In this document: piece after piece, positions 1-64,000 of the stretch
How positions within the stretch are numbered: position 1 is the stretch's first letter
Layout: every line of letters starts with the position of its first letter
NCBI GenBank assembly: GCA_002163135.1
Contig: MAAN01000011.1
Location: forward strand, 248,001 to 312,000
Direction: 5' to 3'
DNA: 64,000 nt
DNA from: Alphaproteobacteria bacterium 46_93_T64
GTDB taxonomy: Bacteria; Pseudomonadota; Alphaproteobacteria; Sneathiellales; Sneathiellaceae
Position numbers and translations under genes: made by a program
Notes under the pieces: model-generated
What the model saw: only the letters and a program-made list of their open reading frames with translations
What the model was told of the DNA's origin: nothing
The model's database searches: none

Positions 1-707
1 GTCATCAGGAGACTGTCATGCACAGAACTTGCGCGTAACACAACGATCGAGCCATCACCACTAAGGCCGACTTTTTCATTGGACGACCGAAGGAGGTGCT
101 GTTGCAGATTGTATATATCACTTCCTGCTGCGCCTTGAGGAGGTATGTCTTCAGCCTCGGTGACTGAAGTGCCGACAGCTTCAATCAGCCGTTGCCACAG
201 ATACGGAAAATCCACCAGTTGATCCAGCAGATGTATAGACGCAATAGCGACCGGGTTATTGGCAAGTAACTCAATCACCTTCTGTATGCGCTGGCCGAGT
301 CCTGGTTCTACCGCGCCCGCTGCAATTTTCTCAATAGCCGCCATATCGACAAGTTTGGGTGGGACGGCTTTGTCAAACCGGCTATTCCATCCTGCGAGAT
401 ACCAGTGATCCCGCCACTGCAAGAGTGTTTTAGCCACTGAAAATGGGTCGGCATCATAGGAAGCATGATAAAAAGCATTCTTATGATTGGTTTGTTCAAC
501 GCAAGCCAGATATTGAATCATGCGGGCTGTGAAAGAAACATCGGAAGTCGGAATGCCTAGTTGGGTTTCTAGCAGGTTCAAGAAACCGTTGGGGCCAACA
601 GTGATTGTCCCGAGCGCATCAGAAGGGGCAGCGGGCAGGGCGCCATCGGCTTTGAGGCCGAGAGAGACGTGAATTTTACTCGATACAATTTCTAAATCGG
701 CAGCCAT
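1..707 (-). CDS. PD-(D/E)XK-family nuclease-like protein, N-terminal part (runs off left edge)
   Basis: An open frame starts at the ATG at 707 (minus) and stays open to base 1, giving about 235 visible residues. The N-terminus includes a 'VGPNGFLNLLETQLG' stretch followed by 'ARMIQYLACVEQ' and 'LLQWRDHWYLAGW'. I associate this arrangement with the N-terminal region of large AddB/RecB-like PD-(D/E)XK nuclease family proteins found in defence loci. The nuclease motif itself would lie beyond the window, so catalysis is not shown. It lies 104 nt downstream of the WYL regulator on the same strand and is probably co-transcribed with it. The family call is from memory and moderate; the reading frame is well supported. 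Confidence 0.55.
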   Translation of the reverse strand, partial: MAADLEIVSSKIHVSLGLKADGALPAAPSDALGTITVGPNGFLNLLETQLGIPTSDVSFTARMIQYLACVEQTNHKNAFYHASYDADPFSVAKTLLQWRDHWYLAGWNSRFDKAVPPKLVDMAAIEKIAAGAVEPGLGQRIQKVIELLANNPVAIASIHLLDQLVDFPYLWQRLIEAVGTSVTEAEDIPPQGAAGSDIYNLQQHLLRSSNEKVGLSGDGSIVVLRASSVHDSLLM

Positions 708-811
708 GGTGCAAAATCCGTTTTCTTGTAAGGCAATAAGGGCATTTGTATAGTTTGTGTTTCGGGTGCTTCTCTAAGATCAGCCAATAATTGGCGTTGG
801 TTCGTTGTTGA

Positions 812-1642
812 CTATTTTTTTGGTTCCGTGGGCGCTCTTGCCGGTATGGAATCTGGAATATATTCGGTTTTTACTTTGACCAGACGTGAATAGGTTTCAT
901 TCAAGCCCCAACGTCTGTCCGTATAATGTTCCAGTGCTTTGCGGGTTTCCACTATCAGAGTTTCATTTTCAAAGGCAAATTCCCTTCGCACGGCGCTCTT
1001 TTGTTCCGCTGACAGGGAATCCTTGGGAGCAAGGGTAAAGCGGGCGATCGTGTGCCAGTCAGTGTCTACCGGTAAGGGCTCAATCAGTTGTTCAGTTCTG
1101 AAGCTACTGTCCGGGTTGATCCTTACTGGGACATAATCTCGAAAATCATTGTTGTTGAAGCTGTAGGCCCGTAAATGCAGTCGCATGCCGTCGGAAGCAA
1201 AATTCACTGGTGCAATCCACTGCTCTGCCGGGTCCCCTGTTGTCATTGACGTATATTGCAGCAAAATCTTTTCTTTGTTTTCGAGAGCCCGGTTCAACCT
1301 GGCCAGTATTCTCGGGTCACAGTTGCGTGTGAGTGCAGGCAATTCGCAGAAACTCTCTCCCTTGATCTCCCGTAACTCACTTTCCCAGTTGTTTAGAGCT
1401 CCGCTTTGAAACAGGGCCACCGGAGTTGGTTGCGCGACATATCGTTTTTTTACAGTGTCATATTCTGGAGAATTCTCTCTTGAGAGTGACAAATATTTTT
1501 TAAAATCGAGAGCGGCCTGAGCCATTGAAATGCCAAAACGATCAACAAGGTCCCGGCGGTTGGCTTGGCCCCGCCAATAGAACAGCTTGTCCAGAAACGC
1601 GATACGTTCACGCTGTGCATGTTTTAGGTCGTTTACATTCAT
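812..1642 (-). CDS. WYL-domain transcriptional regulator, BrxR/CapW type
   Basis: This 276-residue protein has a winged-helix N-terminus (about 1-60, with 'RDLVDRFGISMAQAALDFKKY'-like helix-turn-helix spacing split over two helices). A central WYL domain (about 125-195) follows, then a C-terminal extension. That three-part build is typical of BrxR/CapW repressors, which control BREX, CBASS and other anti-phage operons and are thought to respond to a nucleic-acid or nucleotide ligand through the WYL domain. It is divergent from sbcDC with a 74-nt gap carrying a perfect palindrome. The nuclease-like gene lies downstream on the same strand. I infer that it represses both arms. The ATG at 1642 is chosen because it keeps the full HTH. 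Confidence 0.75.
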   Translation of the reverse strand: MNVNDLKHAQRERIAFLDKLFYWRGQANRRDLVDRFGISMAQAALDFKKYLSLSRENSPEYDTVKKRYVAQPTPVALFQSGALNNWESELREIKGESFCELPALTRNCDPRILARLNRALENKEKILLQYTSMTTGDPAEQWIAPVNFASDGMRLHLRAYSFNNNDFRDYVPVRINPDSSFRTEQLIEPLPVDTDWHTIARFTLAPKDSLSAEQKSAVRREFAFENETLIVETRKALEHYTDRRWGLNETYSRLVKVKTEYIPDSIPARAPTEPKK

Positions 1643-1685
1643 TCAACATAAATAACTTGACTCTAATGTTTTGTCCATATAAAAA

Positions 1686-1697
1686 TTATACGTATAA
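1686..1697. promoter_or_regulatory. 12-bp perfect palindrome between WYL regulator and sbcD
   Basis: TTATACGTATAA reads identically on both strands. It sits 20 nt upstream of the sbcD start and 44 nt upstream of the WYL regulator start, in an AT-rich divergent promoter region. BrxR/CapW proteins bind inverted repeats in their own promoters, so this is the natural operator candidate. The operator role is inferred. Confidence 0.4.
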
Positions 1698-1716
1698 ATA
1701 ATAGTCGGATAAAATA

Positions 1717-2862
1717 ATGAAAATATTGCATACTAGCGACTGGCATTTAGGGCGCCAATTTCATGGTCAGTCTCTCGAAGAGGATCATGCAGTTATTCTC
1801 GCTCAGGTTTTGATCAATGTCAGAGAGCATGATCCAGACGTCTTGATCATTGCGGGTGATATTTTCGACCGCGCGTCTCCTCCGGCGAGCGCAGTTAAGC
1901 AATTTAACGAATTTCTAAATAGTGTGGCTCAGAAAAGTCAGGCGGCCATCGTAATTATTGCGGGTAATCATGATTCCGGCGATCGAATAGCGACTATGGC
2001 GACATTGGCGGATAAGAGTCGCGTTTTGATCAGGGGTCCACTCAGTAAAGATGAACGTCCGTTGATCCTCGAAGATGAATTTGGAAAAGTAGCGATTACC
2101 GCTTTGCCATATGGATATGAGCTTGCGGCTAGAGAATGTTTTGAAGATATTTCTATCAGTAGTCCTGCCGATGTTTTGGCAGCACAGTTGGAGGCAGGAC
2201 GTATTCATGTGCCAGAAGGCGCGCGTTGGGTTGTTGTTGCACATGCATTCGTGGCAAATTCTACGCCTAGTGAGAGTGAGCGTCATTTGGTGGTCGGGGG
2301 TATTGAGACGGTCCCGGCGGATCTGTTCTCAGGTGCTCATTACGTGGCGCTGGGTCATCTTCACCGTCAGCAAAAAGCCGGTGCGGAGCATGTCCGTTAT
2401 TGCGGTGCGCTGTTAGCCCTCGGGTTTGATGAATCCGGAGTGGAGAAATGCATGCTTCTCGCTGATCTTGCGGCTGACGGGGTAAAGTCTATCAAGATAC
2501 TGCCCTTTAAGCCGTTGCGAGCTGTCAGAACTATTAAGGGGCAATTCGCGGATATATTGGCGAAATCGGAGATATCTCCTTCCAATGACTTTATTAAGCT
2601 TGTCCTGACGGATGAAGGTGCACTGATTGATCCAATGACGCGGCTTCGGGAGCACTACCCTAACGCGCTCGTGATGACGTATGAACGCGATGAAAAACCA
2701 GCCGGGGCGGCCGTTGGCTCAACAGACGCCGATCTGGACGATCCCATAAAGGTGATTGAAGAGTTTTTCAAAGAAATCAGAGAGGAAGTAGCCAGTGAAT
2801 CCGACATGTCACTAGTTGCGAAAACCCTCAACAAGTTGGGCGAAGTGGAGATGCGCAAATGA
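1717..2862 (+). CDS. sbcD: Exonuclease SbcD (Mre11-like nuclease subunit)
   Basis: At 381 residues this is the normal SbcD length. The metallophosphoesterase motifs are all present: DWH at 8-10, GDIFDR at 47-52, GNHD at 83-86 and a GHLH motif in the middle of the protein. SbcD is the manganese-dependent nuclease of the SbcCD complex, which cleaves hairpins and protein-blocked ends and processes double-strand breaks in the cytoplasm. Its last codons overlap the sbcC start by 4 nt (ATGA), so the two are translationally coupled. Divergent transcription from a BrxR/CapW-type regulator suggests an accessory defence copy rather than the housekeeping pair, which is inference. Confidence 0.92.
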   Translation: MKILHTSDWHLGRQFHGQSLEEDHAVILAQVLINVREHDPDVLIIAGDIFDRASPPASAVKQFNEFLNSVAQKSQAAIVIIAGNHDSGDRIATMATLADKSRVLIRGPLSKDERPLILEDEFGKVAITALPYGYELAARECFEDISISSPADVLAAQLEAGRIHVPEGARWVVVAHAFVANSTPSESERHLVVGGIETVPADLFSGAHYVALGHLHRQQKAGAEHVRYCGALLALGFDESGVEKCMLLADLAADGVKSIKILPFKPLRAVRTIKGQFADILAKSEISPSNDFIKLVLTDEGALIDPMTRLREHYPNALVMTYERDEKPAGAAVGSTDADLDDPIKVIEEFFKEIREEVASESDMSLVAKTLNKLGEVEMRK

Positions 2863-5800
2863 GACCCCTGAAACTAACCATGACGGCCTTCGGGCCGTAT
2901 GCTGGTGAAACAGTAGTGGATTTCAAAGCCGCGCTTGATAAAGGCCTGTTCGGGATATATGGGCCAACAGGCTCTGGTAAATCTTCAATATTCAGTGCCA
3001 TGTCGTTTGCACTGTTTGGCGAGACGGCCCGCGGGGATCAAGATAGCTCTTCAGTACGATCTGATCATGCAAAATTAGATAGCATGACAGAGGTTGAACT
3101 CATCTTTGAGTTGGGACGCAAGCAATATTTGATCCGGCGAATACCTGATCAAATGAGGCAGGCAAAGAGAGGCGGTGGCGAGACCAAAGAATCTCATAGC
3201 GCTTGGCTTTTTGATGTAACAGGTATTCCATTAACGGACATATCGCCTTCCAACACGGGAGTTGTTCTCGCTGAAAAGAAAATAACATTGGTGAAAGATG
3301 CACTCGAACGGCTGCTGGGATATGGTGCCGATCAGTTTCGCCAAATTGTTTTGCTGCCGCAGGGAAAGTTCGAAACTTTTCTAACAGCGAAGACTGATGA
3401 TCGCATGAAAATTCTTCGTGAGCTCTTCGACGTGTCGCTCTATCGGCGACTGGCAGAAAAGTTCAAAGAAGATGCTGGTGAGACAAGAAAAAAAATAGAA
3501 GCAGACCGCCTAGTAATACAAAGTCGCCTTGAGCAAGAAGATTTTGATTCACTGGATGCTCTCAAAGCCGGTATTGATGCAGCAAATAAGGTGTTTAATG
3601 AACACAAGGCAGATGAACGAGCTAAAAAGACATTGCTGAAGAAATCTGACGCAAAACTTGTTGAGGCCAGCAAAGTAGATTCAAAATTTAACGACAAGGA
3701 AACTGTTGATAAGGCTCTTTCTGGGCTTAACAAGCAGAGACCCGAGATAGAAGAACAGCGCGTCCAGTTAAAGAAGGCACAACTTGCCCAACAAGCAACG
3801 GATCTTGAAACTGCTGTAGTTGCGGCACAGTGTAAAGTAAGTGATGAAAAAATGGCTCTTGAAGATGCTTCTGCAAAATTCTCTGGGGCCGGGCTGCATC
3901 TGGAAAAAACTAAAACAAGGCTTCAGGAAGAACAAGATAAAAGCACTGAACTGAAACAGCTGCAAGACTATAGTTTGGATTTGACGCGCTACAAAAAAAC
4001 GATCATCGATGCCGCAGATTTATCAAAAACGGTCAAAAATAAGAGCGACAATGTAAATTTAGCCAAGCGCGAACTGAAAATGGGTGAAGCCGCGCTTAAA
4101 GCACAAATAGCCGATAAACAAAAAGAGGATGCTAACCTGAAGCTCGAGAGAGAAAAAGAAACTCAAAGAGCGACAATTTCTGCCAGTCTGGTGGAAGTGA
4201 TGGCAGTACTCAAAGTTGCTGGCGATTATCAAGTGAAACAGAAGGAGGTCAAAGCAGCTCAACTGTCGCTTGATAACCATTCCCTAAGTCACAAAGCCAA
4301 AAGCAAGCTGCTCATTGAAGCAGATGAGAAGATGGTGGAAGCTGAGCAAAACCTGTCCGGGGCACAAGCGCTGCATCTCGCCAAAACACTCGTTCCTGGT
4401 GACACCTGTCCTGTGTGTGGATCACTGGATCACCCTGATCCAGCGACTGGTGATATTGAAGAGGCGGGCCTGGATAAAGCTTTTAGAGGTGCGCGTGATA
4501 ATCTCGCCAAAGCTCGTCGCGCCGAGCAGGAAATGGGGAATAAGGTTTCAGAAGTTACGGGAATTCTCAAGGCAAGCAAGGCGGCACTGGACAAGCTATC
4601 AATGCCAGAAAAATCTGTTGATGATCTGGAAGATCAACAGACAAAGTTTAAAGATGAAGTCAAAAAGCTAGGAGCAGCTGTCGATATCCCTAAGCTGGAA
4701 GCTTCCATAGTGGAAGGCGAAAATCTTATCACGAATTTAAACAAAGAGTTCGAGGTTAAGTCGTCTGCTTTGAAGAAGTTTGAAATTGAATTGGCGGGAG
4801 CGCAAGGCGGTTATGAAACGGCGCTTTCTGAAGTCCCTGAAAAATTACGGAAAAGCTCATATCTCGATCATGCCTGTCACGAGACCGAGGAGAAAATCGT
4901 CCATTTGATTGATGCTGTCAATAAAGCAGTTGGAGATGAAAAAAATGCTCAAACTGCGTTTGCAACAGCCAGGGCAAATAACGATAATACTCAAAAAAAC
5001 TACGAGACTTGCGTCCGTGAAATGAAGCTTAGTAAAGAAGAATTTTCCGATCGACTGAAGATCCTTGAACTAACGGAGGATGAGTTTACCGCCGGTAAAG
5101 TTATCGTCCAAAAAATTCAAGCGCTCGAGCAGAGCGTCAAGTATTTTGACGATAGCCTCTCAGTAAACGAGAGAAAGGCTCTGGAACTGGCAAAGGAAAT
5201 TGAAGGCCAGAAACGGCCCGATATGAGCGTTGCCAAAGAAGCGAAGCAGGTTGCAGAAATGGTTTATGGTGAAGCTGTAGAAGCAACGGCAACGGCCAGG
5301 GCACGATCAGAACATCTGAAAAAAGTACTACTCGCTATCATGGACACAAAAGCAGCTAACGAAAAAGCAGAGGAAGAATTTGCGGAGTTTGGACGAATTG
5401 CCAATGATTTTAATGGCAAAAATTCCTCAAAGATGGATCTTGAAACTTTTGCAACTGCAGCCATTTTTGATCGCGTTCTGAATGCGGCCAATCAGCGCTT
5501 GGGACCGATGACAAGCGGGCGTTATACTTTGGAGCGCATTAGAGAGGGCAAAGGCAGAGGGCGCCGAGGTCTGGATCTTGCCGTATATGACGTTCACACC
5601 GGTTGTCCGCGTCCAACATCAACACTTTCCGGTGGGGAGTCATTTATGGCGGCATTGGCGCTGGCTCTTGGACTGTCAGATGTAGTGCAGAGTATCAGTG
5701 GCGCAATCCGCCTCGATACAATCTTTATTGATGAAGGATTTGGCAGCCTGGATCCAGAGACTTTGGACCAGGCGTTGCAGACCCTACAAGATTTGGTCGG

Positions 5801-5918
5801 GCAGAGCCGCGCCGTTGGGCTGATCTCACACGTGGATCTGGTTCAGCAGGCCATTCCGGCAGGGTTTCAGATACAGAAGACGAGTAGTGGTAGTTCTATT
5901 CTGCGCAGGGACTTGTGA
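2859..5918 (+). CDS. sbcC: Exonuclease SbcC (Rad50-like ATPase subunit)
   Basis: This 1019-residue SMC-like ATPase has Walker A GPTGSGKS at 35-42 and long coiled-coil arms rich in Lys, Glu and Ala. A zinc hook CPVCG sits at about 517-521 near the centre. The ABC signature LSGGESF is at about 923, and Walker B (TIFIDEGFGSLD) is at about 955. The hook lets two coils dimerise and tether DNA, while ATP hydrolysis gates SbcD. The gene overlaps sbcD by 4 nt. All hallmark residues are intact, so the complex should be active. Base composition is close to the neighbouring island genes. Confidence 0.93.
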   Translation: MRPLKLTMTAFGPYAGETVVDFKAALDKGLFGIYGPTGSGKSSIFSAMSFALFGETARGDQDSSSVRSDHAKLDSMTEVELIFELGRKQYLIRRIPDQMRQAKRGGGETKESHSAWLFDVTGIPLTDISPSNTGVVLAEKKITLVKDALERLLGYGADQFRQIVLLPQGKFETFLTAKTDDRMKILRELFDVSLYRRLAEKFKEDAGETRKKIEADRLVIQSRLEQEDFDSLDALKAGIDAANKVFNEHKADERAKKTLLKKSDAKLVEASKVDSKFNDKETVDKALSGLNKQRPEIEEQRVQLKKAQLAQQATDLETAVVAAQCKVSDEKMALEDASAKFSGAGLHLEKTKTRLQEEQDKSTELKQLQDYSLDLTRYKKTIIDAADLSKTVKNKSDNVNLAKRELKMGEAALKAQIADKQKEDANLKLEREKETQRATISASLVEVMAVLKVAGDYQVKQKEVKAAQLSLDNHSLSHKAKSKLLIEADEKMVEAEQNLSGAQALHLAKTLVPGDTCPVCGSLDHPDPATGDIEEAGLDKAFRGARDNLAKARRAEQEMGNKVSEVTGILKASKAALDKLSMPEKSVDDLEDQQTKFKDEVKKLGAAVDIPKLEASIVEGENLITNLNKEFEVKSSALKKFEIELAGAQGGYETALSEVPEKLRKSSYLDHACHETEEKIVHLIDAVNKAVGDEKNAQTAFATARANNDNTQKNYETCVREMKLSKEEFSDRLKILELTEDEFTAGKVIVQKIQALEQSVKYFDDSLSVNERKALELAKEIEGQKRPDMSVAKEAKQVAEMVYGEAVEATATARARSEHLKKVLLAIMDTKAANEKAEEEFAEFGRIANDFNGKNSSKMDLETFATAAIFDRVLNAANQRLGPMTSGRYTLERIREGKGRGRRGLDLAVYDVHTGCPRPTSTLSGGESFMAALALALGLSDVVQSISGAIRLDTIFIDEGFGSLDPETLDQALQTLQDLVGQSRAVGLISHVDLVQQAIPAGFQIQKTSSGSSILRRDL

Positions 5919-6097
5919 TGGTTAAAGGAGAATGTCCCGATTAATAGATATCCATAGTCTTAATTCGCCCATGTTTTAGTACATCACTTTAGGAATTTGA
6001 TACAAAATTCTTCTAAGAAATGGACGGAATGGGCAATAAAGGAAGGCATCTTCTAACAAAAAGAATGTAAAAATAACGATTGTAAAAAAGGAACAAT

Positions 6098-6931
6098 ATG
6101 TTGCACCATTCAGAAGTAATAAAAACTCGTCAGATATATGCTTTCTATGATCCTCGATATGAAATTGGTGTTACGTTAGGTGTGGATAGTTCAAATCCAA
6201 AGCGTTTCAGGGATGCCCAATGTTCAGCGCCATTTGGAATGAGTTGTGCCGGTGTTTGGAATTTTGAAACCGATAAAGCAGGTATTGATGCCTTTAAAAT
6301 CAAGGCGCGGGCGGGCCTGCCCGCATTGACTAATCCTCGGAGCGGTATTGAGTGGGTCGATTTGAGTAAAGAAGATGCGGTCCAGCGGATTAGTGAGAAT
6401 TTGAGCTCAGATGCGAAGCGCGATTTCAACCCAAAACCAACTAAGAACGATTTATATTTCACCAATAATTCGTCGCTTGTGGAAAGGGGGAGGTCTGTAC
6501 TTTGGATTTTTAAAGAGAATGAAACGGGCATATTAAAAGTGACGGTCCTTTCTGATTGGCAAACTCCATTAGAAGATAAGAGAGGTTATTCTCGGCTTGG
6601 TTTCGCACAAGTTGCAGCCTATTTGATTGAAGATGAGACGTCTCAAGAGGCCAATAACAGGACGTATGAAATTCATAAGCGCATAGTTTCTGAATTTTCC
6701 GATGACGATCCGTTCAAATTTTCCTGGCTTGATAAAACCACCAGTTTTGGGTCGGTAGATGATTTCGTTCAGTCAGGCGGAGAATCTTTTATAAGATTAC
6801 CGGAGTCGGTAATTCATTCGTCGCAGTGCAAACCATCGGATGTAGCGATAACCTATAATAAGCCTTTTGTGGCTGAGAGTGACATCGTGAAAAAAATGCA
6901 ATCACATTTTTCGTCTTCAAAAAAGAAGTAG
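6098..6931 (+). CDS. Unknown protein with T5orf172/Mug113-like (GIY-YIG-related) N-terminus
   Basis: A 277-residue protein. The first 100 residues read like a T5orf172/Mug113 domain of the GIY-YIG superfamily. There is a 'YAFYDPRYEIGVT' strand pair, then an Arg-containing helix ('PKRFRDAQCSAPFG'), then an acidic 'GIEWVDLSKEDA' segment in the place where such domains carry 'EWF'. The canonical GIY and YIG tyrosines are only partly recognisable, so nuclease activity is uncertain. The rest of the protein is not recognised. An AAGGA ribosome site lies just upstream of the ATG at 6098. It lies 180 nt after sbcC on the same strand and could be a third member of that operon. Confidence 0.45.
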   Translation: MLHHSEVIKTRQIYAFYDPRYEIGVTLGVDSSNPKRFRDAQCSAPFGMSCAGVWNFETDKAGIDAFKIKARAGLPALTNPRSGIEWVDLSKEDAVQRISENLSSDAKRDFNPKPTKNDLYFTNNSSLVERGRSVLWIFKENETGILKVTVLSDWQTPLEDKRGYSRLGFAQVAAYLIEDETSQEANNRTYEIHKRIVSEFSDDDPFKFSWLDKTTSFGSVDDFVQSGGESFIRLPESVIHSSQCKPSDVAITYNKPFVAESDIVKKMQSHFSSSKKK

Positions 6932-6959
6932 AATAGATCGAATGTGAAAAATTGGCCTC

Positions 6960-7130
6960 ATATGGGAATTGATTGATGAGATTTTTCTCGAACCGGAGCA
7001 TGGCGGGAAGACGGCGGAGGTTCGCAGCCGCCACAGAGTTTTATTAGTAACCTTTTATGAATGGAAGTCCAAACATGGTGATATGGCGGTTTCAGAGCTG
7101 ACGCAGTTAAAGCCGTTTGAGGCAGAATAA
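6960..7130 (+). pseudogene. IS3-family OrfA remnant
   Basis: Within the gene-poor stretch 6932-7523, one frame ending at the TAA at 7128-7130 has an 'EVRSRHRVLLVTFYEWKSKHG' region split around 'FYEWKSKHGDMAVSELTQLK'. This matches the familiar IS3/IS51-group OrfA pattern (Arg-rich helix, FYxWKxKYGGM, VSxxxxLKxLE). It lacks the OrfA start and the coiled-coil end, and no OrfB is present. I see nothing else recognisable from 7131 to 7523. It marks past insertion-sequence activity between the sbcDC locus and the next gene. Confidence 0.6.
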
Positions 7131-7523
7131 CCATGAAGCACGCTCCGGTCACTGTCCATGCGCTCGAATAATCGACGAGCTTATGGGCGATAGTGGGCAG
7201 GTCGCCGATAGACGATAAAGTGGATTGGGGCGGTCTATGGTGAAAAAAAATCTGCGCAGGTTAGACATTTCGCTATTGCGGCGTTTTTAAAATATTTTAA
7301 GGAATGACAATTCAGATGCGGGGGATCTGCAAAGAGATTTGGAATGGTGATACCGACGGTTCGATTGCTGCAATCGACCAATTCATACATTGAAAATGGG
7401 CCGGCAGAAAAAAGGAAAAAGTTGCTAGCTCGGTGGCGGTAGTTTGCAGAACCACTGGGATATTAAGTTTCAGGATACTAAAAGCAAAATTGTGTTTTTT
7501 TAAGAGGAAGGGCATATTATCTG

Positions 7524-8459
7524 ATGATTGATCGTCTGGCTAAAGCACAAGGTTGCCTTATCGGACAGCTTGCCGGGGATGCACTTGGCAGCCTGGTTGA
7601 GTTTCAATCGGCAGAACAGATCCGCCACCGCTACCCCGAAGGTGTACGGAAACTGGCCGACGGAGGCACGTGGAATACTATTGCTGGTCAGCCAACTGAT
7701 GATTCCGAGATGGCGTTGTTGCTGGCGCGGATGTTGCTGAGCAGGGGCACCTACGATCCGGTAATCGCCCGCCAAGAATATCAGTACTGGTTGAGATCCG
7801 ATCCATTTGATTGTGGCCTGACCATTTCGGCTGGCCTGCGCGGCAATCCCAATGTTGAGTCGCAGGCAAATGGAGCGCTGATGCGGATCAGCCCGCTGGG
7901 GATTTATGGAAGCAACTTTGACTTACAACAGGTTGCCGAATGGGCAAGGCAGGATGCCGAACTAACCCATCCGAACCCGATTTGCCGACAAATCAACGCG
8001 CTTTATGCCATGGCGATTGCCCATGCGATCAATACCGAACAGGATGGCCCGTTGTTATATCGGTATATAACAAACTGGGCGGATGAGATGGCCGTTGAAC
8101 CGGCTTTGCTTGATGTCATCCAGCAGGCCGCTGAAACACCACCGACAGACTACGTCCATCATCAGGGCTGGGTTCTGATTGCCTTTCAAAATTGCATTTA
8201 CCAGTTGCTGCATGCCACGAGCCTGGAGGAAGGTGTGGTTGATACCATTATGCGTGGTGGAGATACCGATACCAATGCAGCCATTTGCGGCGCAATGTTG
8301 GGGGCCGTTTATGGCAAGGAGGCCGTTCCGGCTCAGTGGCTCCACAGCCTGTTAAACTGCCGTCCAGCGGCCGGACATTCAATAGTCCGCCATCCTCGAC
8401 CAGAATGTTTCTGGCCAGTGGATGTACTGGTATTAGCTGAAAAACTCATAGAAAATTGA
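7524..8459 (+). CDS. ADP-ribosylglycohydrolase family protein (DraG-like)
   Basis: A 311-residue protein, the usual size for the family. The start has a glycine-rich 'GCLIGQLAGDALGS' helix (11-24). The metal-binding motif TDDSE follows at 58-62, and the C-terminal metal motif GGDTDTNAA lies near 246-254. These acidic motifs coordinate the two magnesium ions that remove ADP-ribose from proteins or nucleic acids. The ATG at 7524 has an AGGAAGG ribosome site 11 nt upstream. It stands alone, downstream of IS debris. A role reversing ADP-ribosylation in stress or defence is possible but not shown by the context. Confidence 0.85.
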   Translation: MIDRLAKAQGCLIGQLAGDALGSLVEFQSAEQIRHRYPEGVRKLADGGTWNTIAGQPTDDSEMALLLARMLLSRGTYDPVIARQEYQYWLRSDPFDCGLTISAGLRGNPNVESQANGALMRISPLGIYGSNFDLQQVAEWARQDAELTHPNPICRQINALYAMAIAHAINTEQDGPLLYRYITNWADEMAVEPALLDVIQQAAETPPTDYVHHQGWVLIAFQNCIYQLLHATSLEEGVVDTIMRGGDTDTNAAICGAMLGAVYGKEAVPAQWLHSLLNCRPAAGHSIVRHPRPECFWPVDVLVLAEKLIEN

Positions 8460-8724
8460 AGGATGAGGGCGGGCTGAGCAACAGACTCTGTCAAAGGGTA
8501 GTTGCCTGGGTTGTCACGAGAAGTCATCGAAGGCGGCGGTTTCTGATACTGTTCATAGTGGTGGGGTGTGGATTATGATTCCGCCATTGGTATAGCAATG
8601 TAACAAACAGGCTCAGTTGTTCTTTTGCGACAATTTATGACAATATATAGTATTAAATCATAGTCTATTAGCTTGGACATTAAGTCTAAGAAACGGATCG
8701 TTTGGAGAGGTGACGAACAAGTTT

Positions 8725-9393
8725 ATGAGATCATTTGAAAAAATACATGCCATAGCCTTGGAGCGTAAAAGCAACTTACGTGACCTTTTGAGTACAATGG
8801 ATGCTCCAAAGTCAAGGGAAGAGCTTATTTCTATTTCGGATGATCGTTGGCTGTCTGGCATGACGCGTTGTGTATTTAACGCAGGTTTCAATTGGTATGT
8901 TATTAATAAAATGTGGCCTGATTTTGAAGGTGTTTTTGGAGGGTTCGAGGTTGGGCGTTGCTCAATGCTCAGTGATGAAGACATTGGAGAGCTAGTGTCT
9001 GATAAGCGGATAGTTCGTTCCGGACGAAAAATTCGAGCAGTTCGGGAAAATGCAATATTCCTTAGAGAGTTACGTACTCAGTATGGATCCGTAGGAATGT
9101 TTTTCGCAGAATGGCCAAAAGAGGACTATGTCGGCCTACTTAAGCAGTTAAAGAAACGGGGCTCGCGTCTTGGAGGCAATACGGGACGATTTTTTCTTCG
9201 GAGGATGGGCATGGATAGCTTCATTCTTTCACGCGATGTGACCAAACGCCTCATAGCAGAAGGTGTTATTGAAAAGATGCCTACATCTCAAAAAGACCTT
9301 ACGACGGTTCAAGACGCTTTTAACCTATGGAAAAAACAGTCTGGGCTTACAATTACGGAAGTTAGTCGGATCTTGGACTTTAGTGTTGGATGA
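8725..9393 (+). CDS. DNA-3-methyladenine glycosylase I (Tag)-like protein
   Basis: About 222 residues from the ATG at 8725. A GTG at 8710 is in frame, but it abuts the GGAGAGG ribosome site, so ATG is preferred. The segment 'FNAGFNWYVINKMWPDFEGVF' (read in two halves) followed by 'DEDIGELVSDKRIVRSGRKIRAVRENA' parallels Tag, where this region forms the alkyl-base pocket and the helix-hairpin-helix. The N-terminal Tag zinc-binding cysteine is not evident. It is convergent with the PT methyltransferase gene. It could excise methylated bases or be a diverged HhH-GPD protein tied to the adjacent DNA-modification island. Confidence 0.6.
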   Translation: MRSFEKIHAIALERKSNLRDLLSTMDAPKSREELISISDDRWLSGMTRCVFNAGFNWYVINKMWPDFEGVFGGFEVGRCSMLSDEDIGELVSDKRIVRSGRKIRAVRENAIFLRELRTQYGSVGMFFAEWPKEDYVGLLKQLKKRGSRLGGNTGRFFLRRMGMDSFILSRDVTKRLIAEGVIEKMPTSQKDLTTVQDAFNLWKKQSGLTITEVSRILDFSVG

Positions 9394-9475
9394 ATTGATT
9401 GAACGATAAAGGTTCTTTTGAAGATCTAAGGCTGGTTCCAGCTTTTCGTGTGGATTTAGAATTACCCAGTCGACG

Positions 9476-11449
9476 TCAGTCTGAATTTATCATTTCAAGA
9501 GAAAAATCGCCAATTTGTAACTGATTTTCCTTTAGATGTGAGTCAAAGTACTTTGCGTCAGGTCCATATAATGAAAAATCAAATTCTTTTATTTTGGAAA
9601 CTTGCTGGTCAAACTTGCTTTGCTTAATATAGTCCTCGTGAATTTCGGGAAGGAATAGTGATTTCATGAAAAGATATTGCTTGTCTGATTCACCATAGTT
9701 GAACAGCCGTACAGATTGTGAGCGCATATCAATTTTTATACGTTGGTTGAGAACCGGTAGGGGGTCTGAAAAATTTTCATAGAAATGAAGCGTCAATTTT
9801 CCTGAATTTACGTGAACTTTTAAGACATCTGCATTTTCGACATCACCATAGAGGATAGAGCCACATGCGACATAACAGCGTAAAGCTAGAGGCAGTCTTT
9901 TTAGAATTGATCGATGAAACTGAAGTTGATTTTCTTCGAGTATATAGCCGAGGCCTTCATCTGCAGCTTTTTCTGCAGATTCTTGAATGAGTGATTTATT
10001 GCCAATTGAGAATAAAAGTTGGCGCGCTTCTATCTGAGCATTGCCATAATTTCCCCAAAAGCTTTTTAGATCTTGCTGTAACCGTTTTGGCAATTTTCGG
10101 TATGGTTTTTGTTGCGTAAATAGCTCTAGTGCAAAGTATAAACTCAGATCATCCTGTCTCTCTGCAGAAATTTTCTCGAGCGTTTCTTTGTCACAAAGGT
10201 TTTCAAGGCAATATGCTTCAGCAGCTTTAAACGGTATCCTCTCTGCTTTTAAGCCATCCATTGTTTCAGGAGCAACTTCGTCAGGGTGCAGCCCTCTGCC
10301 GAGTCTAATAATTTCTTCTGCCAGGTGTTCGATAATTGGGCGAGCCTTAAGGATTTTGTCTCTGGTGTCTGGCACCAAATTTTTCTCCCTTTTCCCTTTG
10401 AACTCTACAACTCGATGAGTTTCACGAGCATACCTACTGATTAGGAATTCTTGCTTTACGATTTCATCAGCGAACGCAAAAAATATCCCAGGCGCAACTG
10501 CGACGGGAGCAGAATTTGTCTCACTTATAATAAAGTTGCGGAGTTGATCCTGAGAAAAGTATTTTTGAAAAGTTTCTCTGGTCGTAAGAAAACCGTCCTT
10601 GTAGGGTTTAGCGTTTTCAATCGCGGCGGCTTGCGGTGGCATGACAGAGACGGCGAGAACTTTTTTCGTCAATCCCCAAGCTCTTTTTAGTGCATCTCTA
10701 CGTTCTGTGCCGTTTTCAATAACATTGAGAACAAAGCCAATATTTACGATGTCACTTTTTGTGGTTTTATTTTTCGGCGCGTAATGCGGGTCCCATCCTG
10801 CAGCTCTGAAACCTTCACTTTCTAATGTGTCCACATCATCTCCGCGGCCACAACCATAATCAAAAAATGAATTTTCCTTTGTTAATAGTTTATGCCGCAT
10901 CAATAGTTGAACCGGTTGAGACAATTTGTATCGAATTAGGGCTGTTTTGTGGCGATTTATGACTGTCCCAATAATTTTTGCCTGTTTTGTTACTTTGTGG
11001 CCCTCAATCAGTATGCCATGAAGACTTAAGCGATTTTTCCACTGTTGCCGAAAACCAATCTTGTGCGCATCATAAAAGACATCGAATTCATCAAGCGATT
11101 TTGTTAGTGCCGCAAACTTTGCGCGTTGTGGATAATCGTCTCCAACGAGCAGTTCTTTGCGGTGCAATATTGGCGGGTTGGTGTAAGTTTTAAAGTCTCT
11201 ACGGCTAACACTGCCATCTAGGAGGTCGATGCGAATACTGTGCATCAATGTTGGAAAGGCCTCTTCGTCAAAGCCTGGATAGTTTAACAGTGCAACATTA
11301 TCATTAGATAATCTAATGATATTCCAAGCCACTCTCTGCAAATTAGCAGATTTTATAGCTGTTGATATTAAAGACTTTTGATCAGCATCTAGAAATTTGA
11401 TAGCCGAACGGTGCACATATAAGTCACCTGAGACTTTTTTTCCAACCAT
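9476..11449 (-). CDS. DNA phosphorothioation-associated putative methyltransferase
   Basis: A 657-residue protein. The SAM-binding motif DYGCGRGDD is at 197-205, followed by 'GWDPHY', the acidic-loop strand of class I methyltransferases. The overall build (about 130-residue N-terminal region, 'NRHKTALIRYKLSQPVQ' before the SAM motif, long C-terminal region) is what I recall for the PT-associated putative methyltransferase family (TIGR04096). Its position beside sspA supports this. The substrate is unknown; protection or tailoring of PT DNA is a guess. A GAGAAGG ribosome site precedes the ATG at 11449. A 272-nt spacer separates it from sspA upstream. Confidence 0.75.
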   Translation of the reverse strand: MVGKKVSGDLYVHRSAIKFLDADQKSLISTAIKSANLQRVAWNIIRLSNDNVALLNYPGFDEEAFPTLMHSIRIDLLDGSVSRRDFKTYTNPPILHRKELLVGDDYPQRAKFAALTKSLDEFDVFYDAHKIGFRQQWKNRLSLHGILIEGHKVTKQAKIIGTVINRHKTALIRYKLSQPVQLLMRHKLLTKENSFFDYGCGRGDDVDTLESEGFRAAGWDPHYAPKNKTTKSDIVNIGFVLNVIENGTERRDALKRAWGLTKKVLAVSVMPPQAAAIENAKPYKDGFLTTRETFQKYFSQDQLRNFIISETNSAPVAVAPGIFFAFADEIVKQEFLISRYARETHRVVEFKGKREKNLVPDTRDKILKARPIIEHLAEEIIRLGRGLHPDEVAPETMDGLKAERIPFKAAEAYCLENLCDKETLEKISAERQDDLSLYFALELFTQQKPYRKLPKRLQQDLKSFWGNYGNAQIEARQLLFSIGNKSLIQESAEKAADEGLGYILEENQLQFHRSILKRLPLALRCYVACGSILYGDVENADVLKVHVNSGKLTLHFYENFSDPLPVLNQRIKIDMRSQSVRLFNYGESDKQYLFMKSLFLPEIHEDYIKQSKFDQQVSKIKEFDFSLYGPDAKYFDSHLKENQLQIGDFSLEMINSD

Positions 11450-11721
11450 TTACCTTCTCAACATTTTCTAAAGTGAATGTCATTGTGATAATTCTCGAAG
11501 TGACATAACAAAGAAATAGAGAGTACTTCGAGAAATTTCTGTTCTTTTTCCTTACTGTGAATTGTATCAGGCGTGCCACGAAAATCAAATATAGGTGACT
11601 ATTCTTTGTTGTAACAGTCGTCAATGTGATCTTGAATCGAAGGCGCTAGTTACTCTACACAAAGCAAAAGAAGAAAATAAACTCAGCCGACTATTTTGAT
11701 GGTGAAAATGGGGACCATTAT

Positions 11722-12909
11722 TTATGCGGTCATGAGAGTGGAACTGTCTCTCATTTTATCCAATGTTTCGAGAATAATAGTAACTGCATCAGTAATGTCT
11801 TCTTTAGTAGTGTCGTGCCCTAAACTAAATCGAATTGACGCATTAGCTTCGTCATAAGTAAGTCCTGTAGACCTCAGCACATATGAAGGTTCAATAACTC
11901 CTGAGGAGCAGGCTGAGCCCATTGAGGCGGCAAGGACGGGTTGCATCATTGCTAAAAGTTGCCGTGCATCTAGTCCTTTGAAACATATGTTTGCATTTCC
12001 TGGATGGCGAAGCTCTGTCGACGGCCCATTTACACTAATGAAGTTCAATTTATCTTTAAGCCGAATGACAAACTTATCTCTGCATTCTTTTAGTGCATTG
12101 CGCCGGTCGACTTCTTCCGGAAGTGAAAGGATTTTCGCTGCAGCTCCCATCCCAATAATTAATGGTGTCGGTAATGTTCCTGATCTTAGGCCGTCTTGCT
12201 GTCCGCCTCCAAAAATGAGAGGCTCTATCTGATTTTTCAGGTCACGTCTGATGTAGAGTGCCCCAATTCCTTTTGGGCCGTAGAATTTATGAGCAGAGAG
12301 GCTAAGCATATCCACGAAATTTGCATAATCACTCAGTGAGAGTGCTATTGGTGCCTGTGCAGCGTCGCAATGAAGGATAGTTCCGTATTCCTGTGTGATT
12401 TTCGATATTTCTTCAATCGGTTGTATGGATCCGATTTCACAATTTACTACGCCTATAGAAAGCAATAAGACATCATCGGAGATTGTTTCACGAAGATAGT
12501 CTAAATCGACTATTCCACGGTTGTCGACTGGAGCTAATTCGATGCAATAATTAAGATTGTCTTTCAAGTACCGTGCCGCTTCGAGCACGCATTTATGTTC
12601 GATTGAACATACAATTATTCTATTGCGTTTCCCATTAAGTTTGTGCCTTGCTAGCCCAAGAAGTGCGAGATTATTTGCTTCTGTCGCACCCGACGTAAAT
12701 ATGATTTCGTCTATATCAGAGCCGATCATCGCAGCGACATTCGCCCCGGCTTCATCGATGGCAGCAGCAGATTTCCAACCGAATGCATGATCGGAAGAAT
12801 GAGGATTTGCAAAACTCTCGCGATATGAGGGTAGCATTGCACTGAGAACCCTTGAATCGACAGGCGTCGAGGCTTGATGGTCGAGGTAAATAGTCTCCGA
12901 AATCCGCAT
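11722..12909 (-). CDS. sspA: Cysteine desulfurase SspA/DndA
   Basis: This is a 395-residue class V aminotransferase-fold cysteine desulfurase. The pyridoxal phosphate lysine is K208 in SLSAHKFYGPKG, and the sulfur-carrying cysteine is C334 in GSACSSG. 'HQASTPVD' at the N-terminus and the FTSGATEANN cofactor loop at 71-80 are also intact. It would take sulfur from cysteine and pass it as a persulfide to the PP-loop protein SspD for DNA phosphorothioation. It is divergent from sspB with only 42 nt between the start codons, so one compact bidirectional promoter must drive both. A housekeeping IscS role is unlikely because no Fe-S assembly genes are present. Confidence 0.85.
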   Translation of the reverse strand: MRISETIYLDHQASTPVDSRVLSAMLPSYRESFANPHSSDHAFGWKSAAAIDEAGANVAAMIGSDIDEIIFTSGATEANNLALLGLARHKLNGKRNRIIVCSIEHKCVLEAARYLKDNLNYCIELAPVDNRGIVDLDYLRETISDDVLLLSIGVVNCEIGSIQPIEEISKITQEYGTILHCDAAQAPIALSLSDYANFVDMLSLSAHKFYGPKGIGALYIRRDLKNQIEPLIFGGGQQDGLRSGTLPTPLIIGMGAAAKILSLPEEVDRRNALKECRDKFVIRLKDKLNFISVNGPSTELRHPGNANICFKGLDARQLLAMMQPVLAASMGSACSSGVIEPSYVLRSTGLTYDEANASIRFSLGHDTTKEDITDAVTIILETLDKMRDSSTLMTA

Positions 12910-12951
12910 TTAGGTCTACTTTTTTATTAAATTCACGAACAAAAACCGTAA

Positions 12952-14010
12952 GTGTCTCGATCTGGACGTTCTCTCCAGATCGAGATTGACCTTACTCTAG
13001 TTAGTCAGCTAAAGTCGAGACCTAGAATGATTTATGAGAGGGACTACTATATGTTGCGTGGTTGTTTGGCGATTGAAGACTATAAACCGCAATTTTCAGG
13101 TCATGCAACCTTTCCGTTGCGTTATGGTTGGCTCAAGAAAGGTTTTGACGCTGTTTTATCACGGGATGGCGAAAGTGGCAGCAAACAAATTTTTCTGAAT
13201 GAAGACGCTATTGCCCGTTTCGGTGTTGGTAAAAACATGGTTGAATCTATGCGGCATTGGTGTCAGGCAACGGGGATCATTGAAGAGGGCAATAATGAAA
13301 ATAGCTTAAAGACAACAGAGTTCGGGCGACTTTTGTTCTGCAGCGATGGGTTGGATCCTTTCTTGGAGGAGGCTTCATCTTTATGGTTAATTCATTGGAA
13401 GTTGTGTTCTTCTGGGGTGAAGACGACATGGCATTGGTCATTTAACCATTTTCCAGGCTCAGTGTTTGAGCGCGACCATTTTTTATTGGGATTGTCAAAA
13501 TTGTCTTTGGAGGCGGGATGGAAGCGTGTATCGCCGAACACGATAAAGAGAGATATCGAGTGTTTCGTGCGCACATATGTAGCGCGACCGATTAAAAGCA
13601 AGGAAGCGCATGAAGACGCATTAGAATGTCCGTTGGTTGAATTAGGATTGATCAAAAGCGCAGGCTCGCGCGATCGATTTCGCTTCGTACGCGGGAGAAA
13701 ATCTTCACTCCGAAATAGTATATTCTTATTCGCCGTCATAGAGTTTTGGAAAGATTATTCATCCGCCTCACATCTTTCGTTTGAGGCGTTGATGCATGAA
13801 CCCGGCTCCCCAGGCAGAGTATTCTTACTTGATGAGGCAGATGTGTCAGACAGACTATCAAGTTTGGATGAAGTATCCGGTGGTAAAATTCGATGGTCAG
13901 AGACCGCAGGACTTAAGCAAATTATTCGAGATGTTGAACTTGAAAAAATTGACCTCTTGGATTTGATTAAAAACGACTACGCATATTCAGCCAATAGAAA
14001 GGTAGCCTAA
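12952..14010 (+). CDS. sspB: DUF4007 protein SspB (phosphorothioation nickase component)
   Basis: A 352-residue DUF4007-family protein. The diagnostic N-terminal motif FSGHATFPLRYGWLKKG is at about 48-64. In the published SspABCD system, SspB is the DUF4007 subunit that nicks DNA so that sulfur can be placed in one strand at 5'-CCA-3' sites. The GTG at 12952 is the first start in frame; an ATG at 13030 would remove 26 residues but keep the motif. It abuts sspC exactly (stop at 14010, ATG at 14011), indicating a tight operon. Composition is AT-rich compared with the core genes to the right. Confidence 0.8.
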   Translation: MSRSGRSLQIEIDLTLVSQLKSRPRMIYERDYYMLRGCLAIEDYKPQFSGHATFPLRYGWLKKGFDAVLSRDGESGSKQIFLNEDAIARFGVGKNMVESMRHWCQATGIIEEGNNENSLKTTEFGRLLFCSDGLDPFLEEASSLWLIHWKLCSSGVKTTWHWSFNHFPGSVFERDHFLLGLSKLSLEAGWKRVSPNTIKRDIECFVRTYVARPIKSKEAHEDALECPLVELGLIKSAGSRDRFRFVRGRKSSLRNSIFLFAVIEFWKDYSSASHLSFEALMHEPGSPGRVFLLDEADVSDRLSSLDEVSGGKIRWSETAGLKQIIRDVELEKIDLLDLIKNDYAYSANRKVA

Positions 14011-17000
14011 ATGGGGTTGCAAGATAGTGTGCGGGTCGCACGTAGATTTCAACGGTCTGTTCGAATTGATACTGATCTAGAGTTAATTGATAGTTTAAAG
14101 GGATTTGTTTGCCCACAATCTTCATTGGATGTTCTTGGTTCAATGGCGCGGCATGCGGCGGAGAATGAGCAGGGAGCATTTACCTGGACGGGGCCCTATG
14201 GAAGTGGAAAGTCAAGTCTAGTTATAGCATTGAGCGCATTACTTTCAGGAAATATTAAGAGTCGCAAGATTGCGGCATCAATTGTTAGCGAGAAAGTAGC
14301 GAACCAACTTTGGTCGGCCCTTCCGCCTAAGGCAAGAGGCTGGAACATTCTTCCAGTTGTTGGTCGCCGCGATCATCCTGCTCAAGTCATTGGGGAAGCA
14401 ATCGAGGCGTCACAATTATCCAACAAAAAGTATAAAAAATGGAAAGAAACCGATGTTCTCGAAACACTGAAAATAATAGCGCATAATTCCTCAAAACACG
14501 GCGGTCTCATCGTTTTCATCGATGAAATGGGCAAGTTTTTGGAGGGCGCGGCGATTGAAAACTCTGACGTATATCTCTTTCAACAACTTGCGGAAATAGC
14601 GTCACGCAGTAAAAATAGACTTATTATTGTGGGCATTTTACATCAGTCTTTTGAAGAGTATGGGAGACAGTTGTCGCGACAAATGCGTGACGAATGGACT
14701 AAAATTCAAGGTCGGTTTGTTGATCTTTCCGTGAATGCTGCTGGAGAAGAACAGATAGAACTGTTGTCGCGGGCCATCGAAAGCTCCGAAAATCGTATGC
14801 AAAATGGTATAACGCAAGAAATCGTAAATACTATTAAAAATCAACGTCCTCACACGTCTCAGAAGTTGGCGGATACTTTGGATAATTGTTGGCCTCTACA
14901 TCCAGTAACTACTTGTTTGTTGGGGCCCATTTCTAAACGGCGCTTTGGTCAAAACCAACGAAGTATATTCGGATTTCTCAATTCGGCGGAGAATTATGGA
15001 TTCCAACATTTTTTGAGCATTGCAGAAGAAGACACACTTTTTGAACCTCACCTACTTTGGGAATATTTGCGAGTAAATCTGGAGCCAGCAATACTGGCTT
15101 CGCCAGATGGGCACCGATGGGCTCTAGCCGCGGACAGCGTCGAGAGGTGTGATGCCGCAGGAGCAACTGAGTTGCAATTGGAATTGCTTAAGTCTATTGC
15201 GATAATCGATTTATTCAGAGAGCGATCAGGACTCTTAGCGAGTCTCTCTCTTCTACAAGCATGTACACTCGGTAAATTCTCGAAAACCGAACTCGTAAGC
15301 GCTTTAGGAGAGCTCAAAGCACAGTCTTTTATTATTTACAAAAAGCATCTTGATGCCTACGCAATTTTTGCTGGCAGTGATTTTGATATAGAGCAAGCTG
15401 TGGAAAATGCTCTCTATGAAGTTAGGGGAGTCGATTTTGGTGTTCTAAAAGAATTGGCTAACTTGCAACCTATTCTTGCGAAGCGCCACTTCCATGAGAA
15501 GGGCACATTGCGTTGGTTCGATGTCGATCTTGTTCCGCTAAAAAATTTACAAGAAGAAGCGGAAAACTATGTTCCAAACAAAGGAACGATTGGCCAATTT
15601 CTCTTAGCCATTCCAACGGAAAATGAAACGAAAGAAGACGCTCAGGATATCTGCGCAAAAGTCGCGGCCCAAATGATACAACGTGATGTTATTATTGGTC
15701 TATCGGATAATTCCTGGGCTGTAAAGGATCGTGCACGGGAACTCATTGCGATCGACAAAGTACGACAAGAAAGCCCCGAACTCGCGGGAGATAATATTGC
15801 GCGCAGAGAGGTGTCTGCACGTTTAGTAAATAGCCAAAATTTCGTGGAAGCAGAACTCGCTTTTGCCTTTGATAACGCGATATGGTTTTTGAGTAGTGAT
15901 CGGCCCACGTCCTTGCGTTATTCGCAACTTAACGGGTTGGCGTCGCAATTATCAGATCAACGATTTCCGGATGCGCCAAGGTTAAATAACGAGCTTCTCA
16001 ATCGTCACAAGCCATCTTCGAGTGCCGTCGCCGCCCAAAATGCTTTGCTCAAGAATATGGTATCTCAGAGTACTCAGCAACGATTGGGAATTGAAGGCTT
16101 TTCGTCTGAGGGAGGTCTCTATGTTTCTCTTTTGCAAAGTACAAAGCTGCATGTGGCTGGAAACAGTGGTTGGAAATTTGTAAAACCGGTTCCTGCAGAC
16201 GTCGATCTGCATAATCTGTCCCCTCTCTGGGCATGTACAGAAAAATACTTGAAAGAAAATAGTGATAGAACAGTTAAGGTTTCGGAGATTTATGAAATTT
16301 GGCGGAGCCCTCCCTACGGCGTTAGGGATGGGCTTATGCCAATTATTGCGGTTGCATTTATTCTGTCTTGTCAAGATACAGTCGCCCTTTATCGTGAGGG
16401 TATTTATCAAGCGAATTTTAAAGACTTAGATGTCGAATATTTAACTATTGATCCTGCGTTTATTCAAATTAGATGGATGGATCTATCTGGAGCATCGCGC
16501 AAATTGCTTTCCGGTATGGCGGAAATTGTCAGAGATTTGGACCCGGACAATGGCCTTCAAAACTTAAAGCCGATCGATGTCGCTCGCGGTCTCATCTCAA
16601 TATTTGATGGTGTTGCTCCCTGGACAATGCGGACATCGTATTTGTCAAAAAATGCTCTGCGACTGCGCGACATATTCAAAAAAGCTAACGATCCTAACCA
16701 GTTGATTTTTAATGACCTTCCTACGTACTCAGAGGCGCAGATTGATCAGTTCTCGGAAGAAGGAATGTCGAATGTCGTAAACGCCGTTAAAGAGGGGTTG
16801 GCGGAGATTGTAGGGGCGTATTCCTCGTTGCTCGAACGTTTTTATCAGGTGCTGATTTATGATCTAGGGGTTGCGAATACATCATCACAATCGCTATTTG
16901 ATTTACGTGAACGGGCAAGAAATATTCGTGGTGTTGCGGGGGATTTCAAACTAGATGCATTCGCCGGCCGGTTGGCCAATTTTGAGGGCACTGTTGAAGA

Positions 17001-17400
17001 GATCGAAGGTCTGGCGAGCTTGACAGTTAGTAAACCACTAAATTCTTGGATTGACGCGGACGCCGATAGAGCAATGATTGAAATCGCAAAATTGTCACGA
17101 CAATTCAATAAGGCTGAAGCTTTTGCTCATATTAAAGGCCGGAAAAACAAACGTTCGAGTATTGCCATTATTACGAGTATTAACGGTAGATCTTCGCCCG
17201 TTGTTGGGGAATTTGATATAGGGGATGCTGATCAAGCTTCTGTGCAAGATGCAATTGTAAAATTGGAAACAGTTTTGTCACAAGATAATGGATTCCGAAA
17301 AGAGGTGGTGCTCGCGGCTCTTGCCGAATTGAGTACTCGTTATATTTCAAGTGTTGAAAAAGAGCAGATAAATTCAATAACCGTGAGGGCGAAAAATTGA
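14011..17400 (+). CDS. sspC: Large P-loop ATPase SspC
   Basis: A 1129-residue ATPase with Walker A GPYGSGKS at 61-68 and Walker B with acidic pair D171-E172 in IVFIDEMGKFLEG. The C-terminal two thirds are helical with no motif I recognise. The domain style recalls BrxC/PglY large ATPases. In the Ssp system this subunit couples ATP hydrolysis to SspB nicking and SspD sulfur transfer. It lies between sspB and sspD, and its stop codon overlaps the TTG start of sspD by 3 nt. Family placement rests on gene order plus the P-loop; the exact domain family needs a profile search. Confidence 0.78.
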   Translation: MGLQDSVRVARRFQRSVRIDTDLELIDSLKGFVCPQSSLDVLGSMARHAAENEQGAFTWTGPYGSGKSSLVIALSALLSGNIKSRKIAASIVSEKVANQLWSALPPKARGWNILPVVGRRDHPAQVIGEAIEASQLSNKKYKKWKETDVLETLKIIAHNSSKHGGLIVFIDEMGKFLEGAAIENSDVYLFQQLAEIASRSKNRLIIVGILHQSFEEYGRQLSRQMRDEWTKIQGRFVDLSVNAAGEEQIELLSRAIESSENRMQNGITQEIVNTIKNQRPHTSQKLADTLDNCWPLHPVTTCLLGPISKRRFGQNQRSIFGFLNSAENYGFQHFLSIAEEDTLFEPHLLWEYLRVNLEPAILASPDGHRWALAADSVERCDAAGATELQLELLKSIAIIDLFRERSGLLASLSLLQACTLGKFSKTELVSALGELKAQSFIIYKKHLDAYAIFAGSDFDIEQAVENALYEVRGVDFGVLKELANLQPILAKRHFHEKGTLRWFDVDLVPLKNLQEEAENYVPNKGTIGQFLLAIPTENETKEDAQDICAKVAAQMIQRDVIIGLSDNSWAVKDRARELIAIDKVRQESPELAGDNIARREVSARLVNSQNFVEAELAFAFDNAIWFLSSDRPTSLRYSQLNGLASQLSDQRFPDAPRLNNELLNRHKPSSSAVAAQNALLKNMVSQSTQQRLGIEGFSSEGGLYVSLLQSTKLHVAGNSGWKFVKPVPADVDLHNLSPLWACTEKYLKENSDRTVKVSEIYEIWRSPPYGVRDGLMPIIAVAFILSCQDTVALYREGIYQANFKDLDVEYLTIDPAFIQIRWMDLSGASRKLLSGMAEIVRDLDPDNGLQNLKPIDVARGLISIFDGVAPWTMRTSYLSKNALRLRDIFKKANDPNQLIFNDLPTYSEAQIDQFSEEGMSNVVNAVKEGLAEIVGAYSSLLERFYQVLIYDLGVANTSSQSLFDLRERARNIRGVAGDFKLDAFAGRLANFEGTVEEIEGLASLTVSKPLNSWIDADADRAMIEIAKLSRQFNKAEAFAHIKGRKNKRSSIAIITSINGRSSPVVGEFDIGDADQASVQDAIVKLETVLSQDNGFRKEVVLAALAELSTRYISSVEKEQINSITVRAKN

Positions 17401-18233
17401 GTAATGGCAATGTGAGGCATGTATTAGGTCTCTCCGGCGGACGAGATAGCGCAGCTCTAGCGGTATATATGCGGCAGCAATACCCTGAATTAGAAATTGA
17501 ATATTTCTTTACGGACACTGGAGAGGAGTTGCCGGAAGTATATGAATATTTAGTGAAGCTTGAGGGTTTCTTAGGTAAACCTATTTTAAGGCTAAACCCT
17601 GACCATACATTCGATTTTTGGATGAAGAAACACAATGATTTTTTGCCGTCCCCTCAAGCACGTTGGTGTACAATCAATATGAAACTAAAGCCTTTTGAGG
17701 CTTGGGTTCGCCCTATGCTTGAAACCGGCGATAAAGTTTTTAGTTATGTGGCTATCAGATCTGATGAAGAATATCGCGAAGGGTATAATTCAAAAAATGA
17801 TAATTTGATAGTCAAATTGCCGTTTAAAGAAGCGGGAATTGATAAACAAAGCGTTATTGATATCTTAGATAATGCCGGATTGGGATTACCTGATTACTAC
17901 AAATGGCGATCAAGAAGTGGGTGTACATTTTGTTTCTTTCAGCAAAAAATTGAGTGGGTACGATTAAAAGAACATCACCCGAAGGCTTTTGAAAACGCAA
18001 TGAAACTTGAAAAGCATGCGATAGATGGTGGCTCGCCGTTTACATGGTGCCAAGGAGAGTCCTTAGCGGAGCTGATAAAGCCGGAACGTGTGGTGCAAAT
18101 TGAAACAGACCATGAAAAACGCCTGGCGAGGATGAGGGCCAATATTCAAAAAAACCCTCTCCGTGAAAACGAACCCATTGATATCGATGACCTATATGGT
18201 CAATCAAAAATGTGTTTGGCCTGTCATAAATAA
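17397..18233 (+). CDS. sspD: PP-loop ATP pyrophosphatase SspD (PAPS reductase-like, DndC-related)
   Basis: A 278-residue PAPS-reductase-fold protein. The pyrophosphatase loop SGGRDS is at 13-18, followed by 'EYFFTDTGEELPEVYEY', typical of adenylating sulfur transferases. Two CxxC pairs (C176/C179 and C273/C276) could hold an Fe-S cluster as described for DndC. It would adenylate the DNA backbone phosphate and accept the SspA persulfide. A TTG start at 17397 overlaps the sspC stop and has a GAGGG ribosome site 7 nt upstream, so translation is coupled to sspC. It is the last gene of the sspBCD unit. Confidence 0.82.
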   Translation: MSNGNVRHVLGLSGGRDSAALAVYMRQQYPELEIEYFFTDTGEELPEVYEYLVKLEGFLGKPILRLNPDHTFDFWMKKHNDFLPSPQARWCTINMKLKPFEAWVRPMLETGDKVFSYVAIRSDEEYREGYNSKNDNLIVKLPFKEAGIDKQSVIDILDNAGLGLPDYYKWRSRSGCTFCFFQQKIEWVRLKEHHPKAFENAMKLEKHAIDGGSPFTWCQGESLAELIKPERVVQIETDHEKRLARMRANIQKNPLRENEPIDIDDLYGQSKMCLACHK

Positions 18234-18643
18234 TTGTTCAATTGCAGCGGTATTGCCAAAATAACTGCCTTTGCTGGTGATTAAATTGAAAAGGCCTGAG
18301 GCGTGACTATATTCGATGGTTTGGTAAAAACATCTCAGAAAAAACACCTTGGAAATTGGATGTAATCTACAGCGCGATATTACTCTCTGGAGGCCACGTG
18401 AAGGATTTATCAGAGTGGCATTTATCAAGATATTTTATTCGGAAACTTGTCTAAATGGTACTAACGAGTTTGTATGAACGCCGAGAAATAGGTTGATTGA
18501 TAGCTTTACTAACTAGTGTAAAATGAATAGAGTTCTCGTAATACAAATGAATTAAATAAAAAAAATACTAAAGTATCTTTGGTTCTCATCGGCATAATAT
18601 CTAAATATCTGGTAATAATGTGATTGAGTAATCTTTAACGAAA
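18234..18643 (+). other. Intergenic region between modification and restriction modules
   Basis: About 410 nt without a credible gene. The right half is very AT-rich and holds the promoter candidate listed separately. The break suggests the downstream restriction genes are transcribed independently of sspBCD. Confidence 0.4.
18497..18524 (+). promoter_or_regulatory. Candidate sigma-70 promoter for the PT-restriction operon
   Basis: TTGATA at 18497-18502, a 16-nt spacer, then TAAAAT at 18519-18524, in an AT-rich block about 120 nt upstream of the helicase gene start. The match to consensus is good, but no transcript data are available. Confidence 0.35.
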
Positions 18644-20818
18644 GTGCTAGGCCGATTGAAAAAGTTAACTGATGTTTCCTGGAAATCTGTATACCGATCG
18701 GGCAACGACAACATACTTAATGATTTCTATAAACCTCTATTAAGTCATTGCAAGCAGTATGATAGAGCTGTGGGCTATTTTTCTTCAGAGTTATTTCTTC
18801 ACAATTTGGCCGGGATATCTTCTATCGTACAAAATAACGGGAAAATGAGGCTAGTGATTGGTCATCCGCTTTCCGAAATGGAATTTAGAGCAATTCATCA
18901 TGGCAATGAATTATCTAGAATGTTAGAAAAACTGAGCGATCGTTTGCTCGAAATAATTGAAGAAGTAAGAGGTAAGGCAGTTGATCGTTTCGAATTACTA
19001 GCTTGGTTAATTGCTGCCAATAAGCTTGAGATTAAGTTCGCATTGCGCCGGCAGGGCATGTACCACGAAAAAATCGGAATTGCGTATGACTCTGATGATA
19101 ATATTGTAGTATTTCAAGGTTCTGCAAACGAAACTTTTTATGCGATGAACGATTCCTATAATGCAGAATCTTTAATGGTTTTCCCGAGCTGGGAAAGTGA
19201 TGTATTCAAGAAATATGGTGAACCCTGTATCACAAGCTTCTTAGAGCTTTGGGAGGGGCGACAGAAGAACACAATAACTGTCGATGTTCCTTCAAACTTT
19301 TATTCAATGATTGCAAAACGATATTCATTGGACAACCCAGTAACACCGGAGTTTGAAGAGCAAGATGTTCCGCGCGCTGAATTATTTTTTGCTGAAACGA
19401 TTGTCACATCAGAACCCGGGGTTCCTAATGAAATTGGCGGAAGACAATTTGAATTATTCGATCACCAAAATAAGGCGATTTCAAACTGGTGGTCTAATAA
19501 TGCTCATAAAGGAATATTGAAGCTAGCAACAGGTGCGGGTAAGACAATAACTTCAATTTATGCTGCGGTAAAGATATTCGAAGCAAAAAAAGAGAAAGAA
19601 CAGCCCCTTTTCCTAATAATATCCGTTCCTTATGTTGAGCTTGCTAACCAGTGGATCGAGGATCTGAAAAACTTCAATATATTTCCACATAGATGTTTTG
19701 GTTCAAAGAGGAATTGGGTAGATAACTTAAAGAAGGATATTTTTTCCTTTCGAATGGAGGCAATTTCTTTTGTTGCGACTGTGGTCGTGAATAAGACACT
19801 AGGCACCGACGATTTTTCAAGATTAATTTGTGATATTGCGCCGGAAAATTTGATGTTTATCGGCGATGAATGTCACAATCACGGATCCTCAAGAATACAA
19901 CAGTATCTCCCCAATGCCGACTTCCGAATGGGTTTGTCGGCCACGCCCTATAGGAGCGACGATGATGAAGTCGACTCTCCTTTTCCCAACGACGCTAAGC
20001 TTCGCATAGAGAGCTATTATTCGGGAATAGCTTTTGAATATAGTCTATCAGACGCGATCAATGACCGAATATTGTGTGAGTATAAATATCATATTGTTCC
20101 TGTTTTCTTGACTGCAGAAGAACAAGAAGTCTTCGAAGAATTATCGACTGCAATATCGAAGATTATTGCCAAAAAATTCTCATCAAAACTCAATAAGATT
20201 GAGCAAGAAAATCTAACAATATTATGTAGCAAACGCTCCCGATTGTTAGGGACAGCAAGTAATAAGTTAGTAGAGCTCGGAAAACTTGTAAATACAATTG
20301 AGCCAGAACACAGAAACTTAAGTCTATTTTATTGTGGTGAAGGACGTGTATTTAACGCTGACGAAGTTGGAGACGACGAAAGGGTCGTAGAAAAGGTTTC
20401 GCAGGTACTCGGCAATAATGGTTGGAAAACGTCTCGTTTTACGAGTAATGAGAGCCCCGCTGAACGCAAATCTATCATGAGTTCTTTTAAAAGCAAGGGC
20501 ATCGATGCTCTAGTTTCAATGAAGGTATTAGATGAAGGTATTGATGTTCCTAGTTGCAATACTGCATTCATTCTAGCGAGCACGAAAAACCCAAGACAAT
20601 ACATACAGCGTCGGGGTCGCGTATTAAGACGGTCGTCGGGGAAAAAGTATGCAGTAATTTATGACTTCGTTGTTTTACCAATAGATGGGATAGATTCCGT
20701 TGCGGCAACAAAACTAAAAGAGTCTGAGATGGAAAGAGTAGAAGATTTTACTGCTCTTGCGATCAACAAGTATGAAATTGAAAATATTATCAACGAACTG
20801 GGTCTGAGAGATGTCTAA
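18644..20818 (+). CDS. DNA phosphorothioation system restriction enzyme: PLD nuclease plus superfamily 2 helicase
   Basis: A 724-residue fusion. The N-terminal half has a phospholipase-D-type nuclease motif (H141, K143, then GSAN at 159-162). The C-terminal half is a superfamily 2 helicase/translocase with Walker A ATGAGKT at 295-301, DECH at 408-411, SATPYR and a QYIQRRGRVLR motif VI near 640. This layout matches the family named PT system restriction enzyme (TIGR04095). It presumably discriminates phage DNA lacking PT marks. The start is a GTG at 18644; no earlier ATG is in frame. It overlaps the next ORF by 8 nt and heads a four-gene coupled operon ending at 23531. Confidence 0.8.
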   Translation: MLGRLKKLTDVSWKSVYRSGNDNILNDFYKPLLSHCKQYDRAVGYFSSELFLHNLAGISSIVQNNGKMRLVIGHPLSEMEFRAIHHGNELSRMLEKLSDRLLEIIEEVRGKAVDRFELLAWLIAANKLEIKFALRRQGMYHEKIGIAYDSDDNIVVFQGSANETFYAMNDSYNAESLMVFPSWESDVFKKYGEPCITSFLELWEGRQKNTITVDVPSNFYSMIAKRYSLDNPVTPEFEEQDVPRAELFFAETIVTSEPGVPNEIGGRQFELFDHQNKAISNWWSNNAHKGILKLATGAGKTITSIYAAVKIFEAKKEKEQPLFLIISVPYVELANQWIEDLKNFNIFPHRCFGSKRNWVDNLKKDIFSFRMEAISFVATVVVNKTLGTDDFSRLICDIAPENLMFIGDECHNHGSSRIQQYLPNADFRMGLSATPYRSDDDEVDSPFPNDAKLRIESYYSGIAFEYSLSDAINDRILCEYKYHIVPVFLTAEEQEVFEELSTAISKIIAKKFSSKLNKIEQENLTILCSKRSRLLGTASNKLVELGKLVNTIEPEHRNLSLFYCGEGRVFNADEVGDDERVVEKVSQVLGNNGWKTSRFTSNESPAERKSIMSSFKSKGIDALVSMKVLDEGIDVPSCNTAFILASTKNPRQYIQRRGRVLRRSSGKKYAVIYDFVVLPIDGIDSVAATKLKESEMERVEDFTALAINKYEIENIINELGLRDV

Positions 20819-20996
20819 TCAATTAAGAAGCCTTATCGCAGCGAAACAAGAGATTGAGCAGGAAGGTCCGTCTGGAATTATGAAAGCGGCGAGAGACATT
20901 ATTAGAATTGAGCGAAATTATTTTTATAGCGATCGAACGAGTAATAAAAAATTGAAAGAGATTAGGGACGTAATTCAAAATATTCGTATTGATTGA
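20811..20996 (+). CDS. Small basic protein between helicase and DndD-like genes
   Basis: A 61-residue charged, apparently all-helical protein with no signal peptide and no recognised family. Its ATG lies inside the end of the helicase gene (8-nt overlap), and its stop falls just before the SMC-like gene, so it is embedded in a coupled operon. Tight coupling and lack of internal stops support a real gene. DndE is a small subunit of similar position in Dnd systems, but I see no DndE motif, so no function is assigned. Confidence 0.6.
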   Translation: MSNQLRSLIAAKQEIEQEGPSGIMKAARDIIRIERNYFYSDRTSNKKLKEIRDVIQNIRID

Positions 20997-21019
20997 TATT
21001 CTTTAGGGCAACAATAATA

Positions 21020-23056
21020 ATGAAAATACTATCTGTAGAGCTTAAGAATTTTAGACAATTTTATGGGCGCCAAATCGTCCATTTTTCAACTGACGAAGAA
21101 AAAAACATAACTCTTATACACGCAGAAAATGGAGTGGGAAAGACCGCCTTTCTAAACGCGATCTTGTGGTGTTTTTATGCGAAAACTACAGACAATTTTT
21201 CAAATGCACAAAATTTGTTAAATGATTCAGCCGCAAATGAAGGACAAACTAGTTTGTTTGTTCAAATTGAATTTGAGGAAGATGGTCATATTTTTTCTGC
21301 AATAAGGACACTAAACGCAAAGACTAGGGACACCAAATTCGAAGTCTATAGGGTCGTAGATAACAATTACGAAATGGTAAAACCGGACCCGAATTTGTTT
21401 ATTAACAACATTATCCCAAAGGATATGGCCAATTACTTTTTTTTTCAAGGTGAAGGCGTCGGGTCTTTAGCTCAAGATGCTGGAGGTGGCCAGATTAAAA
21501 GAGCAGTTCGTGACATACTAGGGTTTAAAGTTGCTGAAGAGGCTAAAAACGATTTAGCCAAAATAAAAACCTCTTATCGGACAGAATTAAGGAAAGTTGA
21601 CAAAGCCGATGAAATTTCGTCAAAGGAAGACGAATTGTCAGACCATGAAAAAATTCTTAAGAACCAACAAAATGATTTGGAAGATAGAAATAAAGAACAA
21701 AATCTATATTCTGAACAAATCGCAGTTGCGAACAAATTTCTTGCAAACTCAAATCATGTAGTTGTTAAGCGCAAACATGCTGAGAGAAATGACATGGAGA
21801 TGCAACTCAAGGTTAGAAGAAAAGAATTAGCGGATGCGCATTCCAAAAAAATTAGGCTTATACGTGATTACTCATATGTTGCGTTTGCGAGTGAACTATC
21901 TCTTCAAGGGCTAGATTTTATTGATGAGGAAGAATTGAAGGGAAAATTGCCGGCGCCTTTGAATGTTCAGGTTGTAAAGGATATAGTAGAGCGAGAGGAG
22001 TGTCTTTGCGGTGCTCCCATTCACCCTGGAACTCAAGCATTTGAAAATATTCAAAAACTAACGAAAGATGCTGCAGATCCTGCGTTACTAAATAGAATAC
22101 ACAGTGCTCGCAGCCAGTTGACATTGGTCCAAGATAAATTAGGAAACGCTAAAGGCGATTTGACTGAAAATTACGGAGTCTGCGAACAAAAAGAAAAAGA
22201 AATTGCAGATCTTGAGCATAGAAAAGAAGCTATTTCAATAGAAATTGATGATGTTAATCTGGAAGATATTAGTCGCTTCAATAAGAATTTGCGTCTTGCA
22301 GAAAATAAAAAAATGGAAACCGTACGGGCGATGGCTCGGCTTGAAAGAGACATTGAAGAGACCGAAGGTAAAATTCAGTCCATTAGGGCGAGTTTGAGCC
22401 GAGTTTCGCATCTTGACCGCGACGTTAAAAATTTTAAGAGATTGATTGATACAACAGATCAAATACTTGAGACAATAAATGAAACACTTTCTTCTACTGA
22501 AGCACTGGTTCGAAGAGAATTGTACAAAAAAATAAACAGTTTTTTGGAGAAATTTGTGCGGCAAGATTACACTGCTGAAATAGATCCAGAAACTTACGCT
22601 ATTCAGTTGATCAATCGTGATGATAAGCCTGTTGGTGCGAGCGATGGTCAACGGCTAATTTTGAGTCTCACATTCATTTCCTCTTTGTTGGAAATAGCCC
22701 GTGAACGTAAAAAATTATCCAGTAATATTTTGACAGCTGGAGCGATTGCTCCATTTGTTATCGATGCCCCATTTGGTGTCTTGGACAATATGTATAAAGC
22801 AAACATAGCGGAAGTTATTCCTCAATCAGTGGGGCAAGTTATCTTCCTGCTATCATCTAGTCATTGGGAAGGATCTGTTGAGGAAAAGCTCAGAAAAAAG
22901 GTAGGGAAAGAATACAATTTGTTGCTCGAAGTAGCATCCCCTCAAAATGGCAGAGAGGCAAACATCATTAGAATAGAAGGAACAGACTATCAGACGGCTG
23001 TATATGATGCAGAGAAGGATAGAACAATTATACAGGAGGTCGGCAATTATGTCTGA
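21020..23056 (+). CDS. DndD-like SMC/Rad50-family ATPase
   Basis: About 678 residues from the ATG at 21020. An upstream in-frame start at 20993 would add nine residues, but the SMC fold begins at MKILSVELKNF. Walker A AENGVGKT is at 35-42. Two coiled-coil arms flank a central 'CLCGAPIHPG' that may be a zinc hook. A degenerate signature 'GASDGQRLILSL' and Walker B 'PFVIDAPFGVLDN' are near the C-terminus. This matches the DndD family of PT proteins. In its position between a PT restriction helicase and PT-associated protein 4, it more likely serves restriction or sensing than sulfur insertion. It overlaps the next gene by 8 nt. Confidence 0.8.
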   Translation: MKILSVELKNFRQFYGRQIVHFSTDEEKNITLIHAENGVGKTAFLNAILWCFYAKTTDNFSNAQNLLNDSAANEGQTSLFVQIEFEEDGHIFSAIRTLNAKTRDTKFEVYRVVDNNYEMVKPDPNLFINNIIPKDMANYFFFQGEGVGSLAQDAGGGQIKRAVRDILGFKVAEEAKNDLAKIKTSYRTELRKVDKADEISSKEDELSDHEKILKNQQNDLEDRNKEQNLYSEQIAVANKFLANSNHVVVKRKHAERNDMEMQLKVRRKELADAHSKKIRLIRDYSYVAFASELSLQGLDFIDEEELKGKLPAPLNVQVVKDIVEREECLCGAPIHPGTQAFENIQKLTKDAADPALLNRIHSARSQLTLVQDKLGNAKGDLTENYGVCEQKEKEIADLEHRKEAISIEIDDVNLEDISRFNKNLRLAENKKMETVRAMARLERDIEETEGKIQSIRASLSRVSHLDRDVKNFKRLIDTTDQILETINETLSSTEALVRRELYKKINSFLEKFVRQDYTAEIDPETYAIQLINRDDKPVGASDGQRLILSLTFISSLLEIARERKKLSSNILTAGAIAPFVIDAPFGVLDNMYKANIAEVIPQSVGQVIFLLSSSHWEGSVEEKLRKKVGKEYNLLLEVASPQNGREANIIRIEGTDYQTAVYDAEKDRTIIQEVGNYV

Positions 23057-23531
23057 AGCGTCGAATGAAATAAATTGGCGGACAATTAATATCCGGCGCG
23101 ATCGAAAGTATAATTCTTTAGTGGAACGCTTAAGTACCGCTGATTCCAAAGGGATATTTCGTTTTCATAAAGATTTGATGCTTTTTGCAGCCATGATTGG
23201 ATACTCTGAGAAAAGGAGTTCTCCCGTTTCTGGTGATAATGTCGGAATAACTTTGAATACATATTCTTCCGATAACAAAGACGCATTCATATACTTACTC
23301 GCGTTGATGCAAAATAAAAATGCAATCTGCTTGAAAGATGAAAATTTGCTTGAAAGCGTAAAAGTGTTTGAAGGATATTGCAATTCAGGATTGGGGACAA
23401 TTCAACATTGGCTAGATGACAATCCAGCAGACCCTTCGGGAACAGATACTTTGCTTGAGAAGATTTATGAACGGCTTTGCCTCAATGGCAAAACAGATGT
23501 AAATAATGATAGTTTAGAACCAAATTTTTGA
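23049..23531 (+). CDS. DNA phosphorothioation-associated protein 4
   Basis: 160 residues from the ATG at 23049, which has a strong AGGAGGT site at 23034-23040. An upstream in-frame start at 23004 lies inside the previous gene and lacks such a site. The segment 'FRFHKDLMLFAAMIGYSEKR' corresponds to the conserved core of PT-associated protein 4 (TIGR04062), a family found only beside PT restriction genes. The function is unknown; it may be a small regulatory partner of the DndD-like ATPase. The stop overlaps the start of a tiny downstream ORF (TGATG). Confidence 0.7.
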   Translation: MSEASNEINWRTINIRRDRKYNSLVERLSTADSKGIFRFHKDLMLFAAMIGYSEKRSSPVSGDNVGITLNTYSSDNKDAFIYLLALMQNKNAICLKDENLLESVKVFEGYCNSGLGTIQHWLDDNPADPSGTDTLLEKIYERLCLNGKTDVNNDSLEPNF

Positions 23532-23641
23532 TGCCGAGGGTCAAGCATCACCAGTTGAATTGGGTAATTGTTCTTACACTAATTGCAGGTTGCAAATTTG
23601 GTCATGCATTATTAATATTGTCGGATTGGGTGGAGGCCTAG
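23531..23641 (+). CDS. Possible 36-residue microprotein with lipobox
   Basis: An ATG overlapping the previous stop codon (TGATG at 23529-23533) opens a 36-codon frame. It encodes a basic start, a hydrophobic stretch and a lipobox-like LIAGC at 17-21. Stop-start overlap favours translation by re-initiation. The product could be a tiny membrane-anchored lipopeptide. Chance is a real alternative at this size, and no family is known to me. Confidence 0.3.
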   Translation: MPRVKHHQLNWVIVLTLIAGCKFGHALLILSDWVEA

Positions 23642-23845
23642 TTTTCAATTTCTAACGATATTTTTTATACGGAAATGGTTTTTCAGCAAATCGATCTTTT
23701 AGGATCGTCTCTCGGAGATAATTAGACGGATTACCCATGATAGACTTAATCCGGTTTCATCGGGTGATTAGTAAAAGGGGTGTGCCAAATTCTGTTGGAC
23801 TCCTTGTTTTTGACAGAACATAGGTTGGATAGTGAATTAAATACA

Positions 23846-24499
23846 ATGCAGCATGAGTGGCAGGATATTTCATCAGTCCCCGAAAAGCCCGGGGTGTATG
23901 CGTGGTACTATCGTCCTGAAATTACTAATTCGGATTTAGATAGAATCATAACAAAGGTTGCTTCCTTGACTGACAAAAAGGATCGATCAAGAGCTGTTGC
24001 GGTAGTGACGGAGTTTCTTGATAGCTTTCTTTTCAACTCTTTTCGAGAAAGTTCATATAGGGTTGCTGTTAAAGGTGCTCTGAAACCTCAATATGAAGGC
24101 AGTTTAAAGCACGTTTCCCAAATTTCCACGTCTTTGGCGGAAAGGCTTGCCGCCGCCCCAGAGCGATTTAGGAAAATAAAAGAGGTGGTTGAGGCTTCTG
24201 CGCCGGAGTTTACAAGCCCACTTTATATAGGGATGTCAAGTAATCTCCGGCGGCGGCTAAGTAATCATAGGAGATTAATCGAAAAGTATCGATTGAGGAA
24301 TGACATGACTTCCAGTCTGGACCTGAAGGAGGAAAATGCCTCCCGAGATAAAAATTTTGCGATGCAGGTTGTTCGAAGAAAAATGGCGCCAACAAGGTTA
24401 TTTGTTGTTACGCATGTTATCGAATGTGATGAGCAAGAATATAAAGATGTTGAAAATATCCTAAATAGAATAAATTATCCGTTGCTTGGGAGAAATTAG
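23846..24499 (+). CDS. GIY-YIG family nuclease
   Basis: 217 residues from the ATG at 23846. A GTG at 23780 would add 22 residues but has no properly spaced ribosome site. The GIY half is PGVYAWYY near the start. A helical insertion of about 95 residues follows, then the YIG half LYIGMSSNLRRRLSNH with the catalytic Arg. The C-terminal 'ENILNRINYPLLGRN' carries the Glu and Asn expected of a GIY-YIG active site. It would nick or cut DNA. Its stop TAG directly abuts the ATG of the DGQHR gene, giving strict coupling, so the two probably work as a pair within the PT island. Confidence 0.75.
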   Translation: MQHEWQDISSVPEKPGVYAWYYRPEITNSDLDRIITKVASLTDKKDRSRAVAVVTEFLDSFLFNSFRESSYRVAVKGALKPQYEGSLKHVSQISTSLAERLAAAPERFRKIKEVVEASAPEFTSPLYIGMSSNLRRRLSNHRRLIEKYRLRNDMTSSLDLKEENASRDKNFAMQVVRRKMAPTRLFVVTHVIECDEQEYKDVENILNRINYPLLGRN

Positions 24500-26800
24500 A
24501 TGCTGAGGCCAAGAACATCAAGTTCGCTTAATCTTACCCTTGAAGGGTCAGTTGGCTCATTTAATATTGGGACTGGAAAAGTCGGACAGAACTCACTTGA
24601 AGTCAGGTATTTTTTGACTCACATGGGTCTCGACTTTACCATGGGCTCTAGTGAAGAATTGTTGAAGCATCTTGCTCCAGTACGTGAAATGTTTGATTTT
24701 GAGGAGCTTGATTTTGATGAAATCATGCAGCGTGACATAGATGATTCTAGAGTTTCAGGTGAACTGATTCCCTATTTATTAGATGCGAATTCTCATGATC
24801 TCGTAAAGCTATTTCCTCCAATTGTGGTTGTAGTACTACCTACACTTGAAGGCACAAATAAACCCGCTAACCTGTATCCGAGTGTCGAGAATTTCGAGCG
24901 TCCACCAGAAGGTGAGATAGCAGAAACAACTCAATTGCTTCGATCGGGGTCTATTGGGGCTGAAGTTTTCCAGTTTGAGCAACCTATTGTAGACGGACGG
25001 ACTCTCAAACATGATCTTGTTCGGCTTAAGCTCAATACCAATAAGGCGAAATTAGTTATCGTTGATGGCCAACATCGGGCAATGGCTCTTTTAGCTTTGT
25101 ATAGGAATCTTAAAGATGATTGGTCAGATGCTAAGCGTTCTCCATTTAAGGAATATTATGAAGAGTGGACGCCTGCGCATATTGAAGAATTCAATCTTAC
25201 CGAAATCAATCTTCCAGTTATGTTTTGCACATTTCCCCAAATATGTGAAGGTTATAAGGGGGATTTGGATTTAAAACAGGCTGCACGAGCAATTTTTTTG
25301 ACGCTGAACAAGACTGCTCGAAGGGTTTCAAATTCACGAAACATACTGTTGGACGACAGTGATCTGGTAGCTGTTTTGTTACGCAGAAGCCTTTCCGAAA
25401 TTAAAAAAAAGCATCTCCATTCAAAATATTCCCTAAGGATTTACAATGTAGAGCTGGATCAAACAGATAACCGATTAAAGATTCTGAGCCCAATTGCAAT
25501 TACAGGTGTCAACCATGTCTACTATATTACTGAACATCTATTGTTGAACGGTGGGGATAATAATGTAAATGGGGCTAAGCCTAGGTCAGGCAATTTTTCT
25601 AATCGTACAGACCTAAATGCACATGGTGCTATGGATAGGCTTACAGGAAGGGACCTGCTCGGAGCGGAGCTTGCCGAGAGCACAACTAGGGTCAACTTTA
25701 CCAAAGATGCAATTAATAAATTGGGGCCAATATTTGATGAAAAATATGGAAAATATATTATTTCAGCTTTTGAAAAATTTGCTCCTTACGAAATTCATAA
25801 CCAGGCAGTCCTTGAGCTAGATCAACTTTTAGATACAAACGGCGACCGAAGATTACGCCCGATTTTGTTTGAAGGTCAAGGTATCGCACGAGTTTTTGAA
25901 GACCACAGAACTAACTTGAAACAAAAAATTAGAGACGGTGAATTTAGGACGGATGCTCCTCAAATAAAAGCGCTTTCCAGAAAACTGGATAGTACAGCGC
26001 AAAGAATTTCCGATTCACTTCTAGTATTTAGAAAACAAAGAACTGAGAACTACATAGTTGAGGTAGCAGAAAAAAATAAACTAAAAAAAGACGGGGAATG
26101 GCACCCGAAATTGATCATTTTATTCAACGAATTGTACGATAATGTCTTTACGACTGTTGCGTTTGAAGCCGCATTAGTTTGTAGTTTTTTTGGAGAACTT
26201 GAACGTGCAAATAAGTACTTAAAAACAGAGAAAAAAGCAGAACTAGACACAAACGAGTGTTTTGATGAGTACATCAAACAGTTGAACGCATATTTTATAC
26301 CAAAAACAGTGTCGAAGTTTAAAAGGCTTGTTCGACTTTTTGTAGGTGATTTTGTCGGAGAAATTTCTGATTGGAAGATTTCAAAATCACCGCACACTTT
26401 TCGATCTGTTGTGTTCCGTGGGGAAATGCAGCCAAATCAGTGGCCCAAATATAAGTACCTATTGTTGGAACTCTGGAAACCGTCGAATGAGTCTCTTGCT
26501 AAGTTAGTTTCTGAGCAACGAGAAATCTGTCGGTTACAAGTTTTTACGAGCCTATATGAAAGTAATAGAGCGGATTTTGCGAAAGAGAATTCTATGCACG
26601 AGGATACACTTGAAAAGGAGCAGCGTACTAAAATATTTGATACCACATATGCTGCTTTTAAAGAATTCATGAAAATTGTAGATAGGCATTCGGATATTCC
26701 AGGAAAAGCAGAGATGCATAAGGTTATAGAAGGCGCTTCTGAAGATGCGGGGGCTGTAGAAGCTGAAGGCGAAAGTTGGGAGTCTGCAGACGAGGAGTAG
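24500..26800 (+). CDS. DGQHR-domain protein (DndB-like), 766 residues
   Basis: The DGQHR motif is at 189-193 within 'KLVIVDGQHRAMALLAL'. It is followed by an NKTARRVS segment, the second conserved block of DndB/DGQHR proteins. DndB is a regulator in Dnd systems, and a similar DGQQR motif in DUF262 proteins such as SspE is linked to PT sensing and NTP hydrolysis. At 766 residues this protein is about twice DndB length; the C-terminal half is unrecognised and ends in an acidic tail. Directly coupled to the upstream GIY-YIG gene, it may sense PT DNA and gate the nuclease (inference). Confidence 0.72.
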   Translation: MLRPRTSSSLNLTLEGSVGSFNIGTGKVGQNSLEVRYFLTHMGLDFTMGSSEELLKHLAPVREMFDFEELDFDEIMQRDIDDSRVSGELIPYLLDANSHDLVKLFPPIVVVVLPTLEGTNKPANLYPSVENFERPPEGEIAETTQLLRSGSIGAEVFQFEQPIVDGRTLKHDLVRLKLNTNKAKLVIVDGQHRAMALLALYRNLKDDWSDAKRSPFKEYYEEWTPAHIEEFNLTEINLPVMFCTFPQICEGYKGDLDLKQAARAIFLTLNKTARRVSNSRNILLDDSDLVAVLLRRSLSEIKKKHLHSKYSLRIYNVELDQTDNRLKILSPIAITGVNHVYYITEHLLLNGGDNNVNGAKPRSGNFSNRTDLNAHGAMDRLTGRDLLGAELAESTTRVNFTKDAINKLGPIFDEKYGKYIISAFEKFAPYEIHNQAVLELDQLLDTNGDRRLRPILFEGQGIARVFEDHRTNLKQKIRDGEFRTDAPQIKALSRKLDSTAQRISDSLLVFRKQRTENYIVEVAEKNKLKKDGEWHPKLIILFNELYDNVFTTVAFEAALVCSFFGELERANKYLKTEKKAELDTNECFDEYIKQLNAYFIPKTVSKFKRLVRLFVGDFVGEISDWKISKSPHTFRSVVFRGEMQPNQWPKYKYLLLELWKPSNESLAKLVSEQREICRLQVFTSLYESNRADFAKENSMHEDTLEKEQRTKIFDTTYAAFKEFMKIVDRHSDIPGKAEMHKVIEGASEDAGAVEAEGESWESADEE

Positions 26801-27257
26801 GTGTTATTATCGAGATTGCTAAATGAAATACCTCTAACCAACCATTCATCGTGAATGGTGCGATTGTAGTGCTCGATTTGCAAGTTCTGCTGCAGTTTTT
26901 TGGGCTAGATATTTCCGATATGGATGTCCCTAGTCATGAACGTCCCATTGGTATATTCCGAACCGCATCACCTTTAGAGGACAGGAATGTGGGGCGTTAG
27001 CAATGACTGATAATAAACGACGCCTCAACAAACCCTTTTTGGCCAGTTAATCTCTACGGCATATTCTTGCTGTGCGGTAGAAAGCGTGTGAATACGCTCG
27101 ATGATTTTTTTGCGCTGATCAATCCCGCTTTGGTGAGCGCCCCTTCTAAAAAATCTTTTCCAATGTCAATTCAGCAATTTTGGCGCGAGAAGTTTTGGCC
27201 GGATCAAATACATCCGAAGTCCCCCATTATAATCCAGCCTCAAAATATGATGGTTGT
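26801..27257. other. Non-coding stretch at the right end of the PT island
   Basis: I find no frame with recognisable protein character here. Short open frames lack ribosome sites and look like chance. Together with the Sel1 fragments to 27637 and the unassigned bases to 27978, this forms about 1.2 kb of decayed sequence separating the PT operon from the integrative-element backbone. Confidence 0.4.
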
Positions 27258-27574
27258 TCAGTTTTGGTGTTTGGCTAGGCCTTCTCGCGCTATATTCTGT
27301 GCTTCTACAATTTTGTAGTGGGTCATTTTACCAGCGACAATATCACGATTTTTTGGCGCAAACTCAACACCATTTGTCACCGCTATATTGTACCAGATAT
27401 GTGCCTTTTTTTATTCGTCACTACGCCTTCACCGTTAGACTACATTCAGCCAAGATGATATTGAGATGTTGAACTAACATTTGCCGCCGCTTGACTAAAC
27501 CATTTTAAAGTTTGTTCGAAGCTCTGCAATACACCTTCACCATTTTCATCCATGTGAGAAAAATTAAACTGAGC
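27258..27574 (-). pseudogene. Sel1-repeat protein pseudogene
   Basis: Reading the minus strand from 27574 gives a clear Sel1-like repeat (NGEGVLQSFEQTLKWFSQAA, then HLG). Two in-frame stops, at the positions expected for Trp and Tyr, follow, and then a second repeat start 'SNGEGV'. In another frame, ending at the TGA at 27258-27260, is a typical Sel1-protein C-terminus (NRDIVAGKMT, then AREGLAKH). Stops plus a frameshift show decay. Sel1 proteins are solenoid adaptors; this one is dead. Confidence 0.6.
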
Positions 27575-27580
27575 GGGTAA

Positions 27581-27637
27581 ATTTCAGAAGCCTGGAATTT
27601 GGCGCGGGAATGGATGGCCAAGCACAAATTCAAGTAA
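27581..27637 (+). pseudogene. Sel1-protein C-terminal fragment, opposite strand
   Basis: The plus strand encodes ISEAWNLAREWMAKHKFK and a stop at 27635-27637. This is the same C-terminal signature as the minus-strand pseudogene (AREW/G-x-AKH) but in the opposite orientation and only 7 nt away. Its upstream frame is closed by a stop at 27578-27580. It is a scar of a second gene copy or an inversion. Confidence 0.45.
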
Positions 27638-27978
27638 TTTCAAAGCTTTCTGAGAATGACTTTTTTGTTAAGCCGAAGGTTTAAAGTTGACCTACTGGGG
27701 CATTCCAAAAGACTGGTAGGGGCCTGCAAAAGATTGTGCAATAGTTCTTGGTATTTCTCACAATTCCAATAAGGCGAGAATTCGGCCGGTGTCAGCCCCC
27801 CCCATGCGGCATTGTTGGATGTGGTGAGCAATGCGGTGGCAGTGGTCGGCGGTATTTGGAAAATAATCAACAAATATCAAAGAGACAGTTTGCCTATGAA
27901 TGCAGCTCTTCAAGAGCCGATGATAGAGCATTCGTTTTTCGAACTAAATATCTAAAGCTATAAGAATGAGGGAGATTA

Positions 27979-28296
27979 ATGCTTGACGAAATTACTGAAT
28001 TTATACATTGCCTTTACACTCAATTGACCATTTCTCCTGTTGTTTCAATTTGTGCATTAGGTGGTACAGGTCCTTTGTGGTTTGAGCGTAATTCTATTTC
28101 GCATCTGTTAGAAAAGCGTCTTAACCAAATTGTAATTGAGCTAGAAGGAGAAGTGAAAACAAGAATTGAAACTGGTCTAGCTGACCGCGCAGCTGAACGA
28201 GAATATACGTTGGAGGCAAAAAAAGATTATCTCAACATATTGCGCCGCTTAAATTATAGTTGGTTATTACCTGCCGTGTACCTGCAATTTGAGTAG
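27979..28296 (+). CDS. Hypothetical protein, 105 residues
   Basis: The ATG at 27979 is preceded by a GAGGGAG ribosome site. The product has a hydrophobic N-terminal third (about 12-32) that could be one membrane segment, then a charged helical part. I do not recognise a family. It lies alone between decayed Sel1 sequence and another orphan ORF. A 31-codon frame at 28326-28421 follows but has no supporting signal. Confidence 0.4.
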   Translation: MLDEITEFIHCLYTQLTISPVVSICALGGTGPLWFERNSISHLLEKRLNQIVIELEGEVKTRIETGLADRAAEREYTLEAKKDYLNILRRLNYSWLLPAVYLQFE

Positions 28297-28504
28297 AGAG
28301 ACGTGGCACTTGAAGGCTTTACTCAATGGCTACTCGTGACTCTGATAAGACGTATAACGGAATTGGTGCAATACATCGAATATTGAAGCCACTCGCAATT
28401 GCTGAACTAATTGAGCAGTAAATCGCATCCGGAGATTTTTCGGTGGACAAATCAACACTCAATTTATTGCTTCAGAAATTTATGTCTTTAACGGAAGTTC
28501 ATTG

Positions 28505-28930
28505 ATGGAAAATCACCCTGATGTAAAATGGGAGGAGCAACTTCAGCACCTTTATCCAAATACGATATGTATGGCTGCGCATGCTCTGATAATAAGCAAG
28601 GATGGAAGTTATCGTATTGTTGATTTCGCAGGTATTAACGGGGAATTTAATAAGGATTTTGCGGGCCAGGGAAGTCTGAATACACTAAATGAAAACGTTA
28701 ATAAGTTTGATATTTCTAAATGTCTGCTGTTTTGGATCAGACTTGCATCATTTGGTTGTATATGCAGTGAATACGTTGAGAAAGCAGGTAAAGAAATGGA
28801 GTTTAAGCGCAGACCGATAGTACTTGAAACATTTCTGAGAGCGCCGAAAGGAAATTATAGGCAATTTTGTGGAAGCAATAAAAAGCTTAAATTCCCGAAA
28901 TTGGTAGTCGGACGTACTTGTGATGCGTAA
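28505..28930 (+). CDS. Hypothetical protein, 141 residues
   Basis: The ATG at 28505 has a weak CGGAAG site upstream. The middle of the protein ('ALIISKDGSYRIVDFAGINGEF') looks like a beta-rich domain, and several cysteines occur later (CLLFWI, FGCICSEY). No family is recognised. The low GC matches the surrounding island. From 28931 to 29215 I see no gene. Confidence 0.4.
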   Translation: MENHPDVKWEEQLQHLYPNTICMAAHALIISKDGSYRIVDFAGINGEFNKDFAGQGSLNTLNENVNKFDISKCLLFWIRLASFGCICSEYVEKAGKEMEFKRRPIVLETFLRAPKGNYRQFCGSNKKLKFPKLVVGRTCDA

Positions 28931-29215
28931 CTATAATTTTGTACCGTATAGCCACGTACTGTAGCATCTGACGGGATAGTTGATATTAACTTTGCCCGCA
29001 CCCGGTAATCTTTTGCCTATTGATTTCGGTAGGAAAAGGCGGCGCACCCTATTCGGGACATGTTCGCTTCAAGACGATCCCAATCGAGAAACTAAAGGCA
29101 TGATAATGTCCCGTCTCAATAACCGTCATGCACTTTCTTGACCCGTTCATGGTTCCATCCGGTAAGTATTTATTGTTACCACTCTATTCGGTGAAATTCA
29201 CTCAAACTATTCCGT

Positions 29216-29431
29216 TCAGCCAGATGTCTCCTGCATAGTTTCTAAAGTTGTCTTCTCATTGTATCTGTCGAGCTCAAGTGCCCTTACATCTAGGCTGTGC
29301 TTCGTTTTGAGTGTCTCGGTGATTTCGATGAAGCGTACGCCCATATCTACAGTGCTAGATAAAAGTAAATTATGGTATTCATCGACTTCATCAGTTGCTT
29401 CTAAAAAGCGGTCTGTCGACAATTGAGGCAT
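29216..29431 (-). CDS. Hypothetical protein, 71 residues
   Basis: A small acidic helical ORF on the minus strand, 76 nt downstream of the membrane protein ORF. It has no recognised domain and no strong ribosome site. It could be the second gene of a two-gene unit with the membrane protein or a fragment of a once longer frame. Confidence 0.3.
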   Translation of the reverse strand: MPQLSTDRFLEATDEVDEYHNLLLSSTVDMGVRFIEITETLKTKHSLDVRALELDRYNEKTTLETMQETSG

Positions 29432-29507
29432 AGCAAATACGTATTGAGGTGCGTTTCTTAGTTTCGAAGATAGCCAATGTACTCTGACACTTCCGCCTGA
29501 GGAAGAG

Positions 29508-29921
29508 CTATCGTACAGGCTGAGGATCTAAATAAATGTCTCCAGACATAAAGCCAACTAACAAGAATGTCAGGATGCAGATTATCCACCTTACTGCGTT
29601 TGTTGATTGCAGTGCGCCGAAGCGAATAAATGCTACGTAGCCGATTACAGCGTAAAGAGAGAAAAGTGCTATGGCACATAAAATTCCAAACCAGATTGGA
29701 AATGCAAATCTTGCATATATCGAAGGAGGGAGTATTTTCCACCAATCAAATAGGTTTTCTAGTTGGTGGTCATTGGCGCTTGACGAGTTTTTAAAATACT
29801 GAAGTTGAGCAACAGAGTGGATGAGAAAAGCGGTTGAGCAGGACCATGTCGGTGCTAGAGAAATACTGAAAAAATTGATGAACGAACGCCCTTGTGGAGC
29901 AAGATTGACGCCACTCAGCAA
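29508..29921 (-). CDS. Probable inner-membrane protein, 137 residues
   Basis: Two clear membrane segments lie at about residues 73-93 and 108-128, separated by a short loop, with a mostly polar first half. The only plausible start is a TTG at 29921, and the frame stays open upstream, so the 5' end is uncertain. A parallel open frame in the same region leaves room for a frameshifted longer gene. The family is not recognised. Confidence 0.35.
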   Translation of the reverse strand: MLSGVNLAPQGRSFINFFSISLAPTWSCSTAFLIHSVAQLQYFKNSSSANDHQLENLFDWWKILPPSIYARFAFPIWFGILCAIALFSLYAVIGYVAFIRFGALQSTNAVRWIICILTFLLVGFMSGDIYLDPQPVR

Positions 29922-30429
29922 GAGCAGCGTTACGTTGATCCTCGAAAATATGCCTTGGAATTTGGAGGTGATTTTTATGCTAAGTCACATCCAGTCAAAG
30001 TGAAGTCATGATGATTAGTTTCATTCTCTAAGACTAAAATTTGTTATATAGCAATACTATTAAATAGGGCCTTCAAATGAATAGCCAAATCTTAAGTCGT
30101 AATTAGTTTGCAATAAGGTCGGATTGGCTAAGGGTTATATCAAGGAAGTTTTGTCAGGAGTAATACCAGGTCTCTTTACTTTTTTCTTTATAGGTAAAAA
30201 ACAATAGATAAAGAAGATAGATACTTTTATCAGTGGAAATTAAAGCTATTCCGTTTGTAGCCGAAGCGATAGCGTAGGCGAAGGAACTGAATATCAGTAT
30301 ATTTGAATTAAGTAATTTTCATGCTCCTTTAGAGGTAAGACTAAATGATCATTCAAAATAGCTTATTCCGCTTAACTTCGTGCTTAAGCTCAATAAGGAA
30401 TTAGTAAAATACCCCCCCCTCTCTGTATA
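29922..30429. other. AT-rich gene-poor region
   Basis: About 500 nt without a credible gene. One odd item is a strong GGAGGTG site at 29964-29970 followed by an ATG at 29979 that opens only eight codons. A run of eight or nine C residues lies near 30412-30420. It is probably a boundary between the orphan ORFs and the integrative backbone. Confidence 0.35.
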
Positions 30430-30487
30430 AAAACCAAGAAAACCGGGAAACCCAATGATACTGCGGTTTTCTCGGTTTTCCGGTTTT
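30430..30487 (-). terminator. Hairpin with T-tract downstream of the RepA-like ATPase operon
   Basis: Imperfect inverted repeats rich in AAAACC/GGTTTT (about 20 nt each side, 12-nt loop) end, on the minus strand, in GGTTTTTATAC. They lie directly after the stop of the ATPase gene at 30515. The right arm also forms a series of CGGTTTT direct repeats (30464, 30473, 30481, 30509). A Rho-independent terminator is the simplest reading; an iteron-like replication element is an alternative. Confidence 0.5.
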
Positions 30488-30514
30488 TTAGGTTTTAGAG
30501 GCAGCCCTCGGTTT

Positions 30515-31840
30515 TTAACAAGTAGCTATTGGAAATGAGTCCTCATCTCGAGGTATATAACCTTCACTGATTAAATACTCTTTTACGTCTTCCTCATCAT
30601 CTTCAACTTCGTCAAGCTTATCATTAGTTCTCAGAGAGTAATTCTTACTGTTGTTAGGACCTTTCTCCAGATCCCATTGATCGCCCTCTAGCAGTTGAAG
30701 GATTGCAATGATCTTTTCGCGGGATAATCCTGTATCTTCAATAAGGTCTTTTACCAGCTTGGTTTTAAGTACTGGGAATAAGCCTATCATTTCAGATATT
30801 GTTTCGATAAGCCTACAGTTATCCTCTTTGAAGCATTCTTGTTCACGTTGCAGTTTTAGATCTTCAGCCTCCTGTCCATTTAGCTGCTTTATTGAATGCA
30901 TCAAGGATTTGTAGTCTTTAGTTTTCGAAGCTTGGAATATTGCCTCTAGCTCAACGTATGACCTACTCTTGTTGTCGTTGGTCATTGTGATGATGTCCTT
31001 GTGTCTTTGGACCCTTACAACGCAATCAGCGTCATTCTTCAGGTCACCTACACCTTCGAGAACAGGAAGACCGTCAGGGCCAAGGTTCTTGTTCGCATGA
31101 GCTATCAGAATTATGGTTCCACCTGCATGAGTAAACTTTTTAAGATGCTTCATTAGATCGGTAACTTGATCTTTGTACATTAGGTTTGCAATTTTTTTGA
31201 CCGTATCAATTATGAGAATTTTGCCTTTGGCAACGTTCTCCTCAATCATGCGATATAACATCATTATATCAAATACTTTGATCATCTTGATGTTAAGCTC
31301 AGCTAATATCTCAGCTTTTTCAGCAAGACCAATGGCAGAATCATCTAGGTTTACATAGACCACATCTTCACCTTTAATGGTGCTATCTAAAATAGACCTC
31401 CTGATGTCGCTCAAAGTGACCAATGTCTTCCCTGATGATGAAGGGCCATACACAACAGAAAGCTCGGTCATTGCTACCATTTTAGATTTCATTGGGTGGG
31501 ATTTTTTGCCAATAGCATCCTTTAAGGCTGATGGGTTTTTTGTTAGATCAAAATTTCCAAATCCAAGCTTTGGATTCAGGTGTAAGTTTTCCTCTTTTCC
31601 TGCAATATACACATTCTCATTGTTAACAATGATCTTATAAATGGCCTCTGATGGTGTTGTATATTTCTCTTTAGATATCATCTTACCATTATAAAAATCC
31701 TTGTTTTCGACAATCTCTTTAAACGTGGCACATTTACCTTTTGGCAAATAGACTAGCGTTTTTAGTAGTTCTGCTGGAGCAGCTGTTGTTGGATTCCCAT
31801 TGTCTAATGGAACACATTCAGTTACGTTAATTTTATTCAT
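30515..31840 (-). CDS. RecA-fold (RepA/KaiC-like) ATPase of an integrative element
   Basis: 441 residues from the ATG at 31840, which has a GAGGG site 8 nt upstream. The frame is open to 32047, but that extension overlaps the previous gene. Walker A GPSSSGKT is at 132-139, Walker B ILIID at 208-212, and IILIAHANKN is a RecA-type sensor strand. The C-terminal part ('LVKDLIEDTGLSREKIIAIL', then WDLEKGPNNSK) is a winged-helix module ending in an acidic tail. Such AAA/RepA-like helicases serve phage- or plasmid-style replication. The upstream neighbour is a paralog of this protein. Confidence 0.65.
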   Translation of the reverse strand: MNKINVTECVPLDNGNPTTAAPAELLKTLVYLPKGKCATFKEIVENKDFYNGKMISKEKYTTPSEAIYKIIVNNENVYIAGKEENLHLNPKLGFGNFDLTKNPSALKDAIGKKSHPMKSKMVAMTELSVVYGPSSSGKTLVTLSDIRRSILDSTIKGEDVVYVNLDDSAIGLAEKAEILAELNIKMIKVFDIMMLYRMIEENVAKGKILIIDTVKKIANLMYKDQVTDLMKHLKKFTHAGGTIILIAHANKNLGPDGLPVLEGVGDLKNDADCVVRVQRHKDIITMTNDNKSRSYVELEAIFQASKTKDYKSLMHSIKQLNGQEAEDLKLQREQECFKEDNCRLIETISEMIGLFPVLKTKLVKDLIEDTGLSREKIIAILQLLEGDQWDLEKGPNNSKNYSLRTNDKLDEVEDDEEDVKEYLISEGYIPRDEDSFPIATC

Positions 31841-31982
31841 TTTCATTACCCTCTTGATAACCCTCTGCTCCAACAGAAGGTTATTATTGATAAATGCGCT
31901 CGCTAAACACAGCGACGGATATGAGATATCCCGTTCCATTGCCTGCGCTGTCGCTACGGCTAGGAACGAGACATCGGTGTAT

Positions 31983-33200
31983 TTAGATAATGAAATAGAC
32001 CTTCGAATTCCTCGGGCCTTGAGCCAACGTCCAGAGCTTTCCTTCAAGCTTATCTAGGACATTATAAATTGTACTCTTAGAATTTCTGGTGGTTTCATGC
32101 ACCGTTTTGGCTAGTGCTGTTCTTTTGTTAATCCCGTTAAGAATGGACTGGGCGATCTCCATGATTAAAAATTCATGATCTGTAACCAACTGGTCTTGTT
32201 TTATCTCTTTGGATAATTCATCTGCTTGCTTATCTGTTAGCGTGCGAACGGAGTTAAATAGCTCGGGGTAAGTTAAGCCTATCCCTACTTGAAAAGTCAC
32301 CTCGGCTTTAACATTAGATTGCTTTTTGGTGTTTATCAATTTGAAGATGTCATCAAATGTTTCTAGGTAGTAAACACAGTGTGCGAGGTGCCACAATAGT
32401 TCTTTGCCTTCAAGAACGGGTGCGCCGTTATCATCAACATATTTGTTCGCATGCGCTATTGTAATGAGGGTTCCGCCTAGCTCACAGAAACTTCTAAATA
32501 GTCCCGAAAGTGTCCTGAGCATTCGATAACTCTTGACGTCAGAGGCGGGAATAAGAGCGTCAATGATAATAACCTTATCCTTTGCTTGTCGGTTTTTGAT
32601 AAGATTATTTATGATAGCAACTGGATCGTTATCCAATACGATTACGTTGAACCGTTTCAGAATTTTAAGTTTTTCAAGGTAACTAGATCTTGCGTCATCA
32701 AGGTTGAAGTAAAACACATCCTCGCCGTCAATGATGCCGTCGCCAATTTGCTGGGTTATAGTGGCCAGAGTTATTAATGCTATATTGTCATTCGGTTTAG
32801 CATATACGATCGTCCACTCGCCTTTAACTGCTGTCTCGCAGCTAGTGATATAGGCTGCATCCACAATGCTCTTCTCGATATTAGCAATATGCTTAGTATC
32901 GCTGATCGCTGAATAATCAAGCTTGGGATTTAAGTGGTAGTTATAGGTTTCCGTTTCCACAAAAACATCATTGCCTACTATATGAATAATATTCTCTGGA
33001 GGCTTGTTTGTATTTATTGAGCTTCCGTCAAGCCGTACATAGACCCTATACCCTTGAGCACGACTAACATTGTGTAGGATGTCTTGTACAGTTATCCCCT
33101 TTAGGTTTTCGTTAAATACTGCTATGCTCTCTAGGTAAATGGTCTGCAAACCGTTATTGAGAACGGTGTCGTTTACTTTAAAAATGGCAGGGTATTTCAT
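31983..33200 (-). CDS. Paralog of the RecA-fold ATPase lacking the P-loop
   Basis: 405 residues from the ATG at 33200, with a GGAG site 9 nt upstream. It shares the whole layout of the next gene: 'HLNPKLDYSAIS', 'DGEDVFYFNLDDA', Walker-B-like VIIIDALI, 'ITIAHANKYVDDNGAPVLEG', and a C-terminal winged helix ending 'WTLAQGPRNSKVYFI'. Where the partner has GPSSSGKT, this protein reads AKPNDNIA, so it cannot bind ATP in the usual way. It is probably a regulatory or structural subunit of a hetero-oligomeric helicase. Its start is 2 nt from the alpA stop (coupled). Confidence 0.6.
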   Translation of the reverse strand: MKYPAIFKVNDTVLNNGLQTIYLESIAVFNENLKGITVQDILHNVSRAQGYRVYVRLDGSSINTNKPPENIIHIVGNDVFVETETYNYHLNPKLDYSAISDTKHIANIEKSIVDAAYITSCETAVKGEWTIVYAKPNDNIALITLATITQQIGDGIIDGEDVFYFNLDDARSSYLEKLKILKRFNVIVLDNDPVAIINNLIKNRQAKDKVIIIDALIPASDVKSYRMLRTLSGLFRSFCELGGTLITIAHANKYVDDNGAPVLEGKELLWHLAHCVYYLETFDDIFKLINTKKQSNVKAEVTFQVGIGLTYPELFNSVRTLTDKQADELSKEIKQDQLVTDHEFLIMEIAQSILNGINKRTALAKTVHETTRNSKSTIYNVLDKLEGKLWTLAQGPRNSKVYFII

Positions 33201-33202
33201 TA

Positions 33203-33415
33203 TCAGCCACTCCCCATTCGTGCATCTAACCATGCATCGATTTCGGATTTTTCATAAGCTCTAATGCCTGGTGAGATCATGTGTCCTTTTGGGAACGTGC
33301 CCTCTGAGATTTTCTGATAGATGTATGCGCGAGAGAATGCGCAGTATTCGGTTAATTGCCGCATACGCATCATGCGTGGCAAGTTGGTTTCGGTCATGGA
33401 AATAGCTCCGTTCAT
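33203..33415 (-). CDS. AlpA-family DNA-binding regulator (excisionase-like)
   Basis: A 70-residue winged helix-turn-helix of the AlpA/phage-regulator type: 'MRQLTEYCAFSRAYIYQKISEGTFPKG' followed by 'AYEKSEIDAWLDAR', the classic AlpA pair of motifs. A second ATG at 33397 (MTETNLP) may be the true start. AlpA proteins activate integrase or act as recombination directionality factors in P4-like islands. Here the gene heads the operon of the two ATPases, with the integrase on the same strand upstream. Confidence 0.8.
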   Translation of the reverse strand: MNGAISMTETNLPRMMRMRQLTEYCAFSRAYIYQKISEGTFPKGHMISPGIRAYEKSEIDAWLDARMGSG

Positions 33416-33574
33416 GTCATCACTGCACCATTGCAGATGCCTATGACTTAAAGTGGACAGAGTGAGAAGAAAATTGGCAACAAGGGCAATAATTCAACAG
33501 CCATCACCAATTGTTGCTGGGAATAGTGTTACTTATCAATTGGATAGGCTGTTTTATCTAAATAACGGGAACGT

Positions 33575-34264
33575 CTAATTGTTGCTATCTGAGTATTTAA
33601 ACGCTTTCTTGTAGCGTTGCTTATGAGCATTACTTACACGATCCACAGCACGTTCTGTTGCAACATCACTATTCGTATTTCCAAACAATGACGTGTCTAT
33701 CTCTTGCATGCTTGCCCATAACTCTTTCCTTGAACAGGGGCCGTTAGAATGCAGCCATGTATGGACTGCAATTGCCCGTAGATCGTCTATTGTCGTTTTT
33801 TCAATCAGTTGGTCGAGTTTTTCGTTTGCACCTTCAAGCTCTATTTTCAAATTGGTTAATTGCTCTTTCAGGTGATTACTTTCTTTGGATGCACTGGCTA
33901 GCTCGGATATCAGTACTTCAATACGTTCCTCATGATTTTGCAAAGTGGTCTTTTTTATAAATAATTCGTTATTCTCCCTAGTGGTAAACCCAAAATTATC
34001 AAGAGGGTGGTGAATGGAGGAATCATAGTATTCTTCTAAACTGCTGCTATCGCGATAAATTTCAGATGAAGCATAATTCGAGAGTTCATTTAGAGCGGTT
34101 TCGATTTTGTCCTGTGTCTCCGCATTCTCAGGTAGTGCAGCTTCCCAAGCTCCCCAGCGGTTTCTGTAAAGCGTGCCCTTGACCTTAACAAGTTGAGCCA
34201 GTTGGTTAGCGTTCATATTGTCTTTAGTTAAAAGGGTTCGGAATGTTCTAATGTTTTTACTCAT
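33575..34264 (-). CDS. Hypothetical coiled-coil protein
   Basis: A 229-residue protein. The N-terminus ('SKNIRTFRTLLTKDNMNANQLAQLV') resembles a small HTH or KfrA-like start. The middle (about 105-165) is a strong coiled coil ('NHEERIEVLISELASASKE' onward). The C-terminal part is helical and basic. It could be a DNA-binding partition or KfrA-type accessory protein of the element. No firm family. It lies between alpA and the integrase on the same strand. Confidence 0.5.
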   Translation of the reverse strand: MSKNIRTFRTLLTKDNMNANQLAQLVKVKGTLYRNRWGAWEAALPENAETQDKIETALNELSNYASSEIYRDSSSLEEYYDSSIHHPLDNFGFTTRENNELFIKKTTLQNHEERIEVLISELASASKESNHLKEQLTNLKIELEGANEKLDQLIEKTTIDDLRAIAVHTWLHSNGPCSRKELWASMQEIDTSLFGNTNSDVATERAVDRVSNAHKQRYKKAFKYSDSNN

Positions 34265-34439
34265 TTAACTGTTACCTTGTGAAAAGCTATTACATCTGAT
34301 GCTGCTGATGTGGAACCAACATAATTCCTCTAGGAATCAATAAGGTATCTACGCATATCAAACAGGTCTCCTCGGCTAACATCGCTGAAACCAAGGTGAA
34401 CTGAAATTGCTGTCCATTGCCTTGGGAATGTTGGTTTTG

Positions 34440-35729
34440 TCATGCTGTAGTGTTCCGATCATATGGCAGAACATTGTCGGCGGTATTAACGCCTCCCCAT
34501 TCAAGGACCTTTGTGGTCCATGCGTTTGTTGCGTCTTTGCGTTGCTCGAACAGGTCCGACTGTTGATAGACGCGCTGGACGGTGGACATGGTTGCTGCTG
34601 CTTTGTGATTTAAACAGCGATCAGCGACTGTGGGGTCCACGCCCATATCTGCCATTGAGGAAACCATGGTGCGGCGGAAGTCATGGAGACGCCATCCGGG
34701 TACAGGCTCGACCTCACTGTCAGCTTCCAGAGCTGCGATGTCCATGAGCTTTTGTGTTGCCATATCAAGGCGCAGCTTGGCCCGCGAAAACCCGGAGATA
34801 GGTGTCATGCCAGTCGTGCTGAACACAAGCATCTTTCCTGCTGCCTTGTCCATCGCGGCCTCAATCTCTTCAAGAGCTGCAGAGGGCAGGGGAACTTTTA
34901 GGGCTCGTCCGGTCTTACTTCGCTCTGCCGGGACGGTCCAGGTTTGGTTCTCAATGTCTAACTCGTCGCGTTTCATTCCGGCGACTTCTTCTCGGCGCTG
35001 TCCGGTCAACAGCATTACGCGTATGCAATGACTAAAGGGCGCGCCGATGTCGGGGCAGGCGTTCCAGATGGCCCCGACTTCTTCTTTCGACAATACCCGC
35101 TCTCTCGCCTTCTCTGATCCAGGGGCCTCAAGAGGGTCGAAGGGGTTCTCTGTGATATGCTGCCGCGCTTTGAGCCACTTGAACCATGCGCGCCCATAAG
35201 CATGAAGTCGCCGCGCCATGACGGGGGCTTTCTTTGCTTTGTTGTCGATGACGTCAGCGATCTGTTTGGATGTAATCTTGTGCGCCTTGTGCTGCATGAG
35301 GGAGGCAAAGTCACGCTTAAGGTCGCGATTGATGGCATAGCCTGTCCGTAATGATGACAATTTGGCACTGTCGTAGAGTTCTAGGGCCATCTTCATTGTT
35401 ACGGCATTGTCTGCTGCCTGTGCGGATGCGATTGCTTTTTCCTTGGCTTGGGCAGGATTATATCCGTCGCGAATTTGTTGCTTCATATCTCCCGCTTTTT
35501 CACGGGCCTTTGCAACGGACAGGACAGGGTACTCGCCGAGGGTGATGCGAAATTTCTTCTGTTCGCCTTTCGGCGTGTTGGGGTCCGTCGCTAACAACGA
35601 CCAGGCTTTAGAGCCGTCGCGGTTAGCGCGCAAGCGCAGCCCGGAAATGTTGGTATCGATGATTTCGACGCGCTTGCCAGCTTCTGGCTTAAGTGACTTT
35701 GCAAGCCGGTCGGTGATGTTGCGTTTCAT
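34440..35729 (-). CDS. int: Tyrosine-type integrase, P4-like
   Basis: A 429-residue site-specific recombinase. An N-terminal arm-binding DUF4102-type domain occupies about 1-85, then a SAM-like core-binding domain (about 110-195), then the catalytic domain. Catalytic residues are R245 (TGQRREE), H349 and R352 (HDFRR), H375 (LNHKA) and the nucleophile Y388 (QRVYQQ). The gene starts 200 nt from a tRNA-Lys 3' end at 35929-35973 and reads away from it. That is the usual arrangement for islands that integrate into tRNA genes, so the element extends leftward through at least part of the defence region. Confidence 0.92.
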   Translation of the reverse strand: MKRNITDRLAKSLKPEAGKRVEIIDTNISGLRLRANRDGSKAWSLLATDPNTPKGEQKKFRITLGEYPVLSVAKAREKAGDMKQQIRDGYNPAQAKEKAIASAQAADNAVTMKMALELYDSAKLSSLRTGYAINRDLKRDFASLMQHKAHKITSKQIADVIDNKAKKAPVMARRLHAYGRAWFKWLKARQHITENPFDPLEAPGSEKARERVLSKEEVGAIWNACPDIGAPFSHCIRVMLLTGQRREEVAGMKRDELDIENQTWTVPAERSKTGRALKVPLPSAALEEIEAAMDKAAGKMLVFSTTGMTPISGFSRAKLRLDMATQKLMDIAALEADSEVEPVPGWRLHDFRRTMVSSMADMGVDPTVADRCLNHKAAATMSTVQRVYQQSDLFEQRKDATNAWTTKVLEWGGVNTADNVLPYDRNTTA

Positions 35730-35928
35730 GTTTGGGGTTCCTATGGGGTTCCAAAAAAGTCCAGATTGTGATGGATTGTTGTGGACTGTACCGGACCACT
35801 ATAGTATGACCCGCTGATTATAGAAAGTCAAAATATCAATATTAATACGGTTATTTTCCGTTTTTATGGAACCCTATGAACCCTTATAGACAGATATGGA
35901 AAATGATGTCAGATGTATGAGGTGCTGT

Positions 35929-35973
35929 CTCTTAATCAGCGGGTCGTGGGTTCGAGCCCCGCAGCGCCCACCA
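35929..35973 (+). repeat. Attachment site: 3' half of tRNA-Lys(CUU)
   Basis: From the anticodon loop CTCTTAA (anticodon CTT) through the T-arm (GTGGG TTCGAGC CCCGC) to the terminal CCA, this is a good tRNA-Lys 3' half. The 5' side does not pair: the opposing anticodon stem and D-arm are absent. It is therefore a fragment left or carried by integration, not a functional tRNA. The adjacent integrase reads away from it. Confidence 0.75.
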
Positions 35974-36088
35974 TTTAAGTAGTTGAGTTTGAAATATTAA
36001 ATTTGAAATTCGGCTAAACGGTAGACTCAAGAATTCAAAAGAGTAACGGCCTAGGCAAAGAAATTATATTGCTTTGGGCTGGAGTGAA

Positions 36089-36544
36089 TTAGAGGGGGGT
36101 TTCCTCGATCAGCTCTTCAAGTAGAGATTTCAGTTTGTCTATTTTTTTTGCACCCATGTTAGTGGTGAATTCCTGGTTATATTTATCTGCATGTTTACGA
36201 AGACGTCCAAAAAGCTCGAACCCGCCATCGGTAACATGAACCAGAACCCTTCGTTGATCATGGGGATCGGGTAGTCGGTGTACCAGGCCGTTTGCTACCA
36301 TCCGATCGAGCATCTTTGTGAGCGCCGGATGGTTCATCAGAACTTGTTCTGCAAGTTCACCCATAGAACGTCCTTCCCGATCACTCAGGATTTCTAAAAC
36401 CCGCCAATGCTCCACCTGAACGCCTTCACTTTTTAGGAGTTTTTCCATGCGAAGGTGAACGTTCCTGTGCGCTTGTGCTAGTAGATATGGGACATAGTCA
36501 GCAATCGGTTTGCTGACATTTTTCTTTATCCCTTTGGGCTTCAT
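36089..36544 (-). CDS. MarR-family transcriptional regulator
   Basis: 151 residues from the ATG at 36544, which has an AGGA site upstream. A longer frame to 36655 would run through the promoter palindrome and into the next gene's leader. Typical MarR winged helix: 'VQVEHWRVLEILSDREG', 'SMGELAEQVLMNHPALTKML' (recognition helix), and the wing with 'PDPHDQRRVLVHVTD'. It is divergent from the AmiC-like gene, so it probably controls the amide cluster in response to a small aromatic or acid ligand (inference). It is the outermost gene of the 36-48 kb segment. Confidence 0.88.
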   Translation of the reverse strand: MKPKGIKKNVSKPIADYVPYLLAQAHRNVHLRMEKLLKSEGVQVEHWRVLEILSDREGRSMGELAEQVLMNHPALTKMLDRMVANGLVHRLPDPHDQRRVLVHVTDGGFELFGRLRKHADKYNQEFTTNMGAKKIDKLKSLLEELIEETPL

Positions 36545-36559
36545 GCGTGTGTATCCTGT

Positions 36560-36573
36560 GAATTTGCAAATTC
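36560..36573. promoter_or_regulatory. Palindromic operator candidate for the MarR regulator
   Basis: GAATTTGCAAATTC is a perfect 14-bp palindrome, 16 nt upstream of the marR start. A second inverted repeat (GTATA, 5-nt spacer, TATAC) follows at 36576-36590. Both lie in the divergent promoter between the marR and amiC-like genes, where MarR dimers normally bind. Confidence 0.5.
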
Positions 36574-36657
36574 TTGTATAGTCTATATACTTAACTTGGA
36601 AAATAAAAAATATCAAGTCATTGACGTCATTTATTACTTTCTTGAGGAGGGGCAAAC

Positions 36658-37815
36658 GTGGGACATATGTTCCCGAAATTTGAAGGCGGGGATAAACCTA
36701 TTCCTTTCAAATTGCCTTGTTTTAACAAGAGCAACGACGATCTATTGGACATTTCTCGGCAGGATTGCACTTATCGCATCGGGCTGTTCATTCCCTTAAG
36801 TGGTGCTGCAGGGATCTGGGGCCCATCGTGTATTGCCAGCGCGCAGGTCGCTGTTGCCGAGATCAACGCCTTATTCGGTATCAATGACCAAGAAGTAGAA
36901 CTTGTCCTGGTCGATGCGGCGATGGAAAACGAAAGTGACTTTTATCAACTTGCTCACGATCTTATTGAGCGAAAGGAAATTCACGCCATCGTTGGTATGC
37001 ATTTAAGCGCAGTGCGCCAGAAGCTGGTGAAAGTTGTCGCCGGTCGCATCCCTTATATTTATACTCCGCTCTATGAAGGGGGGGAGAGGAGCCCCGGTGT
37101 TTTCGCCATTGGGGAAACGCCAGAAGCTCAGCTTTACCCGGCACTTCAGAGTATTTCTCATCGACATAAAGTGCGAAACTGGGCCTTGATCGGCAATGAC
37201 TACGTTTGGCCGCGTGCGTCCCATGCCTATGCCAGGCGATACATAAAGGAGCTGGGTGGACAGTTGACCATGGAGAGGTATCTACCGTTTGACGCCGGGG
37301 TGCCCCACCGATTAATCGAAGAACTCGGTCGCTCCAACACGGATGCTCTGCTGGTTTCTCTGATTGGGCAGGACGCGGTGGTTTTTAACCGGGCCTTTGG
37401 AAAGGCTGGATTGGACCGCAAAATCATTCGACTGTCCTGCGTCATTGAAGAAAATACGCTCCTTGCCATCGGATCAAAAAACTTGAAACGCTTGTATACG
37501 TCGGCGTCTTATTTTTCAGTCTTGAGCACACCTGAAAATAATGCGTTTAAGGAAAAATATCATGGTTTGCACGGGATGAATGCACCGTTGTTAAACTCCT
37601 TGGGGCAGTCCTTGTATGAAGGTGTTCATTTTCTTTCTTCTTTGTTGGAAAATACGTCAACTGATAGTTCAGGCTTCCTCAATGCAGTACCGAAGCCCCT
37701 TAACTACCGAAGTGCACGTGGGGCTACTTTTTTGAATAATGGCCAGAAAAAACTTCCTATTTACCTTGCCCGTGCAGATGGTCACGCCTTTTCTGTAGTC
37801 GAGAATATTTCTTAA
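36658..37815 (+). CDS. AmiC-like periplasmic-binding-fold amide sensor
   Basis: A 385-residue protein with two alpha/beta lobes of the type I periplasmic-binding fold. Recognisable strands are 'YRIGLFIPLSGAAGIWGP', 'AIVGMHLSAVRQKL', 'YIYTPLYEGGE' and 'RNWALIGNDYVWPRA'. This matches the AmiC/NegR group, and the length equals Pseudomonas AmiC. There is no signal peptide, so it should stay in the cytoplasm as a ligand sensor rather than a transport protein. A strong GAGGAGG site at 36644-36650 supports the GTG start at 36658. No AmiR antiterminator gene is nearby, so it may work with the MarR regulator or through flotillin (unknown). Confidence 0.75.
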   Translation: MGHMFPKFEGGDKPIPFKLPCFNKSNDDLLDISRQDCTYRIGLFIPLSGAAGIWGPSCIASAQVAVAEINALFGINDQEVELVLVDAAMENESDFYQLAHDLIERKEIHAIVGMHLSAVRQKLVKVVAGRIPYIYTPLYEGGERSPGVFAIGETPEAQLYPALQSISHRHKVRNWALIGNDYVWPRASHAYARRYIKELGGQLTMERYLPFDAGVPHRLIEELGRSNTDALLVSLIGQDAVVFNRAFGKAGLDRKIIRLSCVIEENTLLAIGSKNLKRLYTSASYFSVLSTPENNAFKEKYHGLHGMNAPLLNSLGQSLYEGVHFLSSLLENTSTDSSGFLNAVPKPLNYRSARGATFLNNGQKKLPIYLARADGHAFSVVENIS

Positions 37816-37976
37816 AATTCAAGGGGTTGATTAATATTTTACTTTTAATGTGAGTAATTTTGTTTTCAAAATTATTTGAAATGGAAAATAAAATGCTTGA
37901 AATGGAAAGTAAAAACATACTAAGACTCATTGCATAATCTGGAGAATGTTTCAGAGATCAGCTTTGGGAGGCGCTT

Positions 37977-39593
37977 GTGGTTTGGGTAATCAGTGCTGTT
38001 GTTGCACTCGTCGTTTTGGCAATTTTCATTCTGTTCCTTAATCGGTTCTATATAAAATCGACACGGGAAAGCTCCTTAGTTCGGACCGGGGCAGGCGGGC
38101 AGAAGGTGGTGATCGATAATGGCTGTTTTGCCCTGCCAATGTTGCATCAGATTCAAAAAGTTACGATGCGAACCATCGCCATCAATGTTGATCTGTTGGG
38201 TCAATATTCCTTGATCACAGCAGATAAGCTTCGGGTAGATATGGAAATGGAATTTCATATCCGGGTTGATCCCACATCAAAAGGCGTTGCCGCTGCCGCG
38301 CAGGCTCTTGGATCGAAATCTCACCGAACCGAAGAGTTGAAGCAGCTGATTGAAGGCAAATTGATGGATGCCATTCGGGCGGTGGCTGCAACAAAAAGTA
38401 TGGATGAGCTACACGTGACACGTGGGAAGTATGTTCAGGAAGTTGCTGATCTCGTCCGCGAGAATATTAGTCAAAACGGTCTTATATTGGAATCTGCTGC
38501 TATGCGAAGATTTGATCAGGCTCCGTTTTCAAGCCTTGATGAGAATAATGCGTTTAATGCGGTTGGCATGCGCCTCTTATCTGAAGTGATCGCGGATAAC
38601 AGGAAAGAGCGCATCAAAATTGAGGCAGATGCAGATATCGCCGTTCGGTTGAGCCAGCTTGAGCAAGCGCAGCGGCGGCTTGAAATTGAACGTCAGCAAA
38701 AGCAGTCAGAAATCGAAACACGCAAGCAGATTGAAAGCTTGTCAGTTGCGACTGACGCTGAGATTGCACAGGCTAAATCCGGAGCCGTGCGCCAAACCAG
38801 AGAGACTGAAATTTCAGATGATCAGCAGCTAAAAGAAGTGGAAATCACTAGAGATTTGATCTTGCGCCAGAAAGAAATGGAAGCCCTTCTCAAGGTCGAG
38901 CAGGTAAAGATCGATAATGCCATTGTCCTAGCGGCCAAACGCCGTGACGAGTTGGACGCTGAGGCCAAATCGGAGCAGGCCCGGACCCATGTGGTTGAAG
39001 CGCAGGAACAAGTGCAGACCCATAAAGATCGATTAGTGGCCAAGCGATCTAAAGAACTCGCTCTGCTGAAAGCGCAAGAGACTGCCAGTGTTGAAGCGGA
39101 ACGGATCAAATCTCAGGTTGACAGCCTGATGTCGACAGCCAAGGCCGAAGCCAATGCGACAACACTCAAAGCAACGGCAGAGAAAGCCAAATTACAGGCG
39201 GAATCCGAAGGGCGAGCGGCACTGATTAATGCCGAAAATTCTCAAAGTGAAGAATTGATCAAAATGAAACTCGAGATGCATCGCCTTGATAAAATGCCGG
39301 AAATTGCCACTCAGATGATGAAACCGGTGGAGAAAATTGATTCCATTCGCATTAATCATATCGGCGGCTTTGGGGGAGGCGGTGGGGACGGATCTAAGGA
39401 TGTCTCTCCGTTCAATCAGGCGATGGAGTCAGTTCTTGGTATGGCCGTTCAATTACCTGCTATGAAAAATCTCGGTGCAGAGATTGGGCTCGATTTTGAT
39501 GCGGGGCTTGCCAATCGTATGTCCGATGCGGTCAGTCGATCGAAACTCAACACAAGCAAAGCGCCGACAGTAACAGCGCCGGAAAACACTTAA
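37977..39593 (+). CDS. Flotillin-like SPFH-domain membrane protein
   Basis: A 538-residue protein. There is one N-terminal membrane segment (about 4-22), then an SPFH/band-7 domain (about 30-215). A long coiled coil follows, rich in Glu, Ala, Lys and Arg (about 215-440, e.g. 'EAQEQVQTHKDRLVAKR'). A glycine-rich patch and a low-complexity tail end it. This is the YqiK/flotillin layout. Flotillins scaffold membrane microdomains. The GTG at 37977 has a GGGAGG site just upstream. Its place between the sensor and transporter genes, 20 nt before the binding-protein gene, is unusual and suggests a scaffold for the amide transporter (inference). Confidence 0.8.
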   Translation: MVWVISAVVALVVLAIFILFLNRFYIKSTRESSLVRTGAGGQKVVIDNGCFALPMLHQIQKVTMRTIAINVDLLGQYSLITADKLRVDMEMEFHIRVDPTSKGVAAAAQALGSKSHRTEELKQLIEGKLMDAIRAVAATKSMDELHVTRGKYVQEVADLVRENISQNGLILESAAMRRFDQAPFSSLDENNAFNAVGMRLLSEVIADNRKERIKIEADADIAVRLSQLEQAQRRLEIERQQKQSEIETRKQIESLSVATDAEIAQAKSGAVRQTRETEISDDQQLKEVEITRDLILRQKEMEALLKVEQVKIDNAIVLAAKRRDELDAEAKSEQARTHVVEAQEQVQTHKDRLVAKRSKELALLKAQETASVEAERIKSQVDSLMSTAKAEANATTLKATAEKAKLQAESEGRAALINAENSQSEELIKMKLEMHRLDKMPEIATQMMKPVEKIDSIRINHIGGFGGGGGDGSKDVSPFNQAMESVLGMAVQLPAMKNLGAEIGLDFDAGLANRMSDAVSRSKLNTSKAPTVTAPENT

Positions 39594-39612
39594 AAAATCA
39601 GGGAGAAATATA

Positions 39613-40842
39613 ATGACGCTTAATCGTAGAGACTTTATGGCTGGGACTGCCGGTTTGTTGACCGCGGCATGCGGGGCGATGATCCCAGGATCAGCTCTCG
39701 CTATTGACAAGATCAAGTTCGGGTCAATTCTGGATACGTCCGGCATTTTTGACGCTTACGGTAAACCTATGGACATGGCCGCTCGTCTTGCCATTGATGA
39801 AATCAATGAAGCTGGTGGCCTTAACGGTGCATCTATTGATGTTACGGCCTATGACACCCAATCAAACATGGCGCTGTATACCCAATTTGGCCAGAAGCTG
39901 GTGCGTCAGGACAAAGTTGATGTGGTGCATGGGGGTATCCTGTCCGCATCCCGAGAAGCAATTCGCCAAACCATGCGTAAAAGCAAAACACTGTATTTCT
40001 ACAATGTGTTGTATGAGGGCGGCGTTTGTGACCGAAATATTTTCATCACCGGAGTGACACCGTCACAACAGGTTGAGGTTCTAGTGCCCCACGCGATCAA
40101 GAAATGGGGCAAGAAAATTTATGTGTTGGCCGCAGATTACAACTATGGCCAAATAACAGCGAACTGGATCAAGAAATATGCGGCAGATGCGGGCGCAGAA
40201 GTCATTGCCGTTGATTTCTTCCCGTTGGATGTTGCCGATTTCGGATCGACGATTGCCAAAATTCAAACAGCTAAACCAGACATGATCGTGTCTGTTCTCG
40301 TGGGCGGCGCGCATCTGTCTTTCTATCGGCAGTGGGCCGCCGCGGGCATGAATAAGAAAATTCCTATGGCTTCCACTACGCTCGGGGTCGGCAATGAACA
40401 TAAGGTTCTGACGGCCGATGAAGGGGACGGAATTCTAGTCGCGTATAACTATTCTCCGGAATTGAAATCACCTGCAAACACTAAATTCCTGCAGGGTTGG
40501 ACTAAGAAATTTGGAGATACCAGTCTTATTCATGAAATAGCTGTTTCCAATTATCAAGGGGTTCATCTCTGGGCAGAAGCTGTCCGGCGTGCGGGATCAA
40601 CCGATCGTACCAAAGTCACAGAAGCGCTTGAAACGGGTCTCTCAATCAAAGGGCCGGGCGGCCTCGTTACAATCGATCCACAAACCCATCATGCAATACT
40701 AGATGTGCATGTCATGGAAATCAAAAACCAGAAAATGAATGTGTTGGAAAGCGCTCTGCAACGGCCGCCACTGGATACTCAAAGTGCCTGTGATTTGAAG
40801 GCGAACCCTGATGATAATACTCAATATGAAATAAAGGCATAA
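39613..40842 (+). CDS. Tat-exported substrate-binding protein of an amide/urea-type ABC transporter
   Basis: A 409-residue protein. The twin-arginine signal NRRDFM is at 4-9 with a hydrophobic stretch and an ALA cleavage site near residue 30. The mature part is a type I binding fold ('IKFGSILDTSGIFDAYGKP', 'YVLAADYNYGQITANWIKKY'). Urea- and short-chain-amide-binding proteins of the UrtA/FmdD type have this form. It would capture the substrate in the periplasm for the LivHM-like permeases that follow. AGGGAGA lies just before the ATG at 39613. Confidence 0.85.
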   Translation: MTLNRRDFMAGTAGLLTAACGAMIPGSALAIDKIKFGSILDTSGIFDAYGKPMDMAARLAIDEINEAGGLNGASIDVTAYDTQSNMALYTQFGQKLVRQDKVDVVHGGILSASREAIRQTMRKSKTLYFYNVLYEGGVCDRNIFITGVTPSQQVEVLVPHAIKKWGKKIYVLAADYNYGQITANWIKKYAADAGAEVIAVDFFPLDVADFGSTIAKIQTAKPDMIVSVLVGGAHLSFYRQWAAAGMNKKIPMASTTLGVGNEHKVLTADEGDGILVAYNYSPELKSPANTKFLQGWTKKFGDTSLIHEIAVSNYQGVHLWAEAVRRAGSTDRTKVTEALETGLSIKGPGGLVTIDPQTHHAILDVHVMEIKNQKMNVLESALQRPPLDTQSACDLKANPDDNTQYEIKA

Positions 40843-40966
40843 GCAGAAGTGGCCTCATAATGTGAGGCCCCTATTCTTCTTAAATTATTGGTGAATGCGG
40901 CTTTATCAAGGCTGCAAACAAGCGGGGTGTGCCCAAATTTTGGGCTGCCCGGAGTAAGAGGTTCGT

Positions 40967-41833
40967 ATGGATTTGGCTGCTGTAATATTTGTCGAGACGG
41001 CCTACGCAATTGCTAGCTTGATCCTTGTCAGCATGGGGCTTGCGGTGGTGTTCGGGATGATGCGCGTTATCAATCTTGCCCACGGTGAATTCATGATGAT
41101 GGGCGGTTATACTACCATTGTTGCCGTTAAGGCGGGCATCAATATCTATATTGCCATTCTAATCATTGCCCCGTTTGTGGTGGGGATTATTGGATTGGTG
41201 GTTGAGAGGCTGGTCATCCGGCACCTGTATGGGCGCCTCGTAGATACCATGCTAGCAACTTGGGGGCTTAGTCTTTTCTTCGTCGGTATTGTCACCATGA
41301 TTTTTGGTAATACGACAACCGGAATTTCCACGCCAATTAGTGGTTTTCAAATCGGCGACTATCAGATCAACGGATATAATTTCTTCATCATTGTTCTGGT
41401 GATCCTATTGCTGATTGTAATGTACGCTCTGCTAAAGGGAACGCGACTTGGTCTGATTGCAAGAGGAACCATGCAAAGGTCCGATATTGCAGCAGCCCTT
41501 GGCTATGATCCGGAGCGTATTTATATGCTCACTTTTATGGCCGGATCGGCCTTGTCGGGCCTTGCCGGTGCGGTTTTGGCGCCGTTGGTTGGGTTGGTTC
41601 CGACCTCGGGCGGTGCTTATATCGCCAAATCCTTCATAACTGTGGTCGCTGGCGGTCCGTCCATCATTACGGGGCTTATATCCAGTGCAGCCTCCTTTGG
41701 TTTTATTAATCAGGTTTTTACTTTTGGGATTTCTCCCGTGGTTGGCGAAGTCGCTTTACTTGTTGCCGCCGTCATTCTTCTTCGGTTGATGCCGCAAGGA
41801 ATTACTGGCCGGTTTTTTAAAGGAAAACTCTAA
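40967..41833 (+). CDS. ABC transporter permease, LivH type
   Basis: A 288-residue integral membrane protein with about eight hydrophobic segments. The conserved LivH features are 'GLAVVFGMMRVINLAHGEFMMMGGY' near the N-terminus and the cytoplasmic 'RGTMQRSDIAAALGYDP' coupling loop. It forms the translocation pore with LivM. AGTAAGAGG lies upstream of the ATG at 40967. The stop overlaps the livM start (TAATG), so the two are coupled. Confidence 0.9.
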   Translation: MDLAAVIFVETAYAIASLILVSMGLAVVFGMMRVINLAHGEFMMMGGYTTIVAVKAGINIYIAILIIAPFVVGIIGLVVERLVIRHLYGRLVDTMLATWGLSLFFVGIVTMIFGNTTTGISTPISGFQIGDYQINGYNFFIIVLVILLLIVMYALLKGTRLGLIARGTMQRSDIAAALGYDPERIYMLTFMAGSALSGLAGAVLAPLVGLVPTSGGAYIAKSFITVVAGGPSIITGLISSAASFGFINQVFTFGISPVVGEVALLVAAVILLRLMPQGITGRFFKGKL

Positions 41834-42861
41834 TGCAGTCCCAGATGATCAAGTCGATGGTGGGACCAGCCTTTGCCGCAATTCTCATTATGTGCCTACT
41901 GCCTGTTGTCTTAGAGACCTACACACTGACCTTGCTTGTGGTGTATGGCATGTTGGGTCTCAGCCTCGGATTAATCTGGGGGTATGGTGGTATTCTGTGT
42001 TTTGGACAAGCTGCGTTCTTTGGCCTCGGGGCTTATTCTTACGCCATTGCCGCCATTAATATTGGCGAAAGCACCGTGCCTGTATTTATCGGCATTCTTG
42101 TGCCTGCTGTGGTTGCATTTCTTCTGGGAGCGATGATGTTTTATGGCCGTCTTGCTGATGTCTATATGGGCGTTATTACGTTGGTTTTTACTCTTATTTT
42201 GTTTCGCTTTATGAATTCAACGGCCGGCCCCGATTTTGTCATTGGAAAGGCTCGGTTGGGCGGTTTTAACGGTATTCCGGGCTATCAAACTCTTAATGTT
42301 CCCGGATTTCCAGATGAGTATATTTATGGGGATGCGCTATATTATCTCGCGTTTTCCCTACTGATTGTCATCTATCTATTGTTGCGATGGTTCTTAAAAA
42401 CCTCTTTTGGGCGCACAGCAATTGCTATCCGAGAAAATGAAGAACGTGTGGAACTCATGGGGTATGACGTTCGCATTCGTAAAACGCTTTTATTTTCTCT
42501 TGGTGGTGGAATCGCAGGTCTCGCCGGTGTTTTATATGCCAATTGGGCTGAAATCGTCACCCCCGGTTTGTTCAGTTTGGGACAATCCGCAGAAATTATT
42601 ATCTGGTGCATTGTCGGCGGACTTGGAATGTTGGTCGGACCAATATTTGGCGGCATGTTGATCGGCTTAATGAAATTTCTACTTGGCCAGCAGTCGATGA
42701 TAGATAACACACTCATTCTAGGGCTCGTTTTGGTTTTGTTCGTTCTTTTCCTACCCAAAGGGGTTGTTCCAACGGTCTCAAAATGGCTTCCGACGGGCCG
42801 AACTAAATCTCGCAAGCGCCGCCGAAAATCTCAAGGACGCAGCAGAAAGTCGGAGGCGTAA
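41833..42861 (+). CDS. ABC transporter permease, LivM type
   Basis: A 342-residue permease with around ten membrane segments. Conserved parts are 'GLSLGLIWGYGGILCFGQAAFFGLGAY' and the coupling loop 'AIRENEERVELMGYDVRIRK'. The C-terminus is very basic (TKSRKRRRKSQGRSRKS), probably a cytoplasmic tail. It overlaps livH by 1 nt and is followed by livG after 1 nt. Confidence 0.9.
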   Translation: MQSQMIKSMVGPAFAAILIMCLLPVVLETYTLTLLVVYGMLGLSLGLIWGYGGILCFGQAAFFGLGAYSYAIAAINIGESTVPVFIGILVPAVVAFLLGAMMFYGRLADVYMGVITLVFTLILFRFMNSTAGPDFVIGKARLGGFNGIPGYQTLNVPGFPDEYIYGDALYYLAFSLLIVIYLLLRWFLKTSFGRTAIAIRENEERVELMGYDVRIRKTLLFSLGGGIAGLAGVLYANWAEIVTPGLFSLGQSAEIIIWCIVGGLGMLVGPIFGGMLIGLMKFLLGQQSMIDNTLILGLVLVLFVLFLPKGVVPTVSKWLPTGRTKSRKRRRKSQGRSRKSEA

Positions 42862-42862
42862 C

Positions 42863-43579
42863 ATGGCTGATATTATATTAGAAACAACAGGCCTCTCCAT
42901 GCGTTTTGGCGGCGTGACAGCAGTGGATAATGTGGATTTTCAGCTGCGCGAGAAAGAACTTCGCTGCCTGATAGGCCCCAATGGTGCTGGAAAAAGTACC
43001 TTTTTCAAATGCTTGACGGGCATATTGAAACCCTCTGCCGGAGAAGTTTTTCTGGACGATCAGGAAACCACAGGATGGGATCCTCACCGCGTAGCCGGGC
43101 TTGGTATCGGGATCAAAACGCAAGTGCCAAGCGTGATGGATGGACTGAGTGTTCATGAAAATATCTGGCTCTCTGCGCGTCGGCGCTCTTCTGTGGCAGA
43201 GGCCAACCGGAAAACGGGAGAAGTAATCGACCGGATCAATCTTGGTGGACTTGCCTATAAGGAGCTGGGGCAGCTCGCCCATGGGGAACGGCAGCGCGTG
43301 GAACTCGGCATTGTTATGGCCGGCAATCCCTGGCTGATCCTGCTGGATGAACCCGCAGCAGGCATGACCGGTGAGGAAGTAGAGCATATGTCTGATATTA
43401 TCCGGGAACTCAATCGAAATGCCGCTGTGATCATTGTGGAACATGACATGCAATTTATCCGCTCCATCGCGAGCAAGGTCACCGTCTTTTATCGGGGGGC
43501 CGTGTTGATGGAGGATGACGTGTCGGTGGTTCTGTCCGATCCCACTGTGCGCGATGTCTATTTAGGAAAGAAGGCCTGA
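42863..43579 (+). CDS. ABC transporter ATP-binding protein, LivG type
   Basis: 238 residues from the ATG at 42863, two codons past the livM end; a longer frame from 42764 runs inside livM and is rejected. Walker A GPNGAGKS lies near 38-45, a degenerate signature 'LAHGERQRVELG' follows, and Walker B is 'WLILLDEPAAGM'. LivG subunits often have HGEQR-like instead of LSGGQ signatures. It powers uptake together with the LivF domain of the next protein. Confidence 0.9.
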   Translation: MADIILETTGLSMRFGGVTAVDNVDFQLREKELRCLIGPNGAGKSTFFKCLTGILKPSAGEVFLDDQETTGWDPHRVAGLGIGIKTQVPSVMDGLSVHENIWLSARRRSSVAEANRKTGEVIDRINLGGLAYKELGQLAHGERQRVELGIVMAGNPWLILLDEPAAGMTGEEVEHMSDIIRELNRNAAVIIVEHDMQFIRSIASKVTVFYRGAVLMEDDVSVVLSDPTVRDVYLGKKA

Positions 43580-43582
43580 AGA

Positions 43583-45991
43583 ATGTCTGATAAATCTCCC
43601 GTTTTAGAGGTTAAGGGTCTTTCTGGTGGATATGGAAAAGTCCCTGTTCTACGGAACATTAATCTCACAGTTTTTGAAAATGAAATCGTTGGTATCCTCG
43701 GTCACAATGGAATGGGGAAATCCACATTATTGAAAACGCTGACAGGATTTCTGCCAGCGACTTCAGGGTCTGTTCAATTCCACGGAGAAGTTATCACCAA
43801 AAGGAAACCCTTCGCCAGAGCGCGAGAGGGATTGGGGTATGTCCCGCAGGGGCGGGGTATTTTTCCAAATCTCACAGTGCAGGATAATCTTTTATTTGCA
43901 TATCATGGGTATGACGGGACAAGTGAGGCGGAGATGTTGGACGAAGTTCTCGCCCATTTTCCTCGGCTGGAACGACTGTTGTCGCGTGAAGGCGGCGCCC
44001 TGTCTGGAGGTGAACAACAGTTGCTAGCGTTGGCCCGTTGCCTGATGGGATCCCCCGATTGTCTTCTTCTTGATGAACCAACTGAAGGTATCCAGCCTTC
44101 CATCATCGAAGAGATTGCCGAGACCCTTCAAAAATTGCGAAAGGAGCGGGATCTGACGATCCTGCTTGTTGAACAGAATTTTGATTTTATTGCAGATCTG
44201 TCGGATCGAGTACTCGTGCTGGAGCGGGGTTCCGTAATTGCCGAGCTTGATCAAAAGGATCTCACAGACACGGCGAAAGTGGACGCATTTTTGGGCCTTG
44301 GTGCCGGCAGGCGGACACGGACTAATCAAACGCCTATCGTTGGGAAGTCGCAGATCTCCATGGCGCCAATTTCTGTGCTTAAGCATATGCCAGTTCCACA
44401 GTCGTTAGGCGCTGCAGCAGTGACGATTGCCCCTTCTCCAAATCTTCCATCCATTCTGTCAGAACAGGTAAGTCAAATGAGTGTCAAACGCCCTTCCCTT
44501 GAGCAATTGCGGAGTATTTCTCAATCCATAGGGTTCTCAATGGATGATCGGGAACTAGAGCAATATTTGGGAATGATGGAGCCGTATATACAAAGTTATG
44601 ATCGTTTGGACGCGACTCCTGACAATTTGCCGTTGGTTAAGTATCCGCGAACTCCCGGTTATCGGCCCTCACTAGCTGAAAATAAGCTCAATGCTTGGTA
44701 TTATAAAACCAGCATTCAAGGGGCAATTGACGGTCCTCTCGCGGGAAAGAAAATAGCGGTGAAGGATACCATTTGTGTCGCAGGTGTTCCGATGATGAAC
44801 GGATCTTCCATCATGGAAGGGTATACGCCGGAAGTGGATGCGACAGTGATTTCCCGTATTTTGGATGCAGGCGGTCATATTGCAGGCAAAGCGCACTGCG
44901 AAAATCTGTGCCTATCAGGCGGGAGTCATACGAATTCTACAGGACCCGTACATAATCCCTACAAACATGGTTTTATGGCGGGTGGATCATCTGGTGGTTC
45001 TGCCGCACTGGTGGCGACAGGTGAAGTCCATATGGCCCTTGGCGGTGATCAAGGAGGATCGATCCGAATTCCATCCAGCAATTGTGGTGTTTATGGGATG
45101 AAAGCTACTCATGGCCTTGTGCCTTATAGTGGGATCATGCCCGTTGAACAAACCATTGATCATGTAGGACCAATAACAGGAACCGTCGCCGACAATGCTC
45201 TCCTACTTGAGGTCATTGCAGGTAGCGATGGCCTTGATCCTCGCCAGTATAAACCCCGCATTCACAAATATACAGAAGCGCTGGGTAAGGGCGTGCATGG
45301 ATTACGTATTGGTGTTCTGAAAGAAGGGTTCAAACGGGAAGAAAGTGAAACCGATGTGGATCAGAAAACTCTCGCAGCCTCTGACGCCTTCCGGCAACTG
45401 GGTGCGATGGTCGAGGAGATTTCAATTCCGGAACATAATGACGCTACAGATTACTGGACGGCCATTACAGTTGAAGGGCTACAGGATCAGATGATGTGGG
45501 GTAACAATGCCGGGACAAATTACAGAGGGCTTTTTGTACCCAGTATGGTGGATCACTTTGACGGCTGGCGTGGCCGGGCTGATGAACTTTCTCCCAGTTT
45601 AAAAGTTTGCATGTTCCTTGGTGAATATTTCCAAACGCATTATCGGGGACGCTTTTATGGCAAAGCACAAAATTTAATGCGGAAAGTAAAGTTGGCATAT
45701 GACGCGGCTTTCAAAAACTACGATTTGCTGCTCGTTCCAACGGTTCCTATGAAGCCTCAGGAAATCCCGCCTGCAGATGCTCCGGTCGAACTGGTTGTTC
45801 AGCGGGCCTTTGAGATGATCGGAAATACAGCGCCGTTCAACGCTTCAGGTTACCCCGCAATGAATGTACCTTGCGGGTTGAGCGAAGGGTTGCCTGTCGG
45901 TATGATGCTGGTAGCTGACAATTATAACGAAATGACAATATATCGTGCCGCTCATGCGTTTGAACAACTGGGTGATTGGCGACAAATGTAA
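43583..45991 (+). CDS. LivF ABC ATPase fused to an amidase-signature hydrolase
   Basis: An 802-residue fusion in one uninterrupted frame. Residues 1-240 are a complete LivF ATPase: Walker A GHNGMGKS at 40-47, LSGGEQQ at 140-146, Walker [11 protein letters not shown] at 160-169. A linker of about 60 residues follows. From about 300 to 802 there is an amidase close to nitrile-hydratase-associated amidases. The Ser-cisSer-Lys triad is K394 (AVKDTI), S469 (GGSSGGS) and S493 ([13 protein letters not shown]). An internal ATG at 44477 could yield free amidase, but no ribosome site stands out. The fusion would place amide hydrolysis at the transporter's cytoplasmic face. Neighbour livG is 3 nt upstream. 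Confidence 0.88.
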
Positions 45992-46001
45992 GGAACCGGT
46001 T

Positions 46002-47765
46002 ATGGATAATCTTGGAACACCTAAATCAACAAGTTTGTCGAAAAGCCTTTTGGATATGAGGAACGATTCCGACGAGTTGGGGGCCAATTTGGCGCCAGTA
46101 AAAAATCGATCCTATGTCAGCGGAGATAAAACTGTTTCGCTCAATTACATGACCATCCCGGAAATGTTCTCAGAAACTGTATCCAAATTCGGTCCTCGTG
46201 AGGCCGCTTATTTCGCACAAACCGGAAAACGTCTAACCTATTATGACCTGGATCGGGAAGTGGATGATCTGGCGTCCGGGTTCTTGGCCCTTGGGCTGAC
46301 AAAAGGGGATCGCATTGGTATTTGGTCGCCTAATCGGTTGGAATGGTTACTGACACAGTTTGCGACGGCCCGAATAGGTCTAATTCTGGTGAATATCAAC
46401 CCGGCATACCGTTTGTCGGAGCTGGAATATGCATTGAATAAAGTGGAATGCAAAGCTTTGGTGACGGCTGAACAGTTCAAAACATCCAATTATTTAGAGA
46501 TGATCAACACTCTAGCCCCGGAATTAAATAGCTGTGCTCCGGGCCGATTAGTTTCAAAAAAGCTACCCCATTTGAAGATCGTTATTCGGGCAGGAGCCGA
46601 TAAAAGCAACGGCATGTTCAATTTTGAAGAGATTACTAAGCTTGGTGGTCCTGCGCAGCAACTGCGCCTCGATTCAATAAGCCAGTCATTGTCTCCAGAC
46701 GATCCGATTAACATCCAGTTCACAAGTGGGACAACAGGGACACCCAAAGGGGCAACACTCTCCCATTTCAATATAGTCAACAATGCCCGCTTTTGTGTAA
46801 TGGCGCAGGGTTTTAGTGAGATGGACCGCATGTGCATTCCTGTACCACTTTACCATTGTTTTGGCATGGTTTTGGGTACCCTTGGGTGTGTCAGTAAGGG
46901 AGCCGCGATGGTTTTCCCTGGAGAAGGTTTTGAGCCGGGGAAAACATTAGAAACTGTCTCTAACGAGAAATGTACGGCCCTGTATGGAGTGCCGACGATG
47001 TTTGTTGCGATGTTGGAACATTCTGATTTTGGGAAATACAGTTACTCAGAGCTTAGAACTGGGATCATGGCGGGGGCTCCTTGCCCCGTAGAGGTGATGA
47101 AAAAAGTTGTCTCCCAAATGAATATGTCTGAAGTGACAATTGCCTACGGAATGACGGAAACCAGCCCTATTTCGTTCCAAAGCAGTGCTAACGACAGCTT
47201 CGAGCGACGGGTGGCTACGGTTGGTCGCATTCATCCGCATGTCGAAGTGAAGATTGTGGATGAAGATGGGGGGATCGTTCCCGTTGGGGATAAAGGGGAG
47301 CTTTGGACGCGTGGTTATTCTGTCATGCATGGGTATTGGAATGATGCGGAAAAAACCAGAGAGTCAATCGCTGAAGGGGGGTGGATGCGAACGGGGGATC
47401 TAGCTGTTATTGATGCAGAAGGATATTGCTCCATTGTCGGTCGCCTTAAAGACATGATCATCCGCGGCGGAGAGAATATATATCCTCGCGAAATTGAAGA
47501 GTTTCTCTATCGGCACTCAAAAATTCAAGAAGTTCAAGTGTTTGGAATCCCTCATGAAAGATTGGGAGAGGAGGTCTGTGCCTGGATTGTGTTACAGTCC
47601 GGCGAAACCGCAACGGAGGATGAAATTCGCGAATTTTGCGAAGGCCAGATCACCCATTTTAAAATCCCCAAACATATCCGCTTCAAGACGGAACTTCCCA
47701 TGACAGTGACGGGTAAGCCGCAGAAATTTGTCATGCGGGATGAGATGTCGAATGAACTAGGATAA
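46002..47765 (+). CDS. AMP-forming acyl-CoA synthetase
   Basis: 587 residues from the ATG at 46002, with a TAAGGA site 8 nt upstream. All adenylate-forming motifs are intact: P-loop [26 protein letters not shown] and MRTGDLA. The hinge is '[22 protein letters not shown]', and the catalytic Lys is near the end in TVTGKPQK. It joins a carboxylic acid to CoA through an acyl-AMP. Placed 10 nt after the amidase, it would activate the acid released from the imported amide. The exact acid cannot be read from sequence. Confidence 0.88.
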
Positions 47766-48052
47766 TAGGTTAGTGAGAATTCAGCTCTTTTCCCGATCGT
47801 TTCATGAAGGGCAAAGTAGGTTGAATTCCTGAGAATGTGTATTGAAGATCAACGCAGTCCACTTTTCAGTGAAGTGATTTGCACGTAAACCATAAGCTAT
47901 TGATTCCATTGCAATGGTATAAATCACTAATCCGGCTCACTCTTAATGAAATCAGATTATGTTGTTGTTTAGAATGATACACAATAAGTACAGGTTGCGA
48001 TTTAGATAAAATTTTTCCAATACGTTCAATGATTTATGAACGGCCCTACCAG

Positions 48053-48095
48053 CTCTTAATTAGCGGGTCGTGGGTTTGAACCCCGCAGCGCCCAC
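48053..48095 (+). repeat. Second, decayed tRNA-Lys(CUU) 3' fragment (att direct repeat)
   Basis: Directly repeats the 35929-35973 site from the anticodon loop to the acceptor stem, and the match continues a few bases beyond it (TATTTAAGT). Three differences within the tRNA part are C-to-T or G-to-A changes, and the terminal CCA is changed to CTA. The upstream 5' half of a tRNA is absent. The two copies bracket the 12-kb amide cluster. From 47766 to 48052 I see no gene. Confidence 0.7.
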
Positions 48096-48263
48096 TATTT
48101 AAGTTATTGATAATATTTAATTTATTGGTATTTTTATACTTTAAATTTTTTGAATTATATAAAAATTGTCGCGTTTGTTGCCATGTTAATGGCAAATTAT
48201 TGAAAATGTGGGCTGGCGCGCGTTTTTGGACTACATGCAGTCACGAAAGCCGTGTTCCCGTCA

Positions 48264-48308
48264 CTCCGAACGCAGAGGTCACACGTTCGAATCGTGTCGG
48301 GTGCACCA
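48264..48308 (+). repeat. 3' half of a tRNA-Arg(CCG), probable att scar
   Basis: Anticodon loop CTCCGAA, a perfect T-arm (ACACG TTCGAAT CGTGT), acceptor strand CGGGTGC and terminal ACCA. The 5' side of the anticodon stem does not pair and no D-arm is visible upstream, so this is not a complete tRNA. It lies 170 nt from the tRNA-Lys fragment. Confidence 0.6.
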
Positions 48309-48971
48309 TTTCACATTTGTTCATTGAAAACATACCTAAGACCTTGTAAGGCATAGCGATTTGTGGTGTTCAAAGTCCCTGCTTCCGGCAATAAGGGATT
48401 TGACTAGAAAATGCCAGTCGAAGCACTGTTTTCTTCCGGGCTAAATTACTATTTCTCCAAATTTTCCAAGGGCTTGATTAGAATATTAGGGCGTGTTCGA
48501 ACGCCTCCTCCAAGGTATGGAGTGGTTTGCCAGATGAAATTATATTCTCTTCAAATACCGCTTTTTCTCGCTCAAGCTAGGAAATCCGTTTTTCGTACGC
48601 AGTTATAAGTGAAGAACTTCCCGCATCTACAACTCGTGCCGCAGACATTCGGCGTTAGGTTCGAAAAGCCCCTTAAATGAGAACTCGGAGCGGCACTAAA
48701 ACGCGACAGGCCCAATTGGAGTGCATAGTGTTGTCCGGATCTATCCTGGATCGTTATCACGGGAGCATTTTGTTGTTCTTGAGACCTCCGCCGCACTAGC
48801 CGTAATTGCCACCGAGAATGCTTGATTGGTTAATGAAATGCGACATACCAACAAGACCTTGGCAAATGTTTCTCATCAACTTAAAAAATATATGCCTCCG
48901 CAATTGTACGAATTCATAATTACCGGGCAACAAAATATAGTGATTGGATCAAAGCAGAAGAAATTAAATAT
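48309..48971. other. Gene-poor region between tRNA scars and recombinase fragment
   Basis: About 660 nt. Several short frames are open on both strands, but none has a ribosome site or recognisable motif. It is likely degraded mobile-element DNA. Confidence 0.35.
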
Positions 48972-49139
48972 ATTTTTCTCGGATATAGCGGCGTCATAAT
49001 ATTCTTGGACATTCACTATACCATTGGTTGTTGCGTAGGCTGTGACAGCTTCCTGTTGGCGCTTGAGGCTATCCTTATCAGCGCCGACATTTGTGGCGGA
49101 AGAGTTGCGATAATATGCGGTGGCAGTTGCCATTTTCAT
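48972..49139 (-). pseudogene. Serine recombinase N-terminal fragment
   Basis: Starting at the ATG at 49139 the frame reads ATAYYRNSSATNVGADKDS, then KRQQEAVTAYA and 'QEYYDAAISEKN'. This is the start of a large serine recombinase: the Y-x-R-x-S-S motif contains the catalytic serine. Homology stops after about 55 residues and the frame turns to AT-rich nonsense. The rest of the resolvase domain and all of the DNA-binding part are missing. I see no gene from 49140 to 49517. Confidence 0.65.
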
Positions 49140-49517
49140 GAAATCATCTGTCATTTCTATATTGCATACGAATTGCAAAATATAACGAGCTGGTTTTGGA
49201 GTTGCTCAACCAGGAAATATTAATTTGATTTAGATGTTATGTTCCTGCTCGGCGAAAATTTTTTGATTACCGAGATCAAGAACACATAGTGCAGATACCA
49301 ATCCTCTCCAGATACCCGTTATAAAATGATGGTTGGTCAGCATTTTTGCGACATAAACAAGTCCGCTTTGTGACGGTATAGCCGAAGTCACCTAGGGCTC
49401 ATTGTTTAGGTCTGTTAATGATCCAAAGCCGAACAATAGTTCCCAATAAAAGCGATCAGTGTTCAGGCTTCTGTTCATCAGTTCATCTGCAGCTTCAGTT
49501 ATCTGCTCGGAAAATCA

Positions 49518-49562
49518 CCCTTGTCCCCGGCGGCACAATCAATGAAATCATGCCGCCAAGGG
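49518..49562 (-). terminator. Hairpin downstream of the AGCS symporter
   Basis: GGCGGCA at 49529-49535 pairs with TGCCGCC at 49551-49557, flanked by CCCTTG and CAAGGG that extend the stem. On the minus strand it is followed by an ATTTT stretch. It lies 35 nt after the symporter stop. Confidence 0.5.
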
Positions 49563-49596
49563 TAGTTTTGAGGATGGAATAAGAACGCGTTTGTAT

Positions 49597-51021
49597 TTAT
49601 TCCTTACCCGTCCATACGTCTTTAGCGATATCCAGGTCAGCATACTTGGCTGGGTCCAATATTGGTCGATCTACGCCAGCTTTCAATTGATCACTGAAAT
49701 CAACGATCAACCGTTTAGCAATCGGGAACAACATTGTCAGTGCGACAAGGTTGACGATCGCCAAAATACCCATCATCGGATCGGAGAAGAAGAAGATGGA
49801 CGTCGCTGCGGGCGCAACGGCACCAAGAAACACAATACCCACCAGTGCGATCTTGAAGCCATGAAGCGCGGCTGTACTCTTTGTCAAGACAGTCAACGCA
49901 TTCTCACCCAGATAATAGTTGTAGATGATGGAACTGAACGCAAACAACAAGACGGCCCCTGTCAGGAAATATTGTACCCAACTGCCGAGATGCGAAACCA
50001 GAGACTGCTGTGTCAACGCGACGCCATCGATCCCCTCTGCACCTGGCACATAAACGTCGCCAAGCAAGATAACAAAAGCTGTGCAGGAGCAAATTATAAT
50101 CGTGTCAATGAACACGGAAAACGACTGCGTAATACCTTGGCTAACCGGGTGACGGACGTCTGCTGCGGCTGCGACGTTGGGGGCCGAACCAAGCCCCGCT
50201 TCGTTTGAAAACAGGCCGCGACGCAAACCTTGAGCAATAGCAGCACCCATGCCACCACCAACAGCTTCTTCAATCCCGAAAGCATTTGAAAAGATCATGC
50301 CAACGACTGCTGGAATGCCGTCCAGATTAGTGACGATAACAAGCAACGCTATACCGATGTATAAAAGCGCCATGACGGGGACGATCACGTCACATACCTT
50401 GGCAATACGGTGGATGCCGCCGTAAACAACAACGCCAGTACCAATCGCCAGGATTACGCCGGTAATCATGCGATCAATTCCCATACTATCCTGCGCCGCA
50501 CCCGCAACGGTATTTCCCTGGAATGCCGGGAAACCAATACCAAACGCAGCAATCAGTGAAATAGCATACAGGACTGCGAGCCAGCGATAATTGCTTCCCA
50601 GCCCATGTAATATCATCCGCGCAGGACCACCTCGAAAAGTGCCATCCCCTTCACGTTCTTTGAACAATTGCGCCAACGAGCATTCTATCAAACTGGTGGC
50701 CATACCAACCACTGCGATGGCCCACATCCAGAAAACAGCCCCTGGCCCGCCAAGGGTAATAGCAACCGCTACGCCGGCAATATTACCGCCGCCAACACGC
50801 CCGCCAACGGACAAAAGCAACGCCTCTCTGGCGGTGATAGCATTTGGATCAGCGGATTGGTTCCCGCCTTTAAGGACCCGGAACATCCGGGTAAAATATT
50901 TAAATTGAACGAACCCGCTCGCGATAGTGAAAAAGACACCCAGAACGACAAGAAACGGGATTAACGCCCATCCCCATGTCAGGTCTCCGATCACGCCAAA
51001 AAACGACTCTAACATTTCCAT
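49597..51021 (-). CDS. Alanine/glycine:cation symporter (AGCS family)
   Basis: A 474-residue membrane protein with about eleven hydrophobic segments. Family signatures include 'GGRVGGGNIAGVAVAITLGGPG' (split around GNIAG), 'GLRRGLFSNEAGLGSAPN' and 'NYYLGENAL'. AGCS proteins import alanine or glycine with sodium. It sits alone on the minus strand with a hairpin terminator after it. Higher GC and intact family motifs suggest that core chromosome resumes here. Confidence 0.92.
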   Translation of the reverse strand: MEMLESFFGVIGDLTWGWALIPFLVVLGVFFTIASGFVQFKYFTRMFRVLKGGNQSADPNAITAREALLLSVGGRVGGGNIAGVAVAITLGGPGAVFWMWAIAVVGMATSLIECSLAQLFKEREGDGTFRGGPARMILHGLGSNYRWLAVLYAISLIAAFGIGFPAFQGNTVAGAAQDSMGIDRMITGVILAIGTGVVVYGGIHRIAKVCDVIVPVMALLYIGIALLVIVTNLDGIPAVVGMIFSNAFGIEEAVGGGMGAAIAQGLRRGLFSNEAGLGSAPNVAAAADVRHPVSQGITQSFSVFIDTIIICSCTAFVILLGDVYVPGAEGIDGVALTQQSLVSHLGSWVQYFLTGAVLLFAFSSIIYNYYLGENALTVLTKSTAALHGFKIALVGIVFLGAVAPAATSIFFFSDPMMGILAIVNLVALTMLFPIAKRLIVDFSDQLKAGVDRPILDPAKYADLDIAKDVWTGKE

Positions 51022-51577
51022 TTGATCTTAACCCCCTATGTGCTCCCTTTAATGAGAGACTGTTTGCAGCCACTTAACAGCTGGACTAACTAACCTGCGT
51101 CTATATCGAAGGATTACATTAGAATTCACAATATTAGTGTACGTACACATTAATACCCACTACATATTGATTCAAGTGAAAATAAATGCGTTGAAAGCGG
51201 GAGTGAATTCCGTGAAATCTGAAAATCCATTTTCAATGTCCGATTTGAAGGCTTAGCGGAAGTGTTTTCAGGCCCGTGAAAACACTTCCGCTAATGACCC
51301 TAAACAGACATCGCGGTTTTGCCATCGCCGCCGTGATCTGATTAAGTGGGTTGAAGCACGTATCGTTTCCAACACTTCTCAAGCGGCTGCCTTCTAAGTT
51401 GTCGGTGGTCTTGGTGATTTGGGTGGGTGAGGCTTTCTCCCTCCCCAAATTCCCTAAAAGCTTCCTGGGTGCGGAACGCGCATGTTTTCCACAATCCAGA
51501 ACGAAATCCGAAAACTAAAAAGGGGGGTCCTCGTAACATCCCCCTCTAGAATTTCTTGAGCGTAGACAGGTGTAACA
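51022..51577. other. Intergenic region upstream of the fnr reading frame
   Basis: Contains the symporter promoter region, the long perfect inverted repeat listed separately and a short GGGGG/CCCCC repeat near 51521-51545. No credible gene was found. TTGATTCAAGTGAA at 51167-51180 has one good FNR half-site only. Confidence 0.4.
51253..51294. repeat. 18-bp perfect inverted repeat, 6-nt loop
   Basis: TTAGCGGAAGTGTTTTCA (51253-51270) and its exact complement at 51277-51294 are separated by GGCCCG. There is no T-tract on either side. It could be a bidirectional terminator, a mobile-element end or a repeated extragenic palindrome. Confidence 0.6.
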
Positions 51578-52099
51578 ATGGCAATAAAGAATATATACGC
51601 GGGATTTGATACTATCGAGATTGCTTTTCAAGGGGCATTACCGCAAGACGTGATCCATCACTTGGAAACAGCAAAAGATGAAGCCGCTAAGCTTCAAGAA
51701 GATCTGCTTACAGACATTGGGCCGAGGAACTTGAAGGGCATGTCTGGTGGTTATGCATATACCTTTAGCACGGGGCCAATGGGGGAGTTATGGAGCTTCA
51801 AGAAAAACGCTAATCCAACTGAATGGAATATAGGGATGAAGGTGTATGCAGCGTCCATGGTATCTTATCCTTATGGGGGGATTAAGGGGCGCATATTTCA
51901 GCGGCTCCGGGATATGGGATGTATATTCGTGCAAGAAAGCATTCGCCGCATTGGTGCGCTCTGTCATTCGTATTCAGTAATGTTCAACTGGAAAAGCTCT
52001 ATATGGACACCAGCCTGCGACGTCCTGCCGCATTGCGAAATTGTTTGCCAAGGTAATAATCCGGATTGTCGAAAATCGATAAGAAGAAGGACAACTAAC
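51578..52099 (+). pseudogene. Truncated element-type ORF (Rep-like) fused in frame to fnr
   Basis: The ATG at 51578 opens a frame that runs without a stop into fnr. Residues 1-125 ('AGFDTIEIAFQGALPQDV', 'GGYAYTFSTGPMGELWSFKK', 'WNIGMKVYAASMV') look like a protein I associate with alphaproteobacterial mobile elements carrying serine recombinases, with a replication-initiator-like character. From about 126 to 174 the sequence loses protein character and probably represents the old fnr promoter read through by chance. The combined 447-residue ORF is unlikely to be one functional protein. Confidence 0.45.
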
Positions 52100-52921
52100 A
52101 TGGTCTTGGATGTTTATGTTGAGGAAGTAGAAAGCGGCCATCCTGTTGTTTTGGGACGGGAGGCAAATCAGTTTCCGAGGTTCAACTTTCAAGCTGGGCG
52201 CAATTTACATCTGAAAACGAACTATTGCTCTACCTGCTCCGCGCATAATTTTGCAGTTTGCGCGGGACTGAAAGAGAACTCCCTTGCTCAATTTGGTCAA
52301 GATAATCAAATTAAGCCCTTCAAGGCAGGACAAATGATGTTCTGCGAACAAGATGATGCAAAGTACTTCTATTCCGTTATATCTGGAGACGTGCGGTTGA
52401 CTCGTTTACTCGAAGACGGTCGCCGACAAATTATAGGCTTCAAGTCCGTTGGAGATTTTCTTGGGCTATCCATGAGCGGACATCATACAACCAATGCAGA
52501 GGCTGTCGGCGACGTGACAGTTTGCCAAATTTCTACAACAAAACTCTATGCAGAAATGGAAAGCAACAGTGCGATCAACGCACGGTTAATGGAAATGACG
52601 CAATCTGAAATGATCCGCCTTCAAGACAAAATGCTTCTCCTTGGGCGTAAATCACCTATTGAGAAGATTGCCAGTTTCCTGTGTGAACGGGTGGCACAAA
52701 AAATGCGATACGAAGGCAGCTCAAACGAAAATAGAAGTTTAGAAATTACGTTGCCAATGAGCAGGGTGGACATTGCTGACTATCTGGGCTTGACCATTGA
52801 AACAGTGAGTCGAAATTTTACAAAGCTCCGTAAACTTGCGGTGATCGATTTAAAGACATCACAGACAATTCTTATTGCTGATCTTTATCAACTTCAAGTG
52901 CTTGCAGATATTGTGGACTGA
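52100..52921 (+). CDS. fnrL: FNR-type oxygen-responsive transcription factor
   Basis: 273 residues from the ATG at 52100, with an AAGAAGGA site; the frame is open upstream to 51578. Cluster cysteines C43, C46 and C54 have the Cx2Cx7C spacing of alphaproteobacterial FnrL. A fourth Cys lies in GDVTVCQIS after the cyclic-nucleotide-like beta roll. The CRP-type HTH ends in 'GLTIETVSRNFTKL', with the Glu, Ser and Arg that read TTGAT half-sites. With its [4Fe-4S] cluster intact under low oxygen, it would activate the cbb3 and hemN genes. hemN follows 21 nt downstream. Confidence 0.85.
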   Translation: MVLDVYVEEVESGHPVVLGREANQFPRFNFQAGRNLHLKTNYCSTCSAHNFAVCAGLKENSLAQFGQDNQIKPFKAGQMMFCEQDDAKYFYSVISGDVRLTRLLEDGRRQIIGFKSVGDFLGLSMSGHHTTNAEAVGDVTVCQISTTKLYAEMESNSAINARLMEMTQSEMIRLQDKMLLLGRKSPIEKIASFLCERVAQKMRYEGSSNENRSLEITLPMSRVDIADYLGLTIETVSRNFTKLRKLAVIDLKTSQTILIADLYQLQVLADIVD

Positions 52922-52942
52922 ATTTTAAAGGAGTGAAGGCAC

Positions 52943-54292
52943 ATGGAAAACAACCTCGTTCAATTCTACGACGCCGCTGTTCCACGTTATACCAGCTATC
53001 CGACAGCGCCACACTTTTCGCCAGAGGTGGATAACGACATCTATCGTAATTGGTTGCAAGAACTGGATCCTGCCAAACCGTTATCGCTTTATTTACACGT
53101 TCCTTATTGTCGCCAGATGTGCTGGTATTGTGGGTGTCATACAAAAATAACTGCCCAAGATAATCCAATTAAATTTTACGCAAACGCTTTAAGATCAGAA
53201 ATACGCATGTTGATCAAAGCGTTGCCGACCCGATTTTCCGTATCTCATGTCCATTGGGGTGGTGGAACACCGAGTATTTTGTCCTCAGAAGATTTTATTT
53301 CCATCATGGATCTCATTGATCAGAATTTTGACTATACTCAGGACGCTGAAAGGGCAATTGAAATTGATCCACGAACGGTTGATGCTTTGAAAATTGAAGC
53401 TTTAGCGAAAGGTGGAGTGAACCGAGCCAGTCTTGGTATCCAGGATTTCAATCCCGTAGTGCAAACGGCTATTAACCGTGTGCAATCCTTTGATGTAACA
53501 AAGCAGGCTGTCGAAAATCTTCGAGCTAACGGCATCACGCATATCAACTTCGATTTAATGTATGGATTGCCATTACAATCTTCTGACGATGTTCGGCGTA
53601 CGGTTGAATTGTCGCACAGCCTTCAACCTGATCGAATAGCGCTATTTGGATACGCCCATGTTCCCTGGATGAAATCCCATATGAAAATGATCCAGGATGG
53701 AGATTTGCCGGGAACGGTTGCGCGGGTAGAACACGCTAAATCAGCGGCGGAAGAACTAATACGGCTCGGATATCAGCAGATAGGTTTGGATCATTTTGCA
53801 CTTCCTGATGACAACATGTGCAAAGCGCTTGTCGGTAATAATTTGAACAGGAATTTTCAGGGATATACGACTGACCAATCTGAAACGTTAATTGGGATTG
53901 GCGCGTCATCCATCGGAAGTTTGCCACAAGGGTATGCTCAAAATATTGTCAGTATTCATGAATATGAGCGGCAAATACTGAATAATGAATTTGCAATTTC
54001 AAAGGGAATTATGATCAACACAGAAGACAAAATTCGCCGAGAGGTTATAGAGCGATTGATGTGTGATTTGACTGTAGATCTTGATGATATTTTAACGAAA
54101 TTTGGCAAGCCAAAATCGTTTTTCTCTGAGGAAATTTCTCGTCTCCAATCACTTGAGAAAGTGGGATTGCTTGTTCTAAAAGACAATAGGGTCACAGTTG
54201 AAGAGGATGTTCGGTTTCTTGTGAGAAATGTCTGTGCCGTATTTGATACATATCTTGGCACAGGTGCTGGACGCTATTCGCGTGCAATTTAG
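52943..54292 (+). CDS. hemN: Oxygen-independent coproporphyrinogen III dehydrogenase
   Basis: A 449-residue radical-SAM enzyme. The cluster motif is YLHVPYCRQMCWYCGCHT (CxxxCxxC plus the extra Cys), and 'VHWGGGTPSIL' is the SAM glycine motif. It turns coproporphyrinogen III into protoporphyrinogen IX without oxygen, supplying heme for the oxidase genes nearby. Start at 52943 with an AAAGGAGTG site. It is transcribed with fnr and convergent with ccoS. Confidence 0.94.
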   Translation: MENNLVQFYDAAVPRYTSYPTAPHFSPEVDNDIYRNWLQELDPAKPLSLYLHVPYCRQMCWYCGCHTKITAQDNPIKFYANALRSEIRMLIKALPTRFSVSHVHWGGGTPSILSSEDFISIMDLIDQNFDYTQDAERAIEIDPRTVDALKIEALAKGGVNRASLGIQDFNPVVQTAINRVQSFDVTKQAVENLRANGITHINFDLMYGLPLQSSDDVRRTVELSHSLQPDRIALFGYAHVPWMKSHMKMIQDGDLPGTVARVEHAKSAAEELIRLGYQQIGLDHFALPDDNMCKALVGNNLNRNFQGYTTDQSETLIGIGASSIGSLPQGYAQNIVSIHEYERQILNNEFAISKGIMINTEDKIRREVIERLMCDLTVDLDDILTKFGKPKSFFSEEISRLQSLEKVGLLVLKDNRVTVEEDVRFLVRNVCAVFDTYLGTGAGRYSRAI

Positions 54293-54412
54293 ACCCATAG
54301 CTTAAACGCCTAAGGATGGTTTCGAAATCCGTACTGTCTGATTTTCCAATTGCTACAATTCAAAGACGTTTCATGACAGTCTGAACAATATGATACTGGA
54401 GTATGGATTTTC

Positions 54413-54586
54413 TTAACTCTTGTAAATATCCTCCGGTGGAGCCTCTTCGTGATCGTCAATTAATATGCGCTCGGCGGCGCCTTCGGGGTCCTCAAACTGA
54501 CTGCTGTTAAGGGCCCAGATGAAACCTGCCAGGCCGAGGCCGCCGAGGATAAGAGCCGCTGGAATAAGAAGGAGCAGAATATTCAT
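54413..54586 (-). CDS. ccoS: cbb3 oxidase maturation protein CcoS
   Basis: A 57-residue protein with one N-terminal membrane helix (about 3-26, 'LLLIPAALILGGLGLAGFIWAL') followed by NSSQFEDPEGAAERIL. This 'QF-D-P-x-xAA-RIL' block is the CcoS hallmark. It is needed for cofactor insertion into the cbb3 oxidase. Its start overlaps the ccoI stop by 4 nt (ATGA). Confidence 0.9.
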   Translation of the reverse strand: MNILLLLIPAALILGGLGLAGFIWALNSSQFEDPEGAAERILIDDHEEAPPEDIYKS

Positions 54587-56772
54587 GTTTGTTGACCTTT
54601 AGAACCTCCTATGCGCAATCGCAACGCATTTAGGGTCACAATAATGGATGATGTTGACATAGCTATTGCCGCGACTAATGGCGATGCAAACCCAGCAATA
54701 GCGATTGGAATTGCAACAAGGTTATAAAGAAGAGCTAAGGCAAAATTTTGTTGTATCAACCAACTGGCTCGCCTAGCAATACGTCGAGCATAATCGGCGG
54801 GGGCCAGATGATCGCCGAGAAAAATAATATCCGCTGCCGATCGACTAATGTCAGAAGCACCGGCAGGCGCCATTGAGACGTGTGCCGCAGCCAATGCCGG
54901 GGCATCGTTAATTCCATCACCAACCATTAATACACGACGTCCCGACAGGGTCAGTTCATTGACGAAATCTACCTTTTGGGCTGGCGATGCCATTGCGACA
55001 AAATTCTCGATTGATGAGGCTTGTGCTACAGCTTTAACAGCAGCTTCGCGATCGCCGGAGAGCAGGGTAACGCTCAACTTTTCGTCTGTCCAATTTTGAA
55101 TAGTACTTTTTGCATCTACACGCAGCTGGTCTTTGAAGTTAAGCCTGACTGGGGCACAGTTTTCTATTCTCACCCAAAGCTCAACATTTTCCGGGGTCGG
55201 CATAACCGGAGTATTTAAGCCGCCAATCCCGCACCATTCAAAGTTACCAACACGTACTGTACGTCCCTGACAGATACCTTCCAATCCTTGACCAGGATGT
55301 TCTCTAAATTCAGCACAAGGCAGCGGTGAGATATTTCGCGCGGTTACCGCCGCTGTCAGTGCCCGCGATAAAGGGTGCGTGCTATTACATGTCAAACCAG
55401 CGGCAATTGCTAACGCATCTTTATCAATTTCATCAACATTTACCGCTTCAAGTTGTCCTGTCGTCACTGTTCCTGTCTTATCCAGAACAATGGCGTCTAT
55501 TTGCGCCAGCTTCTCAAGTGCAGCCCCATCTTTGACCAATACGCCGTGGTCAAACAAAACTCCGTTTGCGACCACCTGAACAACGGGTACAGCCAGCCCA
55601 AGCGCGCATGGACAGGTTATTATAAGTACGGATATAGCGACAACAAGCGCCTGATGCCAATCCCCTTGTGTCACCCATAACCAGCCAAGGAAAGTCATTA
55701 AGGCAACGATATGGACAAATGGTGCATAAATGGTGGCCAGCCTGTCGGCGATCCGAACATAACGCGATTTATGTTGTTCTGCGACTTCCATTAAATGGAT
55801 GACACTGGCGAGGAAACTATCCTTGCCGACGGCTGTTACCTCTATGAGGAGAGAACCTGTCAAGTTTACGGAGCCTGAGTATACCTGATCCAGTTCTGAC
55901 ACTAGTTCAGGCAGGCTTTCACCAGAGATGATAGAATTATCGAGTTCACTTGAGCCCGCCACTATGCGTCCGTCAACAGGAACAACAGCACCCGGTAACA
56001 CGACCACCTTCATGCCAATCTCGAGGGCACTTACTGGAACTCTGGAACGCAGGCCCTGATTGTCCTCCATCAGTGCCGTTTTGGGCGCTAGTTTGACCAG
56101 TTGCATGGCCGCATTTCGCACTCGCGCACGCATTAAATGATCAAGATAACGGCCTAACAGAAGGAAAAACAACAAAGTGACTGCGGCATCAAAATAGACA
56201 TGTTCGCGGCTATTCATGGTTTCATACAGGCTCATACCACCGGCAAGCACCACACTCAGGGAAATTGGCACATCCATATTCATACGACGATGACTGAGTG
56301 CAATCCATGTAGATCGGAAAAAAGGCTGACCGGCATACAGGATCGTTGGCAGAGCGACCAAAGCCGAAATCCAGTGAAACAGATCCCGTGTGGCGTCTCC
56401 TGCGCCAGACCATACAGAGACGGACAATAACATGATATTGGCAGCAGCAAATCCAGACACAGCAAGGCAGCGTAAAATTTCGCGACCAATTTCATGTTGT
56501 TTGGCGTCAATATCATCCATGTCATCGATGGCTTCAGCCGCATACCCCTTATCAGCTAGCCGGTCGATCAGGTTATCAACGCTCAATCCGTTATCTACCC
56601 AGATGATACTTACCCGTCTGGTCGACAGATTGACCCGTGCTGATGTGACGTCGTTCAAGGCTGTCAAACATTTCTCAACCTTGCCCATACAGCCCGCGCA
56701 ATGCATATCAGGCACGGAAAGCTGGACCCTTTGCAACGTGTCAGAACTAGCTGTTGACGGTATCTGGCTCAT
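54583..56772 (-). CDS. ccoI: Copper-translocating P-type ATPase CcoI/FixI
   Basis: A 729-residue P1B-type ATPase. N-terminal metal-binding CAGC (in DMHCAGCMGKV), membrane CPC (ITCPCALGLAVP), phosphorylation site DKTGT and hinge GDGINDAP are all present. It delivers copper for the CuB site of the cbb3 oxidase. It lies in the ccoGHIS operon, 6 nt after ccoH and overlapping ccoS. Confidence 0.94.
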   Translation of the reverse strand: MSQIPSTASSDTLQRVQLSVPDMHCAGCMGKVEKCLTALNDVTSARVNLSTRRVSIIWVDNGLSVDNLIDRLADKGYAAEAIDDMDDIDAKQHEIGREILRCLAVSGFAAANIMLLSVSVWSGAGDATRDLFHWISALVALPTILYAGQPFFRSTWIALSHRRMNMDVPISLSVVLAGGMSLYETMNSREHVYFDAAVTLLFFLLLGRYLDHLMRARVRNAAMQLVKLAPKTALMEDNQGLRSRVPVSALEIGMKVVVLPGAVVPVDGRIVAGSSELDNSIISGESLPELVSELDQVYSGSVNLTGSLLIEVTAVGKDSFLASVIHLMEVAEQHKSRYVRIADRLATIYAPFVHIVALMTFLGWLWVTQGDWHQALVVAISVLIITCPCALGLAVPVVQVVANGVLFDHGVLVKDGAALEKLAQIDAIVLDKTGTVTTGQLEAVNVDEIDKDALAIAAGLTCNSTHPLSRALTAAVTARNISPLPCAEFREHPGQGLEGICQGRTVRVGNFEWCGIGGLNTPVMPTPENVELWVRIENCAPVRLNFKDQLRVDAKSTIQNWTDEKLSVTLLSGDREAAVKAVAQASSIENFVAMASPAQKVDFVNELTLSGRRVLMVGDGINDAPALAAAHVSMAPAGASDISRSAADIIFLGDHLAPADYARRIARRASWLIQQNFALALLYNLVAIPIAIAGFASPLVAAIAMSTSSIIVTLNALRLRIGGSKGQQT

Positions 56773-56778
56773 GCGGGC

Positions 56779-57273
56779 TTACTCTTTGACATATAGACGG
56801 ACAAGACGGCGGTATTGTTGGTCGGTCTTTTCATTGGCGATAACTTCCGCATTCCATTGGCCTGGTGCCAGTTGTAATTTCTGGCGGTATATTCCAGGGA
56901 GCTGTTCATGCAGTTCAATCTTGCGATCCTCACTCTCATGTGAGGGACGGCCAATCAGAAGCACTATTTTGAAGTTCTGCAGCGGCAAGCCGTCTCGATC
57001 ACTTAATGTAAACTTCATAGCCTGACCGTCATAACGAAGTTCGCTTTGATAACCCAAACGGTCCTGCCGTTTTCGTTCGGCCAACGTTGCGTTAAAATCT
57101 TGACTGGCCACATAACCGTTGCGAGCCATGACCCCAGACCAGGAGGTGGTCGCCACATATGCCATATAACCATTAACGGTAAAGATCACGCCAAAGAAAG
57201 CACCCATAATCGCCGCCATATGCCAGCCTGTAAATTTCCAGGATTTATTCGATCCGTCAACCTGATTACTCAT
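56779..57273 (-). CDS. ccoH: cbb3 oxidase assembly protein CcoH/FixH
   Basis: A 164-residue protein with an N-terminal membrane helix ('GWHMAAIMGAFFGVIFTVNGYM') and a periplasmic beta-sandwich domain. 'GWHM' and 'VNxYMA' are FixH hallmarks. It stabilises the oxidase during assembly. It lies between ccoG and ccoI with gaps of 11 and 5 nt. Confidence 0.92.
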   Translation of the reverse strand: MSNQVDGSNKSWKFTGWHMAAIMGAFFGVIFTVNGYMAYVATTSWSGVMARNGYVASQDFNATLAERKRQDRLGYQSELRYDGQAMKFTLSDRDGLPLQNFKIVLLIGRPSHESEDRKIELHEQLPGIYRQKLQLAPGQWNAEVIANEKTDQQYRRLVRLYVKE

Positions 57274-57284
57274 TGCTCAACTGC

Positions 57285-58778
57285 CTATTTCTTCGCCTGA
57301 TAAAAGACCGCGTCATAAATAACTTTTTCCGATGTATCCCTGTCCTCAACAATGAACTGGAAAGAATTTTGTTCTGCATTCAAGGCGCTGGTTTTTGCGC
57401 TTATATAAAGTTGAACCGTTTCCAGTCCGTTCGCTGGTACCTCTAGGACTAACTCTGTCTGAATATCTGTTTTGGCTCCGGCGATCCGCATTTTCAGCCC
57501 TGTAATTCCACTTACGCTAACGGAAAATTGCTGGATGTTAAATTTCTTGTTGAGAACTTTAACAACATATCCATTGCGAATAGAACCATCGGATAACAGG
57601 GTATAAACTGGGTTACGATTATGCAATACACTGACATCGACAAGACTTCGGATTGCAAGCACATACACCAGTAAGAGCGCCGCAATCACCATTATTGCTG
57701 AGTAAATCACCGTACGCCCATGAATAAACGAGCGCCAGGTTGTGGTGATGGTGTCGCCTTTTACATTGGCCTTGTAATCGTTCAGTGTCGCATAGGAAAT
57801 AAGGTTGATAGGGCGCCCAATCTTTTCCATGACCCCGTTACAAGCATCAATGCAGAGGGCACATGTAATGCATTCCATCTGCTGACCATCGCGAATATCA
57901 ATGCCCATCGGGCAGACGACAACACATTGATTACAATCAATACAGTCACCGGATTGGGCGGCAATGTCGGTGTTTTTCTGATGCCGCGAGCGCGGTTCCC
58001 CACGCCAGTCATTGTAGGTCACTACCAAAGACCGGTCATCCAGCATAGCCCCCTGAATACGCGGCCACGGGCACATGTAGGTGCAAACCTGCTCGCGCAT
58101 AAATCCAGCGAAAACATACGTAATTGCTGTCATCACGCCAATTGTTGAATAGGCAATGGAAGACGCCTTTCCTGTCACCAGATCTACCGCTAGCGTTGGC
58201 GCATCGGCAAAATAGAAAACCCAGGCTCCCCCTGTAATAAGCCCGACAAATAGCCAGATTACATGTTTGGCTATGCGCTTGAACAATTTCTCCCCCGACC
58301 ACGCTCCATTGTCGAGTTTTATTCTAGCGTTGCGATCCCCTTCGATCCAACGTTCGATCCACAGATAGAGGTCAACCCAGACAGTTTGCGGACAGGTATA
58401 ACCACACCAGGCACGGCCCACTGTTGAGGTGACGAGAAACAAACCAACCCCAGCCATTATTAACAATCCAGCGATGTAATAGAGTTCTTGCGGCCATATG
58501 GTAATAAAAAAGAAATAGAAGCGGCCGACGTCGAGATCAACTAGAACGGCTTGGTTTGGCGCAAACTCACCGCGATCCCATCGCAGCCACGGGGTCACGT
58601 AGTAAATGGCCAAAGTCACCGCCATCACCCACCACTTAAAAAGGCGAAACGATCCACTTGCGCGTTTTGGGAAGATTTTCTTGCGGCTGGTATACAGACT
58701 GCGCTTGGCCTTGGAATTGACCGCCTCTACTTCGACGCGGTCAACAACATTCTGTATTGAACTTGAATCTTGTGTCAT
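57285..58778 (-). CDS. ccoG: cbb3 oxidase accessory protein CcoG/FixG (RdxA)
   Basis: A 497-residue membrane ferredoxin-like protein with around five membrane segments. Polyferredoxin motifs are 'CGYTCPQTVW', 'CTYMCPWPRIQGAM' and the double cluster CIDCNQCVVVCP ... CITCALCIDAC. An Ig-like domain lies at the C-terminus. It is thought to reduce copper for delivery by CcoI. It is the first gene of ccoGHIS, 61 nt downstream of ccoP. Confidence 0.94.
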   Translation of the reverse strand: MTQDSSSIQNVVDRVEVEAVNSKAKRSLYTSRKKIFPKRASGSFRLFKWWVMAVTLAIYYVTPWLRWDRGEFAPNQAVLVDLDVGRFYFFFITIWPQELYYIAGLLIMAGVGLFLVTSTVGRAWCGYTCPQTVWVDLYLWIERWIEGDRNARIKLDNGAWSGEKLFKRIAKHVIWLFVGLITGGAWVFYFADAPTLAVDLVTGKASSIAYSTIGVMTAITYVFAGFMREQVCTYMCPWPRIQGAMLDDRSLVVTYNDWRGEPRSRHQKNTDIAAQSGDCIDCNQCVVVCPMGIDIRDGQQMECITCALCIDACNGVMEKIGRPINLISYATLNDYKANVKGDTITTTWRSFIHGRTVIYSAIMVIAALLLVYVLAIRSLVDVSVLHNRNPVYTLLSDGSIRNGYVVKVLNKKFNIQQFSVSVSGITGLKMRIAGAKTDIQTELVLEVPANGLETVQLYISAKTSALNAEQNSFQFIVEDRDTSEKVIYDAVFYQAKK

Positions 58779-58839
58779 TTGACTACCCAGTATTTCCCGG
58801 TATCCACAGTACTCAACCGGTCTGATGAATAAGCTAGAC

Positions 58840-59709
58840 TTATTCGCCGCCGCCTAATGCATGGACGTAGATTGTCAGTTGCTTGATTGTCGTTGCATCC
58901 AGACGCTCGCCCCATGCTGGCATAACCCCGTGCTTGGGGCGCGAAATCTGCGCAATAATATCCGCCTTTTCATTGCCGTAAAGCCACAGTACATTGCTCA
59001 GCTGCGGGGCTCCCTGTTCACGATCACCCTGGCCCGTATCGCCGTGACAGGCCGCACAATTATCTGCGTATGTCTTTGCCCCCGCCGTGGCGTTTTCAAA
59101 ATCATGCTGTCTTTTTGACAAAGATAGAACATAGTCTGCAACTTGGCCGATCTGCGTGCGATCTAAAATTTCATCGCCACCAAATGCCGGCATTTCTGAA
59201 AACCGGGTATCGTCATCTTGCTCAAAACGAATGCCATGAGATATCGTCGTCTGTATGTCTGTCAGACTACCACCCCATAACCAGTTGTCATCATTCAGGT
59301 TCGGATAACCGGCGGACCCTGCCGCCCCGGAACCGTGACATTGAGAACAGTTGACTGCAAAAGCTGACTTACCGCCGGCGTACGCAAATCGAGCCAATTC
59401 GCTGTCGTTGCGTATCTCCTCCAGCGAAAGCGCGTTGATGCTATTAATATATTTCTGGCGGGATACCTGGACTGCGTTCATGGTATCAGCCAGTTCGGCC
59501 CGGCTGGAATATCCGAGGAACCCTTTTGTCGCTTCGGTGATCAAGGGCCAAGCAGGATAAGCCGCCATATAAATGACACCCCAAACGATGGAAATAATGA
59601 ACGCCCATAGCCACCAACGAGGCATTGGGTTGTCCAACTCCTTGATGCCGTCCCATTCATGGCCTGTGGTTTCAGTGCCGGAAACTTCATCAAGTTCACG
59701 CTTAACCAT
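58840..59709 (-). CDS. ccoP: cbb3 oxidase diheme subunit CcoP/FixP
   Basis: A 289-residue protein with one N-terminal membrane helix (about 33-53) and two cytochrome c domains with heme sites CSQCH and CAACH. It carries electrons to CcoO and then CcoN. It follows ccoQ by 3 nt. Confidence 0.95.
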   Translation of the reverse strand: MVKRELDEVSGTETTGHEWDGIKELDNPMPRWWLWAFIISIVWGVIYMAAYPAWPLITEATKGFLGYSSRAELADTMNAVQVSRQKYINSINALSLEEIRNDSELARFAYAGGKSAFAVNCSQCHGSGAAGSAGYPNLNDDNWLWGGSLTDIQTTISHGIRFEQDDDTRFSEMPAFGGDEILDRTQIGQVADYVLSLSKRQHDFENATAGAKTYADNCAACHGDTGQGDREQGAPQLSNVLWLYGNEKADIIAQISRPKHGVMPAWGERLDATTIKQLTIYVHALGGGE

Positions 59710-59712
59710 AGC

Positions 59713-59871
59713 TCAATCCTCCCCGTCATCGTTAAAGGGAATTTTAGCTTGCTCGTCATAAAGCTTGCTGGAGCCTGGCCGGAATATCCAGACGACTACA
59801 AAGACAAAGATAGCGACTAGAAATACCAGCCCCCAAGTGTCCGCGAATTGACGCATTGCTTCGTATTCCAT
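59713..59871 (-). CDS. ccoQ: cbb3 oxidase small subunit CcoQ/FixQ
   Basis: A 52-residue protein: MEYEAMRQFADTWGL, a single membrane helix ending WIFRPGSS, and an acidic tail. The ATG at 59871 has an AGG site 9 nt upstream; an ATG at 59877, overlapping the ccoO stop, is an alternative adding two residues. It stabilises CcoP in the complex. Confidence 0.9.
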   Translation of the reverse strand: MEYEAMRQFADTWGLVFLVAIFVFVVVWIFRPGSSKLYDEQAKIPFNDDGED

Positions 59872-59876
59872 GCTCA

Positions 59877-60611
59877 TCACCTCAGATTTTTCTCAGGTTC
59901 ATACACCTTGAAATCAACTAACGTGCCCAACATTTGCAGATATGCGACTAGCGCGTCCATCTCGGACAGCATATCGGGATTTCCATCAAAATCACGGATA
60001 CTGATTTTGGCATAGCGTTCTTCCAATCCATCAATATCATCTGACTCTGGATCAGCCTGTGCTCGCATATCAATTTCTGCAAATTTTATCATCTCATCAC
60101 TATACGGAACACCGACCATAAGGTTAGTCTTCAGGTGCTTGGCAGCATTATCGGTGCGAAGCGGCGTTGTCGCCAAAAATGGATAACCCGGCATAACTGT
60201 TTCGGGCACTAATGATCGTGGGCTCAGCAAATGCTGTACATGCCATTCATCAGAATACCGTGCACCAACACGCGCGAGATCAGGGCCTGTGCGTTTGGAG
60301 CCCCACTGGAACGGATGGTCATACATACTTTCCGCCGCGAGGCTATAGGGTCCATAGCGCTCCACTTCATCACGAAACGGCCGGATCATCTGGCTGTGGC
60401 AGGCGTAGCACCCTTCACGAACATATATATTGCGACCAGCAAGTTCCAGCGGTGTATAGGGCCGCATGCCTTCGACTTTCTCGATGGTATTCTGCAAATA
60501 AAACAGAGGAGCTATTTCTATAATCCCGCCAATAGAGACAACGACCAGCGACAATATCAGCAACAGCATTGAATGGGTTTCAATTATTTTATGACTGAAC
60601 ATCCTATACAC
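59877..60611 (-). CDS. ccoO: cbb3 oxidase monoheme subunit CcoO/FixO
   Basis: A 244-residue protein with an N-terminal membrane anchor ('[19 protein letters not shown]'). The heme site is CYACH in '[21 protein letters not shown]', and the expected axial Met lies further on. It overlaps ccoN by 8 nt. Confidence 0.95.
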
Positions 60612-62226
60612 TCCCGCTCATAGCAACTTGTCCGCCTTCTGGGGTGACAATTGCGGATTTTTCTGTCGTTGGACTTACTACTGTACGCCACAGATTATAC
60701 GCCATTATGAAAGCACCCAGGAGATAGAAAATGCCACCGATCGTACGCATGACATAGTATGGGTGCATGGCTGCGACAGTTTCTGCAAAGGAATATTCGA
60801 GGAAGCCAAGCTCATTAAATGTCCGCCACATCAAGCCCTGTTGAATACCCGATACCCACATGGCGGCCGCATAGAGCACAATACCCAATGTCGCCAGCCA
60901 AAAATGCCAATTGACCAAGCGCAAGCTGTATAAACCATTCCGAGACCATAACCTTGGCACCATGTAATACAGAGCGGCAAATGTCAGCATCCCATTCCAG
61001 CCAAGAGCGCCGGCATGCACATGACCAATTGTCCAGTCGGTATAATGACTTAAAGAATTAACGGCTTTAATCGATAAAAGTGGACCTTCAAATGTTGCCA
61101 TTCCATAGAATGCCAAGGCCAGCACCATAAATCGGATGATTGGATCTGTGCGGATTTTATCCCAGGCACCAGAGAGTGTCATTAGTCCGTTGATCATCCC
61201 GGCCCAGCTTGGCATCCACAACATAATTGAGAACACCATGCCTAGTGTCTGGGCCCAGTCTGGCAGAGCCGTATAGAGAAGATGATGGGGCCCAGCCCAA
61301 ATATAGAGGAAAATCAGAGCCCAGAAATGAATAATGGAAAGTCGGTAGGAGTAAACCGGGCGCTGCGCTTGTTTGGGGACAAAATAATACATCATGCCAA
61401 GGAAGCCTGCAGTCAGAAGGAAGCCTACAGCATTATGGCCGTACCACCACTGGGTCAGTGCATCCTGCACTCCTGAGAACAGAGAATAGCTTTTGACACC
61501 TAGAAAGGATACTGGCACCGCCAGATTATTGACAATATGCAACATGGCAATAGTCACGATGAAAGCCAGATAGAACCAGTTCCCAACATAGATATGGGGT
61601 TCCCTACGTTTCCAAAGCGTGCCCAGAAACACGGCAAGATAAGCAACCCAGACAATTGTCAACCAAATGTCTACATACCATTCAGGTTCAGCATATTCTC
61701 TGGATTGCGTCGCACCCAATAAATATCCAGTTGCCGCCAGCACAATGAACAATTGATAGCCCCAGAATACGAACCAGGCCAAATTGCCAAAGGCAAGTCG
61801 CGTGGCGCAGGTTCGCTGAACCGTGTAAAAACTAGTGCAGAGCAGGGCATTGCCAACAAAGGCGAAAATAACAGCTGAGGTATGTAACGGGCGCAGGCGA
61901 CCAAAATTGGTAAAAGAAGTATCAAAATTTAATACTGGGAAGGACAATTGCGCTGCAATCACCACGCCAACCAGAAAACCAACAAGCCCCCAAAAAACGG
62001 TTGCGATGACTCCTGCTCTAACTACGCCATCGAGATATCCGTCCCGTTTTTCTGGCATATTTCTATTTGAATCCAGCGTGCGCAATTGGTAAATAATAGC
62101 CAGACCACAGGCGGCTATAAAAATCCATGCATGCGTGGCGAATACTGCATCGTCGGCCTTAGCGGCCAGCAACAGAGCCGCGATTGCCGCGATACTCAAT
62201 GACGTCAAATATGTAGTGAGCCCCAT
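60604..62226 (-). CDS. ccoN: cbb3 oxidase catalytic subunit CcoN/FixN
   Basis: A 540-residue heme-copper oxidase subunit I of the C family, with about 13-14 membrane segments. '[23 protein letters not shown]' contains the CuB-binding and cross-linked Tyr region, '[17 protein letters not shown]' the His pair, and '[13 protein letters not shown]' the heme-ligand helix. It reduces oxygen with high affinity under microaerobic conditions. Expression is probably controlled by the FNR box 118 nt upstream. Confidence 0.96.
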
Positions 62227-62749
62227 TTTCCAGATCTCTCATCGTGGCGTATTTATGGTCGCAGTAGACGACCGGATAACGACTGTTCATTAACCGAGTG
62301 TGCCGCAAAGCGAATACTAATACAATAATAGACAAATTCCGCTTTGATCTAAATCAAGTGATGTCAACAAAATTGATGGGTTAACTGTCCGTCATCATAT
62401 AAAATGGAATAATCAACCAGTTGAATTTAGGGAGGATCTGGCTCATCTGATTGAGTATATTAAGCGGCGTGTTCAATTGAGTTACTGGCGCCGAATACAT
62501 TTCACGAGTGAGCAGAAATCTGAAGTTTGTGACCCACAGCTGTCATTGAAAGCGATAATCATCACTGGCTACCTGTCTGTCAACCGGACAAACGTTAGTT
62601 CATTTTCCTCCATCAGAACAACTTACGGCGTCCTCTGTCCGCCAGCTGTCAGCAGTGGTCGAAGGATCTAGTAGTTTGATTATCTCAGCTATTTGTAAGA
62701 GTTTTAATAATCTGGACCCTTTCACAGCTATCAGATCGACGGCCTGGAT
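62227..62749. other. Promoter region upstream of ccoN and tail of the MurF-like gene
   Basis: Holds the FNR box. The right part (about 62669-62749) still encodes, past the stop codon at 62750, a MurF-like C-terminal stretch on the minus strand. No other gene was found. Confidence 0.5.
62344..62357. promoter_or_regulatory. FNR/anaerobox upstream of ccoNOQP
   Basis: TTGATCTAAATCAA is a perfect TTGAT-N4-ATCAA site, 118 nt upstream of the ccoN start codon. It is the expected target of the FnrL-type regulator encoded 10 kb away in this window. Confidence 0.8.
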
Positions 62750-64000
62750 CTAGTCCGAGATTGCGGGCGCTAGGGCTTCGCAATCAGGGAAATGCAGCTT
62801 GTTCGATAAACCGAGCTCCCTACGCACTTTCTGTGTTTGCTCACTGATGGTTAAAACGAGATCAATATTGCCCAGGCCATTCATTGAAACTATCTGCGAA
62901 TGGTAAAGCTCCGTCCGGTCGCCCAGCCTCTTCATATCGCCCCAGACGAATACTTTTCTCGGTGCTTTTCGGAGGGACAAAGTAGTGATGAGTGCGCGAA
63001 CGGAAACTGGACTGGCATTATAGCTATCGTCGATAAACTCGATATCTCCGTCTTTCAATTTGATACAGTATCGCTCGAGACGCCTTCCGGTAATATTCGG
63101 TTTCGCGAATGATGCAATCACTATTGAGACATCCTGGTCCAAAGCTGCCGCTGTTGCCACCGCAAACATGGCGCTATCAATGAAATGGGCTCCTGCCAAG
63201 TCCAGTTCAAACGGATAGGGCGTGCCGAACACCCACATAACGCCGGTGCTTTTAATGCCATCGAAATGAGCATTTTCGCAGTAAATATCGCTATCACCGG
63301 TACTGCCAATGGTGATCAGGCGGCCCAACTGCTTGTCGGCGATGACGCCACCTGCCTTCCGATCCGCGTCTCTGACACTTTCGTGAATGATGCCTATTTT
63401 TGGTCCGACCAGAAGATCCAATAGAGATGCTTTCTCTCGAAAAAGCGCTTCTTCGTCCAGATAGCTTTCAAGGTGGGCAGATGCCCAGACATTAGTGATA
63501 ATGCCGATGTTCGGTCGGATTAATTCCGCTTGGCGGATATTCCCAGGCCCCATCGACCCGATTTCCAAGGTTAAATAATCATTGTCGAATGGTGCGTTTA
63601 TCATCGTCATACAAACGCCCGACAAAGGATTATTTGATTTGTTTGTCTTGTAGGATGATCCAAACTTCGACAAGCCACTACTGACCATATCTTTCGTGGT
63701 GGTTTTCCCGACACTACCGGTCACCGCAATGATCTTGCCGACAAACCTTTGACGCGCGTAAATCGAAAGCATAGCAAGGATTTTTCTGGAATCCTTAACG
63801 CGTATGATTGGTACCGCCGAGCTAAAGGGAAATTTTTCCTGATGTGTCATCACAGCCGCAGCACCATTGGCGATCGCATCCTTTATCGCCGATATCTCGC
63901 TCTCGTAACCGAGCTTCTGAAGCGAAAAAACAGTTGGTATGAAAAAGCTATTAGCTGAACAATTGGACGGATTTGTTTGCACATTGGAAATCGGTACATG
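62750..64000 (-). CDS. MurF-like Mur ligase, 5' end beyond window and premature amber stop
   Basis: The frame is open to base 64000, and the first possible start inside the window (GTG at 63982) follows residues that already look like MurF domain 1. ATP site GSVGKTTTKDM, 'NKSNNPLSGVCMTMI', 'VWASAHLESYLDEEALFREKASL' and 'FIDDSYNASPVSVRALI' are clear Mur ligase motifs. The reading frame ends at TAG (62750-62752) just after 'CEALAPAISD'. Beyond the stop, the same frame continues with IAVKGSRLLKLL, the MurF C-terminal KGSR element. The gene is therefore truncated, or the stop is read through. As an essential-type enzyme this is odd; it may be a paralog. Confidence 0.7.
   Translation of the reverse strand, partial: HVPISNVQTNPSNCSANSFFIPTVFSLQKLGYESEISAIKDAIANGAAAVMTHQEKFPFSSAVPIIRVKDSRKILAMLSIYARQRFVGKIIAVTGSVGKTTTKDMVSSGLSKFGSSYKTNKSNNPLSGVCMTMINAPFDNDYLTLEIGSMGPGNIRQAELIRPNIGIITNVWASAHLESYLDEEALFREKASLLDLLVGPKIGIIHESVRDADRKAGGVIADKQLGRLITIGSTGDSDIYCENAHFDGIKSTGVMWVFGTPYPFELDLAGAHFIDSAMFAVATAAALDQDVSIVIASFAKPNITGRRLERYCIKLKDGDIEFIDDSYNASPVSVRALITTLSLRKAPRKVFVWGDMKRLGDRTELYHSQIVSMNGLGNIDLVLTISEQTQKVRRELGLSNKLHFPDCEALAPAISD

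What the first reader, a model, noticed from the sequence alone, without database searches (positions are those of the whole stretch)
9476..23531. Ssp-type modification joined to a Dnd-type restriction set
sspA, sspB, sspC and sspD can be read from motifs (PLP Lys and Cys, DUF4007 motif, P-loop, SGGRDS). They are followed not by SspE but by a PLD-helicase, a 61-residue protein, a DndD-like SMC ATPase and PT-associated protein 4. It may correspond to the published SspFGH type or be a further variant; I cannot tell without profiles. The PT methyltransferase beside sspA adds a second possible DNA mark.
Basis: partly seen in the sequence, partly recalled or inferred. Interest (0 to 1): 0.65.

Follow-up and report, generated by a model that had tools for sequence, protein, structure and literature searches.

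The report
Ssp sulfur mark paired with PbeABCD
A bacterial island joins one family of enzymes that put sulfur into the DNA backbone (SspABCD) to a defence set known from another such family (PbeABCD), and the same pairing turns up more than once in other bacteria, which would link two sets of 'orphan' genes.

Summary
Window 9476-23531 encodes a phosphorothioation-associated methyltransferase, SspA, SspB, SspC, SspD, then a PLD(HKD)-SF2 helicase, a 61-aa protein, a CxC-type ABC ATPase and a DndE-like protein. The last four are PbeABCD (A and C by profile; D by a near-cut-off profile and fold; B by position), not SspFGH or SspE.

The pairing recurs. Of 80 PbeA loci (best of 522 confirmed in a capped scan of 84,980 species genomes), 17 lie beside classical SspBCD, 20 beside Dnd, 24 beside a long-SspD Ssp variant; 19 were undecided, 17 of them short on one side. 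Of 41 loci with at least 8 kb on both sides, 39 have a sulfur-modification module. Ssp-linked Pbe falls in three PbeA clades, and modules have been exchanged: Pbe 79% identical beside SspC 22% identical, and the reverse.

No paper found in the library names SspABCD-PbeABCD. The SspFGH paper left 2,211 of 2,678 sspBCD without a partner; the Pbe paper left over half of PbeAC without dndCD. New variant of a known kind; no function was tested.

The parts
9476..11449 (-). DNA phosphorothioation-associated putative methyltransferase (TIGR04096); substrate unknown
   Evidence: TIGR04096 E 8.9e-162, 539 bits vs cut-off 150; present in 10 of 11 loci of the same Ssp-Pbe set, window included
11722..12909 (-). 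sspA, cysteine desulfurase
   Evidence: PADLOC SspA 6.3e-128, DndA 1.3e-125 close behind; SAHK lysine and SACSSG cysteine read directly in the translation
12952..14010 (+). sspB (DUF4007), GTG start; divergent from sspA across a 42-bp gap
   Evidence: PADLOC SspB 3.5e-104; PF13182 1.9e-89; matches solved SspB 6juf at 1.7e-36
14011..17400 (+). sspC, AAA+ ATPase with P-loop GPYGSGKS
   Evidence: PADLOC SspC 1294 bits
17397..18233 (+). sspD, PP-loop sulfurtransferase (SGGRDS), TTG start
   Evidence: PADLOC SspD 7.3e-134
18644..20818 (+). pbeA: PLD/HKD nuclease domain fused to an SF2 helicase
   Evidence: PADLOC PbeA 8.2e-244; ResIII and Helicase_C, and PLDc_2 below cut-off; HxK, GSxN, GxGKT, DExH and QRRGR invariant in 4 of 4 aligned
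20811..20996 (+). pbeB: 61-aa protein overlapping pbeA
   Evidence: Size and place directly upstream of pbeC as in Sphingomonadaceae, Rhizobium and Pontibrevibacter loci; sequence weakly conserved; no relevant profile
21020..23056 (+). pbeC: ABC ATPase with CxC zinc hook (ECLCG)
   Evidence: PADLOC PbeC 1.7e-226; CxC in 19 of 19 PbeC examined from Ssp-linked loci
23049..23531 (+). pbeD: DndE-like protein (phosphorothioation-associated protein 4); start codon not certain
   Evidence: TIGR04062 8.4e-20, just under cut-off; AlphaFold2 pLDDT 86.6; the three best solved entries are DndE, Z 8.4, 7.6 and 7.6
23780..24499 (+). small GIY-YIG nuclease-like protein (candidate second effector, part 1)
   Evidence: Y149 I150 G151, R159, E225 invariant in 5 of 5 aligned; weak GIY-YIG Pfam and UvrC matches
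24500..26800 (+). large DndB/DGQHR-family protein (candidate second effector, part 2)
   Evidence: PF14072 1.6e-8, over cut-off; DGQHR motif invariant in 9 of 9 aligned; recurs beside PT genes

Best explanation
This is a phosphorothioate (PT) based anti-phage defence island in which SspABCD marks the host DNA and PbeABCD is the effector that acts on unmarked DNA. Inferred steps: SspA takes sulfur from cysteine; SspD activates and transfers it; SspB and SspC select and nick the site, leaving a single-strand PT mark, probably in 5'-CCA as in the studied Ssp systems. PbeC (CxC ABC ATPase) with PbeD (DndE-like DNA-binding subunit) scans DNA. Where marks are missing, PbeA (helicase with a PLD-type nuclease domain) is let loose, and phage replication stops. 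PbeB is probably a small regulator. PbeABCD is a portable effector that has switched between Dnd and Ssp partners more than once. A second arm, the GIY-YIG plus DGQHR pair, probably works beside it. Shown here: gene content, motifs, one moderate fold match, recurrence and exchange of modules. Not shown: any PT, any defence, any dependence of one half on the other.
For: Profiles identify both halves. PbeD resembles DndE. Recurrence: 17 of 80 PbeA loci beside classical SspBCD, and 39 of 41 loci with 8 kb or more on both sides carry a PT-modification module (label thresholds set by hand); two annotated plasmids show sspABCD next to pbeABCD. In 13 of 21 Ssp-linked loci, window included, the gap between the modules is under 500 nt, measured between stop-to-stop frames. 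Ssp-linked PbeA falls in three sets with Dnd-linked rows between; the three partner types need 5 changes on the tree. The SspBCD tree rejects one clade for the alpha-type Pbe partners (p-AU 7.5e-52) and for the gamma-type (0.0028); L020/L037 share PbeA 78.8% and PbeC 78.5% but SspC 22.1%. Own genome: no DndC and no match to the one SspE model tried. In the Dnd-linked archaeal case Pbe acts in a PT-dependent manner (PMC6459918, passages).
Against: No experiment. PADLOC has no match for the two small proteins. The DndE match of PbeD is moderate: Foldseek E about 1, and the aligner's own note warns that middling Z can mean only a common arrangement, more so for helical models. The gap between sspD and pbeA is about 400 nt, so the two may be separate transcription units. 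Some paired loci are divergent or several kb apart (up to 3992 nt). Pbe also occurs with no PT gene in about 9 kb on either side, by annotation and by my HMMs (Natrinema plasmid). In a sample of 385 genomes of the class only 2 of 8 SspB genomes had PbeC (one PbeC model, E 1e-30), one of them this genome. The 80 loci are the best-scoring relatives of the query from a capped scan, not a random sample. The PbeA tree is a quick one; the split of the alpha and gamma sets leans on an unresolved fork and on L014, a long branch.
Confidence: 0.62

Rival explanations
1. Neighbours without partnership: SspABCD is a solitary modification (or serves the GIY-YIG/DGQHR pair), and PbeABCD is an independent system that merely shares a defence island.
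For: Low-GC stretch with a tyrosine integrase at its right edge shows an island where unrelated defences can gather; about 400 nt between the modules; Pbe without a PT gene nearby exists.
Against: 39 of 41 well-flanked Pbe loci have a PT-modification module; repeated pairings, often with tight spacing.
Confidence: 0.2
2. Two effectors on one mark: SspABCD serves both PbeABCD and a GIY-YIG/DGQHR effector that works like SspE or DndI (a DGQxR NTPase that senses PT, with the nuclease as a separate protein).
For: Pair follows pbeD here and in Thalassotalea L020; pair beside sspABCD, with no Pbe found in the locus, in two Asticcacaulis plasmids, beside ssp genes in two cyanobacteria and beside DndBCDE in Nonomuraea; catalytic residues conserved; SspFGH and SspE can share one SspABCD (PMC8092258); DndI has DGQQR plus a nuclease (PMC11662687, passages).
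Against: DGQHR/DndB proteins can be regulators; beyond a Pfam DndB match and the motif nothing supports the large protein, and no solved structure matches; the GIY model was poor, pLDDT 52; L102 has the large gene without a GIY match; the large gene was found only in this genome among 385 and 398 sampled genomes.
Confidence: 0.4
3. The Pbe genes are part of the modification machinery: PbeC-PbeD (DndD-DndE relatives) direct SspABCD to further sites rather than restrict DNA.
For: PbeC and PbeD are relatives of DndD and DndE, which act in modification (PMC10853773, passages).
Against: Ssp has its own target module (SspB, SspC); PbeA carries a nuclease-helicase with conserved motifs; the 2019 abstract assigns the marking to DndCDEA and the virus block to PbeABCD (PMC6459918).
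Confidence: 0.08

Closest known systems
DndCDEA-PbeABCD (Haloterrigena jeotgali; Xiong 2019, PMC6459918, passages)
   Same: Effector set: PLD-helicase, small protein (66 aa there, 61 here), AAA/ABC ATPase, about 150-aa protein, same order
   Different: Modification module is SspABCD (single-strand type) instead of DndCDEA; no DndC in this genome
SspABCD-SspFGH (Wang 2021, PMC8092258)
   Same: Same modification module SspABCD
   Different: Effector unrelated: SspF/G/H models match a Tenderia control locus but not these proteins in the rows listed
SspABCD-SspE
   Same: Same modification module; a DGQxR-motif protein is nearby
   Different: No SspE match; DGQHR and nuclease are on two proteins and the nuclease is GIY-YIG, not HNH
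CxC ABC ATPase-DndE systems (Rakesh 2024, PMC10853773)
   Same: HKD-SF2 helicase, small protein, CxC ATPase and DndE cognate
   Different: In the passages shown to me that paper links them to Dnd genes or methylases; Ssp appears only as sspABCDE
Type 4 BREX (BrxP-BrxC-PglZ-BrxL)
   Same: SspB, SspC and SspD are homologues of its DUF4007, BrxC and PAPS reductase (PMC12839542, passages)
   Different: SspB and SspD are separate proteins here; no PglZ or BrxL among the 27 window proteins scanned with Pfam

Membership tests
SspABCD modification | SspA, SspB (DUF4007), SspC (AAA+), SspD (PP-loop) side by side | tested here: met
SspABCD modification | Single-strand PT in 5'-CCA | not testable with these tools
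   Needs LC-MS/MS or PT mapping
PbeABCD | PbeA: PLD-like domain plus type III res-like helicase | tested here: met
   the Pfam PLD match itself is weak (E 0.0047, below cut-off)
PbeABCD | PbeB: small protein directly upstream of pbeC | tested here: met
   By size and position only; no relevant profile, PADLOC included
PbeABCD | PbeC with CxC zinc hook | tested here: met
   ECLCG; profile 1.7e-226
PbeABCD | PbeD: about 150-aa protein after pbeC, homologous to known ones | tested here: met
   35% identical to the Rhizobium protein annotated 'DNA phosphorothioation-associated protein 4'; TIGR04062 slightly below cut-off; no PADLOC match
PbeABCD | PbeD is a DndE cognate (fold) | tested here: met
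   Top three entries are DndE, Z 8.4, 7.6, 7.6, next 5.9; moderate only, Foldseek E about 1, and the tool warns about middling Z
PbeABCD | PT-dependent block of virus replication | not testable with these tools
   Needs infection assays
PbeABCD as published | Coupled to DndCDEA | tested here: not met
   SspABCD instead; no DndC in own genome
SspFGH | SspF, SspG, SspH homologues | tested here: not met
   No match in the rows listed for nine proteins (best 25 rows only for PbeA and PbeC); positive control in L011. Not sought in the rest of the genome
SspE | DUF262 with DGQxR plus HNH/DUF1524 in one protein | tested here: not met
   No SspE match in the window proteins scanned or in the own genome; only one SspE model was tried genome-wide
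DndFGH | DndF, DndG, DndH homologues | tested here: inconclusive
   None among the listed rows for the window proteins; not sought in the rest of the genome
SspE/DndI-like effector (GIY-DGQHR pair) | DGQxR NTPase motif with an associated nuclease | tested here: met
   DGQHR invariant in 9 of 9, GIY-YIG residues in 5 of 5; activity not tested
SspE/DndI-like effector (GIY-DGQHR pair) | Both in one protein, nuclease of HNH type | tested here: not met
   Two proteins, GIY-YIG type

The most novel reading that the evidence does not exclude
SspABCD-PbeABCD is a distinct, repeatedly formed class of PT defence in which a DNA-scanning pair of the Dnd lineage (CxC ATPase plus DndE-like subunit) reads single-strand Ssp marks, so PbeABCD is a universal PT effector that can be moved between single- and double-strand marks; in this island it shares the mark with a second, undescribed effector made of a GIY-YIG nuclease and a DGQHR NTPase.
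Probability: 0.4. Interest if true: 0.72.

Novelty: new variant of a known kind. Interest (0 to 1): 0.55.

Why it matters
Two papers each left an open end: 2,211 of 2,678 sspBCD modules had neither SspE nor SspFGH, and the authors asked whether other effectors exist (PMC8092258); only 42.1% of 553 PbeAC had dndCD nearby (PMC6459918). This pairing would close part of both. It also offers a direct test of what PbeABCD reads: the same effector family occurs beside a double-strand marker (Dnd) and a single-strand marker (Ssp), and there are natural pairs in which one half has been swapped while the other has changed much less.

Tried and rejected
SspFGH: rejected by profile, with a positive control. 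SspE and DndC in the own genome: no match. Methyltransferase as DNA base modifier: no amino-MTase or m5C motif, so left open. GIY-YIG fold by AlphaFold2: pLDDT 52, Foldseek matches meaningless; the claim rests on residues and weak profile matches only. Solved-structure profile searches for the DGQHR protein and PbeD: no match. Empty site in four same-genus genomes: the left-flank DNA found nothing, which shows nothing. Attachment repeats for the integrase: only short imperfect repeats. Promoter and terminator scan: 59 promoter-like sites against 40.6 expected and 13 terminator-like against 14.9, not used. Viral contigs: no PbeA or PbeC relative, one DGQHR relative without other PT genes in the part held. 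Phage records: 5 PbeC matches, two of them over 80% of the query at 22-25% identity, not followed. A regex for HxK in PbeA missed 5 of 21 Ssp-linked rows; on inspection all five hold HxK followed by GSxN with other spacing or a cut start. The 'none' loci were not counted as Ssp or Dnd. The 'SspLong?' loci L048 and L079 were counted with SspLong in the 24. A Dnd label was also given where DndD and DndE but no DndC were in reach. Paper PMC7544218 is not held, so the 2020 ABC-ATPase survey was not checked for this pairing; subscription papers and preprints, including Xiong 2020, were not seen. Supplementary tables were not read.
Full report
Observation. PADLOC, NCBIfam and Pfam profiles name eight of them: TIGR04096 methyltransferase (-), SspA (-), then on the + strand SspB, SspC, SspD, PbeA, PbeC and the phosphorothioation-associated protein 4, TIGR04062, just under its cut-off; the 61-aa protein between pbeA and pbeC has no relevant match, and PADLOC has none for either small protein. 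The PbeC profile begins at an inner ATG, 21020; for pbeD the inner ATG 23049 is my choice. sspB-sspC abut, sspC-sspD overlap by 4 nt, pbeA-pbeB and pbeC-pbeD overlap by 8 nt; the sspD-pbeA gap is about 400 nt. Two further genes follow: a GIY-YIG-like gene (23780-24499) and, abutting it, a 766-aa DndB/DGQHR-family gene (24500-26800).

What it is. The four-gene set equals PbeABCD as described for archaea: PLD-helicase, 66-aa protein, AAA protein and 152-aa protein (PMC6459918, passages), re-read as HKD-SF2 helicase, small disordered protein, CxC ABC ATPase and DndE cognate (PMC10853773, passages). Here PbeC has the CxC hook (ECLCG) and PbeA has HxK, GSxN, GAGKT, DECH and QRRGR. A 28-sequence AlphaFold2 model of PbeD (pLDDT 86.6) has DndE structures as its best solved matches (Foldseek ranks 1-3, weak E about 1; VIA-align Z 8.4, 7.6 and 7.6 against 5.9 for the next entry); the tool warns that such Z can mean only a common arrangement, so this is moderate support. 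It is not SspFGH: those proteins are a Walker A protein, SspG and an FtsK-like SspH (PMC8092258), and PADLOC models for all three match a Tenderia plasmid locus but none of the window's proteins in the rows listed. The own genome has no DndC and no match to one SspE model.

Recurrence. Two annotated plasmids carry the same pairing: Sphingomonadaceae OTU29MARTA1, sspABCD-pbeABCD in one direction, and Rhizobium indigoferae, sspABCD converging on pbeA-D-C-B. With HMMs built here and thresholds set by hand I labelled all 80: 17 classical SspBCD, 20 Dnd, 24 a long-SspD variant (L048 and L079 among these lack the SspD end in the contig), 19 none. Of the 41 with at least 8 kb on both sides of PbeA, 11 are Ssp, 16 Dnd, 12 long-SspD and 2 none; those two, L063 and L074, show DndE, and L063 also part of DndD, near the end of the locus. 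Twenty-one loci in all, window included, carry classical SspBCD; in 13 of them the gap to Pbe is below 500 nt, in the rest 855 to 3992 nt. In an even sample of 385 genomes of the window's class, PbeC (one model) occurs in 5, SspB in 8, both in 2, this genome and G379, and side by side in both. Against: a Natrinema plasmid has pbeABC(D)-like genes with no PT gene in about 9 kb on either side.

Exchange of modules. On a PbeA tree of 86 rows (quick method, SH-aLRT support only, two long branches) Ssp-linked rows form three sets: eight alpha-type (order B-C-D-A where the locus is complete), eleven gamma-type including the window (order A-B-C-D, with B not detected in three), and L007 with L015. 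Dnd-linked rows lie between, partly at an unresolved fork and on the long branch L014; the three partner types need 5 changes. On the SspBCD tree of the 21 loci the Pbe type needs 5 changes where 2 would be the least, and one clade is rejected for the alpha set (p-AU 7.5e-52) and for the gamma set (p-AU 0.0028). Examples: L020 and L037, PbeA 78.8% and PbeC 78.5% identical, SspC 22.1%; L032 and L035, PbeA 90.4%, SspC 43.2%; L015 and L033, SspD 82.5%, SspC 58.7%, PbeA 31.6%, PbeC 18.6%. The window itself pairs gamma-type Pbe (PbeA 54.5% to L020) with SspBCD closer to L035 (SspC 56.1% against 26.7% to L020). SspBCD sets 28 to 64% identical still go with the same C-PS-CA mark in the published cases (PMC8092258), so many swaps among SspBCD need not change the mark, though 22% lies below that range; a swap from Dnd to Ssp would change it.

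Second effector. The GIY-YIG/DGQHR pair follows pbeD also in Thalassotalea L020, stands directly upstream of sspABCD in two Asticcacaulis plasmids with no Pbe found in the locus, beside ssp genes in Trichormus and Geminocystis, and beside a methyltransferase and DndBCDE in Nonomuraea. L102 has the large gene beside ssp genes but no GIY match. All 7 plasmid records with a relative of the large protein lie in PT loci; six were opened, and in the seventh, a second Trichormus record, the SspD match lies next to it. Y149-I150-G151, R159 and E225 are invariant in five GIY proteins and DGQHR in nine large ones. By analogy with SspE and DndI, where a DGQxR NTPase senses PT and drives a nuclease (PMC11662687, passages), I think it works like a split SspE; it is not a member, as the nuclease type and the split differ. 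This is inference.

Literature. Searches for SspFGH, PbeABCD, both together, hyphenated pair names, DUF4007 with phosphorothioate, CxC ATPase with Ssp, and DGQHR with GIY-YIG listed no paper that by title, abstract start or the passages I opened describes SspABCD-PbeABCD; only PMC8053081 holds both 'sspBCD' and 'PbeABCD', and its passages list them as separate systems. I read parts 1-2 and passages of PMC8092258, and passages only of PMC6459918, PMC10853773, PMC11662687, PMC12707154, PMC11931770, PMC8053081 and PMC12839542. Preprints, subscription papers and supplements were not covered, so 'undescribed' is limited to this library. PADLOC already has separate models for each half.

Verdict. 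A real and recurrent pairing of two known modules, found on plasmids and in an island, with a likely third module. It is a new variant of a known kind. Its value is that it ties together sspBCD and pbeAC sets that were left without partners and gives natural swaps for testing what the Pbe effector reads.

Noticed in passing
L038, L042-L044, L051, L053, L054, L057-L059, L062, L064-L066, L068, L072, L075, L077, L083, L090, L093, L094 (and cut-off L048, L079): A third partner type, mostly Firmicutes by record title: a long (~580 aa) BrxP-like PAPS reductase (Cys-rich end read in L044), separate SspB, a ~1200-aa SspC, usually a class V aminotransferase, then pbeA, pbeC and a weak pbeD; none of the six L043 proteins scanned, from the reductase to pbeC, matched PglZ or BrxL in the rows listed.
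   Followed up: partly
L057:7664-9958, L064:7792-9966: A large gene sits between the sspC/sspA genes and pbeA; the one in L057 is DUF262-like (HEC-06/Orf5/SspE profiles), the one in L064 was only seen as an ORF. Pbe and an SspE-like effector may share one mark there.
   Followed up: partly
L009, L012, L100, L101 (and perhaps L102): Another partner beside SspABCD that I could not name: DEAD helicase (~540 aa), an ATP-binding protein (MzaB-like start in L012) and a PLD-family protein as three genes.
   Followed up: no
window 9476-11449 and 9 other loci of the same Pbe set: TIGR04096 methyltransferase accompanies the gamma-type Ssp-Pbe loci (10 of 11, window included) and 4 of 24 Dnd-labelled loci but 0 of 8 alpha-type ones.
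   Followed up: partly
window ~9000-36000: Low-GC stretch (0.37-0.45 from 9 to 34 kb, mostly 0.44-0.51 outside) ending at a tyrosine integrase, 34440-35729 (-), beside transporter genes: looks like a genomic island.
   Followed up: partly
window 7524-8459 and 8710-9393: ADP-ribosylglycohydrolase (DraG-like) and a Tag-like methyladenine glycosylase homologue beside the PT genes.
   Followed up: no
L099:20880-23022, L104:20896-23042: Protein kinase plus DUF262 protein downstream of sspABCD on Asticcacaulis plasmids.
   Followed up: no
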